Of a stretch of DNA of 64,000 nt, positions 1-64,000 are shown piece after piece. Both the position numbers and the translations under genes were made by a program. Position 1 is the first letter of the stretch, and each line of letters starts with the position of its first letter. The stretch covers positions 3,533,069-3,597,068 of the forward strand of contig JAJEKV010000011.1 in NCBI GenBank assembly GCA_021234155.1, written 5' to 3'. Source of the DNA: Isoetes taiwanensis. Lineage: Eukaryota > Streptophyta > Lycopodiopsida > Isoetales > Isoetaceae. The notes beneath the pieces are model-generated. The model had not been told where the DNA came from. It saw nothing but the letters and a program-made list of their open reading frames with translations, and did no database searches.

Positions 1-370
1 TGAGTTTTGGTATATTCTGTGACAAAAATCAGAACACAGTAACAAAAAATCAGAACTTTGAGAGACTGTTTCTCACTCCTCATAGCTCAGATTTGAGTGA
101 TTTAAATTGCAAGAGAAAGTGCTAAGTGTCTAGTTTTAAATGCATGTGAGATCACTCAAAACCGATCAGCACCACTCAAGATATTAAAGTCTGAATTTTG
201 TATATTCTTGTGACATCAATTTCTGCACCCACTGTAACAGAAAATCAGCCAAGTTTGAGAGGCTATTTCTCACTCCTCAGAGATCGGATTTGTGTGATTT
301 TGATTGCAAAAGAAAGAGACCGAAGTATACTTCTAGATCAAAATGAAATCGCTCCAAATAGATTGGTAGA
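1..370. repeat. Tandem duplication, period about 190 bp
   Basis: Two degenerate units lie head to tail (about 1-185 and 186-370). Both contain the series 'tatattctgtgac', 'gagaggctatttctcactcctca' and 'gatttgtgtgattt..attgcaa(a)agaaag', and both end in 'ctcaagatat'. Open frames across it are short and look random. It could be part of an LTR or a satellite remnant. Confidence 0.6.
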
Positions 371-879
371 ACTCAAGATATCAATGTCTGAGTGCTCGTC
401 AATTTTCCCATTTGGGGAAAAAAAAAAACGTAGATATAGGATACAACATTAGAGATGCATAATACATTGAAAGAATGGAACAAAAATACTCTTAAGAAAA
501 ACAAAGAGTAATCAGATTGTCTCTTCTCACTTGATTTGAATCCTAAAAAGCTTCTTAGGTTAAATGGATGCTTTCAAGAGAGCTGCCCACAATTCAATCT
601 CAATGCAGCAGAGATTGAATTATCAATCTAAATCAAATTGCAATAAAACATTGTTAATTCACCTATGATTTCTATGCCGATTTGAACTCTAATTTGTGTT
701 CTTATACTGCATTGAAAAAGAGAAACTCCATCAATCTTGTCCCGCCAATGGAGTTCCCGCCCTTGAAGATCCTCGTCAGCGATCCTTACCATTTCGGAGA
801 TCTCCCACCGCGGGATCATCCATCTCATCGATCCTTACCTCCACGGAATGATCCATCCTATTTCTGGAGTAACAACCCC
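371..879. other. Intergenic stretch without a recognisable gene
   Basis: AT-rich sequence with short open frames. The plus-strand frame at 682-963 encodes a Pro/Arg-rich 93-residue peptide that runs into the transposon end at 880-983, so I do not treat it as a gene. Confidence 0.5.
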
Positions 880-983
880 CCGAGGTCGTTGAATGAAAAA
901 GCACTCGAGGGTAAAGCACCTAAAGCACTTAAAGCACTTGTCCGGATAGTGCTTTCTGGGTAGCATTACCATATTTACACCCA
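880..983. mobile_element. Detached terminal segment of an element-1-like TIR transposon
   Basis: The segment ends in tttacaccc. It shares its order of motifs with the right end of element 1 at 17.43-17.49 kb: AAGCACTTG, GTCCGGA, GTGNTTTCTG, TACC, then CACCC. About 30 of the last 43 bases match by eye. The opposite end was not found, so this may be a solo end or a non-autonomous relative. Confidence 0.55.
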
Positions 984-1004
984 TGAGTCAATGTGATGCT
1001 AGTA

Positions 1005-1655
1005 TTTTCAAGTGGTGACATGAGTCAATGTGATGCTAGTGCATATAAATTGCATACTTTAGGCAATTCTTTGACTTTTATTGCTTCCCTTAGGAATTTT
1101 GCACTTTCTCTCTCCATTTTGACTTCTAGTGAGAGAATTTGACCCTAGACAATAGAGGTGGCCAAATTGAGTGGAATTTTTTGATTTTACAATATGGTGG
1201 TGGTATGGTGGGTGTGTGAGGTGAGAATAATGTATGAAAGAGATGCTTTGACTAGAAAAAATCCCCTAAGCCAATTTGCTATAGGAAACGAGGCTAGGCA
1301 TGGCATTTGAAGTCATGTGGGAATTTTTGCATGGAAAAAGAGATGAAGGGGTCAAGATAAGGATCATATGAAATAGTCATGCCAAGAACTCAAAAGAAAT
1401 ATCACATACCAAGAACACTCAAGGGGTCTTCCAAACTTCATATTTGCTTTGCTTGAATCACCTTCTCTAGCATACTTGTGTGATCTTTTCATTAATGTCT
1501 TCACCTTGGTCTTCAAGTGTCCACTTTATAATCTCTCGGGATATGTTCTCTTCAAATCAATGGTGTTTGTGTATCTGTGTTCAAATCAATATGCAAGCAT
1601 AAGTAAATCAATGTGAATCTTGCTCTTCTATGCTGCCATAGCGTGACAGCATCAT
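1005..1655. repeat. Dispersed repeat, uninterrupted copy A
   Basis: This block matches 9508-9800 followed by 17495-17825 (copy B) at high identity. Shared landmarks are 'tttaggcaattctttgactttt', 'gaatttgaccctaga', 'aaaatcccctaagccaatttgctatagga' and 'caatatgcaagcataagtaaatcaatgtgaat'. Copy A shows what copy B looked like before element 1 inserted, except that A has about 20 extra bases near 1300-1318. The repeat could be an LTR of an older element, but no coding content supports that. Confidence 0.8.
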
Positions 1656-2412
1656 GCCAAACAAAAGAACAGGCTGGCCCCCCAGCCTCTTTGTTTTTGC
1701 AAATGATCAAAGTAGAATTCCTGCCAGTTGCCAATATGGAGATATTTATGGCAGCTTAATGAACCTGCAATGGATTAAAATAAGAGGGTGTTGGCAAATG
1801 ATCAAGTATGTGTTTGTGAATGTGGAAAACAGGTGAACCTGCATGACAAGTGTGATTGTTAATAGAGAAAATGAAGTGCTGGATGGGAGTATGATAGCAG
1901 TCTAGTGGATTTAGTGGGAAATCATTGATCTGAAGTATCTCAAATGGATCATGGGCAACTCTTGAGCAGATTATTCTGGAATGAATGTATGAGACTGCAC
2001 CTGCATGTCACAATATATTTATTAGCACAATGAGCTGCTATTATGGTGGGGATAGCAGCAGTTATGAGTATGGAGAGATATAGAGGAAAGTGTGTGAATA
2101 TGATAAACGTGACTGCAAATTCAGAATGCACCTCCATGGAAATCAGAACTTAAGCAATAAGAACACTCCATTTGAGCTTTGAACAAGCTGACACCTGCAG
2201 TAATCTCTCTGTCTTTGCATTAGTTTCAGCAGTGAAGACCTCGAATATAAAAGTTTCAGCTAAATAACTTCTTTGATTTAAAATACAAACTATTTCCTAA
2301 ACACACTTGCATTATTTTTTGTCCTTTTCTTCTTTTTTTTTTTTATGTTTTGCAATCATATCTAGTTCAAAAGCAAACGAGACTAACCTACCTACAAATT
2401 CTAAACAAACTT
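1656..2412. other. Intergenic stretch; polypyrimidine tract of the adjacent retroelement
   Basis: No gene is visible. Positions 2315-2344 form a nearly pure T/C run, which on the minus strand reads as an A/G run about 70 bp past the integrase end. That is the expected place for the polypurine tract of the minus-strand Ty3/gypsy element. I could not align the sequence to its left with the right-hand flank, so the left LTR is unproven. Confidence 0.45.
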
Positions 2413-3435
2413 TTAACTAAATAAACTTAAGGCAATATGCTGTTGCCAGTACCCCTTCAAGTGCAAGATGTTGATGGGATTTAACAGCTCTCTGCCATCA
2501 AGTACATCCCTCAACCAATAGGAGTCTTTACCTGCCTTCCCAATTACTTCAAAAGGTCCTTCCCAAAGGTTCTTAAACTTTGCTGCTATATCTTCCCTTG
2601 CCTTGTTCCATTTTAGAACCAATTCACCTGATTTGAGAGTGCCGTGGAGATTATAGGCAACCTTGAATGCTGCTATGTCTTTGGCTTTCTTGATCAGAAA
2701 TGCATTCTCAGCTTCATACCTGTGTAAAACCTTGTTGGTTGACTCAGCTTGACCATTTCCTTGAGGGTAGTATGCTGAGCTTTTAGTGTGCTTGACCTTG
2801 AGAGTAGCTAGCAACAAGGCAATAGTTTGGCTCATGAATTGACTTCCCCTATCAGAGACAATTTTAAAAGGGATCCCAAATCGAGCGCAAATATTCTCAT
2901 GGAGAAATCTTGATGTGGTGTAGGCATTTGCCTCTCTAAGTGGAACTGCTTCAACCCATTTTATGAAATAATCAGTAGCCACAATAAATTGGTGCTAAGA
3001 ATCAAGTCCCCATGTTTGAAATAGCCCTGGAGAAGTTATGGCTGTGGGAGGAGCTGGTTGCAATATCCTTTTTCCAAAAATTTGGCATTTGTGACAACAT
3101 TTAATGACACTATAGCAATCTTTAAAAAGGGTAGGCCAGAAATATCCAAACGTTAAGATTTTCTTTGCAGTTGTATCAACAGCAAAGTGTCCACCACAGA
3201 TACCTTCATGACAAGCTTCAATGATCATTTTGGCTTCTCCAGGATCCACACATCTCAGCAACGCTCCTTCCTTGTCAACTTTGCACAATACTTCTCCAAT
3301 CAATCTGAATTTCTTGCATTTCCCTTTGAATCTTCTTTCTTGACTGCTACTCATGTCTTTTGGCAACTCATTGTTCTCTAAATGGTTCCTGACGTCAAAC
3401 TGCCAATCCAAATCTTTTTCATGAAAAGCAATCAA
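2413..3435 (-). pseudogene. Integrase (zinc finger plus DD35E core), broken
   Basis: The upstream part (2995-3435) carries an HHCC-type finger, seen as CHEGICGGH followed by CHKC. The core (2413-2982) shows TDYF, SDRGSQ and GQAEST. The second Asp and the Glu are separated by exactly 35 residues, as in retroviral-type integrases. A C-terminal basic segment with 'NLWEGPF' follows, as in gypsy integrases. An in-frame TAG near 2990, just before the first catalytic Asp, splits the frame and several residues of the usual linker are missing. The enzyme would have inserted the cDNA copy into chromosomes; this copy is dead. Confidence 0.92.
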
Positions 3436-3458
3436 GTTAGTAACATAATCAGTCTCAT

Positions 3459-4640
3459 TTAATCCCTCTTGATCCTCGTGTTCAAAAAAGCATAAGGTAA
3501 ATATGAACTAGGATTTTCAACTAAATTTACCACCTTGACACTAATATTATAAGCCTGAATCTTGCAAGCCCATCTACATAACTTGGCCTTCGATTGTTTT
3601 TTTGAAAAAGGAAGGGATAAAGGATTTTGCTTCATGTAAACTTGAGTGTGATTGTTTTGCAAAGATGACCTTGTCTATCTATTAGGAACATTAATGCAGC
3701 TGCACTCTTCTCAAGTCTGGGATATCTCAACTCAGTATCAGACCACATCTTGCTGGCAAAAGAGATAACATGGTCCTCCTGGAGTAATGCCACACCAATT
3801 GTATTTTTTATAACACTGATGTAGGCTTTAAAGGGTTTCTCAAAGTCTGGGAGCTTCAGTAAGAATAACAGATAGCATTAATGATTGTATCAAAAGATTC
3901 TTGGCATGTCTCATTCCAATCAACTAAAATGTGCTTGCTCTCAATCTTTAAGAATTTTTCGGCATTTGTGAGGTTAGAAATTGGACTTATGGTGTGTGAA
4001 AAATGAGGAACATACATTCTCAAAAAGCTAGTCATTCCCAAGAGGCTTTTTACCTGTTTAAGTGTTTTAGGAGGAGCAAGTTTCTTCAAAGCCTCTATTT
4101 TATTCTCTGCAACCTGAATACCCTTTGTGGATACTTCATGCCCCAGCAAGTCTCCTTTTTAGTATAAAAGACACACTTCTTTGGATTTAGGCTAACGTCT
4201 TCTTTTCTGAATAAAGCAAATAATTTTGTTAGACAATCAAAGTGGTCTTTACAAGAAGTACCTAAGCAAAGATCATCCAAGAAAACACGAAATGCTGTTG
4301 GAGGCATATCCTTGAAGATAGTGTCCATGGCTCTCTGAAAGGTTGCTGATGCATTCATCAATCCAAAAGGCATTCTCCTCATTGCAAATGTTCCCCATGG
4401 TGTGATGAAAGAAGTCTTTGGCTGATCTTCTTCTTAAATGCTTATTTGATTAAAACCTGAGAAACCATATAAGAAAGAATAGATCTCTTTCCCTGCAACA
4501 ACATGTAACACTTCTTCCAAGAAAAGCAAAGGGTAACAGTCTTTGATAGTAGCCTAATTCAAATCCTTATAATCAATGCAAATTCTTATGGTTTTGTTTT
4601 TCTTTTCAGCATGTACAATGCAAGATAACCATTCTGGATT
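3459..4640 (-). pseudogene. Reverse transcriptase palm and RNase H remnants
   Basis: The block at 4095-4382 has the RT core: RRMPFGLMNASATFQRAMD, then FLDD in place of the usual YMDD, then LNPKKC. The continuation 3856-4149 (LGHEVSTKGI... LLGMTSFLRMYVPHF) is the RT connection in a shifted frame. The downstream 3459-3662 peptide retains the gypsy RNase H motif 'LCRWACKIQAYN' but little else. RNA-templated DNA synthesis was its function. The sequence is scattered over at least three frames, so it is a pseudogene. Confidence 0.9.
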
Positions 4641-4669
4641 CACTATTTCTGAGATCACACCAGCATCTT

Positions 4670-5569
4670 TCATTTATATAATTCTTCCTTGATCAAGCCA
4701 AGCAAAGATGCATTTATTCTCCTAAGCTTTTGCACAATAGGTTTCATGCCTTCTTTGATCTTTATTTCAAACTCACACACTCCTTTATCAACACCAACCA
4801 GTTCAGTGTAATCCCAGGGAAACACATCTTTCCATTCATCAAAAAAATTAGTAACAAAAGACTCATCATCCTCTTTGAATAAATCCCCAATATATGAAAT
4901 TCTATTTGGACCCTTTTTATTCACTTTTACCTCTTTTACCTGTTTTTCCTCACTTGCATTGATTACCAAGATAGGATAGAGTTGTTGCAGATCATCCATT
5001 TCCAAGTCTTCTTCTTGAATTGCTCCCTTAGCTAAATGTTTGAGTAGAACACTTCTGCACAATGCATCAGCCTCACAATTTTGCTCTCTTGGCACATGGC
5101 ATAATTTCCAAGATTTGAAGTTAGTCAATTCTCCCAAAGCTTTCTCTCTTAGCAAAATCATGTCTTCATTTTTTGCTTGATATTCACCCAATATCTGTCT
5201 ACAAACAAGCTGTGAATCTCCAAAGATAACAATCTCGTTAATGTTCAAATTCTTGGCTTCTTGAAGTCCAGCTATTAGAGTCTTGTATTCTGCCATGTTT
5301 GAGGTTATATTTGGAAAAATCCTGCCTACTTTTGTAAGCAACCTATTATAAGAATCTTTAAGAATAGCAGCAGAAGAGGCCACACTTAACCTCTTTGAAA
5401 CACCACCATCAGACCACAAATACGCAAAGTCTTCTCTTTTTGAAAGATTTACCTCTATAGGGAGTTCTGAATTTGAAAATTGATTATGTGTAGCTAGCTC
5501 ATATTCTCCACAGGGATTTGGTACAAGAATATTTTCTTCAATGAAATTCAAAGCCTCAAATTCTTCCAC
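4670..5569 (-). pseudogene. RNase H-like domain followed by RT N-terminus
   Basis: About residues 45-175 form an RNase H type-1 fold. WSDGG, the helix containing NMAEYKTLIAGL, FGDSQLV and CEADALCR supply the D-E-D-D metal ligands. After an acidic linker, the C-terminal 60 residues (WKDVFPWDY... KLRR... KEELYK) are the start of gypsy RT. In plant Tat-type elements the extra 'archaeal-like' RNase H normally sits after RT-RH. Here it precedes RT in one open frame, so this is not an assembly join of two frames. The 299-codon frame is the longest of the element. Confidence 0.85.
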
Positions 5570-5583
5570 CTTATTGTAGAGTG

Positions 5584-6434
5584 TTACTCTCTTTTACCAT
5601 TTGAAATAGTACACTCTCCTCTTGACCACACAGGTCTTGCATCTACTGTTGATAACCATTTCCTTCCTAAGAGCAGATCATAAATATCTGACTTCTCATC
5701 TATTCCTTCAAAGGCAACAACCACAAAGTTAACAGCAACAATTATCCCCTCCACATCAATTGGTACATTGCTAACTATTCCCATGGGGTTAATTTTGGTG
5801 TTTGAGAATGATTTTAAGACCATGGGAGCCTTCTTGTCTATTTCAAGGCCACAGAATCTCATAATATGATGAGGCATGGCATCACATTAAGTGCTGATCC
5901 TCCATCTAATAGGACTTTGGTCAGAACCTTTTTACCCATTCTAGCAACACATGTAAAGGCTCCTGGATCATAGTCTTCTTGAGTCAAAACATGCTCCTCA
6001 ATATGATTTGTCAGAGCAAATTCATCTTCCTTGGTCACATTTAGAACCTTTTTTCTGTAGGATGGAGCTATTTTCAGCAGGGTTAGCAAATCAACACTAA
6101 TTTTTGAGTTCTTAAGTAGATATTCAAAATCCTCATTCTCTTTATCCTTTTTTAAGCATTTCTGACAAGGGGGAGGAGGTATAACCATATTTTGCTCAAT
6201 TTCTTTGTGTCTCACAGCATTGACTTCCTTATTGACTTGTATTTGCTCTTTGTCTTTTGTCTTGTTCATTCCTCTTGTGTGAACAGCTATGATATCCTCT
6301 TGCTCTTCAATTTCCTGCACAGATATGACAGAAGCACTTTGTTCATTGGCTTTAGACTTCTCTTGTCTAGCAAAATATTCTTTCACACTGCACCTATCTT
6401 CATAATGACCTACTAAAAAGCACAAACAGGGCAT
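5584..6434 (-). pseudogene. Retroviral-type aspartic protease region
   Basis: Two overlapping frames (5859-6434 and 5584-5877) cover this region. The first ends in KVLLDGGSALNVMP, a variant of the DTG/DSG catalytic loop with flanking hydrophobic strands as in gypsy proteases. The second continues with 'LLGRKWL', the usual ILGRxWL-like motif near the protease C-terminus. The N-terminal part is charged and poorly conserved and links to gag. A frame change at about 5860-5877 breaks continuity. Confidence 0.8.
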
Positions 6435-7659
6435 TCCTTACCAAAATGCCCTCTTTTACCACACTTTGTGCAAGGCCTATACCAACAATAATATGATGAG
6501 TGAGTGTTACTCGAGCAATGAGCACATGGAGGATATATTCTCTTCTCATGTTTGGAACTTTTCATTTCTTGAAGTTGTTTGGTCACCTCGATCAGAGTCT
6601 CAGATACTTTAGTTATCTCAGCTCTCACACAAGGGGGGTTCACATAGTTATAGCCGTACAATTTCGGTGAGTGACCCAAAAGGGTTTATTTTGGAGTTGA
6701 ACCATACATATGCTCTTACCTAGGGGGCTTTTTTTAGGTGACTCTGGTTCAATGTGTGGCTGAAATGGGGGTTTTTGGAAGATTTCTAAGACGTATACAA
6801 GGGGGTTTTCGGCGACCTCTTGCACGCACATGAGGTACCCTCTATATGATAGCTGCACCCCCCGGGCTCTCACATCAGCCATAGGACCTTCTGTATCCTC
6901 CACTTTTGATTTCTTCTTATCTTTTTGAACAACATAGATTGGTATAGGTCCTGGTCCCATATACTCCTGTTCATAATTTGGAAAGAAGGGATCATGAGGT
7001 GAGTGCACATCATCAGAAAGATAGGAAATCATATCTGCAATTTCAGTAGCTTTTTTAAAAGCCTTATTTATTGTGTCAAACCCTTCTTGCTTCTGAATTT
7101 TAAGCATCTTCCTGTGTATTCTTGGTCTGCTGCTCAAGCCTCCGATAAATGAAGCTACAACAAGATGTAAGGTATGATTGGGAACCTGATTGATTTGAGA
7201 TTTAACCAAATAAAGATTGAATCTTTCCACATATTGATGCACACTCTCACCATGTTTAATATGAAAAGTTTGCAACTCAAAATTAAATCTTGCGGATCAA
7301 GCAGCTTACCAAATCTTGCCAAGAATTTCTAAACTATTTCATCCCATGAGTTAGCTCCTAAACTCATAACATATTACAACCAAGCTCAACTTCATCATTT
7401 TTGAAACATTTCTTAAACTCAGAAAACTTACAACCTTTCTTGTATCCATATTCCTGATAGTACTCAAAAGTTTTCAAAAAATTGTTGGCATTCATGCTCG
7501 GATCAAATGCGGGGCAGGAATTGGCATATTCAATTCAAAGTAGTGGAAAGGCATACCTGCATTTGCTTGTATACTCACTCCTGGTACTACAGTAGAGGCT
7601 TCATGATTTTCCTGTGCTTCATCATGCTCAGATGTTTCATTGTTTCTTCTGGGAGCCAT
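6413..7659 (-). pseudogene. Gag polyprotein with two CCHC knuckles
   Basis: I place the start at the ATG at 7659 (MAPRRNNE...), just downstream of the primer-binding site. The 6640-7275 frame has the gypsy capsid pattern (HGESVHQYVERF, then an SxPRIHRKM helix). The C-terminal frame 6413-6679 has two CX2CX4HX4C knuckles in tandem (CAHCSSNTHSSYYC and CTKCGKRGHFGKEC) for RNA packaging. At least two frame changes separate these parts, and 7276-7490 lacks a continuous frame. Confidence 0.85.
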
Positions 7660-7680
7660 GAGTTCAAATTCCAGGAAATG

Positions 7681-7698
7681 ATCTCGGTAGGACCTCCA
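7681..7698 (-). other. Primer-binding site, probably tRNA-Gln
   Basis: Read on the minus strand, 18 bases TGGAGGTCCTACCGAGAT begin with the TGG that pairs with a tRNA CCA end. The reverse complement (ATCTCGGTAGGACCTCCA) looks like the 3' end of eukaryotic tRNA-Gln, recalled from memory. It sits 22 bp upstream of the gag ATG. On its other side the LTR edge would be TGTTGAAGG at 7702. Confidence 0.65.
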
Positions 7699-7701
7699 AA
7701 A

Positions 7702-9189
7702 TGTTGAAGGTGTTCCTGGCAAAACCTTCAACCTCGATGGTTTAAAACCTCCAGATTGCTTAAGGCCTCCAGGTTTCAATCACTTTTCCAAAATAGAAAA
7801 AAACCTGCCTCACAAAAGTTGATGCCAAATGCAAACAAACAAGGATTTGCTCATAATTACTGGTGCCAAAGTTGCTCAAGATCTTGAAGAATACTGGGTA
7901 GAAGGTCAGTTGTCTAATGATCAGTGCAAATCATTCAATTATGCATCTCTGATTGAGTCAAAAGTTGGTCAATATCCCTGGCAGAGAGTGATTTTCTGTA
8001 AATTTCAAAAGATAGATCTTTTTTGTGTTTTGATGCTTGAATCTTCTTTCTATATGCCTGCACACAACAGTCAAATAGACTTTTTACATAAATGGATGCA
8101 AAATATCCTGGAAACTTAGATTTAGATCAGGCAGACTGTGACAGACTGTGAACAGCAAGCTGAGCTTGGGCAAGTTAGTGGCTTTTCTTTTGTTTTTTGA
8201 ATAAATCCTAATGTTACTTATGCTTCACAATTTGTTTATAGAATGTGCAATCACCTGGATTGTCATTTCACTATTATGCAAGCATCCCTATGCAACTCCC
8301 AATGCAATTATCTCATGCCTACGTGCAAGAACCTACTGCCATATTTTTCATCATGTTAAAGGAAAATTATTCATAAGTATTTCTCCAAGGATCAGATTTT
8401 CATTCATTCAAGATTCACACGGTAATCAAAAAGAATCCCAAGCTCTATGTCTTGGGTACAGGATCAAGTCAAACTTCAGGTCAGGTAATCCAATGAAAAT
8501 ATCAGAGATTCATAGATAATCTGGCACTTGGAAGGCAAATTCAAGCTTAAATCATCAAAACTGATCTTCTTCAAAGAATCGCGATTAGTGTTTCGCCCAA
8601 AAGCCTTTGAAAATCTTCTGTGTAATTTTCCCCCTTCTAAAACGCCCTGTTCCGGCCTGTTCTTGGCAAATCCGGGACAGAATCTTGTCCTTTTTGCTTG
8701 ATTAATGAGTTCTTGGTGTAATATAGGTGGATCCGAAGGTATTTCATCATGATTGAGTTGTTAAATCTAGTTAATTTGACGGATCTTGGCATAATAGAGG
8801 ACTTAGGGTTCTTGAGAAATTGCTCGAAATATCCCACAGGAATTCACAGGAAAGTCAGCCTGGGTTTATAAAGATGAATACAGTTAGCATTATAAAAGTG
8901 ACATGCTACGCCCACGTGGGATTCGGTCCGTTACCGCCCCACACGCCCAGGTGTACCACGTGGCAGCGGGCGATTGGACGGGGAGAATCTACGTTGTGGG
9001 GGGGGGAGATAGGAAAAATTTCTTGTTCATGGAGCTAGGCACATTTCCCAAGAAAACTAAAATAAAGGTCCAAAACAGTCTTTTTTTGAAAATTCTTTTT
9101 TTGCAAAAAGAATCTTTTTTTATGCTTTATACCATGGAAGAATTTTTTTTGCAAAATTAGCTTTTTGACTTTTGGCTCAAAAAGGGGTG
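7702..9189 (-). repeat. Candidate 5' LTR of the gypsy element (right side)
   Basis: The inner edge is TGTTGAAGG at 7702, beside the primer-binding site. The stretch has no convincing protein. It contains GC-rich DNA at 8905-9010 with two palindromic G-box cores (cccaCGTGgg at 8911-8920 and CCACGTGG at 8956-8963) and TATA-like runs near 8866-8900, all plausible U3 elements. The outer edge is not defined and no matching left LTR could be aligned. Confidence 0.4.
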
Positions 9190-9500
9190 TAGAAATGGTG
9201 AGGTGGCAAATAGGCAATGTGAGTTGGCAATATGATGATGACATGGCAAAGAGAGGTGATGAGGTGTCAAACAAGTTGGCAAGGTATATTTTTTCTAGTC
9301 AAAACATATGATGAGGTGGAGGTGATGAATATGACACGTGGGTGGTGATGTGGAAGTGTTGGTGATGATGTGGCAAGATAACATGTCCCCTTAATGGTCT
9401 AAACAACTTATTTTGAAGAATCTTGAAGAAAATGGAATTTTCAATGGGGGTGACATGTGTGTAGTGTGATATGGCAATGGTGATGATGTGTATGATGACT
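9190..9500. repeat. Array of degenerate TGATGA...TGGCAA units
   Basis: Roughly ten spaced copies of variants of (G)GTGATGA(T)GTGGCAA occur, for example gatgaggtggcaa, gatgatgacatggcaa, gatgatgtggcaa and gatgacttggcaa. The spacing varies from 15 to 60 bp. No protein is apparent. Confidence 0.5.
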
Positions 9501-9507
9501 TGGCAAT

Positions 9508-9800
9508 TTTCAAGTGATGACATGGGTCAATTTGATGCTAGTGCATATATATTTAATACTTTAGGCAATTCTTTGACTTTTGTTGCTTCCCTTAGGAATT
9601 TTGCACTTTCTCTCTCCACTTTGACTTCTAGCGAGAGAATTTGACCCTAGACCATGGAGGTGGCCAAATTGAGTGGAATTGTTTTATTTTACAAATATGG
9701 TGGTGGTATGTGGGTGTGTGAGGTGAGAATGATGTATGAAACATATGCTTTGACTAGAAAAAATCCCCTAAGCCAATTTGCTATAGGAAATGAAGGCTAG
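9508..9800. repeat. Dispersed repeat copy B, left half
   Basis: Matches 1005-1300. The similarity stops at 'ggctag', four bases before the first base of element 1. Confidence 0.85.
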
Positions 9801-9863
9801 TGGGGGGTGTAAAATCGCTAGTGGGGTACAACTTTTGGCGAAGCGTTTAAGCACTTTAAGTCT

Positions 9864-10634
9864 TTGAAACTTCATGAGACGTCGAAGCCGATCCACGCCC
9901 TTCTCCCTCCTTTTCCCACAGGCGCGAAAACTCGGATCGGTGTTTCAGCTTTGTTGATGATGGAGGCATGGGGAGCGGATGATTTTCACACCATCGAGGT
10001 GCAGCAATTGGGGGTGAAGCCCCATGAGGAAAAAGCTTGGTTGGAAAATAATGTCACGGATCGAGATTGGGATTCTGTTTGGACAAAGAAGTTGAACAAG
10101 GGAAAGATAAAATGGCACTGTGCAAAGGAGCATCTTCAAGAGAAGTTGGAAACACTCTGCCGAAAAATCTACAAGAATTGTCACAACAAAGAAGTAAGAA
10201 AGCAACTAGCCCTTGCTTTTGCGTTTGAAAATTGCACTAGATCAATACTTGCACCCGAGGAACACAAAGTAAACTGGGCTGCATTTGCTGTGCAATGTCA
10301 AAGATACCACAACAATAGACAAGTAAAAAGCAGAGGCGGATGTTGTAGCACATGTTAGGAAAAGCTGAAATGAAGGCAAAGCCAAAGGTGGGTCTTTCTT
10401 GGATCAAATGAGATCAGTGCATGTGATGAAAACATAAAAACCTTAGAGAATGCAGTACAGGAGATTGGAAAATCAGTTTTACTTATCACAAAGAATCTGG
10501 AAGCAGTAGGAAGTGAGCTGAAAGGCAATGAGAAGGCCTCTGAATTACAGAAAATGATGTTGGAAGAGGCTGAAAACAGTTTAAGACAGGCCACAAATGA
10601 TTTGGCTACAAAAGCGGGAGGAGTTCAAGCTTAA
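9864..10634 (+). pseudogene. N-terminal part of the element-1 plus-strand gene, coiled coil
   Basis: The first frame (9864-10358) encodes about 160 residues with no domain I recognise. It has a helical, Lys/Glu-rich stretch and ends in a Cys cluster where the frame is lost. In a second frame 10403-10634 encodes an amphipathic helix (VQEIGKSVLLITKNLEAVGS... LQKMMLEEAENSLRQATNDL) typical of a coiled coil. The two are probably one protein separated by a frameshift near 10360. It lies directly inside the left TIR and reads toward the phosphatase-like region. Confidence 0.5.
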
Positions 10635-10642
10635 TCCAACAT

Positions 10643-11715
10643 GTGAGTTGGGCAGAAATTAAAGATTTGGAGCGGTGTCCGGATGGAAACTTGGCACAGG
10701 AACAAGGTACAAAAAGCAATGAACCCTACACTGTTAATGGCGAGGTCAAGCGTAAACTCAAACTTGAGGAGGAGTTAAAAGTTCTCGAAGAAGAACAGAG
10801 ACTTACGCATTTCTACATAAACAATTTGTGGAAGTTTGAAAATGGATACTCTGCAACATTTAGCATCTCTACTATTATCTGAGATAAGTTGCTAGTGGAA
10901 GATCCATTTTATACATGTTCGGCATGTGGTGCGGAATTCACTAAAGCTTACGGGTTAAGTTTAGCACTTGAATTGCCAACATGAGTGTCATATAGCTTAT
11001 TGTTCATTGTTGAGAGGAGGACAATGTATTCATGGTTGCCTGGAAAGGTGCGGAGGGTGTATTTGGCGAGCTAGTTTTTGGCCATGTTGCAGTGCTTCAA
11101 ATAGTACACCAAAAAGGATGTGTTAATCCGTCACGCAATTGAGGTCTCACCGATTCGGGGGTTCAAAGAAGGACAATGGTGCCATTTGAAGATTCACAAC
11201 ACACGCAAAGTCCTATAGAATCTGATCAATTGTGGTGATTTGAATGCAACAAAGATAGAACCACCACCACCGGTCAAGAAGGCTGTCCAAGAAGCTATAG
11301 AAGAAGTCAGTAAACACGGCACCGGTTGTAAACACGGCACCGGTTGTGGAAAAACAAGAACCGATTGTACACCTTTGAAGCACCTAAGGAAGTTGAGGAG
11401 TAATTCCATCGGATGAGGGCAACTTGGGTGAATATTTGGCAAAAAGGAAAGGGCGTAAGAAGAACAAAGAGGGGTAAGCTGGAGGATAGCAAAGAAGTTG
11501 TTCAGGCTACAAGAAAGAGAACAAGAAGTAGCTATGCAAAAGATGCAGGAAGCAGTCTCAATCATGACACCACACATATCGAAGTGTGTTCTGAAGAAAA
11601 TGCAGAACCAGGCCCTCAAGTTTCAGGTGAGCCTGATCTTCAACAAGTGATTGCTGCCATTAATAACCCTGGAAAGGGGGTATGGGCATTGCTGGCCAAG
11701 AAGGCCACAACTTAG
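10643..11715 (+). pseudogene. Middle part: Cys-rich zinc-binding segment and basic linker
   Basis: 10643-10882 encodes a charged 79-residue helical peptide. At about 10908-11075, in two frames, are YTCSACGAEFTKAYG and then CQHECHIAYC... GGQCIHGCLERCGGC. Together they resemble a RING- or PHD-like zinc cluster split by one frameshift. 11413-11715 encodes a Lys/Arg-rich linker with nuclear-localisation-like runs (KGVRRTKRGK and TRKRTRSS). I infer one nuclear multidomain protein in decay, leading to the FCP1-like domain. Confidence 0.45.
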
Positions 11716-11934
11716 TGTTGCTTAAAACATTGAATATTATTGATTTTCTTTTGTTGCATTCAGCGTAGGATTACCGATTGATTACGTTAGGTCGAGAGAG
11801 AATCCTGCTGTTGTCTGAAAAGGTTTCCACATTCAACCCATTTTTCATTTTCATCTTCATCTATTTATTCATGTAGTAATTCCTGTTGTGTAGGTATTCA
11901 GGATGTTCCAACGTACTAAGTATTGATTTGGCAG

Positions 11935-12660
11935 CAAAAGATAAACTCATTGTCTTGGATTTAAATGGTGTGTTGGTAAAAACTTTTGGTGCAAATGAAC
12001 ACATACGCTTGGAAGCAGGATTGACAATGACATACACTAGCGAGGAAAGAAAGTGATATTAGGGACCGAAGCGGTGTTCTTCTTGAAGACTTTGTTCTGA
12101 AGTGTTGTGTTGGTATATGGTCATCAATGCAACTCTCTAATGTGGAAGATGTCTTTGCTGCAAGTACTATGTCAGATTTGAGGGAATGATTTCAATTTGT
12201 ATGGGGGCAGGGGGAAAAATGTGTGCGGAACCGGTTTTCACCACCCTAACAAACACTGGCTGTCGGTCATGATGAAGCCACTTGGGAAAATACATGAGTC
12301 ATACCCAAGATTCAAAGGTAAGACTTTGCTTCTTGATGATTCATTATACAAGTCTTACCTTAGCGATCCACGGAAATTTCTGGGGGTTTTGCATTCAAGA
12401 TGGATGTCCATGATGAAGTGCTAACGATTACTCACCCCAAAGATAGAAGAAAATGCCAGGGAGGCCAAGGCGAGGAAAAAATGAAGATTCTTGGTGAAGA
12501 ACACACCGGATACAAGCCTTGGCCTAAGGCAGATAGAAAGATTATGAAGCTATGCTTGGAAAGACTTTACGGAAAAGCGATTCTTGATTCTGCTTGAGGT
12601 TTGTGAAGGAGGAATTGGAGAAGGTTTATGGTGATGGCGATTGTCATTCTCCATGATTAT
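11935..12660 (+). pseudogene. FCP1/NLI-interacting-factor-like phosphatase domain
   Basis: The frame near 11940 reads DKLIVLDLNGVLVKTFGAN, the HAD motif I (DLNGVL for DxDGTL). After frame changes, GIWSSMQLSNVEDV matches motif II of FCP1-type domains. GFHHPNKHWL... MKPLGKI then leads to KTLLLDDSLYKSYLSDP (12320-12380), which is motif III with the paired Asp. This order is diagnostic of FCP1-homology phosphatases, which act on phosphoserine such as in the Pol II tail. The catalytic Asp of motif I is present, but the second Asp position is Asn, which argues against ordinary activity. Several frameshifts are present. Confidence 0.8.
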
Positions 12661-13344
12661 TGGCATGTTTGTCATTTATTGAGGCCAAGGAATCCTACAC
12701 TTTTTCATGTACCATCTTTATCTTAATTTAAGAATGTTTTGCTATATTGTTTATGTAGTTCAATGCGAGACTTGTCTATAATTTTTGCTATATTGTTTAT
12801 ATATACTTCAATCTTGTTGAAAGGGATCTTTGTAAACTTATCAAAGCGCTTAAAACAAAAATTGCACGCAAGTGCTAGTGCGGTATGAGTGTTAATGGCG
12901 GAATCTTGCTTATTGTCATGCGATGTGATTACTTTTATGTAGTTGCTTACGCATGACTAAGGTGCGGTGCTTATTGTTAAGCTATATAACTGTTTAAAAG
13001 TAGCTATTTATTGCATAAGTGCTTTCGTGTTTTCGGTGCTTACTCGCTGCCTTCTTGGCTGAAATTAAAATGCTTAGTGTTTGAAACTAATGAAAGAGCT
13101 GAAACCTTTGTTACATTCAAGCGAGAATCTGAATGGATTTTGCCGCGAGAATTCGAACTTCATACATTTGATAGATAGACAAAAATAACATTTCATAGAA
13201 GAATAAGAAGAGATTTCAATGAAACAAAGATAGAAACAAAGTTACAAAAAAGTTTGATGGAAACAAGATTTTTTATAAAAAAAGGCCCTTAGGCCAGTGT
13301 ACACAAAAATCATATACAAAATTTTTACAAAATTTCGAGGCGAG
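12661..13344. other. Element-1 spacer between convergent genes
   Basis: AT-rich DNA with no gene. It contains repeated AAGTGCT/AAGCGCTT words, for example at 12845-12880 and 13000-13030. These resemble the subterminal repeats of the element and could be transposase-binding sites. Confidence 0.4.
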
Positions 13345-13440
13345 GCGATGTCTTCTTGAAAGGGGGTGTCTTCTTCATCAAGGGGGTTGTCTTCTTCATC
13401 GGGGGTGTCTTCTTCAAGGGGGTGTCTTCTTCATCTTCAT
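13345..13440. repeat. Short tandem repeat GGGGGTGTCTTCTTCATCAA
   Basis: Four to five imperfect copies of about 20-26 bp, lying just downstream of the acidic minus-strand gene. Confidence 0.75.
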
Positions 13441-13535
13441 GCATACGCATCTTCATTCTCCATACGCAACAAATGAAAATGGAAGATTAAACAAGCGAAA
13501 AATTGAAAGCAGAAAGCAAATGAAAATGCATGTAC

Positions 13536-13948
13536 CTTTAAGGACCCATACGAACTCCTCTAAGTCGGCTTCCTCTTCTTCCTCTTCCTCTTCCTCTTCT
13601 TCTTCTTCCTCTTCTTCTTCTTCTTCTTTCTCGGGCCGAATCCTCTTCTTACGATTTCGCCTATCCAACCCTGCTGACACTGTGTGACATACTCTCCTGC
13701 GAATTCATTTCCGATTCCTCATTTTACGATTCCTCATAGGAATCGGAAGATGAATCGAATCAATCCCTCCTCAAAGCGGGAGGCGATGGGAGTGGGCAGG
13801 AGAGGAGGGAGTGGGCGGGGAGAGGAGGCAAGCGAGAGGCAGCAAGAATTCCGGCCCGAGGCGGGGAAGAGTGGAGGAACACCTCTTCGGCGGCTTAGTA
13901 AGCGCCTCTTGAGGTGACCTCCGGCTCCTCGATCTTGCCGCGCTTCAT
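13536..13948 (-). pseudogene. Acidic poly-Glu protein, first exon, element-1 copy
   Basis: From the ATG at 13948 the frame starts MKRGKIEEPE and hits a stop after 17 codons. In other frames the exon continues to a Glu run encoded by the (TTC/TCC)n tract at 13565-13628 and ends EADLEEFVWVLK at a splice donor (AAAG|GTACATGCA). The whole layout matches the gene at 37421-37790 in element 2: ATGAAG start, EEPG/EEPE motif, acidic run, then ADLEEF/ADFEEL and a GTACATGCAT donor. The function is unknown. It is broken in this copy. Confidence 0.6.
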
Positions 13949-14879
13949 GCGGAATGGGTAGGAATGCGGAATGGCGGAAGAATTGGAAGGCGGAGTCGCG
14001 GGCTTGTGAGGAATTGCGGGCGTGAGCTTGTGTGAGAAGAGCTTGCGGCAAGCCTCTTGCTTAAATCACATTAGCAGCGTCGGTCGATAAACCTCACCGC
14101 AGCGCCCGAGAACAATTAATTCGTAACCACGCTGCAATATTTCGTATGACCAGTCGAATTGACACATGTCACATCGAGGAAATGCCTTGACAATATAATT
14201 TTGCCAAGAATGTTGGGATAGTGATGGTACCAAAATAAATAATTGAACCTTATTCCAATGTCACAAATCTACATTCTTATAAACAACAATTCAATCTTCA
14301 TTTCGAAGTACGTGTCCATGCACACCACCCTTGTGCATCCTCACTATTGTTAATATATATAAAAATATGTGCTTACGTGCTTAGGTGCTGGAACAACAAA
14401 TCACTTGAAAAGAATAACATCAATTTCGTTAAGTGTCAAACAATTACATTGTTATTGGGAGGCTGGCCATAATTTTTCATGGGTCTCTGTGAAATTACGT
14501 ACATGTCTGTGCCTTCTATTTTTCCATATCAATTTTAGGATATCTTACCACATGGTACGTGCACGGAGGCTTCGGGTTGTTTAGTGAGCAACATATACTT
14601 GAAATTACCCAAGAATTGATAATACAATCCACGCCGGATAACCTCATGCACTCCAAATTTTTGCCCCCATCCATCTTTGTATGAATCTTCAAGTGTGCAT
14701 TTGGGTTACGTGCACGGGGATGTAGAAGTCCACACCCTCTGAATTGTCTACCTCGCATTCCTTTGCAAAATTGTCACCTACCTCTACCAAATTACTGATC
14801 CATTCATTGGCTTGTTCAAGAGTCTCCTTTTTTCTTCTCAACTCACGGTTTTAAGTCGGTTACCTCCCACTTTCCAAAT
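13949..14879. other. Element-1 spacer upstream of the acidic gene
   Basis: No protein signature. 13,949-14,110 is GC-rich and could hold the promoter of the acidic minus-strand gene. The remainder is AT-rich, with open frames shorter than 85 codons that look random. Confidence 0.4.
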
Positions 14880-17132
14880 CTACGTATTGATGCGGGGGTG
14901 CCAATTATGATCCATGCAAAGCGGCGAGAAACATGGCGGGCATCTATGAGCAAGCACTGTTTGGTCTACTCCTGGCGGCAGTCGATCTGATTGAATCTTC
15001 TTTGTGCCTTTGAGTGTTTCAATTTCATATTCTTCCATGTTTGCCACAGCGGCGGGTTCAATTTCCCAAAAATATCTTTTGATCTCATCTGTTTCATCGT
15101 TGGTAGGCTGGCTGAAATATGTACCGCGAAATTTTACAATATCTTTAGCATGCCTCGGTTGCACACCATTGGGTTTGAGTTGTTCCTTACTTAGCGACCT
15201 TTTGATACTTGACATTGCACCATCATGTTCACCTTTACCATGAGCGGTGGCAAAGTAGTTCCACACTATTTCCTTGTCATTGATTGTGAAGTACACGCCT
15301 AAGAAAAAAAAAGGTTTTCTGACGACTTGAATTGTGATGAGACCATCACTCCAAACCCAATGCTTCTCATACTCTATTTCATGTTCCTTAAGCCATGCAA
15401 CATGCTTTTGTAGGCGGTGTTCCACAAATAATGAGTCATGCACTTTATCATCGAAATGTAAAAGTGAGTCTCTTTTATGATCTTCCTACCATTGTTGAGT
15501 CTATTCACGATCTGCTCCAACCTTACGTTTCTTTTTTCTCTTCTTTGGATAGTCTTCTTACATGTACGCGAGGAGCAGGGAATATCGGCACTTTTGTCAT
15601 GTCTATATGTTATGTGAACAAGTATAGAAACTTGAGTGCGTATGCGGTCATTGGCCGGGGCTCATTACGGATCTTGATCTTTGTAATTTTCTGCAAAGTC
15701 AATACTTGAGATACAATTGTATCTTACGGAAATGATGACACACCTTTGTTTAAAGCTGATTGGCCTGCCAATGTGCTATGTAATTGTGTGGAACAAAATC
15801 GATATTACCTTCTTCACTTCCTCTTGAAACTCTTTGGGACTTCTCTCATACGTACTAATCTCAAGGCGGGTTTGTACCTCAAAGCCTTTCTTGGATCCCT
15901 GAATTCTCGTCTGGTCCCGAGGTTGCTTTTCAAATGTCTTCCAAGTAACTAATCTTGAACCCGTGCCATCCATTTCTGTGGACATTTTCTAATTCTATCA
16001 ACCCACATTTTTTACGCCAACATCAGCGGTTATGATCAAACCACTCCTCATCATCACCTTTCTTTTGAGACCACTTGTCTCCATAAATCACTTTGGTGCA
16101 CTTGATTGTATGCTCCTTGGCTGCACATTACGGGGCGGGGCCACAAATCTCCACGATGGCGGTTGCAATTGTCATGAACTCCACCCGATTTTTTCTCATT
16201 TTGTTCAATCCACCGCATGATGTATTCAAATTTCAAGTGGTAAATGCAACAACATGTATGCCTCTCACGCATCCTCCTTACAAAACTTCGGTTTCAACCT
16301 CTCAAAAGTCTGCAATGCAATTTTGATATGAGGGATTCTCCTCTCTAAACACGAGGTAGAATTGCAAGCTGCTTGGGAAATCGTGTGAATGCCAAATAAA
16401 TGCTACATATAATGAACCCTACAATATAGGATGAATACTTACTTGGCTGACTTCAAGAAGGTGAATTGGATGTTCCATCTTTATTCACATCTCACGATAC
16501 ATACTTCCTCCGTCTTTCTTGTATGGAGAAACTCTTGTATTTTTGTCGAACTTGATAACATGCTTCTCTATTGTGATCTAACATGCTATCCATCCGCTTC
16601 CTCCTCACGAACATTGACCAAGGTCCTTCCCCTTTGTTAGCTTGCACCCTTCTTTGAAAAGCATTTGAAATTGTTTTTAGGGGATCTTTGAGCAAATCAG
16701 CCACTTACAGCTTGATTCAATGGCTTGACACCATTTGTACCTTCTTTGCCATTATCGGGGTGGACTTCCTTGCCGCGAAGCATGTCATGATTCCTCTCAA
16801 ACTTATGTTCTTGCATTGTTTCCTTCAAATTCTTCACCATTTGCTTTCGGCCATAGTAACCTGCTTAGATTTCTTTATAGAAGCAATTGGTAAATCCCTT
16901 GCCCTCAAAGAAGGCTGCATCAGGATCGGCCTTTGTCATTGTCATCAACATTTGTACTAATTTGGTTGAATACTTCATAAATTTCTCCTGAAATTTCTCT
17001 TATTTACTTGGTCACTTTCGGTCTCAATTTCTTATTAGTCTTTGAAGGCGAATCTTTAGAAAGGGAATTCTTCTTCATTGCTACCTTCTTTGCATACAAT
17101 CTCGCCTCTCGATCTCTCTTCCTTCTTTGCAT
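14880..17132 (-). pseudogene. Transposase-like gene of element 1
   Basis: The ATG at 17132 begins MQRRKRDREARLYAKK, a basic N-terminus. Further open pieces lie at 16492-16704, 16054-16272 and 15776-15985. The best conserved block (14880-15443) has HWVWSDG, then about 27 residues later EIVWNYFATAHGKGEHDG and KRS. This pairing of a (W)SDG motif with an HGKGxxDG motif resembles large uncharacterised transposase-like proteins of eukaryotes. I infer that the Asp residues belong to an RNase H-like DDE core, but I cannot name the superfamily. Many frameshifts interrupt it. Confidence 0.55.
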
Positions 17133-17494
17133 CAATGGCTCGTAAATTGAGCGGGGAGAGGTGGGTTTCATCTATCCGGTTTACGTGTATTGCAAAATTG
17201 GTGAGGGCAAATTGCTGAATTTCGGTTCAGGCAATTCTTGGAAACAATTAGTCCCTCCATTTTGCTTGAATTCAAGATGGGTTAGCCCGCCATCCAGGAA
17301 TATGGCGGGCTACAGGCATTCATGTTTCCGGCACCAAACATGTTCATGATTCTCTCAGCCTGTCATTTGACGGGCGCGCACCCTACATGTCAATACTTCA
17401 ATCACGCACGTCGTGTTTAAAACACACCGATTTTAAGCACTTGTAAGCGGCGTCCGGACGGTGATTTCTGCTACCCAGTACCGATTTTGCACCC

Positions 17495-17825
17495 TGGGAA
17501 TTTTTGCATGGAAAAGGAGATGAAGGGCTCAAGATAAGGATCATATGAAATAGTCATGCCAAGAACTCAAAAGAAATATCGCATACCAAGAACACTCAAG
17601 GGGTCTTCCAAACTTCAAATTTGCTTTGCTTGAATAACCTTCTCTAGCATACTTGTGTGATCTTTCATGAATGCACCTTGGTCTTCAAGTGTCCACTTTA
17701 TAATCTCTAGGGATATGTTCTCTTCAAATCAATGGTGTTTTTGTATCTGTGCGCAAATCAATATGCAAGCATAAGTAAATCAATGTGAATCCTGCTCTTC
17801 TATGCTTTCCATAGCATGGCAGCAG
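17495..17825. repeat. Dispersed repeat copy B, right half
   Basis: Matches 1319-1655, starting at TGGGAATTTTTGCATGG immediately after the right TIR of element 1. Similarity ends at about 17825 (GGCAGCAG). Confidence 0.85.
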
Positions 17826-18514
17826 GGGGCCACTCGAGTGAATCTTGGGGAGACTGCATCTAAAAAGATCAAAAACTTCTAGATGCTTTTGCAATATTGG
17901 TTGGGGCATGATACTTAAGGTGTGACATCAAAATGATTATTGCTTAGATAGATAAATAGACGATATTTTAATGTGTAGGGGAAGTCCTAGCTTATGGGAC
18001 AATTTATAACATATCTAGATGGGCCCTACCCTACCCTTTACATACATGGCTAAGGTGGTCACTGCGCCCCCCCAAAAAAAAAAAAAAAAAAAAACCCCAA
18101 TGACTTTGCAACAGATGCATGGCCACATTCACAACAAGACATTGAAACTGCGACATTGGATATGGCAGTTTAGGGTCTTACCACCATTTTGAACAACCGA
18201 GCAAGGGATGATACCATCATAGCATTGTCTACTACTGGGATAGCAAGTAATTGCACTAGGATTGCCATTTGAGCTATGTCAGAGTGCCTCTACCCTGCTA
18301 TTATGTCAGAGAAGTATCAGACAATAGTTGATGGGGGATTGAACAAAGATTGTTACGACTAAAATGTGAAAAAATCAAATGAGGAAATGAAAACATAAAG
18401 ATAAAAAGAAGCTGGAAGCAATTTCTTATCTGTTATCTGATACTTGTTAGCAAAAAACAAATTGCAAGTTCGTTACAAGTTCGTTACATCCCAACCACGA
18501 TGATCTCAAACAGT
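17826..18514. other. Intergenic stretch with a C/A homopolymer junction
   Basis: No gene seen. A run of C then about 22 A (18066-18094) resembles the junction at 44.49-44.53 kb. Such tracts may be replication slippage or a retrocopy tail, but there is no attached gene body. Confidence 0.4.
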
Positions 18515-18760
18515 TTCAGACATGAGCTATTTTGGCATTTTTTGGAGAAGGAACCCATTTTTTTTTTTTTTTGGAGGGCCAGGCCGGGGAGGGGCTTCTA
18601 TCAGAAAACTTGGTACACGTAGTAATGTCAATGTTCTGAGTTCATTGGCAGAGCCTCACAGTTCTAGAGTGAGAGGACTTTTGAGGCAAGCTACTTTCAA
18701 AGGATTATAAGGGACCCTTCTCGCATCAAGACCTCCATCTATGTCATGACACGGAGCAAG
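18515..18760 (+). repeat. Repeat family R1, copy 1
   Basis: Shares with 20385-20665 and, inverted, with 20890-21130 the series GAGCTAT-TTTGG, TGGAGAAGG, AAACTTGGT, AATGTCAATGTT, GAGTCCATTGGCAGAG, ACTT-GAGG and CAAGCTNCTTNCA. A weak reading frame is common to all three (KLG.Q.NINV.S.), suggesting remnants of a once-coding sequence of unknown identity. Confidence 0.65.
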
Positions 18761-19677
18761 GTCCTGGTTGAATATGATATAGGCAAGGGTGCCAGGACAC
18801 CTACCCCTCCTTGTGTGAATATGCACCCAAACCAAAGGGGGTTTAAGGGGGGTTTTAATTTAAATGTGTTTGGACCCAATGGTTGTGTTAATTAATGTCA
18901 ATGGTAGTTATGTGTTGGTTGTTAATGTCAATGGTTGTTATGTGTTGGTTGTTATGTGTTGGGGGATTTAATTTTTATATGTTGGATGTTAATGGTTTGT
19001 GTTGCAAAAAAAAAATTTTGGCCCCTTCGGGCCCCCACCCTCACACCCCCACCCCCCCCCTCTCCGTGTGACAAAAATTTTAGAATTCAAACCAGAAAAA
19101 AACTAGATTTCATTTGAGGCTTTCATCACCTGTAGCTTTTGAATTTCATCACAATAAAACAAATAGAACATAAGTAAAAGTTACCATAAAGATAGAGCAG
19201 ATTGATCCCATTATTCTGAAAGTCATAAAGTTTGCAACACCCATACACAAACATTTTTCAGCTGGAATTTAACAGCAGCCTTTGGCCTCCATGGATTCTT
19301 GTGGTGAGAAACCAAAGTGGGAAACTTTTCTGCTTGTTAGCACAAGAATCTAGAAGCCTCAAAATCTAAAAATGCATGGTAATTTTTTGCAAGCTTCATT
19401 CGGAATGAGCCATAAAACAATATCCAATAGCGCAATCCTGTATTAATCAGCTGGTACGATGTGAAAGCCTACCAAACCCGGCCGTAAAATTGATGTTTTA
19501 GCATAGATAACTTAACCAAACATATCCATATCATACACTATCAAAAAAATCTCGGAGAGAGCTTTCCAACGCAATAAAAGTCATCTCAAACAGAGCTCTG
19601 GATCAAAAGTTATGATAAGAAATGTGTTGTCGGCGGGGAAACTGCACTATATGTGCCCTTCAAGATCTTCATGTGCC
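18761..19677. other. Intergenic stretch, no gene
   Basis: G/T-rich sequence with short repeats of TTAATGTCAATGGTTGTTATGTG (18890-18960) and a C-rich patch (19030-19065). Nothing coding is supported. Confidence 0.4.
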
Positions 19678-19795
19678 CATTATGCACCACACACACAAAA
19701 AGAGCGCTTTTGTTGTGAGCCATTGGTTGTTGACCATTATGCACCACACGCACAAAAAAAGGGCTTTTGTTGTGAGCCATTGGTTGTTGACCATT
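19678..19795. repeat. 57-bp tandem duplication
   Basis: Two near-identical units start at TATGCACCACAC (19681 and 19738) and run through CTTTTGTTGTGAGCCATTGG. Confidence 0.85.
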
Positions 19796-20154
19796 GGAAA
19801 AAAAAAGAGGCTAAAATCAATGGCTCAGAAATGGTGCACTCTAGATGTACGCATTAGTACATCCATTTGAATACATCACGAAATCATAGGAAAACCTTAG
19901 TGAAAAGCGTACAAAAACTCAAAGAAAACCCCCTATTATTATGCTACATATTGGATAACTAAGTTGGCACCCTTTCCCAAGTCAAACAAGGCCAGGGCTT
20001 TGTGTGGCTGCCTCACCAGAGGGGAGAGGCCAGACCATAGGAGATGGGCCGCAAAAAGTTCCCAAAGCAGTCTTTCTTGGCAGCACTCCTTTGAGGGGTC
20101 GGACGCTAATGCCCACCTCCCAGAGCTCGGTTTCCCCATGCAAGTTAAAAAAAA

Positions 20155-21365
20155 TCCAAGATTGGTTCAGAAGAACTTATAAAAACCGGAAGCATCTTGC
20201 GGGCGATCGTGTAGAAACCCAATTGTTTTGTCGTTTAAACAGTATAAAGGTTGTAGAATGATGACTCGAATTTGCCATGTCATCCAAAATGATGAAGGAC
20301 CAAGTTATGCAGTTAGTTTTGTGAAAGAAAGGAACACGAACCCCGTATATAACATTATTCCATAGGCACCACCTAGGGCAGTTGTCTACGAGTGTATTGG
20401 ACAAGATCTATTTTGGTGTCACTTGGAGAAGGGGTGGTTTTCTACTTATGAAACTTGGTTTCCAGGGCAACATTAATGTTATGAGTCCATTGGCAGAGGC
20501 AACTCATAGTCTTGGAGTGAGTAATTGCATGTTTGTCATCAGGGACTTCAGAAGAGGACTTTTGGGGTAAGCTGCTTCCAGGAGGTTTTAAAGATCCATC
20601 TTTTGGCATCAACAGCCTCCCTCTACCTAATGACATGGTGCAAGTTCTTGATCAAATATGACTAGGACATGGCCTACAAAACGTGAATCCTATTTAGATT
20701 CTTCAAGGGTTTACATTGCAGCTGAAAATGTGAAGCAATAAGAACTGATAGAATGCCATTTGGGTCTACCCTTCTTCAATGTGGCAATTAGAATTCATGA
20801 GCTTTTACAGTAGAAAGATATTGTTTGGGATAATTCTAATAAGAATTGATATTGACTAGATATTAGACTTGGCCTTAGATTGAATTGTAACAAGGCAACC
20901 TTGCACTATGTCATGACATAAAGGAAGGGTGTTGACACCACAAGATAGACCTTAAAATCTCTCGGAAGCAGTTTGCCCTTCTCGAAGTCCCTGAAGATGG
21001 ACGGGCAACTCCTCCACTGCAAACTGGCTCTACCAATGGACTCAACATTGATATTATCCTGGGGACCAAGTTTTATGGGCAGAAAAGCACCCCTTTTCCA
21101 AGAAGCATTATAATAGCTCATGTCTAACACACTCTAGTCCATTGGCCTAGGTGGCAACTGTGGAATACTACCATGTAGGGCATTTGTATTTCTTTCTTTG
21201 GCAAAATTGATCGTAGAACATAGGTAATTTTTTTATTCCTGACGACATAGCGAAGTTAAATCGTCATTCTAGAGTCTCCGTACTGCTGAAACGACAAAAC
21301 ACTTGGGTTTCTACACAAATGCTCGCAAGACGCTTCGTGGTTTGATAAGTTCTCCTGGACCTATT
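20155..21365. repeat. Imperfect inverted duplication, arms about 0.5 kb
   Basis: The left arm (about 20155-20645) reappears inverted at about 20890-21365. Reverse-complement landmarks include ACGACAAAACANTTGGGTTTCTACAC, AAGNCTGCTTCC and GACTTCNGANGNG. The loop is about 245 bp. Each arm carries one copy of repeat family R1. This may be a foldback transposon or a palindromic duplication. Confidence 0.7.
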
Positions 21366-21539
21366 TTCTAGTCTTTTGGACCTGCTCAAAGGATTCTGCA
21401 GCACATTGATCACACCATTTTTTATTTCATGGAATACAATAATGGTGGCATGTAGGCAGCATGCTCACTATAAAAGAGTTGTCAATAATGTTTCTAAATT
21501 GCTTTAGGATGGGTACTACCAAGTTCTCTGATGTTTGGT

Positions 21540-21900
21540 TCTATTTTAGGCCCATGTATCCGTGCATGCTTAATTGATGAAGGCTGGCACTATTTTTGTT
21601 TCATGAGTTTAGAGTATGGCATTAGGCAAATAGGACATCATTTAATTTGGCATATCTTATTGACCTTCTTGGACATTCAGGATGTTTAGATGAAGCAGAA
21701 GAAGCAATCAATACAATGCCATTGCCATGATGTTTTGTAGTCTAGACAATGCTCCTTGGTGCCTCTACAATACATGGTGATGAAGGGAGAGCAGTTTGCA
21801 GTATAGAACATATATCATAAAATGATGAGTGTTCATAGTGATTAAATCTACTATGTCCTAATATTTCTATCTGGAATACTCGATATTACCTTTAATTGAA
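21540..21900 (+). pseudogene. PPR (PLS/E-type) protein remnant 1
   Basis: In mixed frames the sequence reads GWHYF-FMSLEYGI, HSGCLDEAEEAINTMPLP and LLGASTIHGDEGRA. These are the C-terminal PPR and E-motif signatures of plant organelle RNA-editing PPR proteins (GLVDEGWHYF, GRAGxLDEAEExI and LLGAxxIHGD in the family). Multiple stops make it a pseudogene. A second, similar copy follows at 21990. Confidence 0.75.
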
Positions 21901-21989
21901 ATGCTTCGTATATAAGACATGCCATCATAACTCTTTCATGTGGAACAAAGGCATTATCTAACTGAGCAGTGAATAAAATGATTTCAGGT

Positions 21990-22430
21990 TATGTTCAGTA
22001 GGGGTACCATAAAGAAGCTCTTAGGTGCTTTGAATGGATGCAAAATGAAAGAGTGAAATTGAACAATGTTGTATATTTGTGTGTTGTTGGTGCTTGTGCA
22101 AATAGTGGAGCAGCATACGAATAGGGCAAGAATGTTCGTGCTAAAATGGTGAGAGTGGGCTTCAATTTGATTTATTTGTTGACATTCTTGGATATTTAGG
22201 ATGGTTGGATGAAGCAGAAGAAGTAATCAATGCAATGTCATTTTCAGAATGTTTTATAGTCTGAACAACGCTTCTTTGTGCCTCTACAATATATGGTGAT
22301 GCAAGGAGAGCAATTTGTAGTATAGAATAGATTTTACAGAGTATTGTGTGTTCATAGTGATTAAATCTACTTTGTCCTAATGTTTTTGTCTGGAAACACT
22401 CGACATTAGCCTGTAATTGAAATGCTTCAT
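21990..22430 (+). pseudogene. PPR protein remnant 2
   Basis: The sequence reads ALRCFEWMQNERVKLNNVVY, then VVGACANSGAAYE-GKNVRAKMVRVGF, then LDEAEEVINAM and LLCASTIYGDARRA. This gives one full P/L/S unit plus the E motif. The block from DEAEE onward is about 85% like remnant 1, so the two are tandem duplicates of one decayed gene. Confidence 0.75.
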
Positions 22431-25026
22431 ATCTAAAAGATGCCATCATAATTCTTTCATGCAGAACAAATGCATTATCTGATTGAGTGGTGTATGCCTC
22501 TAATAATCATGTTTGCCTCTAATAATCTTGTACAGTCTGATGCAAGTGCGATACAAGGTTATTGCAAGGTTATGTACAAGTGCGATCATGGAAATGCAAG
22601 GTTAGATACATAGTCATAAACGTCTACATATATGCTGCATACTATTATTGGCAATTGGCCTAGATGTCTATGCCTTTTCAGGTAGAAGCATCTATGCTTC
22701 TTGAAGGCATATGTTTGAAGGTGTTAGTGTGTTATCTACGTCAACTTAGCCCAATGGTTGCTCTAGTATCTTAGATTCTCGAGGTATTTGAACAACTTCC
22801 AGGGAGGACACATTGATCCATATATATTGTTTTAGGCGCTTTTTATTATGATTGTTTTGGGGTTTTGGGAGGGGGGAGGGGTATATTGGAGGTTAACCTG
22901 CCCAAACGGCAAACAACAACAAAGACAATAAGGGGTTGATTGAAATGTGCCGCTGGAGTGGAGTCATATGATCAACAAAAGTGGTTAAAAGAACATTACA
23001 TAAACTTGCTTGATTAAAAGTTCACGGAATCGCTATGGGATATCATCTAAAGCTTAAAGAAAGGGAATGCAAAATCAAAACATGTGAAGCAAAAACATTA
23101 CAATTCATAGCAAAGTAACATTTTTTACACCCTTTCGAACACAATGATTTGTCGTGCATGGCCCATGGCTAAGAAAACGACACTCTATGTTCATTGCATT
23201 TACGCGGCTCTAAAAAAAAAATGGGACCCAACACGAAATGACGAAATAGAAACCATGAAAACACACTCTCGAGCCACCAGAGTGCAACCTCTCAGGCGCA
23301 ACACCTTGTTTGATAAATTTGAATTGGAAAAGTGTCTATTGATAAGCTTGTATTGAAACTTGAATAATTTGAATATTGTGTGCTAATTTTGCCATCTCAA
23401 GGGCCTAGATCTTTATCTCCGTCTTTCTATCTCATTAGTAACACTTTTTGGCGATTCTACTCTCCTTAGACGTCGGGCTTTTTTTTACGGTTCTCCTCAT
23501 CTTAGGTTTAAGTGCTTTTTCTGCTCAAATCCTCTTCTTCTCCCCTTTCTGCTGATTCTTCGCTTTTCTCTGGTCTCCTTCCCTGCTTCTCTTCAAAGGT
23601 CAAACTTTGATCAAGCTTTGGTCTCTGAGGTCTTTCAAACATACCCTTTGTTTCAAAATTTATTCTCTGAGTTTTTTCCCCGATCTGCCTTTTCTTGTCG
23701 AATTCATCCCTGCCCTCTTCCACCATAACCAAACCACAAAAAAGCTCTGTTTTTCGCTGTCCTTTTATGTGCTCTGTGGTGGAACATAGTTTCGAGTTTC
23801 AATTGGCAGGGCCAAGAGACACTCTGTTTGGTTTAGTCTTGGATTTGCTCCAAATATTTTTAGGAAGGTGTGTTGGTGCCAAGAACATCGCTTGGAGCTG
23901 TGAAAATGAATCATACCTGTCTACACTTGCCCAATAGAGCCTTGAAACTTGAATTTTTGTGCTTATAAGGTTTAAGGCATGTTCCCTTCATGCAGTAATA
24001 AAGCATTTATATGTAAAGTGGAAAGAGTGGAACATGCAAAGATAGATAGACAAACAGAGAGATGGATGGATGGATGGACTGACCTTCAAAGAGAGATGCA
24101 AGTAGGGATGTGATGTAAGTCATGCAACATGCCACTGGCCATGGTGTGCATGTCTTAATTGGAGGGGATAAAAAAGCCAATACAAGAGAAAACAAAGAGG
24201 GACTTTTAATTTCCAAACCCAACTATACATCTTCAACATTGAAAATATCATTAGCTAATTAATTTTTAGTATCAATCGTGGAAAGATCCAAGTCATAACC
24301 TTCAATTAATGCAACAAAATAAGTGCATCTTGTAATGATAAAACTAGAACCTAATTTGCAATGCAAATTAAAATTCATGCAATTTTAGAAGTTGCAACTC
24401 AAATAAATAAGCACGTTTACTACACTTTCCATTAATGCTTAAAAATAACATGTGAAGACAATACTAAAGTCCACAACAAGAAATATGAAGTAATATTGAA
24501 GAAAATACATCACAAAGAGCACTCCATGAATAGAAAAGAGCTGAAATCATATAAGGAACTTGAAGACAAGTGGCATAAGTTAAGGGGAAAACTTGGCCCA
24601 ACAGTTGAGGGGTGAACAAGTTACTGCAATAGCATGAAACATTGTGTATTTTTCTTGACAACATGTAACATGGAACTATTGTAATAGAGTGTATTGATAC
24701 GTGTACGAGGGTCCATCATCTAGTAGATAAGCTAGAGGAGGGATATAATATGGAAAATGTATATGCATTCAATTGATGAAGAAGTGCAACATGCCATGGT
24801 GTGCACGCAATATTTAATCAAGATAGGGACGTTCATGTGCCAGGAATCTCAAGAAAAGGTGATGTATTCAGTTATGTCAATACGGTCAGGAGCCCTGCCT
24901 CATGGAAATTGGCCCAGGAAAATGCAATGACTTGGGCGCATCTTGCGGAGCATGTGGTGGGGTCAAGTAGAGCCAAAATCTATCCCATGGAATCTAGCCC
25001 TAAAATTAGCAGACTCTGACTCGGAT
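22431..25026. other. Intergenic stretch, no recognised gene
   Basis: Mostly AT-rich. It holds a GATA/GGAT microsatellite near 24040-24078 and a pyrimidine-rich stretch at 23400-23760 that looks like an untranslated leader but leads to no recognised protein. Confidence 0.4.
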
Positions 25027-25080
25027 GGAGAAATACCTAGCAGTCTTGGCCAACTTTATATGCTGCAGACACTAATACAA
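25027..25080 (+). pseudogene. LRR fragment left of element 2
   Basis: Reads GEIPSSLGQLYMLQTLIQ, a leucine-rich repeat of the plant extracellular type. A C-terminal LRR-protein fragment in the same orientation lies just right of element 2 (39073-39205). Both may be parts of one gene interrupted by the element. Confidence 0.5.
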
Positions 25081-25224
25081 TGAATTATAGGAAAATACTT
25101 GGAGTTGGAGTTGGAGGTTTCAATACCCAGGCCTTTTGATTCCATGCCATGAGTCCTCAGGCCTCTTGATTCCATGTATGTACGCAAGCCCTCATTAGGG
25201 CGGATTTGGGGTCTGAAAATGGCC

Positions 25225-25878
25225 CTTATCTTGGGCTAAAGATTTCCACGTCAGATTCGCCAGGACCAATCAGGTTTGCGCCTTTTTTACGAAAGTCAGT
25301 ATTACTTGGCAGGTAGAAGGATGAGCAGGCTTACTTGGCATCCACATGGCGTATTTTCATAGGGGATGCCTGCGCTTTTATTGCAACCATTCTAATGGCC
25401 CGTATTTTTTGGGAGTAAACCCGCGCCCAAAATAATGGTGACTTTGACCCTCTTGTCGGCGTCACCAACTCCCTTGTCAAATTTTGGCGCCAAACTTACA
25501 TCTTTGTCACTCCCGAAGCCTCTCGTGCATCCTCTCTCGCCTTCCTCCTCATCGCAATCCATGTCTCCTGTAATTTACGTGTTCTTGCCCCATTTGAGAA
25601 CTCCCAAGGTCAAGAAGTGGGAGGTTTTGTCTCAATAGGTTACCGTGGGTGAGTATCTTTGCCATCAGCGAGGGGTGAGCATAGAGTTAAGCGACAAAGG
25701 CGATCGGGCGATGCGGACACATAGGTAGGATAAAAGAGTTCAAGTTGAATTCTAGCGGCGGAAAGTGGAAAGTATAACAATACGACATGCATATACCCCT
25801 TCGATATGGCCAAAGAGCTAATTTCCACCAAAAAGCGGCTTCCCAAAATTGCATAAAATGGTAACCACCTTAAAAGCG
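25225..25878. other. Element-2 left subterminal region
   Basis: No recognised protein. A plus-strand ATG frame at 25435-25638 encodes a Ser/Pro/Leu-rich 67-residue peptide of doubtful reality. Confidence 0.35.
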
Positions 25879-25951
25879 GATCACACGCCAAGCGAAGCTG
25901 GTACATGTCGCTACTTAAGCTGCGTAGAGATAGTTTCGGCGTCGTGTGATC
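25879..25951. repeat. Inverted motif pair 1
   Basis: GATCACACGCCAAGCG at 25879 and GGCGTCGTGTGATC at 25938. This is the leftmost of nine related pairs. Partial echoes of the right arm follow at 26023-26036. Confidence 0.8.
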
Positions 25952-26259
25952 TTCTTATCTTTTCATTTCTTTTCGTTGTGCGTGTTTACAAACAAATTTA
26001 TTGTGCGGGTTTATGTTTATCGGGGCGTCGTGGATGTCATTCCGGCCGAAAGTATTAGTAGTGTACTTGTCGTGTATCACATAGACATCGGAATTGTCCT
26101 TTTCAAGGTATGGATGCCGTGACCTTGGGGGTATAGGCATACGGTTTTACGGACATGATTATAGCGTAAAGGTCGAGGGAAACCGAGCTTGAGGCGGTTG
26201 AATTGCCCCTTTAAGTGAACTTTGTAAACCCACGGACTAATGAGAACAATGTAATTGCA

Positions 26260-26866
26260 ATGAAGAAATGCATGGCTGACGAGGTGCAAAGCGGGAATGT
26301 CGAAAGCGGAGGCGTGAGGATGAGTTTCAAAATCTTCACACCGTTTGAGGTATTTGCTAACATATTTCAAATGGCGAGGGGAAGTTCGAAAAGCTCGAAG
26401 ACATATCGTGCTTTTCTCCCCCTGGCCGATTTTGTGGATGGCTTATTTTTGGTTCCGACACGGGATGTTCGATTCCACGAATCATCCGGTCAACTAACCG
26501 AGGTCAGCGTAGTTAAGTCCTCCTTTAAGTTCGGATACTTTCTTCCAAAACAATATTTATCGTTAATTGTCAACTAGAGCGAAGGAAGCGAAAAAGAGAG
26601 GTCTGCACAACTTTTTGGGAGCCGTTTGAGGACCCTAATGAGACACTTTCCGTGCGGTGGATATTCGAGTATGGAGAGGGAGGAAGTCATTTTTATCGGC
26701 CACCATGGAAGCGAATGGCCATTATCGAGCTAAGAGTGCTAATGGAGCGAGAGGAGATTTGCGGCGACTTCCATTATTTTATTGATGGCATTAGGGTTGG
26801 TTCTGGGCAAGAGGGAAATGTAAAGTTTAGTGAGTTCGCGATCAACAAGAAATTGTCTATCGGCTA
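26260..26866 (+). pseudogene. Element-2 cargo gene 1, unknown protein
   Basis: The ATG at 26260 opens a frame (MKKCMADEVQSGNVESGG...) to a stop at 26575. In the next frame the sequence continues as a plausible single protein (WEPFEDPNETL, FEYGEGGSHFYRPPWKRMAI, GDFHYFIDGIRVG) to a stop at 26864. A total of about 200 residues is split by one frameshift near 26580. It has no recognised domain; the mixture of aromatic and charged residues suggests a folded globular protein. Confidence 0.45.
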
Positions 26867-27046
26867 AGCGCTTTGAATCTCGGTTTTTATTTGTGTTTTT
26901 GTCGATGTTTTTTAGGGTTCCGTATTTTGTCCGATATTTTTTAGGGTTCCGTACAATTATTTAAAAGCGTTACCATCATATTTTACTTTAACCGTTTTTT
27001 TACTATTTATCTCTTGCCGGTTGTCTATTTTTGTCGGTGTTCGTAG

Positions 27047-27054
27047 TATAAAAG
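27047..27054 (+). promoter_or_regulatory. TATA box of the H3-like gene
   Basis: TATAAAAG lies 28 bp before the ATG of the histone-like gene. A normal initiation site would fall at or just past this ATG, so the true start may be further in, or the leader may be extremely short. Confidence 0.5.
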
Positions 27055-27074
27055 CGCCATCCATTTGAGAAGCC

Positions 27075-27929
27075 ATGGCAAGAACTAAGCAAAGCGCAAG
27101 GATCCATCCAGGTGGTGTAAGGCCGGTGATTACATTAGTCGCCTTCTTCATCGACTCTCACGAAGTCTCGATAGAGATTCTCCTCCTCCCACCATGCCTA
27201 TGGAAGACCGGAAAAGAAATCCACATGACGGATGGCGGGAGAAGCAGCTCCGGAGTAAGTAGGGAGGTGCACTCCGGTTCGGAGACGAAGAGGATGAAAA
27301 TGTGAGAGACCGTGAGCGTAATATGGCCGGATTAATTATTGGGCAGCCGCCTCTTCTTGCTCTTCCTCCTCCCTGTTCTTACGTGGAGGTGCGGGACCTT
27401 CAAATCAAAGGAGGAGGCCCAACGCCCGAAGGGGAAGGCTGACCGGGGAATGTGAGGAGGCGGCGGAAGAGTCGGCCGAGGAACAAACTTGAGATGCGGG
27501 GGAGGAGGCGGCCGGAAGAGTCGGCCGAGCAACAGGCTCAAATGCTTGGGGTGGGTGAGGTAGTGGCGGAAGCAGAAGACGGTCTGGCATTAAAAGCCGA
27601 GATTAAGAAGTATCAGAAGAACAGCGAGATGGTCATTCCGCGTCTCCCATTTGCCAGGCTCGTGAGAGAGATTCTGCAAGAGTGTGGTGCGATACATCAT
27701 ACCAGTTACAGAATTCAAGCAACTGCCTTAAATGCTCTTCAAATGGCTTCGGAAGCAGTTGGTGTCGGTCTGTTCGAGGACTCGCAGCTTGCGGCAATAC
27801 ATGCCAAGCGGGTGGTGTCATGCCAAGGACATGCGCCTCGTCTTACGCATAAGGGATCCCGAGTACTATGGTCAAAATTTTATGGCTGAATACAACAAGA
27901 AGAAAGACCCCCCAGAAAAAAGGCCGTGA
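27075..27929 (+). pseudogene. Divergent histone H3, CENH3-like, carried by element 2
   Basis: The ATG at 27075 opens MARTKQSAR, nearly the H3 tail start. GTAAGG after the Pro-Gly-Gly codons could be an intron donor. After a low-complexity acidic/basic tail over several frames, 27602-27817 encodes the histone fold: [43 protein letters not shown] and AAIHAKRVV. All H3 landmarks are there. The segment between the RE of LVREI and the LQ of helix 2 is about four residues longer than in canonical H3, as in centromeric H3. Near 27818 the frame shifts, and [16 protein letters not shown] (H3: KDIQLARRIRG) follows. It is probably a captured host variant, now damaged. Confidence 0.85.
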
Positions 27930-28066
27930 AGTGCCTTTGTGTTTTTTTCATATGTATAATATTTCTTAATGTAATGGCTTTATAAGCTTAATCTCTTAGT
28001 CCATTTCTTTCTTAGAAGCCTATCTTCGCACTTTTTTATTTTTTTTTTTTTTAATGTTATCGTGAG

Positions 28067-28130
28067 GATCACACGACGCGACAAGCATTGTGCTTTTTGT
28101 TGCACATAGTAGTCTTGGCGTCGTGTGATC
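28067..28130. repeat. Inverted motif pair 2
   Basis: GATCACACGACGCG (28067-28080) and GGCGTCGTGTGATC (28117-28130), close to a perfect 13-bp stem with a 36-nt loop. It lies between the H3-like gene and cargo gene 3. Confidence 0.9.
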
Positions 28131-28133
28131 CAA

Positions 28134-28157
28134 CCCTAACCCTAACCCTAACCCTAA
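28134..28157. repeat. (CCCTAA)4 interstitial telomere-like repeat
   Basis: Four exact hexamers directly abut inverted pair 2. This is the TTAGGG type, not the TTTAGGG type usual in plants. At 24 bp it may be chance or a repair scar. Confidence 0.8.
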
Positions 28158-28285
28158 AATGTGCGGACAAATCTCCCCAACAGCGGCTGTGTCCCCTTTC
28201 ATAATCGACAACGGCTACTTGAGTTCAAAAGTGACAGCGCCTTACCGCTCCTAAACATCTTCTTGTTTTCGTCGTTTGCTTCGCC

Positions 28286-29504
28286 ATGGATTGTTATGTG
28301 AAGTTCCTGGAATGGTATGCATCCGCCCCTCATGACAACGAGGAAGTTCGCCGATTCGCGATTTATCCGTTCTATTGCAAGGAGTTGGACATCATGGCAA
28401 ACGATGGCGAGCTTGGATGCTATCGAGGTTGCCTTAGCTTTCACCCGGACGCTTGGTCTCGGCCAAGACGTCCTTTGCGGATGTCCACGGCTCGTGGATT
28501 CCAAAACCAGCTCTAGAGGAGGCGGCTTCCCATTTGCAAGCAGGGGAAGATGTTTTTCAAGAATGTTGCGCCAGCGGGCTCCTCTGGCTGCGTCCTTGTG
28601 CTTAAGAAGGTATCTTATTTCTCTTTGCCGTTTGCATTTGCTAGTTATTGCATTACGCTTTCGGCCAAACCGAAGATACTTGGAAACAATGAAATCTTTA
28701 AGCCAAGGGGTCAGTTATGTGATGATGATCTTGACTATAGCGTAGAAATGGAGATAGATCTACAAGAAGAAGAGCAAGAATGTAGGAGTTTTAGCTTCGG
28801 CCTTGGCCTTGGGGTGAACCAGAGGAGGGAGATGATTAAGGAAGAGGATGAGGATGGGGATGAGGATGAAAAGAAGTTATGCGACATAACGCCAATTTTA
28901 GTGGAAGGCAAAGAATACTTATTGCTAAGTGATATCTTGAGGAACCCGTCTTTGTTACGAATGTGTGCTAGGGAAGGCGAGCTTATCGATTACCTTGGCG
29001 AATGGGTAAACTTAGGCCCTAGATTTTGAAGAGGATTTGGACAAAGAGATGTTTGAAGTGTCTAATTATACGGCAATGCTATAAAGCTTAAAGAAGCCTA
29101 TGAGAGGCTGGAGTCTCGATTTGCTCAAGATGAGGTGAATCTACCAGCGGAAGAAGAATTCCAGCGTCTCAGGTGCAAAGTACATAGCGGGATCTGAGGT
29201 TTGGCGAGGCCCTTGATCAATCATGGCTGACATAAGCACAGTAGATGAGGATAAATGTGAAGAAGATAATCTTGAGGGTTCTTATTTGTGGGAAGTAGAT
29301 GATTTTTCTTGCCGACATGCACGCGGGGGCGGGGAAAGATTGAAGGACTCTACATTATTACGATATATCTCAAGATTCGTTAATGGGGAGATAATCGTCT
29401 TATTGAGAACTTTCGATCCAAAAGGTGCGAGTTTGTCTATTACATCCGTGCATTATGCATGTTGGGAACCATTCCCAATTGGCATCAAACCTTTGAAAGG
29501 GTGA
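28286..29504 (+). pseudogene. Element-2 cargo gene 3, acidic unknown protein
   Basis: The ATG at 28286 starts MDCYVKFLEWYASAPHDNEE. Later frames include a strongly acidic segment (MIKEEDEDGDEDEKK, near 28835) followed by VEGKEYLLLSDILRNPSLLR, to a stop at 29027. A further frame at 29223-29504 (MADISTVDEDKCEEDNLEG...) may be its last exon or a separate small gene. A GTATCTTATTT donor-like site lies at about 28610. No domain is recognised. The acidic stretch recalls histone chaperones, but that is speculation. Confidence 0.4.
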
Positions 29505-29805
29505 TAGCAATTCGGTAGGGATGTTGTGTTACAATATTTTGACGACCAAAGCCGGTCTCTTGGTGAGCAATATGTTAAATTTTTTAGTCTGGCGGCTTGA
29601 CTCACCCAAGGTTGGAAGTGGGGTCGATAACATGGAAGTCATTGCCTTGTTGGATCGGTCTTGTGGGGGATTGAAAGAGCATGAAATTGGCGACGAAGCT
29701 TGAGAAATTGGAAGTTATATGTTTTCCAACTTGTATCGGTAAAATTATTTATGTCTGCATTGTCCTTAGGAAATTCCTAATAAAAAATTATTTTATTTGT
29801 ATTTA
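29505..29805. other. Element-2 spacer after cargo gene 3
   Basis: AT-rich. A short plus-strand frame (29521-29703) has no recognised domain. It ends in a polyadenylation-like AATAAAAAATTATTTT near 29778. Confidence 0.35.
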
Positions 29806-29870
29806 TTCACATCGCCTTGAAATACATCGGTCGATTTTTCTGTCATATCTAGGTTTTCGCGTCGTGTGAT
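29806..29870. repeat. Inverted motif pair 3
   Basis: TTCACATCGCC at 29806 and TCGCGTCGTGTGAT at 29857, about 100 bp upstream of the TATA box of cargo gene 4. Confidence 0.7.
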
Positions 29871-29966
29871 ATCTATCTCGAAGAAATGAAATATTATTGG
29901 AAAAAGACAATTAATTTATTTATTCCTCACCACGGCGAGCGAGAAGCAACTAAATGCGACTCATGT

Positions 29967-29975
29967 TATAAATAG
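29967..29975 (+). promoter_or_regulatory. TATA box of cargo gene 4
   Basis: TATAAATAG, followed by AAGACC and a C/T-rich leader to the ATG at 30062. The identical TATAAATAGAAGACC precedes cargo gene 5. Confidence 0.75.
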
Positions 29976-30061
29976 AAGACCGATGTCCCGCTGACCTCCG
30001 ATCGCCTTCAGCCTTACGCTCATCTTCTACTTCCGGCTTCCGCCTTCCACCTTACGCACCG

Positions 30062-30433
30062 ATGGCATCATCATCTTCCTCTAGCAAGCGACCACGCCAA
30101 GATAGCACTCCCCAGCCCCAGGCTGCCGTGGACATCACCCTTGCGGTGGTGATGAAGAGATTCAAGGAGATCCATGATGAAAACAACCGTCACCGTCGCC
30201 GAGAACAATGAGGCGTCGGCGGATTAACCTTCCGCGAGGGAGGCTGCCGACGGCGAGGCGTTGAGCTCGTGGAAACATTCGCCATGTACCAAGAGGCGGC
30301 GAGCAGCGGGGCGGCGGCGGTTGAAACTGCTCACATGATTCCGCGAGGCCTTAGAAGATATGGAGAAGAAGCTCCGGCTGCGGAGGATGAGAACGACCTT
30401 ACGGCTTCGGTGCGGGACATGAAAATCAGCTAG
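30062..30433 (+). pseudogene. Element-2 cargo gene 4, small coiled-coil protein family
   Basis: MASSSSSSKRPRQDS, then DITLAVVMKRFKEIHDENN and a basic HRRRE run, then a stop after 51 codons. In shifted frames the rest matches cargo gene 5, including EDMEKKLR near 30358 and the final 'gatcatgaagatcc'. The architecture is a Ser-rich head, a basic segment and a C-terminal heptad coiled coil, reminiscent of a bZIP or a small structural protein. The function is unknown. It is damaged by at least one frameshift. Confidence 0.55.
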
Positions 30434-30552
30434 AGGATCATGAAGATCCCTAGCCGTTGTATCTATCTATTTTTGCTTCAAAGAAAAGTTTTCTCTATTT
30501 TTTGCTTCTATCTATCCCGTTGTTCCAATGTACGTTACTGTTTTATTAAAAT

Positions 30553-30621
30553 ATCACCACGGCCTTGAAATGCCTTGCTTGCAATTAGGTAGCAATCAAT
30601 GGATTTCGGCGTCGTGTGATC
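30553..30621. repeat. Inverted motif pair 4
   Basis: ATCACCACGGCC (30553-30564) and GGCGTCGTGTGATC (30608-30621). The spacer is nearly identical to that of pair 6. Confidence 0.8.
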
Positions 30622-30725
30622 TCCATGCCATTCTATTTTGCTTCAATGAGAAGTTCTATCTTTAGTTATGTATCGGTAAAATTACTTATGTATAGATTGT
30701 ATCACCGAAATTATCAATAAAAATT

Positions 30726-30846
30726 ATCACACGAGCTTTCTCTTGAAGAAAAGGCGTTAGAAAATAATGGTCCTTTTTCCTCACCTGCTAGCGAAGTAGC
30801 GATTCGATTTTTTCTGATCCCACGGCATCGCCGGCGTCGTGTGACT
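30726..30846. repeat. Inverted motif pair 5 (wide spacing)
   Basis: ATCACACGAGC at 30726 and GGCGTCGTGTGACT at 30833, just upstream of the TATA box of cargo gene 5. Its spacing (107 bp start to start) is about twice that of the others. Confidence 0.6.
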
Positions 30847-30867
30847 CAAGCTACTCTGAAATCCTGT

Positions 30868-30876
30868 TATAAATAG
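30868..30876 (+). promoter_or_regulatory. TATA box of cargo gene 5
   Basis: TATAAATAG, then a leader of about 220 nt made of CCTTCCGCCTT/CTCATCTTCTC repeats up to the ATG at 31101. Confidence 0.75.
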
Positions 30877-31100
30877 AAGACCTTCTATCTTGCCGACCTC
30901 GATCCTCTTCCGCCTTCCGTATACGCTCATCTTCTCGCCTTAGCCTTCGCCTTAGCCTTCTCCTCGATCCTCTTAGCCTTCCTTACGCTCATCTTCTCCC
31001 CTTCGCCTTCGCCTTCGCCTTCTCCTCCGATCCTCTTCCGCCCGCCTTACGCTCATCTTCTCCCCTTCCGCCTTCCTTCCGCCTTCCGCCTTCTCCTCCG

Positions 31101-31453
31101 ATGGCATCTTCATCCTCCTCCGATAGCGGACGGCGCCCGGAGCTGCCAGCGGACATCACCCTTCTTTGTGGTGATGAAGAGATTCAAGGAGGGGTTCCAC
31201 GACAAAAACCGTCGTCGTCGCCGAAGATGGAGGCGGTGGACAGGATAGAATTCCGCGAGGGGCTTTTTTGCATGGCGAGACCTTGAGCTTCAGCGGCAAC
31301 ATTAACCAGTGCCGAGAGGCCAATAGCCCGTAGGGTCGGCGATTTTAAGCGCACACAATATTTTGGCTAGAAGATATGGAGAAGAAGCTTCGAGCTGCGG
31401 AGGATGAGAACGCAGCTTTACGGCTTCAGCTACAGGATCATGAAGATCCGTAG
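31101..31453 (+). pseudogene. Element-2 cargo gene 5, paralogue of gene 4
   Basis: MASSSSSDSGRRPELP, then DITLL; the frame shifts, and the DNA then matches gene 4 through GTGATGAAGAGATTCAAGGA. The C-terminus, in a third frame, is EDMEKKLRAAEDENAALRLQ then LQDHEDP and a stop at 31453. This is a leucine-zipper-like heptad. Duplication of gene plus flanking motif pairs (29.86-30.62 and 30.83-31.61 kb) produced the two units. Confidence 0.55.
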
Positions 31454-31537
31454 CCATTGTATATATATTTTTTGTTTCAAAGAAAAATTTGCTCTGTTTC
31501 TTGCTTCTATCTGTTCTCTTGTTTTGTTTTATTAAAA

Positions 31538-31607
31538 GATCACCACGGCCTTGAAATGCCATTCTTGCAATTAGGTAGCAATCAATGGATTTGGCGTCGT
31601 CATGATC
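31538..31607. repeat. Inverted motif pair 6
   Basis: GATCACCACGGCC (31538-31550) and GGCGTCGTCATGATC (31593-31607), located after cargo gene 5. The spacer CTTGAAATGCC...CAATTAGGTAGCAATCAATGG is shared with pair 4. Confidence 0.75.
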
Positions 31608-31974
31608 TCCACAGCGATACACCTCGTTGTATGTATAAATTCATAATTTATTAATGGAAAGTATATGTAACACAAATATCTAGCTAGATTATGTGATAAC
31701 TTGCAGGTAAATGCGAATTTGCATGTGGATGACAACGTCTATTCACATACGTGGCTTGTGGATGACAACGTCATGCCAAGGACGTGGCATGCGCTGCCAC
31801 AATAACACTGTCTTTTGTACGGCCTGCATACAGTACGGCTAGGATATGACGGATCCCATGATGCGAACATAGGCTACCGTTGCCTAATTGCATGCTATAA
31901 TTTAAGCCTCGTGGGATTATTACACAACTTTATCCATTTTCGCGAACCGTAGATTCCAGCGTATCTCTAGTTTC
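31608..31974. other. Element-2 spacer before cargo gene 6
   Basis: Non-coding. It contains a short duplication of GTGGATGACAACGTC (31724 and 31750). Confidence 0.4.
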
Positions 31975-31985
31975 TATATAAAAAG
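31975..31985 (+). promoter_or_regulatory. TATA box of cargo gene 6
   Basis: TATATAAAAAG followed by a C/T-rich leader of about 90 nt to the ATG at 32074. Confidence 0.6.
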
Positions 31986-32073
31986 CGTGGAGGCCTTTGT
32001 CTTCTCCTATCCGCCATCTCTGTTTCTACCACATCCGCCCTCGGCCATCTCTCATGTTCTCCCATCACTTTCA

Positions 32074-32492
32074 ATGGCCTCGGCTCAGTTCCATCCCTGC
32101 CGAGATCTTGTCTCAAGTTTTGGTCAAGGAAATTGAGAACATTGCGTCTTTGCAGAGGAGGAAGCGGATCCGCCTTCTAAAAGAAAAAGAATGATGAAGG
32201 CGTCGCCAAGCTGGTTGCTGGCGGAGGAAAAGGCAGCCTTCTGCTGGGAGGTGATTTTAGTGCTTGACAATCGGTGGGCTGCCTTAGACCCCGAATTGCG
32301 CGCCCGCGAGATATAACCTCAAGAGAGGCTTTAGGGCAATCGTCAGGCGGGAGAGGCTGCGAGCCCAACTTCGATGAGCGGGAAGATAAGGTTGCGGAAT
32401 ATGAGAACGTGGTTGCGGGGCAGGCAATCATGTTGGAGGAGCAGAAAAAAATTATCACTGCCCTCCAGGAAGAGCTTGCCCGGCGATCATAG
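32074..32492 (+). pseudogene. Element-2 cargo gene 6, same small-protein layout
   Basis: The ATG at 32074 reads MASAQFHPCRDL. A frameshift leads to ILSQVLVKEIENIASLQRRK and a basic run (32110-32190). The last frame, from about 32368, is NFDEREDKVAEYENVVAGQA and IMLEEQKKIITALQEELARR, a clear coiled coil ending at 32492. Head, basic segment and terminal coiled coil are in the same order as in genes 4 and 5, although the sequence is diverged. Confidence 0.5.
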
Positions 32493-32644
32493 GCATCGGG
32501 CTCCTCCTAGAGGGGCCCGTTTTTTTTTTTTATGTTTGTAATTGGTTTTATTTCTCAATGGGAAAAGTTTTTGACAAATGTGCCGAATATTACGTTTCCT
32601 ATTTTTAATTTTCAATATCCGTGGTAGAGAGAATGACAAGGCAG

Positions 32645-32708
32645 GATCACCTGAGCGAAACCCTTCATAGGGTTTTAAAGCTCGTGTGCAGATTTCGCGT
32701 GGTGTGAT
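32645..32708. repeat. Inverted motif pair 7
   Basis: GATCACCTGAGCG and CGCGTGGTGTGAT, 51 bp start to start, between cargo genes 6 and 7. Confidence 0.7.
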
Positions 32709-32845
32709 ATACAGTGTAGTTAGAATAGTTATTAATGTGTTCCAGCGGACAGTACCATTAATGTGTTCTAGCGGACAACCGACAGAATCCGCTCGACACG
32801 TGCGACAGCAGCCGAGTGTGTTTAATATGTTGAAGCGCTAATATG

Positions 32846-32854
32846 TATAAATTG
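32846..32854 (+). promoter_or_regulatory. TATA box of cargo gene 7
   Basis: TATAAATTG, 93 bp before the ATG at 32939. Confidence 0.5.
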
Positions 32855-32938
32855 AGGTCCTTGCATTGTGCTCCTTCCGCCGGTTAGAGTCTTTGCTCCT
32901 CACTTCTATAATCTTAACGTCCCTCCCATTTGTCATCT

Positions 32939-33413
32939 ATGGCCTCCACATCCTCAACCGTTTGATAATGAAAACGCAAGAGGATAGAACTCCCTTCGAC
33001 ATAGTGTTGGGTGTTCTAATGAAGAGGTTGAAGGAGCAAGATGATCTTCTAAAGGAAAGGCGCCGTTACAATTCGAGAAAGAAGAAGAGAATGAATTCAA
33101 CCTTCTCATGCTTCGTAGCGGAGAGGCAAATCAGACGGTTGAATAGAAGGTTGGACGGGATGACATGCCCCAACAACCGTGACCGAGGTGGTTATGGCGG
33201 CAACGCGAGGATGCTAATTCAGGCGAGAAGAACACGTTGTGCTATTGGGACGGGGAGGCGGGACATGTACAAAGAGATGGTGGATGATTGGAGGAACGTT
33301 TGGATAGGGTGATTGCTCGCTTGAGGGGAAGAGATGAAGACGAAGACGAGGGGACGGAGCTGATGATGATGATGAAGATAATGAAGAAGAGCTGCGCTTT
33401 GGAGCAACAATGA
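32939..33413 (+). pseudogene. Element-2 cargo gene 7, small basic protein
   Basis: MASTSSTV is followed by a stop. From the ATG at 32968 the frame reads MKTQEDRTPFDIVLGVLMKR then LKEQDDLLKERRRYNSRKKK, aligned with DITLAVVMKRFKE of gene 4. It continues RQIRRLNRRLDG and a Gly-rich segment to 33312. A shifted frame adds an acidic tail (GRDEDEDEG or DDDDEDNEEEL) to 33413. It is the most distal family member before the convergent transposase-like gene. Confidence 0.5.
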
Positions 33414-33564
33414 GTCGTTGTATTTTGTTTTTCAATGTAACATCTTTCACAACTTTAATCAAAAGTAACCCTTTTTATTATTATCTTGTAAAGCTTCACA
33501 CGAAGCCACATAAATGCAAGCAATAGCGAACTCCCTTTATTTGTGGCAGGTATGATCTAAATAA

Positions 33565-33631
33565 GATCACACGACGCGAAGCTACGGTTGTGCAAACAAG
33601 GTTGGAGGCAAGTACTTGGCGTCGTGTGAAC
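33565..33631. repeat. Inverted motif pair 8
   Basis: GATCACACGACGCG (33565-33578) and GGCGTCGTGTGAAC (33618-33631), between the end of the cargo cluster and the convergent transposase-like gene. Confidence 0.85.
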
Positions 33632-33649
33632 ATGCTACACATTACAAGT

Positions 33650-35849
33650 ATACTTCGATTCTTTGTCTCTTAGATCTCCCTTTGTTGCGATGCTAGTGGG
33701 GCCCTAGAATTTTGCCAAGCAACTTTCCGTTTTCTCTTGACATTATGCCAATGGTGTTTTACGACTTGGGTTGCTCCTTAAAGCGACCTTCTTGTAAATA
33801 TTTAGCCATCGCCCTTCTATAAAACCACTATGTCATCATCTGTCTTAGAGGGTTGGTTCCCACATTTCCACCCCCCTCTTTGAGTGTTACGATGAAAGGC
33901 TATTTTAGCTTGTTTATGCGACTTCTCCATGCCTTGTGCACTCCACCTTTGCTAGGCTTCCATGCTTCCTAAAAACCAAGGTGCATGAGCCCAAAAGATG
34001 TGCAAGTAGTGCGTGACTTCACTCTCTCCCCATCGTCTATGAAAGCTTTAATAAATTTGTTATTCGCTTGCACAAACATTTACGCATCTTCTCTTGTGAG
34101 GTCCATTCTGCGAATGTATGGGAACAATTCGGACAATGCATCCCATGCTTTTTTTCCTCAATGCCAAGCGAGGGCGCCATCATGCGGTCCTGCTCCGCAT
34201 CAACCAGCAATTTTCCAAATTCATAGACCTTTTCTCCCATCCGGTTTCGTCGGAGCCTCTCTATGATTCTTTATGAAGCGTCGAAGCTTTCACCCCTCAA
34301 TTGACACCTTACGAGGCACACTTGTTCTTCTGCCCGTTTCTCATCGAGCTCTAATCTTACATTGCCACCATGCAAACCTGCTTACGATAGAACATGTTCA
34401 ACTCTCGAATTCCTTCCTCTCTTCTCTTCTTGTGCGAAATGTTCCACCACGAATCTGCAGCTCAAAAATATCATCTTGTCGATGATTCTCACAAAGCCGT
34501 GCAAAGTGCGGATATGAACCCTCTCTAATGGAATGGGGAAAATGCCATGGAACTTGGGATCTTCTTCTCCTCTATTAGGAGCATTTGCTTGGTTAAGGGA
34601 CAAGGTTGAAAAGCAGATCTTTCCAAGCTTGACTTCCTTGCATGATTGCAGTCTGAGACAACTTTTGCATGTTCCTTGTCCTCCTCCACTTTATGTTGTA
34701 CATTGCTTTCTCGGTTTTAAATCGGGCGCCAAGTGAAAAATTACTTTGTAAGATCCATAGTGATCTACTTGCAATTTTTCCCCTCCCTCGAATCTAGATA
34801 TTAGACTTCGGGATGTGGGTTTGATTGAACACCCATTTCAATACCTCGTGGGTTTCTTTTACGAACTTTAAAGAGACCTAACCACCAGGTGTCATCTTGA
34901 TTGACATGAGAACCATTTTCCATGCGCTTCTTCTCCTCGTCCGTCACCTCTACATCCTTTTTGTTATTCTTGTTGCTCTTTGATTTAGCATGTGCAATTG
35001 CATTCTCAATTGCTCTATTCATGATGACAACGGATACCCTCTCATACTTCTCAAATTTGGTCAGTTCCATTTCATCCAATTTTATGCAAACTTCAATCTC
35101 ACCATTAGTTTCTGCAACTGTTAAGTCATAATATTTGACAAGGAATTTTAAGAGAGTAATCAGGTCAACCCAAAGATTATTGCGTTCATTCATTCCAACT
35201 ATATCACAACAATCCTTGCCATTCTTATCTTTTATGGCTATGGCAGGACCAGCACATTCAACGTGGTGCATCTCTCCTAATATGGCATACACCATCTTTG
35301 TCCTAGTAACCCTTGTATTCTCGACAATTTGTAGGCGTGGAGGCGAATACTTTTTTGTGCCCATTCTTTTCAACGCTTCGTGGAATGGCTTGAATAGAGA
35401 ACGGTAACCAAGCCCTCTTGATGCCTACATCATCACAAAGCGGTCTGTACATCGTAAGCTTCTAACTTCTTGTAGATCTCCCCTAGTACCATTTCCAATA
35501 CCATCTTCTTGAGAGGAGAGTTGTAGGGCTGACAAATCATGTCCACTATCTCCCCGTTTCGTCGCTAGGTTCTTCACTCACGTAACCAAGATTGCTTCTA
35601 GTTTTCCCGGATCTTAAGCGGCCTTTGCTAGTGTTGTAAAGCGGACCTTGTGGCGTGACCACTGCGTCTGAATGCACCTGATCCAAACTTCGGTTCCTCT
35701 ATCGGTCGATAATACTTCTTCCTTTCTCGCAAGCCAAGGGGTGTTTTCTTCAAATTCTTTAACCTACATTGAAGCCCAAAGTTTGCTCTTTCGAGCTCTT
35801 GGATCTTTTCTTGCAGCTGCCCTATCACCAATTTGGACTTGTCCGCCAT
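33650..35849 (-). pseudogene. Transposase-like gene of element 2
   Basis: The ATG at 35849 starts MADKSKLVIGQLQEKIQELE, a short coiled coil. The main open block (34801-35373) holds IEVCIKLDEMELTKFEKYER followed by VSVVIMNRAI. Downstream frames give FPIPLERVHIRTLHGFVRII (34382-34603) and KKHGMHCPNCSHTF, a CX2C finger (34037-34240). A long multi-frame gene of this kind, convergent to the cargo and inside TIRs, is most simply the transposase. I do not recognise a named superfamily and cannot assign the catalytic triad. It is interrupted by many stops. Confidence 0.45.
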
Positions 35850-36317
35850 TATCTCAAAGAAGTTTCCCTCCCCAAGCCGTCATTCCTTTCCTTCATCGCG
35901 ATTGGAGTAATGGCGAGAGAAAAAAAGTGGCTGGTTTAAGTTATAATTCTCTTGTGACATCGGAAGCAGCTCATCTCAAGGAACTGTATTCGATTCGAAT
36001 GCCTTCATCCTCTCAATCTCTCACAATATCCCAAGAGGCCGGAGTTACCGTCACCACAAAATCGGACTAAACTTGAAAGCGTCTCGAAATAGCGGTTTCT
36101 TGCCACTCAACGGATCAATGGATATAAAAGCGCCATCCGCCTAGATGTCGACACTTTTTGAACCTGCAAGGCGCAACATGTCGAGGTCTAAGTTCTTATT
36201 TTTTAGACCTCCTTTTTTGCGATTGAAGACTGGAGCATATTCCTGAGTCAGTTGGATGCTTATCCACACATCATTTGGAGCTTCCATACTGCGTGGATCG
36301 CGACGGCCTTGAAATGA

Positions 36318-36890
36318 ATGTGTACAAATTGTATGCCCCAAACACAATTAAGCCGTTTGAGGCTCGGTCCAGGTACTAACCTCGTTTTTGAAATTTGCAA
36401 CGTGCATATGGAAATCGAAAAGTCCATTCTCCTACAATCCATGCTTTTATACAAAAGCAAATTCAAAATTCGAATTGTAGGGGGGCGGGAAGCCTGTATT
36501 GGGATGAAGTAAAAGATCGATTCTGAACTTTTAAGGTGCAATCGCAGCCATGAAAACGAAAGTCTAATACAAAGCTTCAACCTACACATTCAAATTTTGA
36601 AATGTAGAAGGGGAATGGACTCTAAATGAAAATAGGGCAAGACAAGAATCGGTGATGCGATGATTGGTATCGACAAACCAAGAGACACCGTCATGAGTTG
36701 CGGTATGCTATAATGCAAGTGGCTTTTTAGAAGCTGCGTGTTGCGTCAATCTGTCGACAACAAGAGAATTAAATACATATGGCGCCATAGATATGCGATT
36801 CCCCTTATTAGGGAGAATATTCCAAGCAAATCGTTGGGGAAAAAGGGGCGGAAATATGACGTGGAATGGCTGATAGGAGGCCATTTTAGT
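36318..36890. repeat. Internal duplicate of the element-2 right end, copy a
   Basis: Matches 38325-38880 (copy b) over about 560 bp, including AACGTGCATATGGAAATCGAAAAGTC, AGCTTCAACCTACACATTCAAATTTTGAAATGTAG and AAATATGACGTGGAATGGCTGATAGGAGGCCATTTT. Copy a stops a few bases before the conserved TIR core, so it is an end lacking its terminus. Confidence 0.85.
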
Positions 36891-36997
36891 TCATAAAACA
36901 TAATATAACTTGGAATGATAGATATTTTATATGCAAATGGGAGACTATTGACGAGGGACTTGTGTTTAATTTTAATTTGACAACAAATAAGAAAGTG

Positions 36998-37064
36998 GAT
37001 CACACGATGCGAATTTAGTGTGTTCCATTTTTGTTGCATATGTACTATCGGGCTTGGTGTGATC
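36998..37064. repeat. Inverted motif pair 9
   Basis: GATCACACGATGCG and GGCTTGGTGTGATC, 53 bp start to start. This is the only pair to the right of the transposase-like gene. Confidence 0.75.
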
Positions 37065-37433
37065 CTTGAAAAATAATATGCTCTTTGAAAAGGGATAATG
37101 ACTTATGTACTTAAGAGTGGTAACACATGTCAAGAAAAAAAAAAAAGTTAGGTATTCAAATGGAATTAGAAGCAAAAACTTTTTACATTCAAAATTTTTA
37201 TGGCCGTATGGCTTTACATCATTTTGTAAATTTAAATGCCGGGAGGCTTCAACTATTCACAACAAAAAGCGGGAGGCTTGCAGTCATATGGTAAGAAGCT
37301 GGAGGCAAGCTCGACTAAGAACAAGGAAAAAAAAATAAGAGGTGCTCTGCCCTAACAAATTTCATTCATCTGCTTCACCATCTGCAAAAAAAAAATAAGA
37401 AATAACCGTTAGTTGAATGCTTAAGAAAAGAAA

Positions 37434-37790
37434 GAAAACATGCATGTACCATGAACTAACGCCATGAGCTCCTCGAAGTCAGCAGATTCGTCTTCAACTT
37501 CTTCATCTTCTTCATCATCTTTGGCTTCTTCTCCATCGGTAGACCACTCATTTTCTGAAGAATCTCCTATCCAGCCTTCAAGAACACCTGTGATGAACTC
37601 CTGCTCCGAAATTTCCTCTGATTCCTCATTCTCTGATTCCTCGTCAAAGGAATCAGAGGAATCAGAGGAATCAGAGGCATTCAGAGCAAGAACCGTGGGC
37701 AGCGGAGGGAACTGCGGAGGGAACACCTCTTCCAGCCGTAATAGGCGCCTCTTGGAGGACACCCGGCTCTTCCGTGGCTGATCTCTTCAT
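37434..37790 (-). pseudogene. Acidic Ser/Glu/Asp-rich protein, first exon, element-2 copy
   Basis: From an ATG near 37790 the frame reads MKRSATEEPGVLQEAP. One base out of phase, the exon continues as SSKRRLLRLEEVFPP, then an acidic region with DSSDSSDSF, made by a 9-bp DNA repeat, and ADFEELMALVH. It stops at a splice donor CATG|GTACATGCATG. The order and both exon ends match the element-1 copy at 13536-13948. The shared position near the element end suggests an element-encoded accessory factor. Confidence 0.6.
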
Positions 37791-37984
37791 GGCGATGGAC
37801 TAGAGAAATTGGGCGGAGGATCTAGCGAAGATTGGGCGGAGATTGGGGAGAATGGGCGCCAATCTAATTTGGAATAGATATAGGCTGGATTAGGCGTGAA
37901 AATCGTAGGAATGATTCAGTATTCAGTCCTATCAACCATCATTACATGCCATTATGTGCATATCTCGAAATTTGAGCCATATCT

Positions 37985-38092
37985 AATATCTTCCTTTTTT
38001 AACCTTATACCTAAATATCCAATATCTTCCTTTTTTAACCTTATTCCTAAATATCCAATATCTTCCTTTTTTAACCTTATTCCTAAACCTAT
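37985..38092. repeat. 36-bp tandem repeat, three copies
   Basis: AATATCTTCCTTTTTTAACC then TTATNCCTAAATATCC, repeated three times with one or two changes. Confidence 0.9.
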
Positions 38093-38324
38093 ATGATTTG
38101 AGTTTAACCTGAAAATGAACACCGATATAATTCGAATTTAACATACTATTTAATACCAAGATGCTACGTCACACTATGTCGATAATTGGGATTTAAAAAA
38201 AACACTCCAAACCCTCCTCGAGAAAAACCACGTAAGTGCCGACCTCACTTGTGTTTAAGTTTTAATTTGACAACAAGCAACTTCCATATGTGTAGATCGC
38301 GACGGCGCGAAATCAAGGTGTGGT

Positions 38325-38880
38325 ATTTTTATGCCCCAACACAATTAAACCCGTGTGAGCGAACGTCCCATACTAACTTCGTTTTTGAAATTTGCAACGT
38401 GCATATGGAAATCGAAAAGTCCATTCTCCTACAATCCATGCTTTTATACATTAAGCAAATTCAAATTTCGAATTGTAGGGGGCGGGAAGCCTGTATTAGG
38501 ATGAAGTGAAGATCGGTTAAAGAGCGGCCCCGAAATGGCCCTCGAAATGAAAGTCCGATCGATACAAAGCTTCAACCTACACATTCAAATTTTGAAATGT
38601 AGAAGGCGGTGACGCGCACGCTTACCAAGAGACACCGTCATGAGTTGCCGGTATGCTATAATGCAAGTTGGGCATTTTAGAAGCGCCACGTGTTGCATCA
38701 GTCCGTCTGACAACCAACAGAATTAAATACATATGGCGCCATGAATGTGCAATCCCCCTTATTCCGGAAGAATATTCCAAGCAAATCTGTAATTATGAGA
38801 GTTTGGTATCCTAGGTGGCATGGGAAAAAGGGAGCGGAAATATGACGTGGAATGGCTGATAGGAGGCCATTTTCAGACCC
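38325..38880. repeat. Element-2 right end, copy b
   Basis: Partner of 36318-36890. This copy continues into the intact right TIR. Confidence 0.85.
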
Positions 38881-38895
38881 CAAATCCGCCCTAAT

Positions 38896-38918
38896 GCTCC
38901 CACTGAGCTACAACCCCA
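38896..38918 (-). other. tRNA 5'-half-like sequence abutting element 2
   Basis: On the minus strand: GGGGTTG-TA-GCTCAGTGGGAGC. It has an acceptor-strand length of 7, TA, and a D-arm with a GCTC/GAGC stem. It fits the first 22 nt of a tRNA with an A-box. The anticodon and T arms are absent; the element TIR begins there instead. Confidence 0.4.
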
Positions 38919-39072
38919 AGTAGAGTTTTTGTTTATTTTGTCTAATATTTATACAAACTTGGATTTTATTACTAGACTCCATATCTTCAAGGCAGTGCAT
39001 ATGTAATGGTTCGATATCCACCTCCGCCTAAAGGCTTGCCTTAAAATTATTACAAGCACGTCTAGCCTTCTC

Positions 39073-39205
39073 TATTTGACCCAGCTCAAGAGTTTGTCAT
39101 ACAACTACTTGAGTCGATTGATAAGTCAAGGAGGTGTCTTCAATAAGCTTCCAGCTTCATCATTTGCAAATAACAATGGCTTCTGTAGCTTCCCTCTCTC
39201 TCCCC
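39073..39205 (+). pseudogene. C-terminal fragment of an LRR protein
   Basis: Reads LTQLKSLSYNYLSRLISQGG then VFNKLPASSFANNNGFCSFP. The end of the intact gene at 41051 is closely similar (SNNLLYGKIPQGG... FPVSAFANNKGLCGMPLP). It lacks upstream repeats because element 2 begins 180 bp to the left. With the fragment at 25027 it may be the 3' remainder of one interrupted gene. Confidence 0.65.
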
Positions 39206-39259
39206 GCAAATTCTCTTATTTCATATGGATATCCTTATCCTCGAAAAATATGTTTTAAG

Positions 39260-41050
39260 TAAAAAACAATATCAAAGACTTTTCTTGTTTGCAATATTCA
39301 ATTGAAACTATTTGTCATGTTTTTAAGATCATTATCAATTTGTTCAGTTAGCTTTCAAGTTCAAGGACTCTTTGCATAAACATAAGCTCTGTTCAATCCA
39401 ATTTCTATTCATTTCAAATCTTTACTAATTCCCCAACAGTTTCTTTAACTTTGACTCAAGCAAGCTCAGATTTCATAACTTGTTTCATGATAAACTACTA
39501 TTAACATAGCTCCAAGGAACAAAATGTAGCTATATCATTTTCAAATAAAAAACTTGTGAACACATTAATGTACTAGCAACAATTAGAGCTCCAAGTAATA
39601 GCATCATGACTCCAGTGAAAAAAGGGAATCCGATTATGCTCAACAAGTTAAATAGATTTCAGATGAGTTGTGTACTTCAGTTGCTTTCCTTGATACAAAT
39701 GTTCATGCCATTATAGTTAAAGTCCCAAGTGCAAGTGGGATTTAAAGAAACTGATGGTTGCAGTTTGTCATTCCAGTTTCTAATACTATACTGTTATTAT
39801 TAGACTTGCATATGTTGACTACTGTGCCGAAGACAACCTGCATACAAGGCAAAAAAGCTGGAGTTTGCAAGATATGAATAGACATTTATGCAAGAGCACA
39901 TGTGCACTCCTTTGCTACAGATAATCATATGGTTCTGGGCCGTGAGAACATTCTTAAGTACATTTGCTTAGAAAAGCTCTTTGTGACGCCTGAAAAAACA
40001 TCCAGTAGTCTAGTTTCAATGTGCGTATACATTAAGAATCACCGTTTGCACCTTCCTTCTGCAATGCAAAATAGTCTGTCACCCAAGTTAGTCTGTTGCA
40101 TAGCCTTTCCAGTCTGTCACCCAAGTTAGTCTACCGCATAGTCTTTCCCTCGAGAGATTTTCACGTAGATCGAATAGCAATGCTTGTTCGCCTGACAGCA
40201 GCAAAGCAAAGTTTTTGCAAAAATAAATTAGAAAGAGAATTACAGCAAGATTAATCAATTTGATATCCTGTTGTTCTGGAAACAACTACAGCTAGAATAA
40301 TCATTGATATCCTGCTGTTCTGGAAACTGAACTCGGAATGTATAACAATTTAAGTTTCAATCATGAGCAGGAAGTACAAATCATTGATTTCTATTGAAGT
40401 CCACTTATTAAGAAGCCTCATTGAAACTTCAGTTTGAGTAAGAAACTTACATAATTTCCATAAAGTTCATGACCGTCATACATTCCAGTCAGCTGATAAA
40501 AAACGAGCAATAACCCACAAACCTGGGAGTTTTAGGAAAAGATGGCAACGGGAATGTAGAAATCTCACTTGGGGGTACATCAAGCTTTTGTTAAGATGCA
40601 AAAACATCAATTAATTTACTGTAATAGGTTGCGAGACATGAAATAGTGTGATCGGTAACATAACAACAACCCAAAACCATATGACGTTTCTTCCTGCAAA
40701 ATGTCCAAATCAAACCTCAGATTGCTTCAAAGTCTCAGAACCGGGCATTGGAACTTGTTGGTAACAATTTGTAATATATAAAGAAAGATAACGCTAGATA
40801 TTACAAATGCTGCTGTTTATTGTGTGTGGTAAAATGAAAAAAGACAGAATTGTTGAATTCCAAACCTTAGCCTTTGGATAATATGGTCCTTTTCAACGTA
40901 TAACTTTAATCCTATCTTTAAGAACAATCAAATCAGTTGCAAATTGCACCTCAATACCAAATATGCTTCAATAGTCTTCATGCAGAAAGTCACAATGGTC
41001 TTCAATTCTGCTCATTGCGTCCCAAGTTCTCTTTTATACCGGTGCACAAA
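39260..41050. other. Intergenic stretch 3' of the LRR gene
   Basis: AT-rich. Small tandem duplications occur at 40075-40145 (unit CTGTCACCCAAGTTAGTCT) and 40260-40330 (GATATCCTGNTGTTCTGGAAAC). No gene is supported. Confidence 0.45.
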
Positions 41051-43606
41051 TTATATGCACTGGGGAAGAGGCATCCCACAAAGTCCCTTGTTGTTTGCAA
41101 ATGCTGACACAGGAAAGCTAGTGAGTAATCCACCTTGAGGAATCTTACCATATAGTAAATTGTTGGATACATTGAAACTCTTCAGCTCTGACAAATTCAG
41201 AAAACTTCCTGGTATGTTTCCTGAAAATCGATTTATTGACAAATCCAATGTTTCAAACTTGCTCAATCTATTACCAATAAAAGATGGCAGTTTTCCCTCG
41301 ATCTTATTTCTGGCTAGTGACATGTATGTGAATGACGCAAAGAAATCCGGCCCCAATGCAGGCATTTCTAGTCCGGCAATATTTATCCCAGTAAACAAGT
41401 TCTCAGAAAAATCCATCTGATACACAAACTGCGTATTAAGTATTCTTGGATCTACTGAAAAATTGAAATTGATAGATCCAGTCAACTGATTAGCATGTAC
41501 GTCAAAGGTATTGTATGACGGCAGAAATGGCATACTTAACGACAAGTAATTGTGGGATAGGTTGACATCTCGAAGCATAGGCAAAGAGTTTGTCAAGATC
41601 CACCAAGGAATGCTTCCCGTTATGTTGTTATTTGAGAGATCAAGGACAGAAAGCTGACTTTGTTGCAAAAGCCACAGAGGAATAGTGCCACTAAGATTGT
41701 TTGAAGACAAATAAAGGTTTATAAGCTTCTGAGTGGCTGCTGGAGTTCCTGCAGGATCAAGATCAGATAACAGATTATTTGAGACCTCAAGGATTGGTAA
41801 ATTACAAAGTGACAAAGGGAACTGTCCAGATAGTTGATTGTTTGAGATATTCAATATGTAGACATTGGATAACATGCCCAATGATGGTGGGATGCTGCCT
41901 GATAGAAGATTGTCTGAGAGATCCAGTTGTGTGAGATTGATCATGCCCCCAAACTCTGCAGGAATAGATCCTGATAATTTATTGGAAGCAATACCAAGAT
42001 TTGTCAGCTTATGGAGATTCGAAAATCCTGATGGTATAGTACCGGACAAGTTGTTGAAGTTCAAGTATAGGCGGCTAAGACTCCGTAGCCTTCCTAAGAC
42101 TTGAGGTATCTTACCATCGAGTTGGTTGCTTGTAAGATAGAGCTCTGTCAGGTTATATAGATCTCCAATTGAAGAAGGGATTGCACCAGAAAGCTTGTTC
42201 CTTGCAAAAGATAAAGAATATAACTGAGTTGCCTTACCAATAGAAACTGGAATGGTACCCCTGATTCCTGTACCTTCAATAGAACAAGTTTGTAGCTTAG
42301 TTAGCCTTCCAAAATCTGGTAAATATCCTGTTAGACTGGGCAAGTTCGTGATTGAGATACTTTCAAGGCTTACCAAATTACTCAAGCTCGAAGGAAGGAA
42401 ACCAGAAACTTTTGAGTCGCCCAATCTGAGTTCCTGAAGATTATGAAGTCTACCAAGAGACTCAGGAATTGGACCTGACAGATTTGCATTCAGATCCAAA
42501 TAAAGGACCTGAAGCTCTGACAGATTGCCTAATGAAGAGGGTATGTTACCTTGAAACTCATTTCGATCTAGCTCCAAACGGCGTAGCTTAGGGAGCTTGC
42601 CAAGACTTGCAGGGATCTGCCCATTCAAGCCATTGCCATAGAGACGAAGAACTTGCAGATTAGAAAGCTTCTCAAAACACTCTGGAATGATGCCCCTTAA
42701 GTGAGTGGTTCGTGTTGTTCTTCCAATATCCAAGTACTGCAAATGTGTGAGATTGCATAGCTCAAAAGGGATTTTGCCCCCCAAATTATTGTCATTCAAG
42801 TTCAGATACATGAGGCTGGATAACATTCCTAGCTCACCTGGTATTTTGCCACTTAGCTGTTGATTGGACAGATCTAAATGTTGTAGTTTGATTAATTGAG
42901 TACCTAAGCAACGAGGAATGATCCCAGATATATTACCCCCATATGATCCGATGGAGAGATATCTTAGATTTCTTAACGCACATAAACTTCTAGGGAACTC
43001 TCCACTGAGATCATAGTTATTACTTAAATCCATATACTCAAGCTTTAAGAGGTTACCTACTTCTGCTCCAATGGAGCCTGAAAGCACTGTGTTCCGAAGA
43101 GAGAGTATTCTCAACTCAGGAAGCTTAGAGATCTCTCCTGGGAACTGCTGGGAGAGCTGAACATTGGATAGGTTTAACAGCTGCAGTGATTGTATCTGTG
43201 GGATGTACTTGGCCACAGCATTGAAGTCCTTAGACTTATCCCGCTTCAATTGGGAACCATATGTATGTTGTAGATTCAACCCCACAACACTTCCCAATCT
43301 GTTGAAAAATACAATCAAGACTTAAACCAAACACAACTGGAAAAACGTCAAACAAAACGTATAACATGTTAAAAACCCTCATATAAACCCTAGTTTTACA
43401 ACAGCAAAGTACCTGTTGCAGGTTATCCCAGCCCATTGGCAACAATCGATATTTGCATTCCATGTTTGGAAGACATCAAAATTTGCTGTAAACCCTGATT
43501 TAAACCCTAAAAGTGCATTTCGATCCGTCCTTGTACAGGTTCCATTGGCAGTATAAGTTTGAGCAATGAAGAAACCCAGAACAAGTAACAGAAGCCATTT
43601 CTCCAT
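41051..43606 (-). CDS. LRR receptor-like protein, secreted, no kinase
   Basis: Two exons: 43606-43413 and 43298-41051, with a 114-bp GT-AG intron (donor AACAG|GTACTT, acceptor TTTTCAACAG|ATTGG). Joining them gives a phase-2 junction, CN-R-LGSVV, and 813 residues. A signal peptide (MEKWLLLLVLGFFIAQ) precedes the LRRNT cap (RNALLGFKSGF... CCQWAGITC). About two dozen LRRs of the form LxxLxxLxLxxNxLxGxIP follow, then the Cys-pair cap GLCGMPLPQCI. No transmembrane helix or kinase follows, so the product should be apoplastic. Related plant proteins act in immunity or development together with receptor kinases. The LRR frame is uninterrupted, in contrast to every other gene here. Confidence 0.92.
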
Positions 43607-43647
43607 AACAGAAGTAGTATGATGGGAAGAAAGAAAGACGCTTGCTG

Positions 43648-43659
43648 CTTTTATAAAGC
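43648..43659 (-). promoter_or_regulatory. TATA box of the LRR gene
   Basis: On the minus strand, GCTTTATAAAAG lies about 45 bp before the ATG, with an A/T- and CTTTCTTTC-rich leader. Confidence 0.6.
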
Positions 43660-43900
43660 TCCATCACGCTGGCGGCACCTTGGGAATGGCCACTTAATGT
43701 TGACAAACGGATTCCCAAATTGCTTTTGTGGAGATTTGAATTGACGGTGACCAATTTATTCAATGCTCTTTCATGTGCCTACCGCAATAGTGTCTTATCT
43801 TTTTCGTACACTGCTTTATGACTTTGGTTTTTCGATGTCTTTTTTGGCTTTACTTTTCGGTCCACCAACGTGAATCTCTAGGCTCAAATCCATATACTAA

Positions 43901-44081
43901 GGGTGCTTTCCCATGGGTTCGACCGGGATTGTTGTACCCAGGTCTTGGCCTGGGCAAAAAAGAATTGTGAACTGATTACTTTTCATCAAGGTCAAAAAAA
44001 GGTCAGATCTTCATGGGAACATGGCATCTGTATGCCTGGACAAGAAAAATCTCAAGGTTTTGGGCCCATGGGAAAGCACCC
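43901..44081. mobile_element. Tourist-like MITE (PIF/Harbinger type), 181 bp
   Basis: Perfect 17-bp terminal inverted repeats GGGTGCTTTCCCATGGG / CCCATGGGAAAGCACCC are flanked by a TAA duplication (43898-43900 and 44082-44084). The TWA target and 5' GGG are typical of PIF/Harbinger derivatives. It has no coding capacity. It lies about 0.3 kb upstream of the LRR gene promoter. Confidence 0.9.
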
Positions 44082-44211
44082 TAAGACATCGCAGCCCATT
44101 TTTTGGCATTTTCAGACGAGTCCTCAATAAGGTCACCCAAATGTGGCTTGCAATTTGAGATTAAATTCAAGTAGGGTATTATCCATATCCTCCATTATGC
44201 ATAAAGTGGCT

Positions 44212-44290
44212 TGCTTTTTCTCTTACAAATAGCCATCATAAGAATTGTTAGCCTGCTTTTTCTCTTACAAATAGCCATCATATGAATTGA
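44212..44290. repeat. 42-bp tandem duplication
   Basis: TGCTTTTTCTCTTACAAATAGCCATCATA starts at 44212 and again at 44254. Confidence 0.9.
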
Positions 44291-46228
44291 CATTCTTATA
44301 GGAATAACACCAGCATGCACGATGCATCCACTATCACATTGATGGCATTTAACGCCACCTGCGTAAAAGTTCAGTTTTTTATCTAAATAAATGTAAAAAT
44401 TCTCACCAACTAAAACATCCACGTGCATATCTTTCCTTTTAGTTTGAAAGATGCTTTGTTTTTTATACTAGGGAATGCACGTTTCTTGCGTGTCCCCCCC
44501 CCAAAAAAAAAAAAAAAAAAAAAAAAAAGGAACTAGCGGAAATGCAGGGTTGAGGTGAAAGTTAGGGCGGGGATGGAATAGCTACATTGATGAGCACACT
44601 AAAAGGACCGTAGATCATGAGATTTTTCTTGCTTTTTTTAACTGGAGCGTAGGCATACCAATAGATTGTGGCAAGGTTGTGCTTTGTTTGGGTGTAGCCA
44701 GGTAAGGCTAACTCTTACAATGCTATGAACTTCAATCGATCCTCTAATGGCAAACATTTGTAAGGAAACTGGTACTCAAATTCTTGTAATCTTTGTAATT
44801 GTGTGTGCGCACGCGTGCGTGCATGCGTCTGGGGTGGGGAGTTGGTTTTTTTTTTTTTTTTTTTGGGGGGAGGGCAAGTGGTGGGGAGGGGTGTGTGCGT
44901 GGATTGGGTAATTGTAGATCTTGGATGATGTTGTAATCATATTGATATTATTATCTCTCATGGAGTCAAAATGTATCTTTATGGTTCATCATGGAAACTC
45001 GTTCACGTTGGTGATCACATTAAAACTGCAAAGGGGATGTTATAGGTGTTCTGTCTCAGTGGGGTTTATGGGTTGTATATTTAAATCTCTATCATATTGC
45101 GACCAGATTGATGGGTAATAAAAAGACAATCCATGAACTATCTCTATTCTATTTGTTGAAGCAACATTATGTTATTTCAATCTCTATCAGGTTGCAACCA
45201 GGTTGAGGGGTAACAAAAAGGCAAATCATGAACAATATTTATGCTTTTTGTTGAAGTAACATTGTATTACTAGACCTAATTGAGACATGGTACAAGGCAG
45301 ATCATTAAAAGTGTGAAATATAACATTGTATTGACAAAGAATTTCCGCATGTGGAATAAATGTCATCATGAGAAGAAAATCTAGGTGTAAAAGAACAAAC
45401 AACGTGGAGATCTTTGTCCTCTCAGCTAAATGATATACAAGAAGCATGTACATATGAAAATAAATATTTTTGACTCAAAAGGTTGTTGCCCCATGGGGTC
45501 TCACATTGGTTCAACAAAAGACCTTTATTCACAATAATGTAGTTGGTCTTGAGATAAAAGGTAAAACATAGAAGTAAAAACCATAGCAAATGAACTACAA
45601 CATTATGATCTGTCATAAGCACTAATGCTCTCTGAATCCTTTGACGAAGCACATGCATATACAAATGGGGCTTTTCATCAAAATGTTAATCTTCTTGCCA
45701 TTCAAATCAACTCTAATTGGAACGAATCATAATGGTGCCACATCAGCTCTAATATCTTAAGTATCTATCAGCAACATATCCATATGGTCTAGATCAACTA
45801 ATATTCTAAGACAATGTTAGAATGAATACACAAAATATGAAAATCCTGAGTGTTCACACAAATATCAGGATATATTTGTCTAGTCTTTAAAGCTGGCAAT
45901 TAGATATGAGCTTGCTTGTTGCATTTGTTTAGACAAATCTATCCATCTGACATTATACGCACACCAATTCAGGTTAATATTTCCAATTCTAAACTATTAT
46001 TTAGTAGTGCAAAAAGCTAAAGATCACCATTTTTAAATTTCATTATAAGTACATCCATTTTCAAATTTCATTAAAGTACATGTGAAAGATATACCAAATG
46101 CACAGCAAACAAGGTAGAATTTAGAGCAACTTATGTCGTAAGTTGTACTGTGAAGCATTTGCAGCGTGCACCTTTTCCTTTGTCGGAGAGTCAAAATGCT
46201 TTTTGAAAGAAAGGAAGGAAGTGCTTAC
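44291..46228. other. Intergenic stretch with simple repeats
   Basis: Holds a C/A homopolymer junction (about 44495-44528), an alternating purine-pyrimidine tract (44801-44828), a T20-G6 run (about 44845-44873) and an imperfect tandem duplication of about 97 bp (about 45080-45275, with CAATCTCTATCA-TTGC-ACCAG-TTGA-GGGTAA). No gene is seen. Confidence 0.6.
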
Positions 46229-46386
46229 CTCTAACAATCCCGCCTCTAGTATGAACACACAGTCATTGGAATTGCGGTAAATATTCCAATTTGGTAAAGG
46301 AACTGCGCATTTATTACAGCCTGTAATGATGCGTTGTTAAGAATATCGGCTTGTCGAATCATGTCTTTCTCCCTTCCTGATAATGC
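46229..46386 (-). pseudogene. Isolated exon of a callose (1,3-beta-glucan) synthase
   Basis: After an acceptor (GAAAATGCAG) the exon reads ALSGREKDMIRQADILNNAS then LQAVINAQFLYQIGIFTAIP. After a one-base shift come VFILEAGLLE and a GTAAGC donor. This matches the conserved C-terminal multi-pass region of plant callose synthases (LNxxFLFQIGxFTAxPM... FILE). Those are large plasma-membrane UDP-glucose transferases with many exons. No neighbouring exon was found within several kb, and the frameshift points to a pseudogene fragment, although a gene with very long introns is possible. Confidence 0.8.
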
Positions 46387-47189
46387 CTGCATTTTCAAAC
46401 CTATTCACATAATGCTGAAACACTTTTTATTTCAAGATAAGTAGCATACCAGATATACTCTACCATAGACAGTCCAGACAGTCATCTACAAAGATGAAAA
46501 TATTAGCCAGAAGGTTATTAGGATAACTTACTAGAACCTATGGACACTTACCAAGGCACAAATATAATATCCAACTGAAAGTGTAAAAGAAAGACATCAT
46601 TCGGAAAAAAAAAAACCTAAAAGGTTTCCTAATCGATAGACATCTCTGCTGAACATTTGCTCACCATTTCCACTTGAAACCTTTGCTTCAAATTATACAA
46701 TTTGGTTCAGGCCCACAGCCCAACCTTTTCCAACTTGGGTATGCAGGGGAATATAAATGATGTGGAGCATATATAATGTGTTGAACATATATTAACCTAT
46801 ATTAACCTGTATGTACTCATAATGTGTAATTCTTCCTGGCCGCAGGGTAGAATTAAAATCTGCAGTGAAGATAAATAATAGTTGGCATCTGCCAGAGCAA
46901 ATATAATATGATATATGTTGTAACCAAGGATTATGGATAGCACTTGTATAGATATCTTCACTAATATTCATTACAAGAGAAGCTTACTGGTGCCACCTCG
47001 TGTTAGGTGGAACACTCTATCAAAGACATCTAGATGTCCATAATGCATTCGGGTCCTAAGAAATGCAGAAGTCTGATCTCAGATGGGCAATTCCAGGTAA
47101 TTAGAAAGCATTTAGAACAGAAAACTGATTTGCTGCTGCATGATAGATATAATACAAAAATATGACAAAGGCAATCATTAGTTAACTTC
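46387..47189. other. Intergenic stretch, no gene seen
   Basis: AT-rich and non-coding. Nothing distinctive is visible. Confidence 0.4.
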
Positions 47190-47690
47190 ACATCTCACTT
47201 TTAGACTCTTCCGATGCCTATTGCAGCCACCAAGCATGAATCAAAGCTGATGCAACAAAAAACGGCTCCACAAGTAGGGTCATTTCTGGATTCACATATT
47301 CCAAATGACCGCAAAAATAATCTCATTAGGTTTTATCCCCTTCTGAATCATGATGTCAAAGCATTCAATAGCAAGTGTGGCTTTGTCATGCTAGTCATAT
47401 CCTATAATCATTGAGTTAAATGTCATCAAATCTGAATTTCTGGCCAAAAATCCTTCGTGCCTCTCGTAGATCATCACATTGAGCATACATATGAACCAGA
47501 GCTGTGCCCACAACAATATCAGACATGAGTCCTATTTTAGTGATATGGTCATGGATTTGTCTACCATGCTCAATAGCTCCCACGTTGCTACATGCTTTTA
47601 AATGCTTGAATATGTATACTTGTCTGGATTGATGCTCTCATATTCCATTGTGTTATAGAGTTGTGTTATTTTGCTACATATTCTAAATGA
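47190..47690 (-). pseudogene. PPR protein pseudogene
   Basis: On the minus strand: PDKYTYSSI, then KACSNVGAIEHGRQIHDHIT then KIGLMSDIVVGTALVHMYAQ and CDDLREARRIF, then TFNSMIIGYD-HDKATLAIEC and MIQKGIKPNEIIF. These are consecutive L, S and P units of a PLS-class PPR protein (organelle RNA binding). Stops are at YD* and near the end. The 5' side is cut by the SINE-like block that begins at about 47690. Confidence 0.85.
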
Positions 47691-48110
47691 GGTGCACGTT
47701 GGACTACCACAGTCGTCGGATCAACCGATCCTACAGCCTAGACCGCATGTTGGAGCCTCTGGAACCTCTCGTTTCGCTTATGCTCATTTATGATTGGCAG
47801 TGCCTATGATTTTCTAAATGAGGTGCACCCTGGACTACCACAGTCGTCGGATCGGTCGATCCTACGGCCTAGACCGCATGTTGGAGCCTCTGGGAACCTA
47901 TCGTTTCGCTTATGCTCATTTATGATTGGCGGTGCCTATGATTTTGAGATGTCAAATTCGAGTTTGCTTAAGGTTTTGATGGTATATCGAGCCTCTATAC
48001 GACTTCGCTTAAGGTTTTAGAATATAAAATACGGGGGCTCGAACCTCTACCAAAATAACTGAATGTCCTAATAAGACTACTTTAACCAATCTAACTAGTG
48101 AGCTAACGTG
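47685..48110 (-). mobile_element. tRNA-headed SINE with a duplicated body segment
   Basis: On the minus strand the head (48110-48015) carries an A-box-like TAGCTCACTAGTTAGATTGG and a B-box GGTTCGAGCCC about 55 bp later, the internal Pol III promoter of tRNA-derived SINEs. The body includes a tandem duplication of about 132 bp (47685-47815 and 47817-47945), both with GAGGTGCAC, CCACAGTCGTCGGATC and CGTTTCGCTTATGCTCATTTATGATTGGC. It abuts the PPR pseudogene and probably inserted in it. Confidence 0.6.
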
Positions 48111-50436
48111 AATATTTTTTATCTTAAATCAATGCGTTTTTTTTTTTATATATCTAACTAAATATAAAATTATGTTTAGCGGAAATATTTTTGGAATTAT
48201 CTATATTTTCCGGGATGCGTTTCCGGCGAGTGAAATGGGGAAAGACTTACGCCTGTTATGCGTGCTCCATGACCGTTTTCTCTTCAAGCCTGTGACAGCA
48301 GCCCCTCTGCATATCTGAACCTGCAGGAAGATTTTGGCTATTCTCAGCTTAGCATAGCCCTGTGCATATAGTTGTTCTGGTAGAAATTGCATGCCCATAT
48401 CAAATTTGAGGCTTAGACTCTCGGCAACACATGCTGGTGCGTTTGGAGGCCTTGGCCGCCATGATGTGGCCACTGCTTCTTCCTTTCTGTGGATTTCCAT
48501 GATGTGGCCGCTGTTTCTTCCCTTCTGTGGATTAAGCAAATACAAAAAAATTCCATTTGCGGCAAGGGCAGTTCTGACTATCACAATCTTCACTCACATC
48601 ACAGTTGTCTACTACTGTTTTACTACTGTTTTAGAGTATTGTTGAGGATTCACGGCCTAGCTGTTGCCGATCAAGGTTCATACCAAGTTTTTTAAGGTCA
48701 TACCTTGGCTTTTGCTACCGGATTTCTGCCCTACCGGAATATGCAGCAGTATTATTATGTTATGTAGTTCGCTCACTGCCAGCATGAGCATATCTATAAC
48801 TGTCATGACTTTCAATCTGCACCGTGATGGAGCAGAAGATGAGCCCAACTCATGGCAGTACCGTAAAGACATATGCACAACCATTATTTTGAAATACACA
48901 GCTGTGGTGGTATGTATACAAGAAGGTAAAGCTTTGTTAATAATGTGCTTTTCAAAATGATTTATAAAGTCCAAAAAACCATGCTTGAGCTTTTATGTTA
49001 GAATGTATAATGTATGCATAATCATATTAAACTGCTTTTAGAGTTCTTCTGTTACCGGATATAGTAGAGAAGTAAATAAGTTATCTTATATGCTTAAATA
49101 AGTTATCTTATATGCTAGGGTAGCCTGGTCGATGCTAACCTTACTTGCAAATGCTTACATTGTTGTTCTTTATTCGGCCTGTAATCTTCTGTAAGATCCT
49201 ATGTTAATAATGGATTTATCTGTTACAAACTACCTAACTTGTGAAGTGCGTATTATGCAGCATTGCAATCACAATTGGAAGATAATATGTGCAAGCTTAG
49301 GATCGAGAATTGTCATCAAGTGAATTTGACTGTTGCCAAGGACACTGGGCATTATGTGTGCGAAGCTCTACATCCAAAGCATAATATCCATGCAACAATG
49401 CCAAGCAGGCCGCCATGCCCACCTTCCCTACAGAGGTGATGGCTTTCCGAGCAACCTTCACAGAGTTGCTGCTTCACATAATGTGGAAGTTGAACGCTTT
49501 ACTTTAACCTGTTTCGTCCTGCCCTTTCATGCCAATGCCAATGTGAGAATTCTTTCGTGGTTTGGATTGGCTGGGGCCCCGCTTTTGCTACTGGATTTCT
49601 GCCCTGCCTAATGTGAGCTTTTCTTCAAGGTGCATTTAATTTTTTGTAGCTTCATTTGAGTGCAAATATCAGTGAAAACTATGCATTGGTTCAGAAATTG
49701 TTCAGTATTTCTAGAGAAAAATATTGTGAAATCTGTCATTGGGTAACATAATAGTTGTGATTTAAGCATTGCTGAAGATATTTGTTGTGCTAAGCATTGC
49801 TGAAGATATTAGTCCCAAACATGGGTGCTGCAGCTGACATGACTTGGTTATGGTCTGTGAGCACCACCAAAGCAAGTTAAGAAGAAGGGCAAGCCTTATC
49901 AATTTCAGGTTGGATCTAGTTTTACATTATGTTTTGCATGGCACCTATAGTAAATTTGTATCCGAGATGTTCAGTTGTGCTCTAGGAATGGCCATATGGA
50001 AAAGAGAATTTAACACCTTTCATGCTAGTTTCAATTTTGATTTTATGGACTAATAGAGGAGTGGCCTATACATGCAAACAATAGATTAATTTATTTGCTG
50101 CAAGGGACTCTCTTAACTGGGGTGAATTTTAATTGAACCTTCGCTAAAATTTGAACATCTGCACTTTGCAAGATCAACGGAAAAGCTGCCATTTCAGTCT
50201 GCTGTGCACTTACGCAGATCCTTTTACGCAGTTACTAGGCCTATAGGGCAGTATGAAGCATTAAGCAGCTCATTGTGTGGATTTACATGTTTATGGTCAT
50301 GCTGGTTAATGTCTTTGCTTTTATGGTATCAACCAAACTTCATTGTCTGGGTTTACATGTTCTATTGGCAGTCTGATAGAAACATGAAATATATCTTATA
50401 GCAAAGAGTATGTAATAGCACTGTCATATACTCTTA
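48111..50436. other. Intergenic stretch with an unassigned 130-codon minus frame
   Basis: A minus-strand open frame at 48201-48593 encodes a basic peptide (PRPPNAPACVAESLSLKFDM...) that I do not recognise. Small tandem copies occur at 48455-48540 (unit with CATGATGTGGCC-CTG-TTCTTCC), 49076-49122 and 49770-49812. Nothing else is supported. Confidence 0.4.
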
Positions 50437-51420
50437 ATGATCATTGAGAGTAGCATCTCTCAATGTAGTGAAGATTTTCTCAGCTTACTCTCTGAGTCCA
50501 TTTCCCTGATGGTCGTGCTGGTTAATGTCTTTGCTTTTATGGTATCAACCAAACTTCCAGGAAGTTATAGTCGGCCAAAATTTTCTGGTGAGGGAATGCG
50601 TCCATCTGGAATTAAACATATACCAGCTCAAATGTATGTGTGGACCATGTAGGGTGGTATTGATAAGTTGTTTCCTCTTAGTTTCAAGTTATTTACTTGC
50701 CAGATGTAGTTGATTTTGAACCATCACCTTGCCATAAAGACATTATCAGAGCCTGGTAAAGATCCCCTCATACCAGACGTATCATAGTGCGAGCCTAACT
50801 AAATGGAAATTTTCCGTATTGACTATTAAGTATTAGTTTAGTTGCTAAACGATATTCTGTTAAATGTAAAGAGCATGGAACAGTGGTAATTGAAGCTGGA
50901 TGACATCCAATTGTTGACGGTATATGTATATGCCCTGGGGTTTTCGTGGTGTGCACTTCATAAATATTTTCTATAAATGATATCTCTGCATGTGCAAAAT
51001 ATAAATATTTTCTACATGATTCAGTCCAACAGCACATCTTATTTGAGGCATCAAATGTGATTATTGTAGTAGGGCACAACATGTGCAAAATTATTCCATT
51101 AAATGTATCAAGTTTTCTCATTTGTGTCAATTTTGAAATGTCAGCATTTTATGATTCTGCAGGACCAAGAAGACATCGTATCTTCGCCAAGTAGCTTTGA
51201 TAGCTATATTTGCTCATGTTGGTTGTTATATGATGCCTCGTTATTCATCGTTTAGCATAATAGACAGCCTTTTCACATGGATTGGAACTGGAGATGATCT
51301 TAAGTTCAACCCAAGTATAGTAAGGCCTACTATAGTAAAGGAAATAAGATGTGAAGTATACTACAGCAGAGATGAAAGAGCTAGCTTTTACTTAGCCAAA
51401 CTGTGTACTTAGCCAAACCA
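50437..51420 (+). pseudogene. MSH4-like (MutS family) pseudogene fragment
   Basis: Piece 1 (50449-50640) reads SEDFLSLLSESISLMVVLVN then VFAFMVSTKLPGSYSRPKFS, the clamp-to-ATPase junction of MSH4. Piece 2 (51163-51412), after a CTGCAG acceptor, reads TSYLRQVALIAIFAHVGCYM then SSFSIIDSLFTWIGTGDDLK, the segment just after the Walker A loop. Where GPNMSGK should lie, about 10 bases are missing (GGACCAA|GAAGACATCG), so the ATP-binding loop is lost. A later stretch hides MKELAF in another frame. MSH4 works with MSH5 in meiotic crossover formation; this copy is non-functional. Confidence 0.8.
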
Positions 51421-53571
51421 CAGTTTAAGGTATGCAAACAAATTTGATATGTGCTCTCATTTACCATCTAAGTTGGCAACTACACGAGGAACATGGTCCT
51501 AATTGATTTAAGAGATCTAGTTCCATCATCAGATGGAGTGGCCATTACATGAGGTTGTTGCCAGTATCTGCTACTACTAAAAGTGTATGTTATGATGGCA
51601 TTACCTAACAAAGCATTTCATTTCAACATCTTTCTTAAGAACATTGGACATATAGGTACGTAATATTTGCCACACATATGAAGACTTTAATTGAACTCCC
51701 AAAACTCTACCCAAATGTCAAACAAAGTATTCTATTATGTGGCCCCGTTAAAATTAAATAACATGGAAAATTTTTCATAACGAAGCCTTATATATCTAAC
51801 GTATGTATAATTATACTTGCGAAAATAATTAAGCAGCAAATGTGCAACTGACATCTTTTGTGGATGTCTTTTTAGTTTGGTTTATTTTGCTCCATGCCTC
51901 ATTTTAGGATTTGGAGGTATATGTCTTTGAGGCACCTTAGGAACACAACTAAGATCCTTATAATCCATCGACTTATGCACTGCATTTGTCCAACTCCACT
52001 ACTGAAAGATTAGATATCTTAATCTAAAAGCATTATGGGTTCCTCTATTGAAATCATTTCGAATCCATAGATACGATGTTGATGCATACAATATCTCTTA
52101 TAAGGACTAAGTTTCCAAAACATCAACAAAACATATCATTTTTCAATAAAAAACAAAACAACCAACTTCTCGATTTTGTGTCACTATCATAAGCTCTTCT
52201 CAGAGAAATTTCTACCATGTTCCTAAATTATATTCATGTTTAAACCAAAATCCAAAATAATTGTCCTTTCCCTCACATCAAATTATATAAAAGCAAGGAC
52301 GAAGAGTTTCAAGGAACAAGATAGAATGGAAATCCCAGATCTCGAGGTAGCAGAATGATTACTTCAGAAATAAATGATTTCTTGCTTGAGGTAGATTCCA
52401 ATACAGTAGCTGGATGATGTTCGGAAAGCGGATTAGGGAAGTATTGGGTTAGATCTTAGAGCCTGAGCAAGAGCCCTGCTGTTTGAATTTAATTATTTGG
52501 CATGTAGTGCGCATAAGCAGTAAGCACAAATAGGTTTCTGTGTTTGTTGAGTAAAATGGGAAACGGCCAACTGGGTCGAAACAAAAGCAGAGTATAGACT
52601 GATATGCAAACAGACTGCCTACGTCGCCATATATTGCAAATAATTATCATTTGTTTCTACGAGCTTTCCCCGCAGGAGCCCTGCACACGAAGAAATGGCT
52701 CTGACAAGGAGACCGTAGCCCAACACAGTTTCTGTTTGTAAAACTCGTGGCAGAGTTTGGAGCGCCTATGGTGAGGGGACGAGTTGCAGTACCATTACGG
52801 CTTCTAAAACCATCCAAAATAATTGTCCTTTCCCTAGAGAAATGGAGAAAACTATAGACGTCTAAAGTATACAACATGTAGAGTAAAAAATCCAGCATTT
52901 GTTCAAAGCAAGTTCTATTATGTCTTTCTATTTCTAAATGGTGTTTCTTAGATTCTTCCTTAAATCAATCTATGATAATGGTTTTCCTTTTAGTTTGGCC
53001 TTCTTCAGGGGTAACATTTGTTATTGGCATATTAACAGTGTTATGTTGTGCGTGCCAACTTTTTGAAACATTAGCAAGCATGCATATTTTCCACGGAGCC
53101 CATAGCAACACCTTTAATTGGCCATATAGAACAATAGCCCAATCGACCTACAGAAACATACATACCTACATTTGCTCTTGCTCCAGTAGTTTGACTACAC
53201 TTCATAGCGGGTGTCACTTCAAAAAGGAACGCATTCAAGGTCACTACTATTTTTGCAGATTCGCTCCTTATTGATCCACTATCTGTTCTCCGTTTGGCTT
53301 CTAGTCCTACCTCGCTTCAAATCTCACCAAGGTCAGAATTATAATTTTAGAATGAATACAATGATGCTGCCAAATGTATTAAATGGTAGATGCTTTAAAT
53401 ATTGGTAATTTTCGTCTTAATGCGATCGACATTCATTTTTTGCCTAACATATGCCACAAAATGTTTATTAAACGATAAATAGCCATATAGGGAGATTTTT
53501 GTTAATGTCTAAGTATTTCCTTTTTTTAATTCTGAAATTGTGAATTGTGAATAGTGATATTTTCTCCTTTA

Positions 53572-53669
53572 ATGAACACAAAGAAGATCTCTATGTATAT
53601 ATCTTGATACATGCGAATCAATGAACACAAAGAAGATCTCTATGTATATATCTTGATACATGCGAATCG
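53572..53669. repeat. 49-bp tandem duplication
   Basis: ATGAACACAAAGAAGATCTC... GATACATGCGAATC, two copies without visible differences. Confidence 0.95.
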
Positions 53670-53720
53670 ATGCAACCTCTACATGTCGCACACTTACACT
53701 TGGTTTCAGGTGTGCATAGG

Positions 53721-53739
53721 GCGCCGGCTCCGCCGGCGC
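53721..53739. other. GC-rich perfect hairpin
   Basis: GCGCCGGC-TCC-GCCGGCGC, an 8-bp stem with a 3-nt loop in AT-rich surroundings. It is not followed by a T run. Confidence 0.7.
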
Positions 53740-54309
53740 TAAATTCTTGTATAAATATATAAATGCTCTTTAATAATTGACATTGAGTATCTAAAAAAGT
53801 AAATTGAACATGCATAGGCTTGTTTTATTATAGTCTTCCAGAATGCATTGCATGATGCTAAATGGTGTAGATGGGCATGTGCAGACCTTAGTAAATATAA
53901 CCCCCATTTTGATATCTGAAGGTTTATACTTTAGGATGGGTCGAATATTTCCTTTAACTAGAAAAATAGTGGGATTCTTTATCTCCACATCAAATGCCAG
54001 GGTTAGGGTACCGACGGGCAGAGGAGCAGGTTGCTCTACACGAGCCGGTTTGGTCCACGGCTAGCGAATCTTGGTGAATCACACATAGAATTTCTATAGA
54101 CTTTAAAGCCTTTCCGGCACGCTTAGACTGGTGCTTAAGGTATGAGTATCTGACATGAACTTGACCACATCTTAGGGTCTTATGGTAAAAATTAGGTGCA
54201 GAGTTGGAGAGGTAATTAATTTTTTGGGCCAGGGCTAGGATTGCAATGGATATCATAGATTGATTTACATGCTGGAATACTGGCAAATTAACCTGACTCT
54301 GGGCACACA

Positions 54310-54667
54310 ATGGGAGGGAATAAATGCCCTAAGGATTTATTCTATGAAGACAGCTTGTTTGCTGATGAATATGATTCAGATGGATGCCCAATAACCTCAT
54401 ACAGTGAGGAAACTTTGGAAGAAAAGTGGCTTGCTGCTGAGTTTGAGGCCTGCCTTGAGATTATTCCGGTTGAGATGGATTCTGGAGGGAGAGGCTATGG
54501 TAAATGCCCTTGGCAAAACTTTCATGGGTCTGGAGATTATAAACAAAAAATTATAAGCATGCAAAATGGAGATGGGAGCACACAAGCTGGCTCTAACTTC
54601 TCTTATCAAGAGCATCGTCCCAAACACACATGATGAGGATTCTGAATACGAACTTGAAGACATGCAG
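54310..54667 (+). CDS. Unknown exon, D/E/S-rich, family X copy 1
   Basis: MGGNKCPKDLFYEDSLFADE then YDSDGCPITSYSEETLEEKW. A shifted frame ends DEDSEYELEDMQ at a CAG|GTTTGG donor. The EYDSDG core and the exon end match the duplicated exons at 57645 and 61001. I do not recognise the protein. The acidic, Ser-rich composition suggests a disordered region. Confidence 0.45.
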
Positions 54668-55045
54668 GTTTGGTTTAATATTAAAAATGATTTTCTACTA
54701 TGGTTCGTGCTATGGCATGCTGGTGCTTTAGGAGAACAGATATGGTATTGATTGATTCACATGTGGATAATCGTAATGTTATGATCATACTTCATATATA
54801 CTATTGCATTTTAAGTAGTTTGAATCTTCTAGACTTCTTTTCTGATTCATTGTATTTAAATATATGGTACTATTCTGGATTAGAGATATTAGCTCTAAAA
54901 TATATAGTAACAGCTGATACATCTCATAAGTTTAATTTTTTTATGGCTGGTAGTGATTTGAGGGTATAAGGGCTACAATAGGTGATCAGCGATAAGCTGA
55001 GAAACCTAATGTACCTTTTGGCCCCTCACTCATTACCATTCTCAT

Positions 55046-55071
55046 GCTAATGTAGTGTTGGTTGGCTACAG
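55046..55071 (+). other. Candidate 26-nt micro-exon, copy 1
   Basis: GCTAATGTAGTGTTGGTTGG then CTACAG, before a GTACCG donor. The acceptor dinucleotide here is AT, so this copy may be dead. It is preceded by the conserved 'GAAACC...TACCTTTTGGCCC' block. Confidence 0.35.
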
Positions 55072-56790
55072 GTACCGATTTCTACTCTTATTGTAGTCTT
55101 TATGCTTTCAAATTCATGATCTGCTGTAAAGAAGGTTTTTGCAATGGAGTATTCAAGGGAATTTGCTCATATCACATTAGAGGAAATTTGAGATCTCATT
55201 TTATCCCCATAAGAATCCTCCAATGGAATGGCTACCCTCTATTAACTGCAATTAATGCAGCACCAACAACTTCATTGCTGTCGTTTTTCCCCTATAACTT
55301 TTGATCCGCTTGTCAAAATGTTGCGGCGTTTGTTGCATTAGATGCGGAATGAAAAGATCTTTCCAATGATATATGGTATGATGTATTTCAATATGTTCAT
55401 ATGCATTAACCTTAAAAAAATATGATTTTTTGCTTATTTCTTATATATTTATATCGTAAAAACTATATGAATGGGTTATCACTAGATAGATCTTGTGAAG
55501 ACGAACCCATTGCTACAAAAAGTTTTTGAATCGGAGTTCTGGATCAAAAGTTATAATGAAAAAATGATACTACAGAAGTTAGTTGTAATTTTGCATTAAT
55601 TCTGGCCGCCACATAATCTTTGGAATGAGATATCTTTGGAGCTCTTCTCTTATTGGACAGTTTAAAAAGCTGACATGGCATTTTAAGCATCCCTTAATGG
55701 GACAAAATGTGATCTCATTTTTCCTCTAATGAGTTTATACTACACGGTTTTGGTTAATAAAAGGGAGATCTACTGCATTTGGATTTTTGTTTTTGTTCTT
55801 TAAGTCTACACAAATACATATGTAATGAATGCATGATTTACTACAAGCCGTTTTGTTGTCTGGCTGTTTAAAGACCACGCCTCTCAGAGCTGGTTTTTGG
55901 TCGCATTCGGACTTCTTTGGGTACCGTAACGATTACTACATTATAGCTGTCATAATTGTTTAAAACATCTCCATACTCTGTATTTAAGTATATCTGAATT
56001 TTATGAAAACAGTCCTTTGACTTCATCTATCTTTATGTGTTCCTACTGTCACAGCATTAAGACAACCACTTATTCTTGTATACATCCTGTTGGTACAATA
56101 CTGAAATAACTAATATGCTGAAGGGGTATGGAAACAAGAAATAATGGTATAAGGCATATGATATGTGTAATAAAATTTCTAATGGGTTACATATAGTAAT
56201 TAATGATTATGCTGATATATTGAAAGGTTTAAAAGTGCATGAAATTGGATAACATCTTTGTTTATGTTCATGCACATAATGACTAGGAAAGGTTCTGGTT
56301 GTGCTTAAAAACAAAGTAATGGAGGTGGCCTAGTGGGTTATATAAGGTGATTTCACAAGTATTATGAATTATTACTGACCTGTGAGGACACTTCTGATCG
56401 TAACAATGTTTACAACCAATATAATACTTCTGTTTTCATCATAATACTCAGGGTATACCTTGATAAATATTATCTTCAATGGTGGTTCATTTGACCCATG
56501 CATTTTGATTTAGTTTGACATATAGCCTGGCTTCCTTATAGCAAGTTTTTGGATGACAAACATGGTCACTCATTGGCAATAGGCTTCTCCTAGACAAGTC
56601 TGATTGACTTAGTTACTGTCTGATTGTTTATTGTTATATACTAAATACATAAGGTTCTGAAATGATTGATGCCATCATGGATCTTGATCCTAGTATGGAC
56701 TGATAAGACTGCAATAGGGATTGACCTTTGTAGATGCATGGCTAGTTGGCTGTTGCTAATGCTAGTGTGGACTGGGTTTTTTTTTTTTTT
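55072..56790. other. Intron-like or intergenic stretch
   Basis: AT-rich, with no protein signature. Confidence 0.4.
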
Positions 56791-58165
56791 ATATGTATAT
56801 CCATATTTATCTTCTCATAATTATGGAAATGTCTAGTAGAGCATGGCACTTGCCTTAATGCACTTAGATAAAACATATTGCTTGAAGGATTTAAGTTGGA
56901 AAGATATTAGAGCTTTGAAGTGGAAAATATCCTTATAAAGTTGAAAGCATTTGCATGCATGTTTCTTAGGATGCATGTGAGACACGTTGGCTTTTAGAAA
57001 GCAAAAAGGCTTGCATGCATTGTTTAGCAAAGTTCTTTTGTTTTTATGATAACGTGTATATTTTATATCATCACAAGGCTTGTAATAAAACTTGTCACAA
57101 AGCTTGTGATAAAACTTGTGGCATGGAGTTGGCAACTTCCAAGGTACGTGCTAGTGTGCTTTTATAATATTATATACACAGGTCATGGGATGTCCATTAC
57201 GAAATCGGGAATTACCAAGGTCATTTAGTATTTTCATTTCCCAGACCAAAAAAGTGGTCCGTTGATGGCAATACCCTAAATCCGGCATCTACGATGGTGT
57301 TTAGGAAGCCACCGAATAAGGGTGGGACCGATGGTAATCCTTAACCAATGGATACATCTTGCTTCTCGGCATGATTTGAATTCGGATATGGAGCCTGCAA
57401 AAAGTTCTGGCACAAGATACTGAAGAGACTTCTAGTTTTCGGGAATGAACATGGCGGCTGCACTGACAATAGCTTTTAGCACAAGGCAAGTTTTAACTTC
57501 AGTAATCTAAAGCTTAGGGTAGCGGATATGCTGGTATACAGGATTTAGCCAAAATCCTTCACATGCATGTAGTGACTGCAGCATTTAACTATGTGTACTC
57601 TAGTCAGTAACTTTTCCCACCAAATCTTCTAAGGGCGTTGAAAAATGTATGGGTATGAATATGACTCAGATGGAGTCTCTGTTAGTTCAGATTCTGATGG
57701 CCATTTGATAGAGGACGAAATACATTATTTGTCCATTCAAGAATCATCTGAGATCATGGAGGATATGCAAAGCAGAAACACTAATGGGCAAAAACGCCCT
57801 CTACAAGAAGATACAATGAGGTTTGATTTTGGGTATTTAATTATTTTAAGAAAGGGATAACAATACGAATTGATTTTATTTGAAATCTGGCCTCTGATGG
57901 AATGGAATCATGGATGTAGATACCACCTTTTGCATGTGCTTTAATACTTTGGCAGGATATGGGCTCTTTACAAGTGATTTTGCTTAATATAGCTTGCTTT
58001 ATGCTGAAAATATACAAGTTCTATAATTTTACTTCTAGTTTAGTCTACTCTTGAGCTTTTTATTTTGGTAAGGAGCAAAAAGGTTACAAATGGTGACCGG
58101 TGAAGAACCGAGAAACCAGCTGTACCTTTTGGCCCTTGCACTCTTACCCTTTTCAGGCTAACAGT
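56791..58165 (+). repeat. 1.38-kb direct duplication, copy 1
   Basis: Matches 60145-61521 nearly base for base. Differences, many of them 1-base indels, cluster at about 57175-57780. Copy 1 includes the family X exon at 57645. Confidence 0.95.
57645..57825 (+). CDS. Unknown exon, family X copy 2
   Basis: MYGYEYDSDGVSVSSDSDGH then LIEDEIHYLSIQESSEIMED and a Lys/Arg-rich end, running to a GAG|GTTTGATTTT donor-like site. It is homologous to the 54310 exon over EYDSDG. No known domain. Confidence 0.45.
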
Positions 58166-58182
58166 GTACTGATTGGCTGCAG
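58157..58182 (+). other. Candidate 26-nt micro-exon, copy 2
   Basis: CCCTTTTCAG|GCTAACAGTGTACTGATTGG-CTGCAG|GTACTT. Both splice sites are canonical. Confidence 0.4.
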
Positions 58183-59192
58183 GTACTTGGTTTCTCTTCT
58201 ATTTGTCGCTTTTTTGCTGTTTTCTGGATTAAGGGCTTGAGGATGGACTATTGATGTTTTGAGTATGAAGAATCAGCAAAGTGAACAAGTAATATCTACC
58301 CTTTATATGAAGATACTGATCGATGTGAAGTAAAGATGCTGATACATAAGCTGAACATTTTCATTTTTATCTACGAGTCTTGGGAGTTGTCAATGAATTA
58401 CATTTTCTAATAGTTCATCTTCTGATTGATAAAGTCATGAGAACACTTCATGTCTAGAGTATGTCTTTAAACAGGTTTGAAAAACTTTCTACATTTTGCT
58501 GGTTATGGCAGGAATATGACACGTGAAGTATCGCATTCTAAAAATAGAAAATATCTATTTGTGAACATGCACTTTTGGCTTTTTCATACATGTTTTCCTA
58601 AACTATTGCATATGGCTGGAAAAGAAATGACAAAATAACAGAATTACAATGTAATGGAAAGTGTTCTTTTTGTGATTTGATATCAGGAAGCTTTATGAGA
58701 AATTTAAATGATATTTATGCTGGTCATGATAACAATATGGTTTAAAATAGCTTTTATTTATGTCTATGATCATGTAGACAATACAATATCTCTAAGACCA
58801 GCATGGTGGAAATTTATTGCAACAAAGAAATGTATTGCATAAGGAAAAAGTCTATTATGCTGGCTGAATGTACTTGAGGTTGTAAAGGATATACAGTATG
58901 TTTAGGCATATGAGTTTAATACATAAATTTGGGTGTACAAATGCCAACAGGGACTTTGGTCTTAGTTTGGGCAGATAATACTACCATAGGGATTGACCTT
59001 GGTAGATGCTCCTGCTAGTTGACTGAGGTTAAAGCTAGCTGTGACCGGGTTTTTTTAGATACTTCTGTTCATTGGTCTTACCAGTGACATTTTGTATCCC
59101 AAATTTTGATATTTAGCCCATTTGTTTTATGACTACTGTTTATTCAAGTTTGGTTTATTCACATTTAACATGTGTATAACTGCATTATATTC
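58183..59192. other. Intron-like stretch
   Basis: AT-rich. No gene seen. It ends in a TATTCCAG acceptor. Confidence 0.4.
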
Positions 59193-59517
59193 CAGGAGAG
59201 AGACATGCAGATGCCACTATCTTTACCAACATGGAAAAAAGATCGTGCTGACCTAGGATATTGCAGCATAAAAATTGACTGCCCCAGCTATGCGGTCCAG
59301 ACTGTTCTGGGTTGTATAAAAGATGTCAAAGCACATGAATATATCATACAAAGAGAGAACACCAGAAAGGAGAAAGTTATATTATTTCTTTGGAAAGATA
59401 ATGAGTATTCCATACCTCACGGAGTAAGGAGCAAATATTCACGCTTCATGTCTTTGCTCAATTTGATATTCTACAACATGACTTTGAACTCAAGCATTGC
59501 GACAACAATGTAAAGGT
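59193..59517 (+). CDS. Unknown exon, family X downstream module
   Basis: After TTATATTCCAG it reads ERDMQMPLSLPTWKKDRADL, PSYAVQTVLGCIKDVKAHEY and EKVILFLWKDNEYSIPHG, then ends at AAAG|GTTTTC. A second frame over the last 80 bases (HVFAQFDILQHDFELKHCDN) also reads like protein and aligns with HAFAIYDTQCDVLKKLD at 63.82 kb, implying a frameshift in the exon. No known domain. Confidence 0.45.
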
Positions 59518-60144
59518 TTTCTTGTGCATTTTTCTTTGGATAATCAACAAATCTGAAACTGTTTAATATTGCGGTAATTTTATCCATATGGCTTACGGAT
59601 ATATTTGCACTTGGGCTGTGGAATATTGTATGTCTACTTACATGAATCGGATGCTAGTGCATTTGGCTATGGAATCTGATAAATCTACCTATCTGGTCGG
59701 ATGCTAGAGGTTGATGTGCCCAAGGAAAGACCTATACTATGGTGATGAACTAGTTGGCCCACATATTTGGTGCAAAGAACTAAATGGTCTATGAGATGGA
59801 GGAGCAACAACATTAAATCCCCATCATATGCAAGTTGGTGGTATCACGGATATAAGCATTACGTTGAAATAAAACATCTTAATACAAACGATTATGCCAC
59901 TTTCGGCTTTTTTTGTCTTACAATGCCACTTGGCTTTATGTCTAAAATGCCACTCGGCCTGCTACTTTTCTTCACTTTTATTCACCAGGGTATAAGACTA
60001 GAAACTGCAGCAGAGTTTGTGGTTCAAGAAATAATGGGATAGGGTAGACCTCTGCTGTAATGGTAGGGGTCTGCCCTCCCTAGTATTACAGTTTCTTCAA
60101 CAAAGAGGTCTTCTCTCTCCTACGGTTGGAGGTAGGATTTTTTT
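59518..60144. other. Intergenic or intron-like stretch
   Basis: A plus-strand open frame at 59767-60042 has no recognised domain and contains internal sequence repeats (CCACT-GGC). I do not treat it as a gene. Confidence 0.35.
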
Positions 60145-61521
60145 ATATGTATATCCATATTTATCTTCTCATAATTATGGAAATGTCTAGTAGAGCATGG
60201 CACTTGCCTTAATGCACTTAGATAAAACATATTGCTTGAAGGATTTAAGTTGGAAAGATATTAGAGCTTTGAAGTGGAAAATATCCTTATAAAGTTGAAA
60301 GCATTTGCATGCATGTTTCTTAGGATGCATGTGAGACACGTTGGCTTTTAGAAAGCAAAAAGGCTTGCATGCATTGTTTAGCAAAGTTCTTTTGTTTTTA
60401 TGATAACGTGTATATTTTATATCATCACAAGGCTTGTAATAAAACTTGTCACAAAGCTTGTGATAAAACTTGTGGCATGGAGTTGGCAACTTCCAAGGTA
60501 CGTGCTAGTGTGCTTTTATAATATTATATACACGAGGTCATGGGATGTCCATTACGAAATCGGGGAATTACCAAGGTCATTTAGTATTTTCATTTCCCGG
60601 ACCAAAAAGTGGTCCGTTGATGGCAATACCTAAATCCAGGCATCTACGATGGTGTTTAGGAAGCCCACCGAATAAAGGGTGGGACCGATGGTAATCCTTA
60701 ACCAATGGATACATCTTGCTTTCGGCATGATTTGGATATGGAGCACAAAAAAAGTTACGGCACAAGATCTTGAAGAGACTTCTAGTTTTAGGGAATGAAC
60801 ATGGTTTTACTTGACCGACAATAGCTTTTAGCACAAGGCAAGTTTTAACCCGGTAATCTAAAGCTTAGGGTAGCGGATATCTTTGGTATCTGAGATTTAG
60901 CCAAAATCCTTCACATGCATGTAGTGATCGCTATGACATTTAACTATGTGTACTCTAGTCGAGTAACTTTTCCCACCAAATCTTCTAAGGGCGTTGAAAA
61001 ATGTATGGGTATGAATATGACTCAGATGGAGTCTCTGTTAGTTCAGATTCTGATGGCCATTTGATAGAGGACGAAATACATTATTTGTCCATTCAAGAAT
61101 CATCGAGATCATGGAGGATATGCAAAGCGAGAAACACTAATGGGCAAAAACGCCCTCTACAAGAAGATACAATGAGGTTTGATTTTGAGTATTTAATTAT
61201 TTTAAGAAAGGGATAACAATACGAATTGATTTTATTTGAAATCTGGCCTCTGATGGAATGGAATCATGGATGTAGATACCACCTTTTGCATGTGCTTTAA
61301 TACTTTGGCAGGATATGGGCTCTTTACAAGTGATTTTGCTTAATATAGCTTGCTTTATGCTGAAAATATACAAGTTCTATAATTTTACTTCTAGTTTAGT
61401 CTACTCTTGAGCTTTTTATTTTGGTAAGGAGCAAAAAGGTTACAAATGGTGACCGGTGAAGAACCGAGAAACCAGCTGTACCTTTTGGCCCTTGCACTCT
61501 TACCCTTTTCAGGCTAACAGT
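60145..61521 (+). repeat. 1.38-kb direct duplication, copy 2
   Basis: Partner of 56791-58165, offset 3354 bp. It ends exactly within the micro-exon (GCTAACAGT), which is therefore truncated here. Confidence 0.95.
61001..61181 (+). pseudogene. Family X exon, copy 3 (frameshifted)
   Basis: Identical to the 57645 exon up to QESS. There CATCTGAGATC has become CATCGAGATC, and GCAGAAAC has become GCGAGAAAC. The first change removes a base and the second restores the frame, so about 13 codons are altered. Confidence 0.55.
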
Positions 61522-61855
61522 ATATGGTATCCCAGAATATGCAATGAAGGCATGTGCCATGTAACTGATATCTCTCAAAAAATGGCCATGATATGGTAAA
61601 ATATGGATGACGGTTTGTCAGACATGGCATAAACCATAGGGTTGTGCCTATTTGAAGGTTTCAGATGAATACACTAGGTTGTTCTTATAGAAATAAGGCA
61701 ATTAATTGAAGGCATGTGGATAATTTAAATGGCCAAGGATATGGACTCGAGGAAAATAAATGAAAAGGTGTATGGAAAAAAGTGACAAAAGCCTTTTAGG
61801 GTTTCGCAAGAAGGATTAGGGTTCCATCCAAACTGACGTTGCTATAGACGGAATC

Positions 61856-61875
61856 ATGGATTTTCTTGAAAGCAG
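61856..61875 (+). CDS. Possible first coding exon MDFLESR
   Basis: ATGGATTTTCTTGAAAGCAG|GTATGT follows a leader with two 'TTAGGGTT' telo-box-like words (61797-61823), a common feature of plant 5' UTRs. It is too short to identify, and its connection to later exons is inferred. Confidence 0.3.
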
Positions 61876-62133
61876 GTATGTACCGTTTCTGGTTTTGGGC
61901 ATGTAACAGGGTGCACTATGCATGTCTATTTACACAGACGACGGCCCCTGGTTTAGGTACACATCCCTGTACCGAGAATAAATGACAGAAGCTCAGCTTG
62001 TTAAAACACGAGGGCGTGGGGTTCCGAAGGCGCCGCTACTTGATCTTATGCAAGTCCCCTTGCTACAGAAATGGAAGGAAGAAGGACGACCTTAATCTTA
62101 CCACTAGAAGGATGGTTGAGGCAGAAATGTTGA
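61876..62133. other. Putative first intron
   Basis: Contains GCTCAGCTTGTTAAAACACG... GGGGTTCCGAAGG (61992-62030), which resembles degraded tRNA A and B boxes. Confidence 0.3.
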
Positions 62134-62396
62134 ATGCTTTTTAAGAGGAAAGTGATCTATAAACTCCACGCTGCTGCTAGTGCATGTGCATGTATTAAGA
62201 ATCCTAAGAAGGCTGGAAATAATAGCAGTGAAAGTAATCCTGCGGGTGCTTCCCTCAAATTTGTGGAAGACAAACAAGTTGGAGCTATTGAAGGTTTAGT
62301 TGATCCTGAGTTTGAAGATACAGATGCATGCACCAATATATGCGCACAAAAGCGACAAAAACTCTTTGGAGCTATCCATGGTGGACACGATAATCA
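62134..62396 (+). CDS. Unknown exon
   Basis: Reads CIKNPKKAGNNSSESNPAGA, LKFVEDKQVGAIEGLVDPEF and CAQKRQKLFGAIHGGHDNQ, up to a CAG|GTTCTA donor. Charged and Gly/Ser-rich. No domain recognised. It may belong to the same transcript as the 63669 exon. Confidence 0.4.
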
Positions 62397-62900
62397 GGTT
62401 CTATTCTAGTTTATGCATTCTCTTATGCTGCTAATTATGGTATATCCAAGCATTGAATCTCTGCCAGGCTTTGCAAAATACAGTAAGACTTCTTAGGTGA
62501 AGCATAACTTTTGAGCTAATCCTAGTAATATCTGCAGATCTGAACTGTAATGTCCCGGTTGTGCATGAATAGATAACTGAAATATGTTGATTGTTTGGAG
62601 GACAAGTGCTTGACACGGTCTATATAACATGATATGCTGAAGTTTAACTTAGATCATTTCTTGCATAAAGTAATGCATGGAGATTCCCGAGGCCATTTGG
62701 AGATATAGGAATGTTGGGTTTATTGCTCTAAGCATTTTGGCAGTCTAGAAGTTACACATGTGTTTGACAGTGTATATGCGTGTGAACTGAAGACAAATAG
62801 ATCTACAAATTGTGGAAAACGAAGGTAAAGGGTATGGGGCCTATAAATTAAATGATAGCCAGTTGTGCAAGGTAAGGAAACTTTCATGTGCATCTATGCA

Positions 62901-63006
62901 AAGGGCTAAAGAAGGTTTGATATGCCATTGAAATTCTGTACATATGTGATCCCAAGGGCTAAAGAAGGTTTGATATACCATTGAAATTCTGTACATATGT
63001 GATCCC
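62901..63006. repeat. 53-bp tandem duplication
   Basis: AAGGGCTAAAGAAGGTTTGA... GTACATATGTGATCCC occurs twice with one difference. Confidence 0.95.
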
Positions 63007-63118
63007 AATAAGTTCGGTAACATACTTTTGTGTTGATTCATCTTTATGACATGGTGAAGGGGATAACCCAAGAGACCTAATGCTTACCTGTCAGTGCTGT
63101 CATTATTACCCTTCTTAG

Positions 63119-63144
63119 GCTAATTTTTGGCTGGTTTACTGCAG
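63119..63144 (+). other. Candidate 26-nt micro-exon, copy 3
   Basis: CCCTTCTTAG|GCTAATTTTTGGCTGGTTTA-CTGCAG|GTAACC, the same length and context as at 58157. Confidence 0.4.
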
Positions 63145-63668
63145 GTAACCAGGTTTCTTGCTCCATGCTTTGATGGATTGCTCTTTACATTCTCAAATTT
63201 GATGTACAAGACTTCAAGTAAGCACGTTCCAAAAGGAAAACGGGAAATATTTACAGCAGAATATGGTCTCTGCTTGAATAAAATTGTCAATCTTGAAACT
63301 TATGTGTTATTTAATGTTTTGAATATGGAAATCGTGACCTATGCTTAAATGATATTCTAGTTTAGCTTTTCATGTATGCTGAATATTAAAAACAGAAATC
63401 AATTCCAAGGTATTATTTGAAATTGACATTATGTGTTCATTTTGACATGTTCCAGTTATGATATACAATGATAAAATTAAAGTTCTTGAATCTAGTCTTG
63501 GCCTAGGTAGCTGTGCCTGTAAGTTGTCCTAGGGCTGCTAATTGCAGACTTGGTATTCCTGCAAGGAGTATTAAGGATGAAAGTCTGTTATCAGATTTTA
63601 AAGGTTTTTTTCTTAAATTCAGTTTTCTAGTTTTACTAGAAACCAGGACTAAGATGAATAATTTGACA

Positions 63669-63909
63669 GGTGATGCTTAATACTAATCCCATTGTTGGTC
63701 AATATATAGGACAAGGAATGGAATGGCCTCCTTGGAGGACAATACACCAAGTGAGATGGACTATGTGGAAGTATCACAATGATTCTATGCTATTAGAATA
63801 TGACATTTGTCTAAACATGCATTCGCTATTTATGACACTCAATGTGACGTTCTCAAAAAATTGGACTGTTATACAACCTTTGGGACACAGTCCAGACGGA
63901 AAAAATATG
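63669..63909 (+). CDS. Unknown exon, family X downstream module, copy 2
   Basis: Bounded by a TTTGACAG acceptor and an ATATG|GTAAGT donor. It reads VMLNTNPIVGQYIGQGMEWP, RTIHQVRWTMWKYHNDSMLL and ICLNMHSLFMTLN. The second half aligns with the exon at 59193 (LWKDNEYSIPHG...MSLLN). Both copies also have a good alternative frame near the end. Unknown function. Confidence 0.45.
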
Positions 63910-64000
63910 GTAAGTTCTTTTGCATAAAGATTTTTATGTTGTGCAAAAAATTATATACATGGGGAAGGCAGGGCCTGTGCATTACAGCAAGGTCCTGCAC

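Follow-up and report, generated by a model that had tools for sequence, protein, structure and literature searches.

A transposon with terminal inverted repeats encodes a divergent histone H3 variant in Isoetes taiwanensis, and an unrelated retrotransposon carries another

The stretch of Isoetes taiwanensis DNA analysed here (the window: 64,000 nucleotides, forward-strand positions 3,533,069 to 3,597,068 of contig JAJEKV010000011.1, assembly GCA_021234155.1) contains a decayed copy of a repeated transposon with terminal inverted repeats (TIRs), element B, and the comparison of its copies shows that this element encodes a histone H3 variant as a long-kept gene of its own. A second H3 carrier, element A, is a chromodomain Ty3/gypsy retrotransposon, unrelated to B and apparently commoner. 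The usual view has host histones acting upon transposons; in the present case, H3 variants are encoded by elements of two classes and kept by selection. If these proteins enter nucleosomes, the elements would influence their own chromatin state, and counter-silencing could be tested in a non-model plant. In addition, they would be a natural source of H3 proteins whose loops and tails are out of the ordinary.

The H3-fold gene of the window lies on the + strand, from an ATG at 27075 to a TGA at 27927-27929. Its core piece, at 27560-27814, matches the Pfam histone profile PF00125 with an E-value of 2.2e-20 and, since the core also recurs across the same genome, a chance likeness to histones is excluded. 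The histone fold that the initial annotation had claimed for 27075-27929 is real, with start and stop where they were marked, but the gene is broken in frame. In fact, the core is split over two frames, both on the + strand: the first part (27587-27817, from alphaN to HAKRV) is supported by the profile match and by tblastn, while the second (27825-27926) holds the end of the core and the C-terminal extension, with 34 of 34 residues identical to the B protein P0007. Compared with the intact copy L034, the window gene shows 13 gaps, 2 insertions and 90.6% nucleotide identity (772/852).

When a 71-residue core was searched against the I. taiwanensis assembly (1,658,258,908 bases, 1110 contigs), the best 150 of 4951 first-look candidates were scored; every one matched, and the list ended with a host H3 locus at an E-value of 3.7e-14. 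Fifteen of these 150 lie in open frames of at least 275 residues without an internal stop. Seven other B copies, L033-L038 together with the diverged L069, were read, each chosen for its long open frame. In five of them (L033, L034, L037, L038 and L069) the frame runs without a break from the MART start to beyond the core, whereas L035 and L036 are frameshifted. The search for intact copies elsewhere, which had been proposed from the outset, was rewarded in L033 and L034, both of which hold an intact, intronless gene of 291 codons. A lone processed pseudogene is ruled out, because the gene belongs to an element that is repeated and of which intact copies exist.

Element B as a whole spans 13,704 bp (25193-38896), as delimited by a left end common to four copies, by the end searches and by the flanks. 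The left TIR, CATTAGGGCGGATTTGGGGTCTGAAAATGGCC, lies at 25193-25224 (+) and is identical in 32 of 32 positions to the right end, its inverted copy at 38865-38896 (-). The left end at 25193 is shared by L034, L035, L036 and L037; the sequence fetched for L033 does not begin to match the window until 25769, nor that for L038 until 26845. In searches of the genome with the two ends, where the best 40 of 1384 (left) and of 1686 (right) first-look candidates were scored, paired ends were found 13.4-13.7 kb apart on C1044, C1045, C1103, C1019, C908 and C668, as well as at other spacings, namely 17-19 kb on C1055, C1072 and C1038 and 4.5 kb on C1059. These perfect 32-bp TIRs, together with dispersed copies that have the same ends and different flanks in ten other places, establish a class II element and bear out the earlier statement that the H3 gene sits inside a transposon.

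No target-site duplication (TSD) was seen in the 11 flank pairs read (ten copies and the window). Moreover, the joined flanks of the window match C919:3399323-3399402 over 80 of 80 bases at 96% identity with no change in length; weaker matches (80-84%), seemingly to the same repeat, often differ by one base in length. The joined flanks of the C1019 copy are matched at 100% over 120 of 120 bases in two places, and of the 40 places scored, 38 had a length of exactly 120 bases. For the C668 copy the joined flanks gave a mixed result, the best match (93%) being one base longer and three at 92-93% over positions 13-113 being of equal length. From these empty sites of unchanged length and from the lack of a TSD in the 11 flank pairs, insertion of B appears to add the element alone, with neither duplication nor loss of target bases. 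A TIR element of this kind is of interest by itself.

Besides the H3 gene, B holds several further open reading frames. Upstream lies a broken ORF0 (26101-26864, +), whose L035 copy has 274 codons from stop to stop and no Pfam match, and downstream a broken ORF2 (28286-29700, +). Four telomere-like CCCTAA units are placed between the H3 gene and ORF2 (28134-28157, +); three to four such units also occur just upstream of ORF2 in L033, L034, L035 and L038, and the TIR of the element likewise begins CATTAGGG. On the opposite strand, a broken antisense gene, a candidate transposase, includes a middle part (34727-35412, -) whose L040 copy gave no family match above chance and no match to a solved structure. 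The C-terminal part of the same gene (33707-34110, -) is weakly like RAG1 in its L040 copy (L040:4537-4938, +): the RAG1 Pfam family was matched with an E-value of 0.0081, below the cut-off, and all 15 matched PDB sequences were RAG1, again weakly (best E 0.0077). A coiled-coil-like antisense ORF next to the candidate transposase (35658-36365, -) gave weak matches only. RAG/Transib elements have CAC termini and make 5-bp TSDs; B ends in CATTAGGG and showed none in the flank pairs read, so it is classed here simply as a TIR element. The right subterminal region of B is doubled in direct orientation (36374-36887 and 38371-38873), in blocks that are 85-100% identical.

The B protein (P0007, P0008) has 291 residues. 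It starts with MARTKQTARIHPGGVRPGD, continues through a stretch rich in Ser, Pro, acidic residues, Arg and Lys, with about 165 residues separating the H3-like start MARTKQTAR from the H3 core, and ends in a C-terminal extension of about 20 residues. P0007 matches PF00125 with an E-value of 1e-30, and the best solved chains matching the B protein are H3. The core measures 89 residues in six B copies and 85 in eight host H3 loci and 12 gypsy copies, and an HMMER alignment with solved H3 places the four extra residues in loop 1, just as the initial annotation had estimated. Its remark that the tail diverges early was equally accurate, since MARTKQTAR-IHPGG departs from H3 after R8 in those five copies whose frame is unbroken. 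In this way the canonical tail, with its K9 and K27 contexts, is replaced apart from MARTKQTAR: the ARKSTGG of H3 gives way to ARIHPGG in B, and ARKS is missing before the core in all six B rows (that of L036 being a 53-residue fragment). As to variants, L038 carries A7T and L069 is without K4. P0007 keeps six and L069 five of the seven H3-H3' bundle residues, and eight and seven, respectively, of 12 DNA-contact residues are unchanged. With a mean pLDDT of 43.4, the AlphaFold model of this protein is too poor to lend nucleosome assembly any structural support. Among 7955 candidates scored, 5153 protein relatives of P0007 were found at an E-value of 1e-3 or better; identity was at most 56% among the 120 matches listed, and the four examined were tandem ordinary H3.

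The initial annotation had also called the protein CENH3-like, and this holds in part. In favour of it, loop 1 is longer than in H3, and R63 is changed to P, a CENH3-type change, in five of six B rows and in ten of ten CENH3. Nevertheless, loop 1 exceeds that of H3 by four residues in B and by one or two in CENH3 (n=10; core length 86 in nine angiosperm sequences and 87 in one), the start of helix 2 is H3-like, and the sampled plant CENH3 form a clade without B, so that a CENH3 identity is unsupported as stated. Two trees were built, among whose rows the rice CENH3 and the human CENP-A are long branches. With CENP-A, the 11 plant CENH3 form a clade without B at 96/93, B is a single group at 100/99 with a stem of 0.54, and B groups with all CENH3 rows at 71/60, which is not significant. 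Without CENP-A, B is again left out of a clade of the 11 plant CENH3 (96/94.7) and adjoins it at 79/77, a value that is likewise not significant. A grouping of B with host H3 was not rejected (p-AU 0.44), nor was one with the gypsy H3 (p-AU 0.21). Over H3 residues 44-131, 59 of 88 residues of P0007 equal host H3, against 54 for L069, 75 for the gypsy protein P0002 and 57 for grape CENH3; with this figure and the long stem, there is no tight cluster with the H3 of the host. By sequence, the B protein is thus a divergent H3 variant, left by the trees between H3 and CENH3, and not an ordinary H3.

These data bear on the idea that B makes a CENH3-type H3 which would load at centromeres or on the element itself and so bias its inheritance. 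The longer loop, R63P and the long divergent tail are what such a centromere mimic might show, and the best trees lean to the CENH3 side on the weak branch given above. However, a loop beyond that of all ten CENH3, an H3-like helix 2, a position outside the plant CENH3 clade and a gypsy H3 that is plainly H3-like make it quite improbable. The host CENH3, against which B could be judged most decisively, was not recovered in the genome searches, in each of which the best 150 of several thousand candidates were scored; the places recognised were host H3 and gypsy-type copies, and C974, the most promising candidate, turned out to be a gypsy-type copy.

Concerning element A, the best 150 of 8705 first-look candidates were scored in a genome search with PF00125, these counts not being copy numbers. 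The first 15 matches align from profile position 2, and the eight that were opened (including L008) show a host H3 frame; other matches start only at profile position 4-25, and at least 25 are in frames of at least 400 residues. Twelve regions were fetched, 11 copies of A (L009-L016 and L018-L020) and the window, and six were extended. Pairs of long terminal repeats (LTRs) of about 1.6 kb, 92-97% identical, were found in four of the six extended copies, and none within the stretches fetched for C907 and C1007. By eye, TSDs are exact in C908 (GCCAC) and C1018 (GTGACC) and of five bases with one mismatch in C1056, the left end of C1047 being unresolved in this reading. Both C908 and C1056 have Ty3-type capsid domains. 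The pol frames of C1056 and C1047, the two that were scanned, contain reverse transcriptase, RNase H, integrase and a chromodomain, the last matching PF00385 with E-values of 3.3e-9 and 2.4e-8. With its LTRs, gag-pol, chromodomain and short TSD, A qualifies as a chromovirus, and what sets it apart is a group of extra ORFs before gag: ORF1, which ends in an H3 core, then ORF2 and the shorter ORF3.

The ORF1 product of A is an H3 fusion of 411-464 residues in the 11 copies. Across ten aligned proteins the H3 core is near-invariant, and whole-protein identity falls to 42-44% between subfamilies. The N-terminal part (P0002 residues 30-345) had no protein match among 1311 candidates. Furthermore, the stretch before the core includes no recognisable H3 tail; ARKS is missing there in ten of 11 proteins, and the linker of L016 contains it once.

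The H3 genes of both elements were compared for selection in copies picked for their open frames, a choice that biases the ratios towards low values. The B core gave a dN/dS of 0.21-0.26 in four pairs with L069 (core dS 0.45-0.58; 0.19 for L034-L069 with a slightly different core cut), and the regions outside the core 0.39-0.46 in four pairs with L069. Closer copies were noisier, with 0-0.32 in the core and 0.35-0.93 in the rest. These values are a sign that the B core has been under purifying selection between subfamilies. For the gypsy core, dN/dS was 0.006-0.063 in the six of 21 pairs with unsaturated dS, the other 15 being saturated and giving no ratio, and a host H3 pair gave 0.012. A recent capture of host H3 by B was ruled out, since synonymous sites are saturated in four of four pairs (L034 and L069 against two host H3 genes).

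TIR elements often capture gene pieces, and the window copy is broken, as would befit a transduplicated H3 that is merely carried and has no role. Nevertheless, such a passenger is very unlikely to have kept a single complete frame under purifying selection across subfamilies, and to recur in a second element class with a very low dN/dS and a related neighbour gene.

That neighbour is ORF2, which in both elements lies downstream of the H3 gene and in the same orientation. Its C-terminal part in B is related to the ORF2 of the gypsy element: alignments built from L040 and pieces of L039 and the window on one side, and from six gypsy copies on the other, matched with a probability of 94.6 and an E-value of 6.6e-8 over 80 columns, both alignments being shallow. 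Three other pairings gave probabilities of 0.3% or less; one of them was that of ORF0 with the gypsy ORF1, whose homology, suspected by eye, was thus unsupported (hhalign probability 0.3). The related ORF2 behind the H3 gene in both suggests that A and B share a cassette. It is conceivable, if rather doubtful, that this cassette (H3 variant and ORF2) passed between retrotransposon and DNA transposon, and that these unrelated classes thereby write for themselves a chromatin that host silencing cannot mark.

Plant transposon silencing runs through H3K9me2 and DNA methylation. In the model preferred here, which is plausible and is put forward tentatively, the element-made H3 would enter nucleosomes that lack the K9/K27 silencing context, and so resist silencing. 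The element H3 would be translated, would pair with host H4 and would be incorporated into nucleosomes, with the greatest benefit where these form on newly made DNA of the element itself. Nucleosomes of this kind would withstand the loop of H3K9 methylation and DNA methylation by which plant transposons are silenced, and ORF2 would be a partner of the histone, either chaperone or tether. The predicted resistance follows from the replaced K9 context in B, the lack of an H3 tail in A and the general absence of ARKS. K4, kept in B except in L069, would be compatible with an active mark and is inessential to the model. Nevertheless, other lysines remain, and the linker of L016 keeps one ARKS. Moreover, with so long an N-terminal insert, deposition of the B protein might fail altogether.

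Two other roles were weighed against this anti-silencing model. In one, the H3 core would bring the element machinery to chromatin for integration, as a fusion tether in A or as a partner in B, and might be read by the chromodomain. It would accord with the fusion of an N-terminal domain to H3 in an element that also bears a chromodomain, and with the retention of ORF2 beside H3 in both elements, but it is unlikely, as no chromodomain was found by Pfam in the B pieces scanned and the near-freeze of the entire gypsy H3 core suggests nucleosome constraint and not a single tether contact. In the other, the protein would act as a decoy, titrating H4, chaperones or H3 modifiers and loosening silencing genome-wide while leaving the element's own DNA unaffected; the many copies, the largely kept core surfaces and the tails without K9/K27 context agree with it, but a cost to the host would be expected, and this role is considered distinctly unlikely.

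A published precedent is found in the fungus Pyrenophora tritici-repentis, where a hAT transposon carries an H3-like gene, H3L (PMC3538342). In the text available from that article, H3L has tail insertions and fits neither H3 nor CenH3, its function being left open. As in B, the carrier is a TIR DNA transposon that bears, beside its H3-like gene, another ORF without known function; by contrast, the text describes 26 very similar H3L genes, a hAT transposase, and forms of 5.6 kb and 2.3 kb, whereas B resides in a plant, measures 13.7 kb, forms divergent subfamilies under purifying selection, shows no TSD, contains an ORF piece with weak likeness to RAG1, has a longer loop 1 in its histone and is joined by a second H3 carrier from another class. 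What appears to be new with respect to H3L is the sign of lasting selection, the different element, the plant host and the retrotransposon carrier. As regards plant CENH3, B shares the longer loop 1, R63P and the divergent tail, and differs in a loop that is two to three residues longer still, in its place outside the sampled clade, in being encoded by a transposon and in its C-terminal extension.

In the case of A, a parallel comes from Gypsy elements of Phalaenopsis that have captured an AlkB m6A demethylase, reported with a screen of 121 angiosperm genomes (PMC9289625). To judge from the accessible part of that report, both are Gypsy lineages in which an additional host-derived regulatory domain became fixed, the cargo being an RNA demethylase there and a histone here; a histone domain is not mentioned in that part, where "histone" occurs twice in other contexts. 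Bracovirus H4, a viral histone that enters host nucleosomes (PMC9145170), is likewise described, in the portion consulted, as a host-derived histone in a mobile agent, although that agent is a virus and the histone H4, while transposons and H3 are concerned here and nucleosome entry is only inferred. In the open-access articles searched, preprints aside, no published plant transposon with a histone gene came to light; by term search, "histone" is absent from the available text of a review from 2026 on how plant transposons capture genes (PMC13317346), and also from that of the genome papers of I. taiwanensis (PMC8566536) and I. sinensis.

Outside element B, the window holds other features. Open frames at 2413-7296 (-) resemble a broken Ty3/gypsy element, with translated gypsy pol matches at 2512-4631, and an open frame of 201 residues at 14883-15485 (-), without a Pfam match, looks by eye like another transposon protein. 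To the right of B, a leucine-rich-repeat frame of 756 codons at 41054-43321 (-) has, by eye, the appearance of a host receptor-like gene.
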